A stretch of 64,000 nucleotides of DNA. Source: Xestospongia bergquistia. Lineage: Eukaryota; Porifera; Demospongiae; Haplosclerida; Petrosiidae. Below the pieces are notes generated by a model that made no database searches, was not told the origin of the DNA, and saw only the letters and a program-made list of their open reading frames with translations. The stretch covers positions 1,798,001 through 1,862,000 of the forward strand of contig OZ014422.1 in the NCBI GenBank assembly GCA_963965975.1, in the 5' to 3' direction. A program made the position numbers and the translations under genes. This document shows, in pieces, positions 1-64,000 of the stretch (positions are counted from its first letter, which is position 1; the number at the start of each line of letters is the position of its first letter).

Positions 1-70
1 ATAATACCAGCAATAGTGTTAATCTAATATAGAATAAACCATAACAAAACATACTAAACAAATAACTTAC

Positions 71-3000
71 ATGTATATGACTTTCATCTACAAACTCACT
101 ACAAGAAAACATACGAGTCTTTTCTTTATTAAGAACTCCACAGGAAAACAGATATCTAACTGCTGAGTCATCTTCACTTCCATCTATGATAAGTTTGTAT
201 CGTACACCATGTTCAGTGTATGCTAGTTGATCTGGTCTAGTTACAGTTTCTGCTGTCTCACTGTGACTGGAAGGTAAATCCTTTAAACTAAGATCAACAA
301 TCTCAAGAATATTCTTATGATACATCTCATCATAACTTGCACCAATCTACACATCGAAATAATATTAACAATAATTACATAATAATACTTACCTCTTTCA
401 GAAAGTAGTCAGAAACTTCTGGAAAGTCTTGATGACCATTGAGATTGCGTTCTAAAGCCTCAAGCACTATTTCTTCATTAAGAAATCCATTGCCTCGTTT
501 CCTTCTTAAGAAACTAACAAAATGAAGAAAATCTCTCTGTCCATAAAAGCATCTAAATTTTTCTTCTTTCATTACTGAACTAAAAGCTACACAGAATTTC
601 ACAATCATGTTTTCTTCCAGTTGAGTTATAGAATCTGTTGAATACAGCAAGTCCTTAGCTAAAATCTCAAGGTCCTCAGTAGATGTTTCTGGACGATAAA
701 GACTGATTGCTCTATTGGTCTTAGCAGCATCTAGTGCATGATTAGTGATAGCTACAAAAGAAACATCTCTTTTATCAAGATGATAATGGAGAACTTTTAA
801 TGATTCATGTCGCTCTTCAGGAAGACCAGCTTCATCCATAAAAACAACACAGTACGTAGGGACAGATGAGCTCTCATATATCTTTTGTCGTTGAATAGCT
901 TGCTTAAAGAGATTCTTAATTTCAATTGAATTTGTATGTTGAGAACATTGATAGAAAAAAGGTTGAAGTCCTTTCAAGAGCTTTATAGCTTTAAAGTCAT
1001 CATGTTTAGTAGCTCTTCCTTTGAAAGTATTTGCAACTATGTTAAAAGACAGTGTTTTTGATGTCCCTGGTTCTCCTATGATAATAAGAGGAGTATGTGT
1101 TTGACAGCAGACAATGTTTGCAAAAACATTCTCTTTCAGAGCTGTTGTTTTTGCTATTCCAGGTGGCAGGTCTACTCTTTTTATGTACCAATCTAGTTCC
1201 TCATTAAAAGCTGTTGTAAAATCCACATTTCCTAAGTCCCTACTTTGGATGTTAAGAAATTCACTATAGCTCTTCCTGTCCTTATCTCCCAGTCGAAGAT
1301 AATATACAAGACCTAATGACACTAACACTGCTCTAACTTGCTGTTCTTTAGTAGTAGTGAATCGCTGGAATTCTTTGTATGTGTTAAACAGCCACTTGTA
1401 GAAATCAAACACTCGTTGCATATCTCTTTGACTAACACAACTTCTTGCACTTTTTTTTGCTTCTTGTGATGAATAGCCTGCTTCTGTTAATGTCCTCTCA
1501 GCATATTCCCTAATTCTGACCTGGCTTTCTCTTATTAGATAGGTTAACTCTTCAGTTTTGAAACTGGAGGCATCTTTTGTAAGCATTCTCATTTTAGCAG
1601 TGACGTATTCAAGTTCTTGGACATCATTCAATGCCCCATAGTCCCATTTCAAATAATCTATTGTAGGATGAAGTTCTCGTACATAATAACTTGGTTTGTG
1701 CCACACATTTTTCATGTTACGTAGTACAGCTGTACTATCACCTCGTAATGGATTACAAGCAGCAATAATAAACACATTGTCTGGCAATGGCTATATAAAA
1801 CAGATTGATGTTAATAATATTACTGTTACACATAATTCTAACCTTTCCATCAATAGTTCTGTCTACAACAATTTCTTTAAATAGACCCATACAAGATGAT
1901 GTATTGATCTCATCAAGATATACCTGTAGTTTTGTAATGCAAAGTGTATTATCTAACAATCAGTGTAACTTACAGTGACTTGAGGTGCACAATGAGATGT
2001 ACCAAAAGACTTTTTGATCCGTTCTACTTGTCCATTGATTTCATCAAAGAAGCTAATTACATCAGAAGGTTTAAGTCCTTTAAAGAATAAACAGAATTAA
2101 TACAAAGGAGTATTAGTACCTGCATGTACATCCAATTTATGAAAGGTAGATATCTCTGCTGTAAGAAGGGCTCTTAAAAATTTGAACATAGTCTGTGATA
2201 TAACATTTGGTTACTATAAATAGTTAACATAAATAAAACTCACATCAGGTTGAATGATGGACTCATCTATAAATTTCCAGAAATTGTTCCTCATATGCTT
2301 TGGTTGGAGAATAGATACCAATGGATTCTTTTTCAATTTCATGACAGCATCTATTATATCCCCTCTATGACTACATTGTCCAGCTACTAGACCTTCCTCA
2401 TCAGTAGTATTGATAGACTTTTCCAGAATCGTTAATTGATGTTGTATAGATGACTCTAATTTTAACTTTCTCTCTAAATCAAGACAATAACAGTAGAAAA
2501 TAATGAATAATGACTTTTATTAATCTATACTTTGTTATACCTTTCTGTATATTCACAAGTAATGTTTGTAGTTCTTCTTTCTGTTTAGACCATTGAACTT
2601 CCCAGGAGTAGTTCCAAAGTTTAGACAACATTTTCAACAATTCTGTTTTTCCAACTCCAGTTTCTCCCTCAATGATAACAGGCATACCACACTCACGTCT
2701 CTCATGAATATTGATCATTTTCAGAGTATAATCCAATGTGAGGATATAGTTATTGTCATCAATAATCTTTAAACCCTTATAGTGTGTTTCTTCAATAGGT
2801 TTACCCTTATTGTCAATTCCTACTTGTACAACTTCAGTTACTTCAGATAAAGGTAAACTGAGAGCTTTTGCTAAGTATTCATCCAAAGTACTTCGTTCAT
2901 AAAGTTTTCTACAGTACAATAAATATGCAGTATTAATGCATAGAAGCTAATAAACTTACTCCATTGTAGGGATTTCTAAATCAAGAGCTTGAAATGATTC

Positions 3001-6000
3001 TTTCTCTTCCTGAGGTATATCATCAGGATATAGCGTAATTAAATCAATACTACCACCACCACCATGTTGCTCATATATCAACTATATATATATATAATTG
3101 ATGAACTATCAGTTCTTTTATGATATTACCTGTTGATGTGCTTGAATTGACCAATCTTCCTTTGTAGATGGATCACAAAACTGTAAAACTTCCTTTAACA
3201 TAGCTTTCAAAAGAGTTGAGCCCAATTTTCTTGTATTTCCTCCTTTTGGACCTCTTCCTTGATTGTAGTTATAAGCTGGAAAATTATCTAAAAATTGGCA
3301 ACGTCTTTTCATATACCTATATTGTTAATCAGTAATAGTAACATTGTTAAAGGACCTCTTACTTGATGAACAGCCTCTGACTGATTTTACGCTCTTTCAT
3401 AAGATCGGGCATGTGTTCTTTTAATAATCTTAGACATTCAGAATCTTCAATATTATTCTTGTCTCCAAATTTGACTGGATCAGCTAGTAAATAAAAGTCA
3501 GTAACTTACATGCAAAGCTTTTACTTACAATAAAACATTTTATCAATTCCCCATCCTGGTCTCCTTTTCTCTTCATCCAGAGCCCACAAATACTTACACA
3601 CTAGTTGTACATCATCATCAACTACATAAGGTGTACTAGAATCAATGTGTTTTTCAGTACCAATGAAATAAAATGTGGGTATTAGTTTTCGAAATATGGA
3701 GAGATTTTTTTCAGGTTCATTGCTAATTGATGGAATCTGCAATAAAAAAATATGAATAATAAAATTTTACGCCTTCATCCCTCAGACCTCAATATAGACC
3801 TTCCAATTAAGTCCTTTAGGAACAGCAAAAGACATTCCAGTATGTGTGTCATGTACATATCCCAGTATAAATAGGTCAAACATAAACCATCCAACTTTGT
3901 CCATGAGTTGAGTAAACTGTTTTCTTTCTTCATCTGCTACATTTCTCTTAAGTAATTGTAATGTAAGGAAATGTACAAATATGTAATTTATGAGACATAC
4001 CCCTGGTGGTAATAGTGTAAAATTAAAGTGAATTGTACAATCATTAGTATCATCTAAGGAATTCAATTTCGTGAGAATGCGATAGATAGAAAATGACTCA
4101 TTTATAGCTAATACCACAGAGGACTGATCAAGTTGGTTTTTAATGTAATGTGTCTTCCCATCACCTACATGATAGTAGCAAAGTAAATTATAAGAGGGTC
4201 TAAAATATATGACTCATTAAAATTATTATTGTAAACAAGATTAGAAATATAAAAATAACTCTCTTTGAAGACACTAATGTCACAGAAAGATACTGATTTT
4301 TGAAATTGAAAATCTGGTAGATTTTGTGGAGACAAAGTTAGTAGGCAGAGAAGCAAGCTATAGCTATCATTTCAGAAGAAAGGAAATTCATTGGCTGCCA
4401 ATCGTGTCAACAGTTAAAGTATGTGGTTTATTTTTCTTGCTGATTTAAATTGTTTCATAAAACAATAGAATAAAACAATGTAAATAGATAAAACCATATA
4501 GAGACATGGTTAACATGTACAGCCTAAAACAATTATAAAACTGCCTGGTATCCAAAGCATGCTATGTAGGATAAACATGTTTATTTTAATTTCTCTATAT
4601 ATGAAGATTAAGCTATTGTATGAATTAAATTGTTTCATTAAATCTTATAAAACATATACTCACATTCATGGTGATCCTTTAACAACAAACTACATTTAAA
4701 GTTATAATTGGTTTTGCCAGTTGTTAATATGACTGAAATCCCTTACATCCCTTTTGTTACTGAAACAGTTGCTTCTTTGAAGAAGGATAGCCAAATTTAA
4801 ATCCATTATTATTATCCTTGTGCATTTAATATTGTGTAGATTCACTTGATATTAGTGTTTATGAGAAACTACTTGGCTTTGGTAGTGTGATTTCTTTGCT
4901 ATGTCACATGCATACTTTCTTATAGATATTTCATGCTTTTTATCTGTCATTTTTATTGATCTAATTATACAAATAGATTTTGTATTGAGGGAATACAGGC
5001 TTAGTATAATTGTTCCTTACCTTGTAAACCATACACTAGTTCTACAGCACAAAAATTGTTATTTCTAATAATTTTCTCTGCATCTTCTTTTGGCTGAAGT
5101 GTCTACACATAGAAGGTTAAAATATTACAATTATTAAAACATATTTATTACTTACAGTAGTATTAATATAAGGAGCATTATATAACAGTGAAGAGGAAGT
5201 TTCAATAAAATGAATAGTACAACAATTCCCAGACTTTAACATTCTTTCATAAATATCCATGTATTGTTGTAATAAGGTCTAATAAATATAAAACCTTTTC
5301 ATCCTGTCATTTTAGCATTATCATACCTCTTGTAATTTTGAAGATAACTTATTTACTTCAAGAAAATAGTAATGTCGTGGAAAAAATGCCATTCGCTGAA
5401 AAAACAGCTTAACATCACTTTCTAATGTGCCAAAATGACATTGAAAAATCTCATAAGGTTGTGGTATCTGTTCATTAATGGATACAAGATACACAATAAG
5501 TTGTTTGGGAGAGAACTTGTGACATTGATGAAGAACAGCATGACTACGAAATGTTGAGCTGTGAGGAGTTGGAGTCGGCAACTCTGATCCAGGGAAGTGG
5601 AATAACTTATCAAGAAATGACCCAACTATTTCTGTTGGGGCTCCTCCAACAAGATCCACAGAATTCAACAAAGTCTCCTATTCATATTTAAAGTGAAAAT
5701 ATTTACAAACTAGTCTAGAGAAATGACTTACAAAATGTTTCATGATATCATCACTATAGTGGACTGGTATAAGAAAACGAACTTGTCTGAAAATCTTTTG
5801 AGCAATCAGTTCTTTGCTCAAAAGGTCAATAGAATGCATCAATTTATATAATTCTAGTACACCACCATTAGTTAGAAATGAGAGCCATTTAAAATTCTCT
5901 CTGTCTTTTGAAGCTTTATCTGACCATTTGTTTTCATCTTCCTTTGACTTCATTACCTAGTAAGACAGTAGTCATTAGCTATTAATAATATTTTACAGCT

Positions 6001-9000
6001 TACTAGATCCTTTAACTCAGAAATATTAGCAGAACATTTAAGTTCATAAGGAAAAGCAACATCAGAATAATCAGGATGTCCCATTTCATAAAGAGATTCC
6101 ATCAAATTTTGAATCTTGTTCACCATCTGAAATAAAAAATATACTGAATTCAATAAAAGACACAGGAAGATATACTTCAAACAGCTGCAAAAATGCTTTC
6201 ATGTTATCATTTTCATCACCAGAATCAGAAAATCCAAGACGACGAACAAAGTCTTGGATCTCAGCTATATTCCAAACAATTATAGGTATGTCTTCTCTCT
6301 CAGCAGAATTAGAAAAACTGGTAAAATCTGAGTTTGATTCATTCTGTTTTGGTTGGAACATTAGAATAATTTTGTCTTCACTGTTTCCAGCCAACGAGGA
6401 AACTCTAATCTGAAAAATGCCATTAACATTTATACTATGTAGTTCAGCAGCAGTGTTAGCAACTGTATCTCCCTAAGCAAATAACAATTATAATGTTGAA
6501 ATTAAATACTTTAAACTTACTTCTGCTCTTGAAAACCACATTGTAATCAAGTCAATATTACTGTCAACTGTTCGCAACTGAGACAAACAAGTGGATGGTT
6601 CTAACTGGGACACTGTCTCTACTAGTTCGTGAAATGAGATATCTGGTTTATTTAATGGTACTAGAAGGTAATACACAGCATATAACTTTGTTAAGATTTC
6701 AGCATTGTACTCCTCATGTTGAAGTCGTTGAGTTACAAGAGCCAGCAATTGTTCAAATCGTATTTGACCTTTTCCTCGAAAGTTGTTTTCATTAAGAAAC
6801 CGTCGAAGTTCCTTAGTATTTGTGTTGAGAGGTTCAAAAAGAGTCAGAAACATAAATTTCTCAAATCTATTCTCTTTAGTGGATTTAATAGTTAGAATAT
6901 TCTCTATTTCTGTTACTATGGCAGTGATATTTTTCAGATTTTGTTGTTTCCATGACTCCCCTCTCTGATATCCATCTATAATTTCTCTCAATCTAACTAC
7001 CTCAACACTCTTAAGACATTCTTGAAGTCCAAACTCTTCACAAAATATAAACAATGAGTTAATGTGATCGAGAATTTGATGAAGAATTATCACATTTTCA
7101 AAGTGAATAACAGCATCAGTACTTTTATACTCTTGAAATTCCAGAAAATCAGTCATAATCCCAACTTCTCTTTTAACTAAGTTCAAATTCATTACAGCTC
7201 CAGCTAAGGGTTCCAAATCTGAATATGCCACAACTCCTGTCAAAACCTTACACATTTTATCTTTCACTCTCTTCAAAATCTTTGCTAACTGTTCAGTAGT
7301 AATACTTCCATCATTTGGTAGCTCACTTTTAACAAAAGCTTTGAAGATACAACTTTCATTTAAGTGGAAATGATCAAGCATAGGTATCATGTCCAAAAGA
7401 GAACCGAGAAACTTTTTAATGTCACTGACTAGAGCATTCAATTTGCTTATTGTGACGCTTGATTTAACTTTAACTTCAAGAGAGCACGAATTATGAGGCA
7501 GCTTTTGAACAGCTTTTGATGTTTCATCAGGGAAGTATACAGAATTACGAATGTCTTCTAAGAGCTTTTCGGAGAATTGAACCTTGTAGGCTCCCAAGAT
7601 ATCATGGCGACTAACCCTATTAAAATATTAAATATACATGTTAATACTTATAAATAGTGTTATTACCAGTTAGTGTTATTCTTTAATGACTGAATTAAGA
7701 GCTTTGAAAGGATTTCATGAGACTGCATGAAATCTCTCCACTTATATTCCACAACTGCCTTCACTACTACAGTAGTTTTCACTCCAAATACATCAGCAAT
7801 TTTAGAAATGGTGTCATGATTATCCAAATAGTCCTTCAATTGATCATAGTTGACATTCCTTCCATCAATATGTACTTGAATATTCTTTAGAATTTCTATT
7901 AGCGCATTTGACATGGACAGAAATGTTTTAATCTCTTGAACATTAGAAGCATTTCTTTTTGTAGAATTGATTTTTCTGGCTTCACAATATACAGGACCAA
8001 GTCTACATAAGATGTCACGATATTGATAAATAGTGCTGATACTACTCTCTGGTGTTATCTTAACTTTCCTGCATACTCCACTAACAATTTTCCAATAAAA
8101 GTTCAGAGAATGTTGATCTTCTGTGCCTTCAGTGATAACCAAACAGAGAGATTCAGTTATAGTAGACAACATACTTAGCCACTTTTGGTCTTTTTGATTT
8201 CCAGTTATTACAATCTAAAAATAAAAAATTAAACTAATTATATAAAATAACAAAAGGAGTATTTTACTTCAGCTATGACATCTAGTACAATTTTCTTGAA
8301 CTTATTTGCTGATTTTAATTGTGTCTATCATATTGTTAAAGAAAATATAAATTATGCAGCAAATACTTACCTTAATTTTTAACTGAAAATGTTGAGGAAT
8401 TTTAGCTCCTATACTATGCTTGGAACTATAAGCGTGTAAGAAGTCTTTAAAGTCTTTAACAACTTTCAAGTCATCTTTATCATTTTCACAAATGATCAAA
8501 AGAGATTTAACATTAAGTTGAACAAGATCTAATATAAATTTTGTAGGCTCCTTTCTTGCTTCATAACATTCAGATAATGGCTTTAAGAGATGTTCTATTA
8601 AGAACTTGTGGGCAAAAGCACCTCTAAATCTATAGGTTTCATGTGAGGAATGAAATGGGTCATTACACTAACTTCTCTGAAAACTGTCGTAATGCATCAA
8701 CATGTTGTTTACTGTGAATTTCTCCTGAATTAGGAATTACTTTGTCATATTTTCTAAAAAAATCCCAAACAATCTAAGATTAAAGCATTAAGTAAGTCAA
8801 ACAATCAATCAATAGAGTTTTTATAACCTCTGAACTCCATAGTCCTTGATGAGATAACTCAATAAATTGCTCTAAAGTCAATTTGTGCAAACTTGCTTTT
8901 CCTTTAACCTGCATCTAATAATTTACACATATAGATTATACAAAACTTGTTTAATATCTTACTTCATTTATATAATGAGCAGATAGCTCTTTCCTGTTAA

Positions 9001-10625
9001 GTAAGTGTGTAGTCACTCCTTTGAGCATTTTGATAACATTAATGTTTGTTATCTCTAAAAATTGCAATAAAAAGGTCATCCAATCTTGCAATGTTTCTTC
9101 AATCTTCTCATAGTAAAATCTTTGAGAACATTCGCACACACAATTAAGATATTCAAATCCCTGGAAATATTTTGATGACAAATTTAATCAAAAATAAATT
9201 ATTTACTTGTATAACAACATCAGTGGTATCTTTTCCTCCAACAGATAAGGTGTATCCTGTGTGGCTCTTGTGTTGACGTACTTCCTCGTGCAAAAATTGT
9301 TCATGAATTACCAATGTTTGTTTACAAAAATAATGATGAAACTCTTCAGCTGTCTGTATCCATTTGTACATTATTACAACAATATTCCTATTGTGTATTA
9401 ATCATAGAACATAATTTAAACAGAGTAAGTGCATACTTCAATTCAGAAAAAGCACGTGGGTTATCATTTTTTTGAAGCAACATCTGAAGATTACCACAAC
9501 CAATAAATGTGTGATCATATTCTAACTGAAAATCACTTCTATATGGAAAACATTCAGCAAGTGTTGCTAATATTTTAGTAGTTAAAGTAAAAGGTGTTAA
9601 CAACTATAAAAATGCTAAAATAAAAGGTGTATATAATAACATATATTTATACCTTTGAAACATGATTCCATATAACCTTTGGACTAGTATGACAACCACT
9701 TAATGAACAATCAGTAAATTTTAAAGTTACACAAGCTATATAAATAAGAAATATATATTACCTCAACAACTTTTTGACTTACTCCACTTCATTAATACTT
9801 GTATATGGCGGCACAATGAATCTTCAGTCAAACGTTTTGAGTTTAAACTATTTAGATAATCCATCATCACTTTAAGAATATCAATGTGTAGTTTATGATA
9901 GATTGGAACACTACTATCAGTATTATTTTCCATGACATAAAAGTTTCCCCTATTAAATATACAGATATTTCAAAATCCAAACACTACCAAGTTACCTTTT
10001 GCAAAATTTTCTCACAGTCTGGGCAATCTCTTTAATCTCAAGTTTAAACATGTAATTTATCACATTTTCCTTTAATGTATAAATAACATCATTTGTTTTT
10101 CTTGAAACTCTTAGTTCATTTTTAGGACTAAAGTTACAAATGTGATTATATACATTGATTTAAAAACTAGAAATTATAAGGCACTTACTATATTAACAGA
10201 CACACAAAGTGAATAAGAAAGATAATATCTTTCTTATAAATTTCATGAAGATGTTTTAACAGTTCTGTTACTGCTTCATGTATATTTCGATCCTATCAAA
10301 TGAAAGACAGTTAAACAAAAACATTTTAAATAAAAAAAAAAAACTTTACTGTCAGTAGTTCCTTATTCACAAAGGCACTTGTTACTATCTTGAATGCTTC
10401 CTGGCTCTCACTAATATTGACCGAGTTTTCTCCGTCAGGAATAACATATAATCTCAAGTGTTCTAGTAAAAAATTGCTGGATGGCCTTATTTCAGCTATA
10501 GAAATACAGTCAGAGATAATATCATGCAAATGTGTACAAGCACTGCTAAATTGATAGATTGTTTTAAGTGATTCATAGTCACTTTGGTTGCATGTGTCTC
10601 TACCAAACACATCGAAAATTATACA
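71..10625 (-). CDS. RNF213-like: RNF213-like giant AAA+ E3 ubiquitin ligase, core (3' end outside window)
   Basis: About 33 exons read leftwards with compatible phases: 10625-10350, 10292-10189, 10127-9996, 9949-9783, 9735-9653, 9603-9437, 9387-9207, 9160-8963, 8914-8828, 8773-8673, 8623-8371, 8324-8268, 8214-7667, 7610-6521, 6472-6176, 6126-6004, 5956-5732, 5677-5327, 5278-5156, 5102-5021, 4164-4001, 3946-3788, 3736-3529, 3483-3363, 3316-3130, 3081-2960, 2908-2541, 2473-2244, 2192-2120, 2077-1974, 1923-1843, 1791-393, 346-71. Visible motifs: AAA2 Walker A GLQGDGKTHYI across the 5102/4164 junction; AAA3 Walker A GETGVGKTE (exon 2908-2541) and Walker B VYLDEINTS followed by IIAACNP; AAA4 Walker A GEPGTSKTLS and Walker B VVFMDEAGLP (exon 1791-393). 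This order and wording is typical of RNF213/mysterin, a ligase coupling a dynein-like AAA+ ring to RING/RZ ubiquitination, linked in vertebrates to lipid droplets and to ubiquitin coating of intracellular pathogens. The RING/RZ half is not in the window. No start codon was found in the first core exon, so it probably continues from the 11.3-13.3 kb exons. Confidence 0.85.
4165..5020 (-). other. long intron splitting the AAA2 Walker A
   Basis: This 856-nt intron interrupts the codon between GLQ and GDGKT of the AAA2 nucleotide-binding loop. It is far longer than the roughly 50-nt introns around it. I see no coding sequence, repeat or RNA gene inside it. Confidence 0.6.
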
Positions 10626-11339
10626 CTTAAAAAAGCACTGAAACTGAGTCTTGGTTATTATAGTGTGTTATCCACAAACTGGTATAATTCAATACTTAAA
10701 GTCAAGCCAGAAAATAATCTTTATAATTTATAGCCCAATTATTGAACCCATGAGCAAGAGATTAATACTATTTCTTGACACACTTATAATACCAGTATAC
10801 TGGTATACTGCATGTAGTCATGTACAAACAAGTTCTAGTACTAGTACAGTATCACATGGCTGACTATAATAACAGACTTTACACTTATGTGTATGCTATA
10901 GTAATTAAGCAAAATCAACAAAAAATTTTGTCAAATGCAATCCAAATAATCATGCTGCAACAGGTTGAAATATACACCACTTTGATTACTAATTTACTAT
11001 GGTACTGCACATATGCTATACTTAACAAATGACTTTCAAAAAGGGTGCATATGTAGTATGTAGGGATGTCATGCTATAAATTTCATAGTGAAAACTCTTA
11101 CATACAATGACATAGCAAAGCTAACACAGATTACATAGTGATAGCCCACAGCATCCATTTATTTCATCTAACTAATGAGATGTTAAACAGAGTTCTTATT
11201 GCTCTAATAATTAACTACATAGCTATCAATCAGTATATTTTAATAATGACAGTAGTGTAATGTTACAGCATATTATATGCAATGTAAATGACCATGAATT
11301 TGGTGGACCAGCCCATCCATGTTACAGTGAATCACTTAC
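10626..11339 (-). other. probable intron of the RNF213-like gene
   Basis: No convincing exon was found on either strand. A perfect 14-bp palindrome, ACCAGTATACTGGT, lies near 10,793-10,806. Short open frames on the plus strand (10,651-11,032) have no domain signal and no splice context. Confidence 0.5.
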
Positions 11340-13296
11340 ACTTTGGTTGAGGACTGCATTGATGTTCATCTGATTCATCAACATTCTGATCAAACATAAA
11401 TTGACATTCACAAAAGTCCCCTGCATTGGTGAGGGCAATGATCTCTTGACCATTTGTATATGAAGTTACATATACTGGAATGTAAGTGTGGAATTCAGAA
11501 TCGGATATGCGAAATTGTGGCTCCAGCATTAATTCTGATGATGGATTAATAAATAAAACAGCTACTGTGGATGGTATGTCCTCATACAAATCCAAATAAC
11601 TATTTAATTTCCCTTGATCATCTTCAGTTAGGATATGACATCTGACATGTTTAATTGATGACTTATCATTGAAAGATATTACAAATTTTCCTTCTAAAGA
11701 CATCAATCTTTCACTTGGACGAAGTTGAAAAGGTACTTCAGCAATATCAATACAAACATTTTTTGATTGATTCCAAACATTCAAACCTATAGTAGTGTTA
11801 TTAAATATTACATAAAATGCATTGATAATACCTTTATGAATTAGTTGTCCACCTTGAAATTTGACATCTGGTATATTTTCTGGAACATGCACATATTCGT
11901 CTGAAACTATGCAATTATTACATGTTTGATAAAAAATGATAAACTTACCATCATAATTACTTGAAGATGGCTGACTCTCTGGTTGTAAATTATCAGTTGT
12001 TTGGCCTGGTAAGTTTGAAGGCGACTGGTTAACATTTTCTAGTTGCATTGTTTTGTCAAGGTTGTCTTCTGGTACACTTGGAGTTGTTTTAATTCCATTA
12101 TTCCCTGAAGATGGCTGGTTAACAACATTTGCTGGTTGAATTGTTTGGCCAAGCTTGCCCTCTGGTATGGTCAAAGGTGATTGGTCAATGACATTATCTA
12201 ATTGAACATTATTACTAGTTTGGACAAGGTCATTCCCTTGTAAATTTAAAGATGTCTGATTAGTATTATCATGAGGTAAAATTAACTAACCTACACAACT
12301 ATTGTCATTAGATAAATGAGGAGGTGGCTGGCCAACACTGTCATTTAATATAGGAGGAGCTTCATTTGGAACTAAGAAGCCATAGGAATCAGTAATTCCA
12401 GGCTGACTATAAGATTAAAAGCATACTGTTATAAACTTATAGTTGTATAACTTATGCATATGTATTTAATATTGGATTCCATCAAAGTTGTCTATATAAG
12501 TCCTTTACAGATCTAGAACACATTTTCAAGGTTCACATGACAAAAACTGCTTTCATGGTTTTCAATATCTCACTATGAATATAGTTATAACAACTAAAGG
12601 AATGTTATAATGAAAACTTTCCCTTAAAGTTTTTACAGCTTGTACTTACCCAATGATATTAATATTCATAAACAATTAATTATAACCATTTGAGCTCAGC
12701 ATTGTATTCTGCATATGTTACTATTACTAGCCCTAACTCTGCAGTGAAGTTCTTGCTTAGGTGTACAATACTTAGACAAGTATTCTCAAATTAAATTGAT
12801 AGACTAACTTGAATCCAAAGATATACTAGATGTAATGTCACCATGACAATTTAGTCAATAATTATTTATTAAGGGTAGTAGCAGTACAACTATATGAATA
12901 TGTCTTGTCAATTGTACGGTAAAATATATATTGATTGAGTAAACTAAATGCTCCTGCATTTTGAATTGTCAATGAAGCAACCTCGTGATCATATGAAGCA
13001 TGTGATCTTAAGCTTTGAAGACTAAACATTTTTTAACTCAATCTTACAAGAGTACCATAGAGTAGCACCAGTAAGAAATTGTGGGGAAAGTTACTTGCCA
13101 GGTTTGACTCTCTATAGTAGGTAATCAATGTATAGTTTATATATATCCTAGAATCAATATCAGTTACAGTATTGTACATTTTCTCAATGTAAAAATGACA
13201 TCCTTAGAAAAGCAGCATATATAGTAGGCCAGCTTCAGTATTATTTAACATTTAGCTTATAACTTACACATCAGGATTTTTGTCTTCGGATTCCAT
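11340..13296 (-). CDS. probable 5' exons (N-terminus) of the RNF213-like gene
   Basis: A first exon starts at ATG 13,296 (MESEDKNPDV) and ends at a GTAAGT donor (13,267). It joins in phase to an exon from 12,406 and then to a long exon ending at 11,340 in a strong donor (GTAAGTGA) that also contains a stop if unspliced. The protein begins with about 120 residues rich in Asn, Gln, Pro and Ser with loose internal repeats (for example NQPSSGNNG, NQSPSNLPG, ESQPSSSNYDG). About 180 beta-rich residues follow (DGKFIIFYQTC to QPKCK). I do not recognise this domain; a position before an RNF213 core would suit a divergent CBM20-like module, but that is a guess. Joining to the core needs a phase-1 acceptor near 10,598 or an unseen exon, so this could instead be a separate gene ending at 11,332. 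An in-frame TAG at 12,286-12,288 is either inside a 39-nt intron (12,256-12,294, GTAGGT...CAG) or a disabling stop. Confidence 0.5.
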
Positions 13297-14100
13297 TTCT
13301 CTCAGACAATAATCAAAACGAAATTGTAGTTATTATTAATTTATAACTAGTCGAGATTACATCACTTAAAATCCTAAAATAGAATGATACTATTTATAGA
13401 TAATTAGTGAATGTACACTATGCAGTAACTATGTTACTAATTGACGAAAACAACGTTTACATAATAACAGAAACAACGAGAACTGTAGGTCTTGTGACAA
13501 GTAAATTAGCTGGCATTAAGCTATACCTGTGACAAGAAATTCTATATGAATGCATTAATACACTATTAATGTTATCTATCTATCTATACATATCTATATA
13601 CTTAAGGTTTTCAGGTTTTCAAAACAGAGAGAAGTGTTTTATTTGGATATTCTCAGAGTAAGTGAATAGTTCAGATGTCAGGTAAGCCATGAGCCATACA
13701 TTTATTAGAGTAGAGCAATATATTGTGCAGTTATGTTATGGTTGAAATGACTAATGTGTAATGACTTATAACTTAGTAGTATATCACTGATAATAGCAGC
13801 TGTCAAATGAGTATATCATTATTACAATAACAAATATTACATGTCTATACTATAAGATGTCCATCTGTTTTGTAATTAAACAATTACAACTTTAACAATA
13901 TCAAGAATTTACTAAATAGAATAGACTTGTAATATTATTACTAAATCCTTGATTATCTTAGGAAAATAATTTAGTGTTTACACGAAGTAACAAATTTTGA
14001 ATAGTACAAATACAAAAAGGGGATATAATGATGGATTACATGCGTCAACATTATAAAAGCAAGCTCTTCTTAAACAGCATCTACATTATATTAACATAGT
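13297..14100. other. intergenic: RNF213-like 5' flank and UNC93-like 3' flank
   Basis: Both neighbours are transcribed leftwards, so this 800 bp holds the promoter of the RNF213-like gene and the 3' UTR of the UNC93-like gene. It is AT-rich with a short TATC run near 13,575-13,600. No gene is visible. Confidence 0.5.
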
Positions 14101-33292
<19,192 letters not shown>

Positions 33293-33397
33293 TTTCTTTC
33301 ATAAAAGAACTAACTAGAGCTAATGGTGCCAGCAGGATAGGTCATATGATTATTCGCTCCGCCTATGTAAGGATCCACCTCTAAAGGGGCGTGGAAG
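33293..33397. promoter_or_regulatory. shared divergent promoter of UNC93-like and JmjC-like genes
   Basis: Only 105 bp separate the two divergent start codons (ATG 33,292 on minus, ATG 33,398 on plus). Both promoters and 5' UTRs must overlap here. No clear TATA box or named motif was seen. Confidence 0.55.
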
Positions 33398-34221
33398 ATG
33401 TCTTCCATGATAGAAGAGTGTCTTGAAGCTGCTCGAAAATCTGGACTAACGGAGGATGATATCGATAAATGCCTCACTCAATTTTCAAAAGAACTTCATG
33501 TACGCACATTACCGAAAAAAAGACGTACTACATCGTCACTACAAAAAGTGCCTACTTTTCTATGGCTTCTTTTGTATCGGATATTTCCCATAGGACTCAT
33601 TCTCGTATTCCTATTTCAAAGATTCTATATTCTATATCTGTCCGATCCATGTCTTTTAGCTCAGCCTGTACTGAGTGAATTCACAGTGCCCTTACTTGAT
33701 TGTACGAAGTGTCGTAACATAACTCGAGCCATGGAGATATACAATATATCTATAATACAGTTTATGAATGAGCATGCCTTTTCTTTACAGCCTGTCTTGA
33801 TGAAAGGGGCTGCCTCTGATTGGTCGGCGATACATACTTTCTCGTATCATTTCTTCAAGGACTTGTACATGCAGAAACCAGAAGCCATTGATCACGATAA
33901 AAGTGATGGTCAGTTTTTCCCGTATAGCTCAAGTATTCATAAGCTGGATGAGTTCATGAGTCTTAACAATGAGACTGCCGCAATGAAAGGAGAAAAATGG
34001 TACATAGGATGGTAAGTAAGTCCACTCTAGTATTCTAATGGATCCATTGTTCTCTAGGAGTACAACTGATCCCTTTATTGGTGAGGAATTAAGGAAACAT
34101 TTGAAAGAGCCCTACTTTTTACCACCTAAAGCATCTGACTCACATCTTGCTTGGATCTTTATGGGATCACCAGGGCCTGGAGCTAGTTTACATGTATGAA
34201 AATAGTGTTAGTAATAGTCTA

Positions 34222-34259
<38 letters not shown>

Positions 34260-34572
34260 CTCTCTCTCTTGTAGATTGATTGGGTAGGTAGGCCATCATG
34301 GCAAGCTCAACTCTCTGGAACAAAGACTTGGACGCTAGCTCCTCCTCCAGAATGTGAGAATGACTGTTCAATATTCAACATCACAGTTCATACAGGAGAC
34401 ATTAGTGAGTTTTAACAAGTAACATATTATACAGTGTATTTGATTGTACAGACAATTCTAATTCACTTCATTCATATCTTATGTAGTTGTACTTGACACC
34501 AATTCATGGTTTCATGCTACATATATTCATCCTGGTAACATCAGTATTACATATGGAACAGAATATGAATAG
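33398..34572 (+). CDS. single-pass membrane JmjC/cupin-8 type 2-oxoglutarate oxygenase
   Basis: Four exons (33398-34011, 34058-34193, 34275-34404, 34487-34572) give 321 aa. Residues about 1-45 are cytoplasmic and basic. A hydrophobic stretch at about 50-80 (FLWLLLYRIFPIGLILVF) is a likely signal anchor, with the catalytic part on the far side. The JmjC fold shows the Fe(II) facial triad: H-x-D in SLHIDWVG, split by an intron between His and Asp, and a distal His in NSWFHATY. A Lys in SGTKTWTLAPP is the usual co-substrate ligand position. Several N-x-S/T sites suit a lumenal location. The family hydroxylates or demethylates proteins; the substrate here is unknown. The 3' splice site at 34,274 uses a (CT)n microsatellite as its pyrimidine tract. 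The gene converges with HS3ST, with 215 bp between stop codons. Confidence 0.75.
34227..34269 (+). repeat. (CT)n pyrimidine tract in the JmjC-like gene
   Basis: A CT run a few bases before the acceptor TTGTAG at 34,274. Confidence 0.85.
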
Positions 34573-34787
34573 ACAGACATTTCAATATGCTATACTTATG
34601 TCCATATTGTTTTAGCTGGTTTTTTTAGTCTCTTAAAATTTCATTACTTGTCTATTATTAGCTGGTCTTTTAGTCACTTAAAACATTATTACTTACTTCA
34701 ACTGGAAGCTTTTTTTTAGAAAAATCAATGTTGTGGACAATATTTAAATATAAAAAATAAAAGCATTCATTGCAGTAAGAAAATACA

Positions 34788-35756
34788 TTAAAGATGACAC
34801 CATGTAAAATTTACATGAGCCAACATACAAAATTGTTCCATATGAGGTTTAAAGAACTGTCTCAATCTTGATAATGTCTTTTCTGGTACTTGTGGGTGTT
34901 TTCTCCCTTTATTACTACCCAAACAATGTATCTGGCTATTGCCAATAGCTCTTGTCCAACAATAAAAACCTTTTGTTTTATTAAAATAGAACATGTCAGG
35001 TTTAAAATAGGTAGGGACATTGAGAAATTGTTCCACTCTAGTTACTTCTTTCACAGGATCTGTAATAAGTTTATCTCCACTAACTATTAACATTTGATCT
35101 TTCGGAAAATATTGTAGCCATCTCTTATAGTGTACGTCATACAGACTTACTTTGATAATACTACTAGATTGTCTGAAGGTGCCATCTTGTTTGAAAATTG
35201 ACTTTTCAAATGTAGGTCTAATTCTTTTTTTTCGTTGTTTTTTTGCATCAAGTTGTGTGTAGTCTGAAATTGCTCTGGTAACAGGATCTCTCACAATCAA
35301 TATTAACTTAACAGTCTTTGACATTTGTGCTATTCTTCCTGGTACTTTTGGCCCTATAAAATAGCTTGGTGATTTTTCAACTGCTATCTCTCCTGCACTA
35401 GTGTGAGGTAATTTGCGTTCATACCAATTTAGGCCTTTTTTGAAGTTGAGATCACGATCAAAGAAGTGGACCTCTCCCCGTGCAGTCTTGATATTTGGAT
35501 GTTCGTCCATCATAGAAATCAAAGCTCTTGTACCACCTTTCTTGACTCCAATTATAATAGCACCAGCTGGAAACTTTTGTGTACTGGTACTACTTGTATT
35601 AGTGTTAACTAATGATAGGTTAAAACTGATAGATCTAACTCTAGCATTGTGTATATAGATATAAGAGAGTACACACAGCACTGCAATGATTAGTCCAATG
35701 ACGAACAGCTTCTTGCCTTTTATACCATATGTAAATTTAGATGATTCTTCAGCCAT
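34788..35756 (-). CDS. HS3ST-like: heparan sulfate glucosamine 3-O-sulfotransferase
   Basis: A single exon of 322 aa transfers sulfate from PAPS to the 3-OH of glucosamine in heparan sulfate in the Golgi. It is a type II membrane protein with an anchor at about residues 17-36 (LFVIGLIIAVLCVLSYIYIH) and a short Ser/Thr-rich stem. The 5'-phosphosulfate loop is GVKKGGTRAL. The catalytic Glu is in GEVHFFDRD. EKSPSYFIGPKVPGR and the 3'-phosphate loop LIVRDPVTRAISDYTQ follow. Two Cys flank the substrate-loop segment (FYCWTRAIGN to HCLGS), as in the HS3ST disulfide. Spacing and wording are closest to the HS3ST1/5 branch. The intronless form contrasts with intron-rich neighbours and fits an ancient retrocopy, since many HS3ST genes have a single coding exon. 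Confidence 0.92.
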   Translation of the reverse strand: MAEESSKFTYGIKGKKLFVIGLIIAVLCVLSYIYIHNARVRSISFNLSLVNTNTSSTSTQKFPAGAIIIGVKKGGTRALISMMDEHPNIKTARGEVHFFDRDLNFKKGLNWYERKLPHTSAGEIAVEKSPSYFIGPKVPGRIAQMSKTVKLILIVRDPVTRAISDYTQLDAKKQRKKRIRPTFEKSIFKQDGTFRQSSSIIKVSLYDVHYKRWLQYFPKDQMLIVSGDKLITDPVKEVTRVEQFLNVPTYFKPDMFYFNKTKGFYCWTRAIGNSQIHCLGSNKGRKHPQVPEKTLSRLRQFFKPHMEQFCMLAHVNFTWCHL

Positions 35757-35911
35757 TATCCATGAATAGATTTACGATTTACCTCATTCTCACGTGACTG
35801 AGACCCCACCTTTTTGTTTTGCATAAAACTATTAATAGAGAACAGCCCCACCCACACTTGTATTATTTTGAAGGGCGAGTCTAATATCTAATAAACTTCT
35901 CCGAGAATACA
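35757..35911. promoter_or_regulatory. shared divergent promoter of HS3ST and the espin-like gene
   Basis: There are 155 bp between divergent start codons. A GC-richer patch (CCCCACC, CACGTGAC) is visible. No further motif is claimed. Confidence 0.5.
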
Positions 35912-38900
35912 ATGAGCTTCGCGTCTCTACGCCGAGTCCTCAGATCAGCTCGTAAGGGACTCTGCGCAACTTGTTCCAAAACTCGCTATCCTCAGCTGGA
36001 GGCTGCAGGAGCAGGTCATGTTGGCTGTCTCATATACACCCTGGAAACAATTGGTACTCTCATCAAGGATGATCATGAAGTGACAGCTCTGCATGTTGCA
36101 GCCAGGAAAGGACAGATATCTGTCCTTATTTACTTGGTTGAGAATGATGTTGTGAAATCTGGTGATGTCTTTAAAGCAAGGAATGGAGCCACTCCAGCCC
36201 ACGATGCAGCAGGAACAGGTAACCTTGAGTGTCTACGATACCTTTTGAGCAGAACGCAAGCTGGTCCTAATGACCTTGACAACAATGCAGCAACTCCTCT
36301 TCATTGGGCAGCACAGAGTGGCCATCTTAAAGTAGTACAGTGGTTGGTAGCTGAAGCTCTAGCTCCTGTTGATGCTGTTGCTAAAAATGGCGTTACTCCA
36401 TTTCATTTAGCAGCAGCAAAAAACCATCTCGATGTCCTTCGTTGGTTAGTAGGGTTTGCCTTTCGTCATCACAATCAACCAATGAAGCTTGTCAATGCAA
36501 AGGACAAAAATGGCTCTACTCCACTGTATCATGCTGCTCACGCCGGCCATATTAACATTGTTCACTGGTTAGCAACAAAAGGTGGTGGTGATCCAACTGT
36601 AGCTAATCGACAAGGCTTAGCACCTCTTCATGCAGCTACCATTGCTGGTCATACTAATGTCGTTCAATTCTTATTTCAATTTGGATTAGCCACAGCTCCC
36701 GGTGGTTTGAGAACCTCTGAAGGAGCTTGTTCATTGCATTTTGCTGCTGCAGAAAGTAAGTCATACCTTATTTATTTAAGACTTTTAGTTATTCTTTATA
36801 GATCATTTGGAGATTATTCATTGGTTACTACAGCAGAATGAATGTACTGGGAGTGAGAGAGACTATTACCACAGTACTCCTTTGCATGATGCAGCAGAAA
36901 ATGGCCACATTATGTGAGTTTAATGTAATTTACAATAGAATTTCTATCTTCCATATTAGGGCAATAAAATTGCTATGTGACTATAATGCAGATCCAACTT
37001 TATGTGATATTGAAGGCAACACACCTCGAGATCTTGCCTCAAAACATGGACACCATAAATGTGCTTCATACCTTGATAACTACATCAAATCTTTAATGAA
37101 AAGTAGAATAAATGGAAGTGTTACTACTGCTGTAAGTTCATCATGCACAGATATTTGCAGCATCTAGTTTTAATATTTTATATGTAACATTTTTTGTTTT
37201 CTAATCTAGCCTGCAGGTCATGGAGCTAAGCTTCAGCGCAGTAAACCCACTCAAGGACAAATGATGGACAAATACAGACATGCTCCACCACACATGGTGA
37301 GTGGAATCAATATTATACCATTTTAAACTTACTCGTTTTAAGATGCCAGTGAGTGCTTACGATGATGATGAGTACATTATAGATAATATACAGGGAGGAG
37401 GGTCAGGACAATGGGAAGTAAGTCACTTGTGCTCTAGTCATGGTCATTTAGCTTGTATTGCTTAGACTCTTCATGATCTAATGGACAAGGAAGAGATAGA
37501 GCTTCTGAGTCAGGAGCAAGAAACTTTTGAAAATGATACCATTATGACGGAAGCTGAACAGAAACGTCGACGTTTTGAAGAGAAACTTGCTAAAGAGGAG
37601 GCAGAACGAAAGAGAAAAAAGGAGGCACTTATGAAGGAACAAGAAGAGCAAGAAATGGTAAGGATATACAAGCAATCATTATTGACTATCTATGATTTAA
37701 AAATAAATTAGCAATCTTAATTTTATTGCCTCAGACATTAATTTTTTATTGACTGCTCAATTTTAGGAAATACGTTCTCAATTTATCAAGGAAAGACATG
37801 AGGATGATCTTCAATTATTGGAAAGTCTAAAATCCTTTGAAAATACAGTCAAGGAAGGCCAACGAGAGCTTGCATCTCAACTAGGTGATACAACAATGCA
37901 GGTTGTTAACCGACTTAATTCATGATTGTATTGTGATTCTTAACTTTTTTATTAGCCTAATGTGGCAAAAAAAGAGAAAGCTAGATCACTACCAAGATCA
38001 GTATCAGTGAGTGATTTGAATTATGTAATCAATAAGACTGTTTGTTACAATAGAGTGGGGATTCTTCTCAGAGATTTGTCAATGTTAAAAGAACTGTTGA
38101 TGATATGGATGCAAGGTAAGCAACTGAAGAGAAGAAGTTTTAAGTTACTGTGTTCAATAGTAGTGCTCAAAATAAAAGAGGTTCTGTATGGATTTCAAAG
38201 TTGCTCAGAAAAAGAGGCAATACCCCAGGAAATTTACCACATTCAAAAAGTTGGGACTCTAGTCAGCTGCACAAACCACGACGACCCAGTGCTGATCCTT
38301 ATCAGTGGACCATTCCAAATCCTCCATCTCCTCCATCTGTTGAGTTCCTACTGGGCAGGAGTAGAGTTGCCCATTCTAGACCAAAACCTAATATGTCATT
38401 GAAGGAAGAACTCCAGCAAAAAACAAACTGGGGACGAGATGCTTATGATGACCATTATGATGATGATGATGGAAGTGATTCTGACGATAGTGAGAAGAAC
38501 AAGAAACTAACACAGTCTAAACTTGCAAAGGCTAGAAAACGAAAGAAAAAGGAGTTGTCAGAAGTTCCAAGTGCTATTAACAAAAATCTTACTGCTGAAC
38601 CTGCCAAGACTCCCTCACCAAGACAGAGACGATCATTAGGACAACAGCACCAAGACACATCCATTCCTTCTCTTGACGACTTCATAATTCCTAAATCCGA
38701 TCTTCCACCAAAGAGAAGTCAAGAACTGTCTCAACCTGCAAACTCCCCAAAGATTTCGCCTTCAAATACAACAGGAGGAATACCAACAACAAAACCAATC
38801 AGAGCTGCTCCACCACCTCCAGTACAAGTATCCCCCACTGATGAAAGCAGGAACACAACAACACCAACTGCTCCTATTGTAAAAGCAGTAAGTGCTCGTA

Positions 38901-40785
38901 GCAAAGTGAACAGACCCCCACCACTTCCTCTTGAAAAGCGAGACACTCCACTTCCCTCTAGTTTTATGAACCAGTTAAATCATGCTTTGAACTCATCACA
39001 AGGGAGAGAACCAAAAGCCTTACAATCTAATCATACCAATTCACCACCAGACTCGCCATCAATGCAAGAAACTGAGCAAAATGTTATTGCAATGAGAAGG
39101 CAAATCACACCACCACAGGGATCATTGTTTCTGGTTCCTTCACAAGGTGTATTACAACCCAATAGACCAAAATTACAAAGACAACCAGCCATTGATGTTC
39201 ATGTTAAAGAACAGTTCATGCATGAGGATGGCAGTGATGACAGCAGTTTCACAAGTAGCTCTGAAGAAGAGACAGAATCATCCGAGGAAGACTCCAATGA
39301 GGAATTAGAAGATGGAGATAGGCCAATAATGGCTCGTAACATGGGGATTCACGGGGCCAGAATTGCCAAGGAAGTCATGCAAAGAATGAAGAACCAACGC
39401 TATCCATCCATTTTTCGTAAGCCTATTATTACATTGGATACCATTGCGGAAATTCAACATGAAACTGTCTATCAAGCTGTAAGCAGAGAGTTCCATAGCT
39501 ATAGAATATATTATATGATTGATACAATATCTAGGACAATAAACAAGAAATGGCTGATCTTTTTAAGAAAATTGTAGCAAAAAGGAGAGTAATATCAGCA
39601 TGGAGAGCATACGTTCGTCAACTAAGAGAAGCTGTATGTTTGTATTTCTTGTGCAATAGTTAATAAATGATTTGTTTGTAGAGAGAAATAGCCGAACAAA
39701 TGGCATTTGGTCACAGAAGAGGTACTCATATTCTTTTCTTTATATGTTTATGTATTACTTGTTGACTATTATAGATCTTCTGGCTAATGCTTTCTTGGCT
39801 TGGATCCAAGCCAAAAATGAAGCTGAAGCTGAGGCTGAAGAAAGAATTCTCGAGGCTCATAAATACTATCAGCGCAAATTAAAAAAGAGAATAATTAAAA
39901 AATGGAAGGTACTATCAAACATTTTTTACAACATATGTCATATGTAAATGTATAATATGTTTGCTATTATTAGACTCTTATCACATCTGGAGTCAAGCAA
40001 GAAGCAGCAGAGAAGGTTTGTATTTGATTTATCATTCATGTACAGTGAGTGATAGCATCTTTACCTGTTAACAGAAATGTTTGCAGTGGCTTAATGCACA
40101 AATGATAACAATAGGCAAACCTCAAGTTGATGATTTATTCAAATCAATAGCAGATGGTGTTATTCTAATTTTAGCATTAGCTGTAAGTTATATGATGTCA
40201 TGCATTTTGTATCATTTGTTGCTATTTTTAGAATGCCTCAGGGAAGAAAGCACCAAGATTTAAACAAAATCCAAAGATCAAAATTCATAGACAAGATAAT
40301 TGGAAGGTGGCATATGAATTTATGACCAAAATTGGTATCAATACTAAAGATTTTGAACCAGCAGGTAACATCATATTTAATCGCTAACGATTGTTGTACT
40401 TGAACTGAAATTTATTGATATTAATTTCCCAGAATGACCGTTCATTTCCCACAATCTATGACCATTAATATCGAAAAATATCTAGTTGTCAACAAATATC
40501 TAGTTGTCAATAGGGATGGTGTCAAATACATTGAATAGTATTTAAATACAAATAATATGAAATACAAAATACAAATACTTCTAGCAAGAATATATTTCAA
40601 ATACAATTACTTTGAAAAGTATTTAAATACTTTTCAAATACTTATTTATACTATCCTACAAAATATTTTATTTTGATCCACCCAACTTGCTAGTAATCAT
40701 ATTCATAGTTACCCCCTTAATGAGATTCATAACTGATACACTCCCGCCCCACAAGAGCCTGAACACACATATATACATATACATA

Positions 40786-40831
<46 letters not shown>

Positions 40832-40941
40832 AATATATATATATACACACATATATATATTTAACTGTAATTAAATACTTATATATATATATGTGTATAT
40901 ATATATACATATATATGTATGTATGTATGTATATATTATAT

Positions 40942-41002
<61 letters not shown>

Positions 41003-41232
41003 AGTATTTAAATACAGTTAAATATATATACTCAATGTATTTCACCCCAAGCCTGTTTGTCAAGCATAATGTAGCATTAACATTTGTAGGGTGTTCAATA
41101 TTAAAAAAATCTTATTTTGTTATGAGTCATAGTGCCTCTTCCTCTCCCCCAGATTTGGCTGATCTACATGAACATGCTGTGTATAATATGTTTACAAATA
41201 TTTTCAGATGGACTGGAAGTGAAGTGCTATAA
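35912..41232 (+). CDS. ESPN-like: espin-like ankyrin-repeat actin-bundling protein with C-terminal CH domain
   Basis: Seventeen exons (35912-36755, 36802-36913, 36960-37131, 37210-37296, 37343-37417, 37466-37657, 37767-37901, 37956-38006, 38054-38115, 38161-39478, 39535-39633, 39682-39721, 39775-39908, 39974-40015, 40075-40182, 40232-40364, 41153-41232) sum to 3,684 nt, about 1,227 aa. Residues 1-380 are some nine ankyrin repeats; ARNGATPAHDAAGTGNLECL is the characteristic espin signature. A charged coiled coil follows (EAEQKRRRFEEKLAKEEAER), then a long disordered Pro/Ser region with poly-Pro (APPPPVQVS, RPPPLPLE) and acidic runs. Next are Trp-spaced helices (VISAWRAYVRQL, NAFLAWIQAKNEAEAEAEER). 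The last ~130 residues read as a calponin-homology domain (CLQWLNAQMI, DDLFKSIADGVILILALA, DNWKVAYEFMTKIGI). Espins bundle actin in stereocilia and microvilli. The CH domain is not part of vertebrate espin, so this may be a fusion or an older architecture. Introns 38,007-38,053 and 38,116-38,160 are 47 and 45 nt. Confidence 0.85.
40508..41055. mobile_element. hAT-related MITE with internal (TA)n in the espin-like gene
   Basis: Inverted ends share GGTGTCAAATACATTGAATA (left) and GGGGTGAAATACATTGAGTA (right, reverse complement). They resemble the GGGGTCAAGTACATT ends of the 32.2-kb hAT fossil, so it is probably a non-autonomous relative. The interior is dominated by TA repeats (about 40,765-41,000). 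It accounts for most of the intron 40,365-41,152. Confidence 0.65.
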
Positions 41233-41421
41233 ATTTGTCTGTGGATTTTGTTATATAATATATTTATAAGTCTATATGGATAACATTATACATTATTTTT
41301 AACTCCTTTAACAAACCAGTTCATATCAACCAACCTGCATGTCGTCATTATGAAATACTAACCAAAAGAATTTGGTATTTATATCTCTATCATGTCAATG
41401 TCAATTATATAAATGACAATT

Positions 41422-42333
41422 TTATTTCAAATGCAACACTACACATTTTGGATAGTGAATATTTGGATCATAAGTTTGCAGTTCTCTTATGTACTGTGAA
41501 TGCCTTTGTTTAACTAGTTCATGATAACAGTCTATAAGCTCTACATGAAAATATTCCTCCGCTACTTCACAGAACATTTCAAAGGTACCATTTCGATCTG
41601 GAGCAAAAATGTATACTCTTCCATTGCATTTTAAGAGTCGTTGCATCACAACCACCAAATCTTTATGAACTGTTGTGAAGAAGAGACAATCAGCACACAA
41701 AAGGACATCAAAACGTCTTATAAAACAACTAAAGTCTGATTCAAGTCTACTTGCATCCCAACATAGGTTACTAACTGCAACTGATGGAGACTTGAAACCA
41801 TTAGCATGTATAATAGTTTTTAAATTGTCAACAGATTTTTCATTGCCATCAGTTAAGATCACTTCGTGTGGAGCTTGGGTTGCCGCCAACATTATACCTG
41901 CTAGTCCAGTCATGCCAGCACCAAGTTCACACACACTTAGTCCTCTAAATGATAGGGAGTTTTCCATACAATAAAATGCCATTACTTCTTCAGATGGCCA
42001 TATGCAAACGTTGCCTGTGTTATTAAAACCAAATACTTCCTGCAATGTAAACTCCTGTGATATGATTGCCACATTGACATCAATATCTTTGTGATTTGGT
42101 GTTGTACCAGTATAGTGGTAGGATAACCACTGGACAGATTGAGAACTAGTTTCTAAATGTTGAGGTAATGGTTTTGTTATAGCTTGGACATTGAACAAGT
42201 CAAAAGTTGAGAATCTTCTGACACTAGCAGAACTGGTTGAGTCTATGGAACATCCTGACGTCCTTTTGTTTAGTAGAGCAGCTCTTAAAAGATGCCATCT
42301 TTCCTTTGCTAAACTCGAGCATTCTTTAGCCAT
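41422..42333 (-). CDS. CAMKMT: calmodulin-lysine N-methyltransferase
   Basis: A single exon of 303 aa. The SAM-binding fold shows motif I VCELGAGMTGLAG, the acidic end of strand 2 VILTDGNEKSVDNL, and FDVLLCADCLFF in the motif IV position. The preceding NVCIWPSEEVMAFYCMEN is the hallmark of CaM-KMT, which trimethylates one lysine of calmodulin. ATG 42,333 is the first Met in frame. The stop codon converges with the espin-like gene, 189 bp away, and the start is only 64 bp from the divergent CD225 gene A. Confidence 0.88.
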   Translation of the reverse strand: MAKECSSLAKERWHLLRAALLNKRTSGCSIDSTSSASVRRFSTFDLFNVQAITKPLPQHLETSSQSVQWLSYHYTGTTPNHKDIDVNVAIISQEFTLQEVFGFNNTGNVCIWPSEEVMAFYCMENSLSFRGLSVCELGAGMTGLAGIMLAATQAPHEVILTDGNEKSVDNLKTIIHANGFKSPSVAVSNLCWDASRLESDFSCFIRRFDVLLCADCLFFTTVHKDLVVVMQRLLKCNGRVYIFAPDRNGTFEMFCEVAEEYFHVELIDCYHELVKQRHSQYIRELQTYDPNIHYPKCVVLHLK

Positions 42334-42397
42334 CACACTCCTCCTCCTAAAAGTTATAAATAATTATAACCAGCCACTCCTCCTGTTCTGCTGAGCA
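42334..42397. promoter_or_regulatory. 64-bp divergent promoter of CaM-KMT and CD225 gene A
   Basis: Only 64 bp lie between the two ATGs. The stretch carries an AT-rich core (TATAAATAATTATA) flanked by CTCCTCCT runs on both sides, so the transcripts must be nearly leaderless or overlap. Confidence 0.5.
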
Positions 42398-43593
42398 ATG
42401 GATGAACGTAAGTAACTAAGTAGTGATTCTTGTGAAGTACAATATTGTAGATTGTTATAATTGATGTCAGTATATAATAGACTTACTATACAATGTGGAC
42501 TGGCATCTCATCCACTAATCCATACCTGCACTAGCTAACTCTGTAACAGTAGCTGTACATTCCAATATAAGTCATGTAATATAGTTTATACATAATACTC
42601 TCTATAATTTTAGCTACTGTAGCAACACCTTTGGTTCTCTCTAGTTCAAGCTATCCTCTTCCTGCTCCTCCACAGCGCCCATTTCATCTCTCTTACTCGT
42701 CAGTCAGAGTTTCAAAGTCACTATCATCTGATGAGGTACATAGCAGAATAGTAGACATGTGGTTACAATAATTACCTATTACCTACACATGTAAGTTTTA
42801 TAGTAATAATTGCATGTAAATCAGTTTAATCTGTGCTGTTGGATAATACAGTAGCATAAGGAAGGCCACTAAAATAGGACAATATTATAACATTTCAGAA
42901 TATAATATTACATACCATACTATACTTGAATCTATATGTTGAGTGGGAATGTTTAATGTACATCCATATATACTACACTAGAATTTCCATTTACCTTAGC
43001 ACTGGTCAGTGAACCTAATAGTTATGTGTTTGTAGTAAGTTTACATTACAGGACTCAATGAATGCATGTAACACTGACAAAATCACTACATTTGATCCCT
43101 ATCCTATATATACAGATGACGTCAGTGGTTATAGAAGATAGCCCACAGATCATTGAGCCATCTTATTACCAGACAAGTATAATGAATGACAATTATTTGA
43201 TTTTCTCAATCATACTGACACTACTGAGCATCTTGTTTGGATGTATACCAGCTCTTTGTTGTTCCATACCTGCAATATTTTATGCAGCAAAAGTGAGTCA
43301 TTATTATACATAAAGTATCATTTAACAATTCACTCAAGTATTATATATTTCAATACCCTTATAAACACACTCCATCTCTTTATATTTTATAGGCACGAAG
43401 AGCATTTGCTTTAGGACACTATAACACAATGAGATCCACAGAGAAGATAGCCTTTGCTTTAAATATTTTTGTGTTGCTGTTTTGGATCATTTCGTTTACA
43501 ATAGTAGTCACAGTTACATATAGAGTGAAGTGTGGAGATGAGGGAATATACTGTAATACATCTCCTTATAAAATCAATCATCAAATTTATTAA
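42398..43593 (+). CDS. CD225/dispanin two-TM protein A
   Basis: Four exons (42398-42407, 42614-42735, 43116-43292, 43393-43593) give 169 aa. The N-terminus is Pro/Ser-rich and cytoplasmic (SSSYPLPAPPQRP). The CD225 core starts at NDNYLIFSIILTLLSILFGC, with the double-cysteine intramembrane motif LCCSIPAIFYAAK also found in IFITM3. A basic loop (ARRAFALGHYN) leads to TM2 (IFVLLFWIISFTIVVTVTY). The intron after AAK is phase 0, at the same place as in all other CD225 genes here, and the exon before it is 177 nt. The short C-tail has two Cys. IFITM/dispanins alter membrane rigidity and fusion; the role here is unknown. Confidence 0.8.
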
Positions 43594-44169
43594 TAACAAT
43601 TAAATGTGTAAAATATTTTATTTACATTACATATTATACTGCACTTTAGTGTTTGACTAGACTATATTTAATTGATGGATTGGATTGGATTTGTGTATAT
43701 AATCTTTATGGAATTGCTTCTTTCCTTTCAGCCCTACATATTTTCTCACTTGTTTTAATGTTATTGTAAGTATTAATAAACATATCTATAGTGTGATTCA
43801 ACCAACATAAGTATGCACATGTAGGTGTACATATACGTAAACTATTATATATACTACTTACCTACATCAACTGATCATTGATCTATATCAACACGCATAT
43901 CATATCAGAGAATGGTTTATTCCTTATAAGCAGTTATATGTTATCTGTTGCTGTAGTAGTATGCATAACACTACAAACTTACTTTACTACAAACGTAAAG
44001 GAAGTTTAGTCATAGTAAGCCCTGGTATTAATACTTGAAGTAAATTTATACGGCTTCCTTGGCAATATTCCAGGCCTCACCTGTCTCTAGTCTCTGTCAT
44101 TGTAGCGGCGAGATTTACGTTTTCTTCTAGTACCAATCAAACTATTGAAGTAATAGAAATATTATTACA

Positions 44170-44899
44170 ATGGCAGGTAACAGTTTCATTGTTATTAATA
44201 TCGTTTTAAATAATCTTACTATCTTTACTTTCAATGTGTTGATTCATCACCCTCAACTTATACAGCAATGGAGACGAGATTCATTACTCCCTACGAGCAA
44301 GATGTTTCTAGCCGTCAAATTGGCAGAGGATATCAGAAGGTCAGAATTTAATAGCGACATAGACATTGATACACTGAATGTTCAGAAATTCAATGTTTCT
44401 GTTTACATGTGTATATATTATGCTCTATAGCTACCCCAATATATCTATATAGAAATTTTATCTTCCCATTTACTCTATATAGACTATAATTGTAGATCAT
44501 GAACCTAAAGGAACAAAACGATCTGCCTCTCCAGATATCCCTTCAAAACCAGGAAATCGTCACCTCACCATTTCTGTCATAATGCTAATAATATCAGCCA
44601 TCTTCTGCAATCCTCTTGCCTTACTCTGTGCCATCCCAGCAGTCATCTTTTCTGTGAAGGTATATCCCATAATTACATTGTACATTGTCAATGTCTATAA
44701 AATCCCTCATTTTTAGGCACGATCAGCAGAAATGGAAGGAAAGAAAGAAGAAATGCAAGCCAATGATAAAACAGCATTTGGTTTTGCAATATTTAGTGTT
44801 ATCGGATGGATTATTAGCATTTGTGTGACTGGATTTGTTGTTTATCGAGACTTTTGTGGACCTACAGGTGCTCGATGTGAAACAAGAACGCATATATAA
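44170..44899 (+). CDS. CD225/dispanin two-TM protein B
   Basis: Four exons (44170-44176, 44266-44339, 44483-44659, 44717-44899) give 146 aa. The 7-nt first exon (ATG GCA G) matches the tiny first exons of its neighbours. TM1 follows RHLTISVIMLIISAIFCN with LCAIPAVIFSVK at the loop; after the phase-0 intron comes ARSAEMEGKKEEMQANDK, then TM2. The exon with TM1 is 177 nt. The acceptor at 44,482 was chosen over 44,496 because only it keeps the frame. Reading straight through the first intron is also open but would replace the family-type start. Confidence 0.72.
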
Positions 44900-45118
44900 T
44901 AATCTCCAAGGATACAATCTGACATAATATTCTCAGACACTTTTTAAACATCTATAGATTTCAAAATTATAACGCAGTTTCAAAATACTTATTTTTGATT
45001 GGTGGGTGGGGACTGTAACAAAATTAACAATATCAATAATATTCATACTCACCAAAAAGTTACTGGGTGGGGCTCATAGGGATAAATCCTCCTCTTTGTA
45101 CTGAATCCTGTTTCAACC

Positions 45119-46176
45119 ATGGCTAGTAAGTAAAATATAAATGTAACATCGTAAAATCACAATACAACGTACTTAGAGGTTAAGTTAAATACATTAAAAG
45201 CCCAATAAACCATGTTTCTAGCAACTTCATATTATAAATACTCCATTGCTGAACTTGGAGCAGCTGCCCCTTTTAGCTGCTGCATGCTATACATTGAATT
45301 GATTAACGAAGTGGCTACTATATACGTGTAATGCATAGGTGCAGATGATAATACTGTGATGATGGAAAACCCAGCCTACAATGTAGCTCCTGGACTACAA
45401 CACACCAATGTAAGACCCTAATAATGGAAATAATAAAACTAGTTGAGTCATTTTAAGTATTTTTTTAGAGATCCAATAAACGACCTCGCAGTACAATTGT
45501 ATTCAATCGAGAGCCATTAGGAAGTGACGATGCTGACAATCCCTATCCTGAGTTTGCGAAAACTGGGTCATCGTCAAAGTGGGATCATCACATCACACTT
45601 GCTGTTGTCTTGACTATTGTATCAGCACTTTGTCTAAATGTCTTTGCATTAGGTTGTGGAATTGCTGGTATATACTTTGCTATAGTGGTGAGGATAAGCA
45701 TATACCCAATTTTCCTTGCACTAAAGGCAATGATACTAGATTGTAAATGTATAAAGACATTATGATCTGGTAGGAAGTTCATAGACATGTACTTCATTGT
45801 ATGTGTGTGGCCAAAGCATTTCCTACTGGATCTCTTTAAGAGATTCAGTAAGAAATTCTTTGCCTGGCCCATTCATATATATACAATGAACTACATGTCT
45901 ATGAACTTTCTACCAGACCATATAATATTCTTTTGAGAGCTATTCATTCAAAATAACTTATCTAAGTAGTGTATGCAAAGTCTATTTATTTCTGTTCTCT
46001 TTTAGGCTCGTATTGCATCCAGGAATGATGACTATCATAAGAAATTAGAAAATGAACGAGTTTCTTTTGCATTTATTATTGTTTGTATAATGACATTAAT
46101 TGTAACTATTTGTATTATTGGATTTTCAGTGCATGAAGGTCTTTGTGGAAAGACTGGAGTGAGGTGTAGATTTTAA
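45119..46176 (+). CDS. CD225/dispanin two-TM protein C
   Basis: Four exons (45119-45125, 45339-45409, 45469-45687, 46006-46176) give 155 aa. The N-terminal region is polar with basic RSNKRPRST. TM1 (HITLAVVLTIVSALCLNVFA) is followed by CGIAGIYFAIV, a phase-0 intron, ARIASRNDDYHKK and TM2 (FAFIIVCIMTLIVTICIIGF). The C-tail HEGLCGKTGVRC shares its Cys pair with protein B (FCGPTGARC), so B and C are sister copies. The last intron holds a foldback element. Confidence 0.75.
45758..45928. mobile_element. foldback MITE-like element in an intron of gene C
   Basis: An inverted repeat of about 80 bp per arm: ATCTGGTAGGAAGTTCATAG on the left matches the reverse complement of the right arm (CTATGAACTTTCTACCAGAC) and continues through GACATGTA.TTCATTGTAT and the CTACTGGATCTC / TTACTGAATCTC region near the centre. 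There is no coding capacity. Confidence 0.65.
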
Positions 46177-46347
46177 AATTATCATTTTTGACACTGCTGT
46201 TAATTAACTATTACTTAATAAAAATTAATATATTAAATTCATTAAAACCACACCTTTATTTATAACTGATACAAAATTGAAGGTATGTCTCCATTTCATA
46301 CATTTATATTTAATTCTTTTGCTAACGCTTTGTTTATAGATTCAGTC

Positions 46348-46926
46348 ATGAGCAACCAAGCACCATATAGACCAAGATTTTCCCTTCATTATCAACATCA
46401 TTCATCTGAGTATTCTGGACCACCTCCACCCCAATATCCCCCATATCCTTCTGATTATCCACCATTTCCTCTTCCCCCTGATGTGTCTCCACTTCGTCCT
46501 CATTATCCAGCTACTTATCATCACTCTAGACCTCAAATACATGATCGTAAAACAGATAGCAGACCACATCAAGCACAAGGTCGTTCAAAACGTCGATATC
46601 CTTATCATAGAGGAAGGGGAGCTAAAAGAGAGCGTCACCATCATGACAGTGAATATGATGAACGTTTGTATTCACAATCTATTTTAGAGGATCCTTGGAG
46701 AGGTCTTTTATCAGAAGAAGAAGATAAAGCACATAGGGATAGAATTGCTAGACGATTTCAACCAAAGTTAGCACCTTCAGTAGCAACAACAATTGTAGAA
46801 GCATCAGTCAATGACTCTGAGACAAATGATGATATAATAATACATGAAGACTCAAACACAGTGAACAATTCACAAAAGATTTCTTTGGGATCAGATAGTT
46901 CTAATATGGAACAAATCAATGAATGA
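46348..46926 (+). CDS. MPLKIP/TTDN1-like Pro-rich protein
   Basis: 192 aa from ATG 46,348, which follows a probable 3' splice site (GTTTATAG at 46,338), so the 5' UTR is likely spliced from near 46,280. Residues 1-70 are Pro/Tyr/His-rich (GPPPPQYPPYPSDYPPFP). A basic region follows (RSKRRYPYHRGRGAKRER). Then comes the short conserved motif LYSQSILEDPWRGL. A Tyr-x-x-Ser-(M/I)-LEDPW-x-GL motif is the hallmark of MPLKIP, the M-phase PLK1-interacting protein mutated in non-photosensitive trichothiodystrophy. The rest is low-complexity and acidic. The call rests on that one motif plus overall composition. Confidence 0.5.
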   Translation: MSNQAPYRPRFSLHYQHHSSEYSGPPPPQYPPYPSDYPPFPLPPDVSPLRPHYPATYHHSRPQIHDRKTDSRPHQAQGRSKRRYPYHRGRGAKRERHHHDSEYDERLYSQSILEDPWRGLLSEEEDKAHRDRIARRFQPKLAPSVATTIVEASVNDSETNDDIIIHEDSNTVNNSQKISLGSDSSNMEQINE

Positions 46927-46929
46927 ATG

Positions 46930-48470
46930 CTTTCAGAATCAATATACTTCTCTCTGTGAAAACTAAGATATTATCTTATTTTTATGCCTTAATTTATGTA
47001 TATAATAACAATGAAACTTTAACCACAATGCTCCACCTACATAATGACAAAAGGATTGTATCATTTCATATTTTCACTTAATTTAAAGAAATGATGTTAT
47101 TACTGACTGTAGTATTTGAAATCTAATAGCACTATCTTCTATCTGCTGCATAGTGCAATAGCAATGACACAACACTAGCTGTCCTACTTACATTCCCTTC
47201 ACCAGATGTAAATAATTCACCATATCTTCCTGCAATGATGTGATGTTGTAGCACAATTATAAGTCATTAACAATGCTTCTTCATTAATTAGACACCTTGA
47301 ATTATCAAGGTCATCAAATATCTATCTACTAGGAAAAAATGATGACATTGTTTCTCTATATAATGTCTTAATAGTAGTAGGAGCCATATTGTTTAAGTTT
47401 GACTTGATACTGTTTGATTGGGATGAAGCTTTGATCACCACTACAGTTGTTAATGTGTTGCATGAATTGTTTTGATGATATTACAATAGTAATTATGGAC
47501 AAGAATTAATAACATTCATCATCATTTAAACAGCTGCATCTTTATCTTTTGTTGCTGTATTACAGAGTCTTCCAACTAATGAAACTGTGTTTAAATCATT
47601 TAAATCATTAAATCATTTAATAATCATCAATCCCTTGAAACCATATTTATGGCAACAGTCAAAATGAAGAAAAACCATATCATACTATATGCACAGATCA
47701 TGATAATTTAAACAAAGTAATAACATTAACATTGATTTTATTGATGACATTATTTTTTTCCTTTGAAAGTTTAATTATATTGATATATGTAATTTGAATA
47801 GAATAATAAAAATTATTACACTATATCATTATCATTTTGTAAACAGTCAATTCCATAGGACAAAAGTAATCCAAACAGTAGTATATTTATTTTCAGTTTG
47901 CTATATGTTATCTGTTAAACCACAACTATATTGGTTAAATCAGCCAATCAATGAATTATACATCATCAAAGGTCAATAACCAGTATAATTCTATAAAAAA
48001 GTGCGTGTCACATGTTTGTGACTAAATTATTGTGCAATTATATATATATATAATTAGAAGATTGTGTTGTCATGGATCTTTCAATGGATTTACCATACAT
48101 AATATTATTAAAATATAATTGTGTGTAGGGTTTTTATATATATATTAATTTAGTTCTGAACTGAAGCTTTAAATCCACATTAATTGCTTTCAGTTTTCAA
48201 GCATTTTTAGGTATTTCTGTAGATAAGGATAGCGTTAATCTTTGCAATATATTCTGGAAAGTATTTGCCATCTATTATAGCTAGACTACTTGACAATGCA
48301 ACATTACAGAACAGGTTAGCCTGGTCAGGCTGCCACATGCCCAAATCATATATAGTTGTAATTTAACAAGTTCAATAGAAAATTTGGATACATGTAACTT
48401 TATAACAGATTATATAATAATATTATATATGCCTGTTGAGCAAAAAATCAATTAAATTAATGATTTAATA
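46930..48470. other. intergenic, upstream half of the D1 duplication unit
   Basis: AT-rich non-coding DNA. From about 47,305 it matches 50,486 onward closely (for example GGAGCCATATTGTTTAAGTT in both), so it is the 5' part of a duplicated block. A 61-codon open frame at 47,794 also persists in the copy, but without domain or splice evidence it is not called. Confidence 0.55.
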
Positions 48471-48481
48471 ACGCATGCGCA
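48471..48481. promoter_or_regulatory. NRF1-like palindrome, promoter of D1
   Basis: ACGCATGCGCA, 74 bp before ATG 48,554. It is a near-perfect copy of the palindromic NRF1 site and is embedded in a conserved promoter block shared with D2. Confidence 0.55.
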
Positions 48482-48553
48482 GTTGAACTTTGAAGTGGAC
48501 GGAGAGAGACTTGCTGTGCCAATAGCTTGCAGTAATTGACATTGTTTACGGAT

Positions 48554-50291
48554 ATGGAAGGTAAATCTACGTGTTTACTAAGTGTGGATCAGTGTTACAG
48601 AACTCAAGTTGATCTATAGGAGTTTCCCCAGATATACTTTCCTATGCGTCTGGTCATGTGAGACTAAAACACGGTATACATGAGAGACTACCAGACAGAA
48701 TTTGCATATTATTTTGACAACAAGTGACGTCAATAAAATGTGTCCTGTGTTGAGGTCATATACAGACTTACCAAAGTAGCAGTAATCAGATTGCAATCAA
48801 TGATCATCCCAGACATGCATTTTCTATCGCTAATACACTAAATCTGTCATAAGTAAAATAAGAAATGAGTTCTGTTTTTAGTTTACAAACATCCTCAAAG
48901 TGACAGAATACAATTATAAATGTCCTTAGTGTCTAGATCTGAAAGAGTCTTTGTGATCTTTAATCAAAATCATGTTTTGCGAATAGATACCACTTTGTCA
49001 ACAAAATTCAATGGTTACATGCATGATTATTAAGCCTTTTTAGATAATATATGCATCTTTAAGCTTTCATATGTAATCGTATAAGGTATATAATTAAGTT
49101 AGTTGTTAATGGAACCATATAAAATATGTAATATAGCTTAAGCTTTGCTATTAGACTTCCTGTTATCATTACTGATGAGTCAATTTTAAGTCTTTATTTC
49201 ATGTTATTTTTCTCATCATGCACAAGCAACATTAAATAAGCTAGCATTCTTTCCCTTTCTTTACTTAGGTACCAGTACCAGTTATCCACCTCAAGTACGT
49301 TATAAGTTTCATACATTATAAATGTTACACCTACACATTGCAAGTGTACCTACCTACTACTACATGTACTAATAGATTATTGGACAAGTAATTGTAAATA
49401 TTAGATTTGTATACAGTATTAGTACATGTGTGTGAGTATCCCTCTGCTTATATAGCAAGGGTATTATATACCACAAGGTTATTTACCACAACAAGGTTAT
49501 CTACCACAACAAGGTTATATTCCACAACAAGGTTATGTTCCACAACAAGGATACCCTCTCCAGGCAGGATACAAAGGTAGAAAAAGTTAACTATTGTATC
49601 ATTGAGTTAACATATACTTTTTTGATAGATATTCTTCCTCCTTATTATCCACAACAGGCCTATCCTCCAGCTGCTCAGGTTGCTCCAACTGCTACTCAAC
49701 AGTCTGTGAGTTGTCTTTTTACATAATAAATGAAACTTACTTGTTCTTATTGCCTATAGACTTCTAATGTAGTTGTTGTATCATCACAACCAACTCCAGT
49801 GGTGTCACAGACTGTTATTCGTCCTACTGGAGACCACTACTTGACATTGTCCATTGTGTTGACATTCATTTGCTTTTTCTGTGGGACTTGGTACTCACTG
49901 TTTTGTACTATTCCAGCTATTATCTTTGCTATAAGTGTAAGTATTATTTTCAAAGACTATATAACTTATATTAATGATGTAATTTCTATATATATAGGCT
50001 CGTGATGCTGAGGCACGAGGTGATTTGGAAGGAGCTCAATCTAAAGCTCGTGTTGCTTTGATCCTCAATATTGTGTCCATTATATGGTGGGTCATTGCAC
50101 TCGTCGTTATTGTCGTAGCTGCATCAGTGTCAGCTACCACAGCAGATAACCGCTATTACCGCTATTATAATTATTATTGCTACTACTATTATCGTTACGC
50201 TACCAGCTCCTACTATTCTACTTATTCTTATTATTATTATTATTATTATTATTACTCTTACACTGGCACCTATTGCTACTATTACAAATAG
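48554..50291 (+). CDS. CD225/IFITM-like protein D1 with PQQGY repeats and poly-Tyr tail
   Basis: Six exons (48554-48560, 49269-49294, 49456-49576, 49629-49705, 49760-49936, 49998-50291) give 233 aa. Start MEGTSTSYPPQ. Exon 3 encodes about five repeats of (L/I/V)PQQGY. Exon 4 gives PPYYPQQAYPPAAQVAP. The CD225 core is TGDHYLTLSIVLTFICFFCG, LFCTIPAIIFAIS, then after a phase-0 intron ARDAEARGDLEGAQSKARVA and TM2 (SIIWWVIALVVIVVAASVSA). RD..GD..GAQ..A mirrors the conserved intramembrane loop of vertebrate IFITMs. The last ~45 residues are mostly tyrosine, encoded by TAT/TAC runs. AATAAA-type signals occur near 50,440. Cytoplasmic PQQGY regions of this type often mediate self-association; the function here is unknown. 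Confidence 0.82.
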
Positions 50292-52069
50292 ACTGCCAGT
50301 TTTTTTTCAGTATGAAACTCCATGTACTTTATAATTCTTGATACTTACGTTATATCATTCTCCATGTGAAACAAGTGTTGCCTTTATTCAAAAGATTGTT
50401 GTAAGCTGGTTATCATTTTTATGTCTCTCCAATTAATAATAAAATAAAATTATTATATTTTTAAACAAAATTTGAATCATATCAAGGTCATCAAATATCT
50501 ATTATATACACCTACTAGGAAAAAATGATGATATTGTTTCTCAATATAATGCCTTGATTGTAGTAGGAGCCATATTGTTTAAGTTTGACTTGATACTGTT
50601 TGATTGGGATAAAGCTTTGATCATCACTGCAGTTGTTAATGTATTATATGAATTGTTTTGATGATATTACAATAGTAATGGACAAGAATTAATAACAATG
50701 ATGTATTATATCGTAACATGATTATAAGTTATTGACAATGCCTCTTCCTTAATTAGAGATGTCATTGAAGTCATTAAATATCTATTATACATATACCCTT
50801 TGTAGAGATAAGAGTATGGATAGCTGTCATTGCTTTTACTCTCGTGTTAATTTTGGTACAATATTATGACTACATCCTGGAGAGTACACCATATCTTTTA
50901 CACATCTGAGCAACACAGCACAAAACTAAATGTTGTTTGATTCAACTATATATATATACCTGCTGTTACAACACCTTAATTGAGTAGAGCTAGCAAAAGT
51001 AATTGCTATAATATATGATATGTGTTATCAATCCACACTAAATAAACTTTTAATAGACTACACTTGTAAAAAGAGCGTTGCCATAATATCTATGACATCA
51101 TTGTAGTCATGGACAGTATGGTCAACAAAATCATATAAGCTTTGGAGGAATTATGTTAAATTCAGTTCTGTTATCTCCAAGATATTGTGACTTTCCTACA
51201 ACATTCATCAGCATTTAAACAGCTGTATCTTTTGTGTTGCTGTAGTACAGAGTCTTCCAATTAATGAAACTGTGTTTAAGTCATTTAATAATCATCAATC
51301 CCTTGAAACTATATTTCTGGTAACAGTCAAAATGAAGAAAAACCATATCATACTATATCCACAGATCATGATAATTTTAAAAAATTACTAACATTGATTT
51401 TATTGATGATAATAATTTGTTTCCTTTGAAAGTTAATAATATTAATATATGTAATTCAATAGAATAATAATTATCATTACACTATATAATTATCATTTTG
51501 TAAACATTCAATTCCATAGGACAAAAGTAATCCAAACAGTAGTATATTTATTTTCAGTTTGCTATATGTTATCTGTTAAACCACAACTATATTGGTTAAA
51601 TCAGCCAAACAATGAATTATACATCATCAAAGGTCAATAACCAGTGTAATCCTATAAAAAAGTGTGTGTCACATGTTTGTGACTAAATTATTGTGCAATT
51701 ATATATATATATATATTAGAAGATTGTGTTGTCATGGATCTTTCAATGGATTTACTATATATTATATTAATTTAGTTCTGAACTGAAAATTTAAATCCAC
51801 ATTAATTGCTTTCAGTTTTCAAGCATTTTTGATATTTCTGTACATAAGGATAGTGTTAGTCTTTGCAATATATTTTGGAAAGTATTTGCCATCTAGCTGG
51901 ACTACTGACAACAGAACCATTTAGCCTGGTCAGGCTGCCACATGCCCAAATTATATATAGTTGTAATTCAACAAGTTCAATAGCAAAATTGGATATATAT
52001 TAACTTTATAACAGACTATATATATATGTGCCTGTTGAGCAAAAAAATCAATTAAATCAATGAATCTAA

Positions 52070-52082
52070 TAACGCATGCGCA
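52070..52082. promoter_or_regulatory. NRF1-like palindrome, promoter of D2
   Basis: AACGCATGCGCAG, 73 bp before the ATG, in a block almost identical to the D1 promoter (GGACGGAGAGAGACTTGCTG follows). Confidence 0.55.
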
Positions 52083-52154
52083 GTTGAACTTTGAAGTGGA
52101 CGGAGAGAGACTTGCTGTGCCAATAGCTTGCAGTAATTGACATTGTTTACGAAT

Positions 52155-53549
52155 ATGGAAGGTAAATCTACGTGTTTACTAAGTGTCAAATGACAAAATA
52201 CAATAATGTCCTTAGTGTCTGAAAGACTGTTTATGATCTTTAATCTAAATCATGTTTTGCGAATAGATACCACTTTGTCAACAAAATTCAATGGTTACAT
52301 GCATGATTAAGCCTTTTTAGATAATATATGCATCTTTATGCTTTCAATATGGGATTATGTAATCGTCTAAGGTATGCAATTATTATGTTAGTTGCTAATG
52401 GAACCATATGCTATGTAATATAACTTAAGCTTTGCTGTTAGACTTCATGTTATTTACTTCATGTTATTTTTCTCATCATGCACAAACACCATCAAGTAAG
52501 CTAGCATTCTTTCCCTTTCTTTACTTAGGTACCAGTACCAGTTATCCACCTCAAGTACGCTATAAGTTTTATACATTATAAATGTTACACCTACACATTG
52601 CAAGCGTACCTACCTACTACTACATGTACTAGTAGATTATTGGACAAGTAATTGTAAATATTAGATTTGTATACAATATTAGTACATGTGCATGAGTATC
52701 CCTCTGCTTATATAGCAAGGGTATTATATACCACAACAAGGTTATCTACCACAGCAAGGTTATATTCCACAACAAGGTTATGTTCCACAACAAGGATACC
52801 CTCTCCAGGCAGGATATAAAGGTAGAAAAAGTTAACTATTGTATCATTGAGTTAACATATACTTTTTTGATAGATATTCCTCCTCCTTATTATCCACAAC
52901 AGGCATATATTCCAGCTGCTCAGGTTGCTCCAACTGCTACTCAACAGTCTGTGAGTTGTCTTTTTACATAATAGATGAGAGATCACTTGTTCTTATTGCC
53001 TATAGACTTCTAATGTAGTTGTTGTATCATCACAACCAACTCCAGTGGTATCACAGACTGTTATTCGTCCTACTGGGGACCACTACTTGACATTGTCCAT
53101 TGTGTTGACATTCATTTGCTTTTTCTGTGGGACTTGGTACTCACTGTTCTGTACCATTCCAGCTATTATCTTTGCTATAAGTGTAAGTATGATTTTCAAA
53201 GACTATATAGCTTAAATTAATGATGTAATTTCTATATATATAGGCTCGTGATGCTGAGGCACGAGGTGATTTGGAAGGAGCTCAATCTAAAGCTCGTGTT
53301 GCTTTGATCCTTAATATTGTGTCCATTATATGGTGGGTCATTGCACTCGTCGTTATTGTCATAGCTGCATCGGTGTCAGCTGCAACAGCAAGCAATAGCT
53401 ATTACCGCTATTATAATTATTATAATTATTATAGTTATTCTTGCTACTACTATTATCGTTACGCTACCAGCTCTTACTATTATTATTACTCTGGTTATTA
53501 TTACTATTATTACTCTTACACTGACAGCTATTGCTACTATTACAAATAG
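52155..53549 (+). CDS. CD225/IFITM-like protein D2 with PQQGY repeats and poly-Tyr tail
   Basis: Six exons (52155-52161, 52529-52554, 52716-52821, 52874-52950, 53006-53182, 53244-53549) give 232 aa. It is nearly identical to D1 but has one PQQGY repeat fewer in exon 3 and a rearranged tyrosine tail. The tail changed by gain and loss of TAT/TAC codons (ATSSYYYYYSGYYYYYYS), while the CD225 core is almost unchanged. It is the product of the same recent duplication. Confidence 0.82.
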
Positions 53550-54440
53550 ACTAACTTTGCGGCCATTTTTTTTCAGAAACTCCATGTACTTTGTAATTCT
53601 TGATACTTATATTATATCATTCTCCGTGTGAAATAAGTGTTGCCTTTATTCAAAAGATTGTTGTAAGCTGGTTATTGTTTTTATGTATCTAAAATTAATT
53701 ATAAAATAAAATCAAATATTTCTGCCTTTATTCAAAAAATTGTTGTAAGCTCTTTATCATTTTTATGTATCTAAAATTAATAATAAAATAAAATTATAAT
53801 GTTTCTGAAACAATTTGAAAAGTTGCTGTACATACATGTCTATCTGGAACAATAATATCAAGCATGGGTGGAGTCAGTATGTTCAACTATGATATCACTA
53901 ATCTTAATACATGGATACCGTGTCAGAGACATTAGATTACATGTAGTTATGTATATACATGTGTAAGATTAATGTTATTATAACCGTACATATTGATACT
54001 ATATGTTTAATGTTACAATGATTACCTTTATACTACTGTAACACATCAGTTCATATAACCATGTGTTGTTGTCCGAAATATACACATTGGAATATAATTA
54101 CTGTCTTGTGCCCTTTATACACATCAGCAAATTCCATTTTAAACATAATAGGTGCCTACAATGTGGATATGAATGTATTAACATTACCAGCTGTCAGGTC
54201 GAACTGCTTTCATTTTTACACCCTTATTTGTTGATACAATATATGGACCATGTCTTTATGGATTTGCACTCATCTGAAAGTACGTACAAAGTCAATTGTC
54301 TTTGACATATATCATGTAAAATTAATATTTGCTTTGTAGAACATTTTGGTAATCAATAAACACCGACAGAATTCACTTATGAGTCCACCAGAGATCATTT
54401 ACAATTAAATTGTAGCTACTGCTACTACTCAACTACTGAT

Positions 54441-54450
54441 GCGCATGCGC
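54441..54450. promoter_or_regulatory. NRF1 palindrome, promoter of D3
   Basis: A perfect GCGCATGCGC, 110 bp before ATG 54,560. The downstream GACGGAGAGAGA and GCAGTAATTGAC blocks are shared with D1 and D2. Confidence 0.6.
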
Positions 54451-54559
54451 ACTTGTATCTGCTTTGTCATTGATTCTTTGAGGTGCTGGCAAAGAGACGG
54501 AGAGAGATTTACAAGACCAAGCTACCATTATTTTGCAGTAATTGACGTTGATTGCGATT

Positions 54560-56421
54560 ATGGAAGGTAAATCTATACAATTACTAATGTAATATAAATT
54601 ACTTAACGTTGGCTGCTAGCAGTGTGAAGCAGTTTTCACAAGTGATAAAAATCAACACTGTATGGTTCGTTGTTTGTCTAGTCACACAAACCTAAAATAA
54701 TCTCATATAATTCTAAACTTATATAAATAAATCGTGGTTAGGGCGTATAAAAATGATGAGACTGGTCTTGTGAGCCAGACTGAACTTGCTTCCCTTTTCG
54801 ATATCAAATTATGTCTATAGAGTGTGCCTGTATTGAGGTCATGTTGAGACTCAGCAAAGACTTACATGGTCAGATGTTTGAGGGGATGGGAACGTCTGGG
54901 GAAACTACTGTAGATCAAGTTTGGCGCTGCAAAAAATTATGCAGAGCCAATCAGATTGTCTTGAGGCTAGTTTGAATCACATGACATGCTTACCAACTAT
55001 ATTTGCATCAACAAGAGAAGCATTACACACTACAATGAGTAACACTCATGATACTTCACACATAGTGATCTTCCTTTACTCATATAAATGGCTTTGTGGT
55101 TGACACACTCCCTCTTTCAGATGACTTTACTATTTCATCAACAAAATCCAAACATGAGGAAATAATTACATCTGTTACATTTTCAATATGGGATTACATA
55201 TATAGTCATCTAGGATATTCAATTATATGGAATGCATATGTTATCTTCACAACTTTGTGTCTCCTACCTGTTAATTCCACCATACTTTGTTCAATTTACA
55301 AACCATAGTTATTTTAAAGAATATAAATACTATAATATTGACTTCCTGTTAACATACTAAGTCATTTTAACTGTTATTTTAACACTATAAGTAAGGACTT
55401 TTTCTCTTTGTTTACATAGGTACTGGTTATCCACCTCAGGTATTGCTAGTTACATATAACATAAATGTTACACCTACACATTGCAAACATACTTACCTAC
55501 TACTACATACACTAGTAGATTATTAGACAAGTAATTGTACATTAGATTTGTATACAGTACTACATGTAGTAGATCTATAGGTAATCCTCTGTTGTATAGC
55601 AAGGGTATTATTACCCACCACAAGGCCAGCAGGCTGCTTATCCTCCACAACAAGGATATCCTCTGCAACAAGGATACCCTCCACAACAAGGATATCCTCC
55701 ACAACAAGGATATCTTCCACAACAAGGATATCCTCCTCAGGAAGGATATAAAGGTAGAAAAGTTAACTATTGTATCATGTTATATATACTTTTCAATAGA
55801 TGTTCCTCCTCCTTATTATCCACAGCAGGCCTATCCTCCAGGTGCTCAGGTTGCTCCAGCTGCTACTCAACAATCTGTGAGTTATCTTTTTACGTAATAA
55901 ATGAGAGATCACTTGTTCTTATTGTCTATAGACTTCTAATGTAGTTGTTGTAGCATCACAACCAACTCCAGTGGTATCACAGACTGTTATTCGTCCCACT
56001 GGAGACCACTACTTGACATTGTCTATTGTGTTGACATTCCTTTGCTTTTTCTGTGGGACTTGGTACTCACTGTTCTGTACCATTCCAGCTATTATCTTTG
56101 CTATAAGTGTAAGTATTATTTTCAAAGAGTATATAGCTTAAATTAATGATGTAATTTTTATATATATAGGCTCGTGATGCTGAGGCACGAGGTGATTTGG
56201 AAGGAGCTCAATCTAAAGCTCGTGTTGCTTTGATCCTCAATATTGTGTCCATTGTGTGGTGGATCATTGCGTTCATCATTATTGTCATAGCTATCTCAGT
56301 ATCAGCTGCAACATCAAGCAATTGCTACTACTATTATAGTTACACCACTGGCTCTTATTATTCTTATTACTCTGGTTATTATTATTATACTTACTCTTAC
56401 ACTAATAGATATTGCTATTAG
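54560..56421 (+). CDS. CD225/IFITM-like protein D3 with PQQGY repeats and Tyr-rich tail
   Basis: Six exons (54560-54566, 55420-55439, 55600-55753, 55800-55876, 55932-56108, 56170-56421) give 228 aa. Exon 3 carries about six repeats, mainly YPPQQG, plus QGQQAA. The CD225 core matches D1/D2 (GDHYLTLSIVLTFLCFFCG; GDLEGAQSKARVAL), and TM2 has FIIIVIAISVSAATSSN. The tail is shorter and mixed Tyr/Ser/Thr. The intronless stretch around exon 3 is the most repeat-rich of the family. Confidence 0.82.
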
Positions 56422-57539
56422 ACTAGCTTTGCAGCCAGTGCTCAAAGACTTTTTTAAATATGAAACTTCCATTTTTTTGGTACTTTAATTAATTTTTGTT
56501 ACTTATTGTTATTGTGTTACGTGGGAAAAAAGTGTTGTCTTTATTGAAAAAAAATTGAAAAGTGCTATTGTAAAGTGATGGTGTATTTTCTTGGTGATTA
56601 TAACTACCATCAAATTTGTCATGTTGTCTGACTGTGCATATATTTGACAGTATATGTTATTATTGCCTTGTATCTTCTTTGTCACAAGCAATCTATACTA
56701 TTCTCAAGTAACAGTGCTTTAATAATGATATAGCAACTCAAATAACCACATTATATTGCTACATGTTCACAATTAGTTAAAGTTTGGAAGTTAAAAGGTG
56801 ACAAAACTTCATATGCACTTCCCATTAAAAAATTAAAGTTAGAGTTCTTAAAGTAAAGTTTTTATATTTATGGTTACAAAGTACCAATAGGCATATACTG
56901 CCAAAATGTCTGACACGTAGATTTACATATGGAAAATACATTGAAGCAATTTACAAAATCGAAGCAACATGAACAGACAATTGAATTAGCACTACAAAGT
57001 TATTTGTATGGGTACAAGAATTACTATTATGAGTACAAGTAACAATACTAGAATATTTGTATCAGTACACACACAACTGTAGGATATTTTGTATGGGACA
57101 TATCATATACCTGGGAATGCAACATATTCTATAAAAGTGCCAAGTGCAGAGTTATCATAGACTATTCTGTAGGAGGTACCATTTTTTGGGTGGAGGGAGC
57201 TCAAGGAATGTGACACCAGCTCCTCTTAGTGCTGTCATTAATTATGTCAAAAGTAGCTAGGTAGACATTATGATGGATTAGTTTTTATGTCCAGCAATAC
57301 AATTTTAGCATTAGTGATATAATAATAGATTGTTTTTAAAATTATTGATTTGTGATTCTTTAATTATAACATTAACAGTTTACTTGTTCAAAAAGTTAAC
57401 ACACTTTAATATGAAATATATATCTGCTATGTTACAGTAGTTATATACCTAACTATTAACCTCACTATAATTATATTAATGCCAAGTGAAGAGAGTATTA
57501 ATACTCAGCACGTTCCTACGTTACTATTATAAAGTACAA

Positions 57540-57755
57540 AGATCATATATAGTGTAATGATTACTAGGTTTGGGAAAACTCCTAGAGCATTACAACAATG
57601 CAAACACAATTAGATCATAGGTTATATAAATAGTGCAATCATCTAGTAGGTTCAATTGGGAACACTACTAGAGCATTACTGCAAACACAACTAGATCATT
57701 TGTCATATGTACATACATAGTGTAATGATCTAATAATAGGTTTGGTAATAACATA
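57540..57755. repeat. three imperfect ~85-bp tandem units
   Basis: Units share ATATAGTGTAATGAT, CTAGAGCATTAC and GCAAACACAA.TAGATCAT, seen from 57,547, 57,625 and 57,715. They are non-coding and lie just before the decayed D-type relic. Confidence 0.55.
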
Positions 57756-57789
57756 GTTGTAACAGTAATTATGAACAAGGATATGTCCA

Positions 57790-58025
57790 CATGACAAGCT
57801 TGTTTATCCTCCTATACACCACAGCAAGGATAACGTCCTCAAAAGTAATTACGTATCTCAAAAAAATTATAAATCTTCCCTTACTTTATTATTCACCTCC
57901 CATATCCCTCCAACTAGTATTCCTTCCAGCTACCCAGACTTTTCCAACTATGTACCATCACAGCAGCAGTCTATGAGTTGTCCCATTTATATAACACAAG
58001 AGAAATCACTTGTTATTAGATAGTG
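57790..58025 (+). pseudogene. decayed D-type CD225 gene fragment
   Basis: The order CCACAGCAAGGATA (exon-3-like), then TTATTATTCACCTCCC (like exon 4 CTTATTATCAACCTCCC), then CAGCAGCAGTCTATGAGTTG and AGAGAAATCACTTG parallels D4 exons 3-4 and the following intron. The donor is mutated (GTGAGT/GTAAGT to ATGAGT), the frame is broken and no CD225 exon follows. It is a relic of a former family copy between D3 and D4. Confidence 0.55.
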
Positions 58026-59198
58026 GTGAATACTTGTTAATATTAATAATACTCAGTAGGTATTTAGTATCTATCAATGTTCATCATTATCTACTGAGTA
58101 TCCATGAGATGGACATTAATAGTTACCTACACATTTCAGTGGATTGAGACTAAGTATTAAGTTAACATGTGGGATCAACTTTATTTCAAAGTTCCAACGT
58201 GCAAGCCATTGAATGAAGTAGAATCTATAGAAAGGACTCCATCATATGCAGTACTAGTACGTGTATTACAAAACAAATTTGACTAGCAATGATGAAACTG
58301 TAAAATTACAAGACTATAGTTAAATTAATACTTTAAGGAAGAAGAATGTTCATTGATGGTTTCTGTTATGAGATAAAGTCATATATTTTGCCTCGTCAGC
58401 ACATTCATGACAGTTGTTTATGGTACATCTGTTTCAAAATATAGCTAACCCAATTGCCATATGCACACCTGAACAATGACTGATTTATAATATTATATGG
58501 GTAAATACCAGTGTAATTATAATAATACGAGTTACCTGTAAAGCAATTGGCATAACAGAATATGATCATGAGGTCATGAGCCTGAATGTCATCCACGTAA
58601 TAAGGCATTCAAAGGTGAATGGGTTAAACTTTTTACTGATCAATATACATACTAATTTATTTACTAATTATACATATTGATCTATATACATATTTATTAA
58701 TATTATGGATGGATATTATTAATACTTGCTACATACTAATTATAAGTATCTATATATATATATATCAATATTCAGGAGGAGTATTTTCATTATTATCTAT
58801 ATGTCTAGCTAGCTCTGTTCATGGTAATACAAGTAACTTAAATATGACTGAATTGAGACTTGTACTATAATGACTAGTACCTCCTAGCTTTAATTAAAAT
58901 TGAATTAGTCAACAAACAATACTGACACCAATAATTTGAACTGTATGAAATGTATGAGGAGAAACAAGTTAAAGGCTGATCATATTATGAACGCACAGAC
59001 TATATTACTGTGTTAATATTGCATGGTTTAACAAAGCCAATGATATAGAAATAGCATTCCAATTTAGAATGATAACACGGGAATATACTACTCCGCTTTT
59101 AATGATTTGTCATAATACGCGTATTTGTGCCGTGTATGTCCGTTTATGTTCGCATACTAGCAACGAACCGTAGTCGAGTCGCACGGATTCTTATCGAG

Positions 59199-60781
59199 AT
59201 GGAAGGTGAGTTAAGAGTTAGTTAAATACCAAACTATTCTAAACTTATACTATTCTAAAATCGATATATATATAATTAGTTAGTTTATTGTAAATTACAA
59301 AGTTTGGCAGCTATAGTTACAATTGTGTGCATCATAGATCACTGAAATATCATGTACATGTTAGTGTACCACTTATAATTTTGACACTTAATTCCCAAAG
59401 CAGATAGAATCCTGAAATAGCCTTAACATGTTAAACAGTGTGGATTATTCATAAAATCAAACTTTGTGAATGGCATGGTATACGATACACCACAAATAAT
59501 GTTATCACAATCTGTTTTTAAATTTGCCTCGATTCACTTGTGCTTTGGTAAACGTGAGTGTAGTATCAAATGTTCTTCTTTGTCCTTTCTTTAGGTTACA
59601 GTGGCTATCCACCTCAGGTAATACTGAATCACATATTCAATATGCTGTTGTTTACAGAGAAGATCTACAATTAACATTCCACTGATGCAACATTATACCA
59701 TATATAATGTTGTATTGTTATCTTACTGAGCCAACCCAATCCTTATACAGCTAGTCCACTTAATTGTTATGATACATCTGCCATATAAAATGAAGGAAGT
59801 AATGTACATATCTCTTAATGATTTAATGAATATTTAGTTATTTAAGATTCTATATTACAAGTCTCATATGAAATCTATCATGTATACATTGATTAATGAA
59901 ATAATGGTTATAACAATTGCAAGAACGCTATTGACTAACAGTACTTATACTAATATATACCCTCCTAAAGATTGCTATTATACAATAGTCTATTATACTA
60001 ATTATGTCTATATCCATATAGCAAGGGTATTACCCACCACAACAAGGGTATCCACCACAACAAGGGTATCCACCACAACAAGGATATCCACCACAACAAG
60101 GATATCCACCCCAGCAAGGATACCCTCCCCAGGAAGGATACAAAGGTAGAAGAAGTTAACTATTATATCGTTTGAGTAATTTATACTTTTTCAATAGATG
60201 TTCCTCCTCCTTATTATCAACCTCCCCAACAGCAGCCTTATCCTCAAGGTGCCCCAGTTGATCCAACTGTTCAGCAACAGTCTGTAAGTTGTCTTTTTAT
60301 AAACAAAAGAGAACTCACTTGTTTTCTAGTCCACTAATGTAGTTGTTGTATCAGCACAACCAACTCCAGTGGTGTCACAGACTGTTATTCGTCCTACTGG
60401 AGACCACTACTTGACATTGTCCATTGTGTTGACATTCCTTTGCTTTTTCTGTGGGACTTGGTACTCACTGTTCTGTACTATTCCAGCTATTATCTTTGCT
60501 ATAAGTGTAAGTATGATTTTCAAAGACTATATAGTTCATAGAATGATATAATTTCTATACATGTATAGGCTCGTGATGCTGAGGCACGAGGTGATTTGGA
60601 AGGAGCTCAATCTAAAGCTCGTATTGCTTTGATCCTCAATATTGTGTCCATTGTGTGGTGGGTCATTGCATTCATCATTATTGTCATAGCCATCTCAGTA
60701 TCAGCTGCAGCAGCAAACAATTGTAGATACTATTCCCGTTCTTACCGTAATTACTATTATACTGACAGTTATAATTGTTAG
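59199..60781 (+). CDS. CD225/IFITM-like protein D4 with PPQQGY repeats
   Basis: Six exons (59199-59205, 59595-59617, 60022-60145, 60198-60283, 60330-60506, 60569-60781) give 209 aa. Start MEGYSGYPPQ. Exon 3 holds six very regular YPPQQG repeats, exon 4 is DVPPPYYQPPQQQPYPQG. The CD225 core is as in D3 (GDLEGAQSKARIAL; TM2 SIVWWVIAFIIIVIAISVSA). The tail is short (NCRYYSRSYRNYYYTDSYNC), without the long Tyr run. Its promoter lacks the GCGCATGCGC site of the other D genes, suggesting different control. Confidence 0.8.
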
Positions 60782-62333
60782 TATATGAACTTATTGATCA
60801 TAATTAAAGCTTCAATTCAAGTTCTTTCAGTCAGTAGTTTCTCAGTATACATTCAAAGCATAATTTTAATTAATTGTCAGAAACAAGTGACTTTTTTAAT
60901 AAATAATAATTATTGATAATCTGCCTTATTGTTGTTAAGCTACTTAGACTATAGACCATCAATAAACATCATTACATACAACTAAGCTTAGACTAGCAAA
61001 GAGATTATTCATCTTATGTAAGTACCAATTTATTTTTCTGTATATTTGTTCAATGCTATTGTCACACTGTAATGTGAGATTATTCTCTTGATCTTTCGTT
61101 CATGTACATATGCAATAAAATTGTTTCAAGTAAATATTATAATTATATTTACATATTATCAACAATTACTGCTGTAAACATCACTCGCTTCCCTATTAAA
61201 AGAAAGCAACATATACCTTACCCTTCTATATGTTACTACAGTGCAACATAATAGAAATAGAAAAGAAATAGAAAATAAAATAAAAAGGAAATAAACTACA
61301 TTGTATACATATACATATTAAGGTAGCTATTGTCTAATATTAATAAGATATTAATATCATAACTCTGACAGTAACTAAATAACTTGCTATTAGTATATTA
61401 ACAAGATGAATAGAGTGGTGTTTATATTAAACTTCTCAGTATCTCATCATTTATATAATTATACAATGACCATACATTAGTTAATAACCAATTCATTTTT
61501 TATAGTTATATACCAGTCAGTATAATTAAATAGGAATAATAATAAGAACTGTAGCTATAATAACAATCATTGCAAAATAAAATTGTGGAGTCACTTTCAG
61601 TTGTAGCTCAGTGCTATATCATGATACTAAGATACCTTCTGAGGAATACATGTGAATTATTACTCACCACACACATTTCCAGAATTTGAAATCAACCTTC
61701 TTATGATTAGATGATGACCAAATGTAACAATGCTCACTTTTAAATTATTTAGTAAATATAATTTTATATATTTCTTCATAGACATATATGCCTATGAAGA
61801 AATATATATAATTCTATATTTACTAAGTAAAGTGAACATTATTACCTTTAGTCATCATCTAATTATAACCTATGTAGGTTGAAGCTATATACTGAATATG
61901 AAAATAATTGTGGTTAATCATTGTGATTGTACATGTATGGGTATTACCCCATAAGAAAACAAGGTCTAAAGAGAAAATTTCAAAGTTTATTACAAGTATC
62001 CTTGAAATGCAGTATTGCTGAATGAAACACTAGACTCAATAGCTAGTAAATTATTCACCTCCTCAGGACTTTAGTCAATAGTACAATTACTATGTACTTA
62101 TCACGTCTTTGGTAGCTAATTATAAGTCGATACTATATTGCATGATCAATAATTTCCATAAATGGACTGATATGTTGAACAGTCTACCTGATTTTGGGTT
62201 TGTTGCAAGTTAATAAGCTCAATAGTATTAACTTATAATAATGTATTTCTTTCTGTACTATTGTCTAACACATGCTTCACATGCTATCACAACTGACGGT
62301 ACTACAGCTTCACCTGTGACGTTTTCTGATCAG
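60782..62333. other. intergenic D4-D5
   Basis: D4 3' flank (AATAAATAATAAT near 60,900), the foldback MITE and AT-rich sequence. No gene seen. Confidence 0.5.
61690..61883. mobile_element. foldback MITE between D4 and D5
   Basis: A long palindrome: TTAGATGATGACC on the left and GTCATCATCTAAT on the right, extending through TAGTAAATATA / TATATTTACTA and the near-perfect centre TTTCTTCATAG...CTATGAAGAAA. No TSD was established. Confidence 0.7.
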
Positions 62334-62343
62334 GCGCATGCGC
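62334..62343. promoter_or_regulatory. NRF1 palindrome, promoter of D5
   Basis: A perfect GCGCATGCGC, 88 bp before ATG 62,431. Confidence 0.58.
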
Positions 62344-62430
62344 AAATTGAGCACTTTGCCACAGTATCGAAGACTCGAGACTAGCAGGTACTTGCTGTAA
62401 TCAATCACCTCAGTCAATTGATTTACTACT

Positions 62431-63903
62431 ATGGAAGGTAAATTGTTCACTTAGTTTATGGCTGACTTCTTTATATTTTGTAACTGCACACGAGGTTGCA
62501 CACAAAGCGCACATGACCAACCCCTTCAGATCTAGAAGCAGCATAGATATTAGAGTCTATGGAATCACACATAGAAACGATGTTGTAATCAATTTTAGAT
62601 ATAGACACTGTACTACCGTATTGCTCGGACGCTGTGCTTTGCTATACCAGGCCAGAGTGCATATCAATTGAATACACAGGATATACACTGAACAAAAATG
62701 CTTGATTCTATAAGAAAATGTTTACTCCTAAACTTTCAAATATTATCATAAATTTGCTACTGTAGTTTGTCTATTTTGTAGATTAGGTTTATATATTTCA
62801 CACGCAAAAAAAACAATCACATTCTAAAATTAACAAAAAAATTCATGAGTTTCACTATAGTGAGCCTGTGAATCCAACATATATATTATTAAATGCCTAT
62901 ATTCAATTTAATTTACAAGCTCTGCGAAAATTATAATGCATGAGAATATCTATAATTATCCATTAATATTGTTCATACGAATATATATTAATTTATCCCA
63001 CTGTTTTCTTAAATTTGCTCTGTTATACAAATTAAGTGATGTTGCCTAAAGAATAGTTTGGCCACAAACAGGAGGCCATAGTCACTATTGAGCTATTCTT
63101 TCAGTCACACACCTAACATGTCATATCTCACAACAATACCTTTTGTTGAGACAGAAGAGTTGTTTTTTCAGTTTAGAACTCCCATCAAATCTGAAGCTTT
63201 TAAATACCCACTAAATGCAGCATTAATATTAAGAGGCTATATATAATGTGTGCAGAACATTTATTCATATGGAGCTTTTATGTTAGCAACCATTCATTTT
63301 CATGGAGGGATGCTGGAGGGAGTGCTTAAACTGCAATATTTTTGACCCTTTAAGTTTATGTATACTCAAAAGGTCAAAAATATCAAAGCTTAGCATACTA
63401 AACTTTGATTGAGTGTCTTTTTTACAAAATAACTCTGATTAGAGAATCCATTATGTCTTTTTATTACTTACTGGTGGTGTCCATATTATTTGTAACAGAT
63501 GCTCGTTTTGTAATTACACTTTTTTCTTTGTTAACAAGACAAAAAGTGTCATTACAATATGATCGGTCAATAACATGAAATTTAGGGTGTGTTATATACA
63601 CTGTTATATATGATTAGATACTTAATTATAATTTAGTTATATATTAAATTTTATGGAAATGTCCATATTAATTTCACCTCAGGGCTTCTAATTTTTAATA
63701 CAAACTTTGTGGCTTTAGTCATATGTCATCAGTACCTTAGAGTACTATAACATTACATAGTTTGCATACTGATAACATGGACACCTGTCTTTGTTATTTT
63801 AAATTTACTCATAACGCACAGGCTAGATACAAATGAATATACTTCCTTTATTTCCTTTTACTTTCACTTGTAGGTGCTGGTTATCCACCTCAGGTACAGC
63901 TAG
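62431..63903 (+). CDS. CD225/IFITM-like gene D5, 5' part only
   Basis: First exon ATG GAA G at 62,431-62,437 with donor GTAAAT, and second exon 63,884-63,903 encoding GAGYPPQ with donor GTACAG. These match D1-D4 in phase and sequence. The repeat and CD225 exons must lie beyond the right edge. Confidence 0.7.
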
Positions 63904-64000
63904 TTTTTATAACAAGCACACTATTCACTGACAGTAGTAGTACTTGTACTAATTTACTCTGCTAATACACACTTAGATTGTTATTTTAATAGTCATGATA

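Follow-up and report, generated by a model that had tools for sequence, protein, structure and literature searches.

We describe a tandem array of eight genes (c1 to c8) that resemble one another and encode small membrane proteins with human relatives among the IFITM and PRRT proteins; c1 to c4 lie whole within the window, i.e., the 64,000-nt stretch of DNA analysed here. Judged by their domain, their loop motifs and the intron placed between their membrane segments, these genes are dispanins, and it is to this class, not specifically to the IFITMs, that their sequences assign them. Together with three short relatives (g1 to g3), the array is one of several such clusters in the genome, which probably belongs to a demosponge, and its proteins, carrying an AP-2/NEDD4-type motif pair, would most likely oligomerise and regulate membrane fusion or trafficking; we consider this explanation as a whole, proposed function included, moderately probable. 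The array departs from known dispanins in its Tyr-rich C-tails and its copy number.

According to our splicing scripts, c1 to c4 share a common plan of six exons, separated by GT..AG introns and open in frame once spliced, in the order 7-nt first exon (M-E-G), YPPQ exon, PPQQGY repeat exon, PPxY linker, TM1 and TM2 (Table 1). Six-exon models of this kind, with open frames and all splice sites kept, were obtained for the eight repeat genes, so that the tandem arrangement and exon layout proposed in an earlier, sequence-only reading of this DNA are upheld. The tiny first exon of that reading is also found, as ATGGAAG followed by GT, upstream of 8/8 array genes; ATGGAAGGTR has six matches in the window, against 0.26 expected, and five of the six are at gene-model positions. 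The repeat, linker, TM1 and TM2 exons of c5 lie beyond the window end (C12:1862025-1862834), and c6 to c8 are three further copies downstream of it, reaching C12:1876233. The earlier count of at least eight CD225 genes in 21.6 kb, five of them joining repeats to CD225, holds in part: among eight candidates (g1-g3, c1-c5), six have a CD225 domain inside the window that passes PF04505, g3 fails and the CD225 exons of c5 are outside; four repeat-CD225 genes are complete inside the window, and the fifth (c5) has only exons 1 and 2 there. A repeat exon was sought for g1 and not found, the model covering TM1 and TM2 exons only. As a plain CD225 gene g3 was rejected, the PF04505 match being absent from its joined TM1-like and TM2-like exons. 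An Rfam search of the window gave 0 matches.

Table 1. Genes and gene remnants of the dispanin array within the window
Feature	Position	Strand	Exons	Evidence
c1	48554..50291	+	48554-48560, 49269-49294, 49456-49576 (repeats), 49629-49705 (linker), 49760-49936 (TM1), 49998-50291 (TM2 + Tyr tail)	233 aa; PF04505 E 7.7e-12; splicing scripts
c2	52155..53549	+	52155-52161, 52529-52554, 52716-52821, 52874-52950, 53006-53182, 53244-53549	232 aa; PF04505 E 1.2e-11; splicing scripts
c3	54560..56421	+	54560-54566, 55420-55439, 55600-55753, 55800-55876, 55932-56108, 56170-56421	228 aa; PF04505 E 8.3e-13; splicing scripts
c4	59199..60781	+	59199-59205, 59595-59617, 60022-60145, 60198-60283, 60330-60506, 60569-60781	209 aa; PF04505 E 1.5e-12; splicing scripts
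c5, 5' part	62431..64000	+	62431-62437 (exon 1), 63874-63893 (exon 2)	PF04505 E 1.2e-12 (full protein)
g1, short CD225 gene	43125..43593	+	TM1 ~43125-43292, TM2 43393-43593 with stop	tblastn; PF04505 28.3 bits (cut-off 27.1)
g2, short CD225 gene	44483..44899	+	TM1, TM2 (44717-44899 with stop)	tblastn; PF04505 33.0 bits; 5' end outside model
g3, divergent paralogue	45532..46176	+	TM1-like ~45532-45687, TM2-like 46006-46176 with stop	tblastn, exon A E 2e-7, exon B E 1.1
Decayed repeat + linker remnant	57760..57970	+		Stop in repeat frame; tblastn + sequence

The CD225 identity, claimed before from the letters alone, was borne out by HMM search of the predicted proteins: PF04505 scores above its curated cut-off (27.1 bits) in all seven full array proteins scanned of the eight (c7 left out), at 44.9-49.6 bits, and g1 and g2 also pass. 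DUF4190 matches the array proteins too, below its own cut-off, and the best match in a PDB sequence search was an unrelated plant protein (E 0.021). Besides the domain, the array shows the two hydrophobic segments, the loop splice site, the G-D and A-x6-A loop motifs and the Asp before helix 1 of dispanins. Two common traits are absent, i.e., the helix-2 Gly and a C-terminus of fewer than ten residues, neither of which belongs to the domain cut-off. At the double Cys of helix 1, given as C-C or C-F-C in dispanins, all eight proteins show C-F-F-C and a third Cys within the TM1 exon. A splice site within the loop that joins the helices is described as conserved in eukaryotic dispanins, and the family is proposed to trace to the common ancestor of animals and choanoflagellates (PMC3282796). 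The label "IFITM-like" is right as to CD225 membership and too narrow otherwise, because the family is that of the dispanins, and the same 2012 survey placed its invertebrate members closer to DSPC/DSPD (PRRT1-type) than to the IFITMs; vertebrate DSPA (IFITM) genes are given two exons there, against six here (PMC3282796). Bacterial contamination or recent transfer is not supported, since introns are present and a close prokaryote homologue was not found: a scan of prokaryote contigs with one peptide pattern gave 60 pattern matches, 0 of them confirmed by tblastn, and tblastn against plasmid sequences gave no match.

The array proteins have 204-233 residues, and begin with a Pro/Gln/Tyr/Gly-rich part of 94-109 residues with few charges. 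By motif count, c1 to c8 carry 5, 5, 6, 6, 6, 4, 4 and 6 repeat units, and the earlier estimate of about 4 to 6 was therefore right. All 19 PQ[QEAP]GY peptides in the six frames of the window fall inside c1-c4; chance low complexity was ruled out as their source, each of 20 dinucleotide shuffles containing 0, and a Pfam scan of three array proteins at E up to 1 gave no repeat-family match. The following features are common to all eight: YKD[VI] beside PP[PY]Y, two hydrophobic regions (Kyte-Doolittle), a charged loop with GDLEG between them, A-x6-A and GDHYL in every aligned row, intron 5 between the membrane segments, after AIS and before ARDAEARGD, and a TM2 stretch without Gly. The Tyr-rich C-tail, thought at first to be limited to some copies, is likewise present in 8/8, with 20-55 residues, the shortest being those of c8 and c4.

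Set beside known systems, the array resembles dispanins of DSPC-DSPD type such as PRRT1, with which it shares CD225, the two hydrophobic segments, the loop motifs, the Asp before helix 1, the inter-helix intron and a long N-part, and to which it adds the PPQQGY repeat exon, the 7-nt first exon and the Tyr-rich tails, with a helix 2 lacking Gly. IFITM3 is alike in its CD225, its Cys in the first membrane segment, its GDxxG motif and the PPxY and Yxx-hydrophobic motifs of its N-part; these motifs, present in 8/8 array proteins as sequence motifs only, adjoin here (YKDVPPPYY), whereas in IFITM3 they are described as sharing one Tyr. PRRT2 is alike in its long N-part, its CD225 and the GxxxG in its loop, and it has a SNARE-related role in neurons. 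Neither IFITM3 nor PRRT2 is known to have such repeats or such a tail. PPQGY/XYPPX repeats are found in squid rhodopsin tails, annexin A7 and LITAF-type N-ends, as low-complexity Pro/Gln/Gly/Tyr sequence adjacent to a lipid-binding or membrane region, in proteins whose domains are unrelated to CD225.

Pairwise NG86 values differ between the parts of the gene. In the TM1 exon, dN is lower than dS in 27/27 non-identical array pairs; the TM2 exon diverges faster, and over its first 141 nt dN exceeds dS in three of the 27 pairs, all involving c8. In a test of the synonymous share, which omitted c7, assumed a transition weight and used pairs that are not independent, the repeat exon shows 177 synonymous against 208 other differences, i.e., 46%, compared with about 28% expected in the absence of constraint; the first 141 nt of TM2 are weakly constrained (21% against 29%), and neither the linker (30% against 29%) nor the tail (16% against 25%) gives a sign of constraint. 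Mosaic runs link c1 and c6 (26 sites) and c2 and c6 (16 sites), with 0/2000 permutations each, and the former covers the last part of the TM1 exon and almost the whole of intron 5. As far as sequence tells, the copies are thus mosaics with a homogenised TM1-intron-loop block, and the variable repeat number and the ongoing change proposed in the sequence-only reading are supported. Unequal crossing-over and gene conversion would change the array, keeping the TM1-intron-loop block uniform and leaving the repeats, the second helix, the tails and the flanks to diverge; the PPQQGY repeats, variable in length, would add multivalency. That most copies arose by tandem duplication and are instead silent or decaying, devoid of a role of their own, we regard as very improbable: tblastn finds orphan TM2-exon fragments 3' of c5, the remnant at 57.8 kb has no CD225 exon found downstream of it, and c6 and c7 are near-identical, but the open frames and splice sites of 8/8 repeat genes and the dN values of the TM1 exon argue against decay.

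The tails bear on another reading, in which the CD225 part anchors a cross-linked outer Tyr-rich tail at the cell surface while the PPQQGY part condenses inside, making the proteins structural or adhesive. The tail recurs in 23/36 fetched relatives having a TM2 exon, where dispanin C-termini are described as shorter than ten residues (PMC3282796). Its length varies, however, its Tyr codons show no sign of retention (46/250, 18%, against 23% expected), and it may derive from TAY-rich simple repeats, TTA and TATTATAAT simple repeats being listed in the tail region; we find this reading improbable.

For the trafficking function that we prefer, the N-part is predicted to be disordered and cytosolic, YKD[VI] to serve as a Yxx-hydrophobic sorting signal and PPxY as a site for a WW/NEDD4-type ligase, and because of these two putative motifs, surface level and endosomal delivery may be controlled as in IFITM3. 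PRRT1 (SynDIG4) is described as binding AP-2 through a Yxx-hydrophobic signal, and CD225 proteins as binding SNAREs; GxxxG is reported to drive oligomers of IFITM3 and PRRT2 (PMC7665892), and the loop GDLEG of 8/8 array proteins fits this motif. Palmitoylated Cys and GxxxG-driven oligomers could stiffen the membrane or engage SNAREs, tuning fusion and vesicle traffic, with the Tyr tail facing the lumen or the outside. Several observations weigh against this model, i.e., the second helix without its conserved Gly, the C-F-F-C form of the double Cys, the weakly constrained start of TM2, the linker and tail without sign of constraint, and a PPxY that is not general in the family.

Genome-wide, at least 98 places similar to the TM1 exon are listed, for a total of about 100, and 83 of the 98 counted fall in five clusters; the largest count per species in the 2012 survey of 36 eukaryotes was 17, in mouse (PMC3282796). 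Among 37 TM1 exons fetched from elsewhere in the genome, 16 have repeat units upstream and 20 a PPxY. The repeat-bearing genes comprise 10/16 in one C1 cluster, 4/15 in the other, and the C4 and C7 genes, with 0/3 in C3 and 0/1 at C12:1.08 Mb; PPxY is found in 3/15 of one C1 cluster and 0/3 in C3, whose three genes are likewise devoid of repeats, of the loop motif and of a tail. A layout unique to the c1-c8 locus was thus rejected. The claim of a new modular architecture is accordingly narrowed: the layout recurs, dispanins with extra 5' exons are known from Nematostella, with 3-6 exons, and from Monosiga, with 7 (PMC3282796), and PPxY with Yxx-hydrophobic from IFITM3, but within the searches made we found no description of the repeat/CD225 layout combined with long Tyr-rich tails and near 100 copies. 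In the same genome, a silicatein-type query led to cathepsin-like genes; among the 13 loci looked at (L044-L056), Ser stands at the active-site Cys place in L052, which is a silicatein mark, Cys in eight (L044, L046-L050, L053, L055), and no active-site motif was seen in four (L045, L051, L054, L056). We assign the genome, with moderate confidence, to a probable demosponge.

A further reading concerns defence. The array could be a repertoire of antiviral or antimicrobial effectors whose copies block enveloped-virus fusion or microbial uptake, copy number and repeat changes reflecting an arms race. The large tandem expansion and the faster divergence of TM2 point this way, as do the antiviral IFITMs of the same family, mycobacterial relatives described as restricting influenza virus in human cells, and a PRRT1-annotated CD225 gene tabulated among the symbiont-dependent genes of Hydra (PMC6019070). 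We nevertheless judge it unlikely: TM1 is conserved among copies, not diversifying, PRRT-type members have non-immune roles, and an interferon system would not be expected in this lineage. In a related and rather improbable scenario, about 100 CD225 proteins would be kept as a membrane-barrier repertoire in an early-branching animal without interferon, with a uniform TM1-loop, varying repeat number, second helix and outer Tyr tail, the copies forming mixed oligomers, each suited to its own membranes, microbes or symbionts.

In conclusion, the dispanin family is known, and the literature searched gave no description of an expansion with this size and layout. Because the YKD[VI]-PP[PY]Y pair and GDLEG are present here, these sequences suggest that IFITM3-type sorting, turnover and oligomer control may predate vertebrates. 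A probable sponge genome with about 100 CD225 places would be a natural test bed for the pre-interferon roles of these proteins, whether in fusion control, in defence, in symbiosis or in surface structure.

We ran tblastn with the five proposed layout parts on the window and the next 20 kb (84 kb), and assembled by script the models of eight tandem genes (c1-c8), each of which has six exons, i.e., a 7-nt first exon (ATGGAAG), a second of 20-26 nt ending in YPPQ or YPPQQ, a repeat exon, a linker exon, a TM1 exon of 177 nt, and finally a TM2 exon continuing into the tail and stop. GT..AG is found at all 40 introns, and the spliced frame is open in the eight genes (proteins of 204-233 residues). 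ATGGAAGGTR occurs six times in the window for 0.26 expected, five of them upstream of c1-c5, and of the 10 exon-1 motif matches on the + strand over the full 84 kb, 8 precede the eight array genes. All 19 PQ[QEAP]GY peptides of the window lie within c1-c4, while each of 20 shuffles gave none. The array consists of real, intact genes with consistent splice sites.

The sequence-only reading had placed at least eight CD225 genes in 21.6 kb, five with repeats. Six genes carry the domain inside the window (c1-c4 and the short neighbours g1 and g2, above the PF04505 cut-off); a third neighbour, g3, does not reach it, and the c5 domain lies beyond the window end, leaving four complete repeat genes and exons 1-2 of c5. 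Counting g3 and c5-c8, there are 11 members, clear or probable, along the stretch. The expected four to six repeat units were indeed found (5, 5, 6, 6, 6, 4, 4 and 6 from c1 to c8).

Features of the 146-Mb, 21-contig source assembly (the window is C12:1798001-1862000; TM1-exon places are those among the matches listed)
Feature	Location	Strand	Remarks
Minisatellite	window 17968-19527		big; 41-bp units, higher-order repeats of 108 and 149 bp; + strand C-rich (GC skew -0.52 over 18001-20000)
Tandem repeat	window 31083-31503		61 bp, seven copies, 95% matches
Lysine methyltransferase-type gene	window 41422-42363	-	beside array; PF10294, E 2e-19
Unrelated 192-residue frame	window 46348-46926	+	between g3 and c1; LEDPW motif; MPLKIP match below threshold (E 0.007)
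PF04505 inside window	C12:1847995, 1851241, 1854167, 1858566
PF04505 past window end	C12:1862571, 1866583, 1871576, 1875880
Two orphan CD225 TM2-exon fragments	C12:1863152-1863669 (L009)		3' of c5; one with in-frame stops
c6, c7	C12:1865500-1866987, 1870481-1871980 (L009)		near-identical duplicates
c1-c8 array	C12		8 TM1-exon places
Cluster	C12:1.07-1.09 Mb		9 TM1-exon places
Cluster	C1:1.63-1.91 Mb		23 TM1-exon places
Cluster	C1:3.53-3.68 Mb		23 TM1-exon places
Two gene pairs	C1:3606/3620 kb, 3635/3645 kb		core identical within each pair
Cluster	C3:2.33-2.42 Mb		20 TM1-exon places
Scattered			15 TM1-exon places
CD225 gene	C7:6838.3-6839.3 kb (L020)		far longer repeat stretch, PQGQSYPPQQGY type
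Tandem cathepsin-L/silicatein-like cluster	C9:1502.8-1522.7 kb, 3184-3186.7 kb		one exon (L052) with Ser in place of active-site Cys

By their sequence, the array genes are dispanins. Compared with the description in PMC3282796, they share with known dispanins the domain, the loop splice site, G-D, A-x6-A and the Asp before helix 1, and differ in a helix 2 without Gly, a long tail and perhaps C-F-F-C. The cluster had been called IFITM-like and its architecture new; the CD225 placement stands, but with six exons against two in IFITM genes, the array genes are not demonstrably IFITMs. Several 5' exons are already known in Nematostella and Monosiga dispanins (PMC3282796). The family is known; what is new here is the copy number, along with the repeat exon and the Tyr-rich tails. 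Pro/Tyr/Gln-rich N-ends also occur on bacterial CD225 proteins.

All eight genes encode YKD[VI], PP[PY]Y and GDLEG, as well as three Cys within the TM1 exon, and the N-part (94-109 residues) has only 4-6 charged residues. In published work, the IFITM3 PPxY recruits NEDD4, its Tyr also belonging to a Yxx-hydrophobic endocytic motif (PMC4532365); GxxxG drives IFITM3 and PRRT2 oligomers (PMC7665892); CD225 proteins bind SNAREs (PMC11730294); PRRT1 binds AP-2 via YVPV (PMC11798926); and the favoured IFITM3 topology has a cytosolic N-end and a luminal C-end (PMC13194588). The array proteins may likewise cycle to endosomes, form oligomers and tune fusion or traffic, the repeats would act as an arm that is flexible and multivalent, and the Tyr tail would lie on the outside or luminal side. 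An antiviral use is possible.

Among array pairs, the TM1 exon shows dN of 0-0.047 vs dS of 0.046-0.177, and the TM2 exon, over its first 141 nt, 0.019-0.162 vs 0.058-0.311, with dN above dS in 3 of 27 pairs, each involving c8. Synonymous shares of differences (pairwise counts, hence not independent, with an assumed transition weight) are, observed vs expected, 46 vs 28% for the repeat exon, 46 vs 30% for TM1, 30 vs 29% for the linker, 21 vs 29% for the TM2 part, 16 vs 25% for the tail and 18 vs 23% for its Tyr codons. Hence, repeats and TM1 look constrained, with no such sign in the linker, the second helix or the tail.

The copies are also mosaics. Between c1 and c6, identity is 36% in the upstream flanks, 52% in intron 2, 95% in the TM1 exon and 98% in intron 5, and 50-column blocks give 62, 84, 57, then 92-100 (TM1 exon, intron 5, loop), then 72 and 70. 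In c3, intron 2 resembles c1/c2 (78%), the TM2 exon c4 (97%) and the post-stop region c5 (85%). The longest runs common to c1/c6 and c2/c6 were equalled in none of 2000 permutations, and 10 of 21 pairs reached p < 0.05 (c7 left out). Constraint on intron 5 could also keep it identical, but is less likely because the c8 intron is only 60-68% identical to the other copies; gene conversion is the simplest reading. Finally, c6 equals c7 in the repeat exon, the TM1 exon and the TM2 exon as far as nt 141; these two and the identical C1 pairs reflect either recent duplication or uncollapsed haplotypes.

There were 181 matches to the c3 protein in the genome, and at least 98 places among those listed span the TM1 exon wholly or in large part, a count that may include pseudogenes and excludes PF04505 places such as C12:0.09-0.10 Mb. 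In 32 stretches round PF04505 matches (L012-L043), we found 37 TM1 exons (E 1e-6). Upstream of these, three or more Pro/Gln/Tyr units occur in 16 cases vs 1 of 400 random stretches from the same loci, and PPxY in 20 vs 6 of 400. Among the 36 relatives with a TM2 exon, 23 have a Tyr-rich tail and 24 keep G[DN]..[GA]. These features are unevenly spread between clusters: repeats, PPxY and Tyr tails reach 10, 15 and 16 of 16 at C1:3.5-3.7 Mb and 4, 3 and 7 of 15 at C1:1.6-1.9 Mb, and the three C3 genes have none of these, nor G[DN]..[GA]. A tree of 43 core sequences, four having been excluded because of stops, short length or lack of a second exon, groups by cluster, with 7 label changes for a minimum of 6 (0 of 200 shuffles as low), good support being limited to 9 of 37 inner branches. 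This genome-wide CD225 expansion in a probable sponge is of greater interest than the architecture alone.
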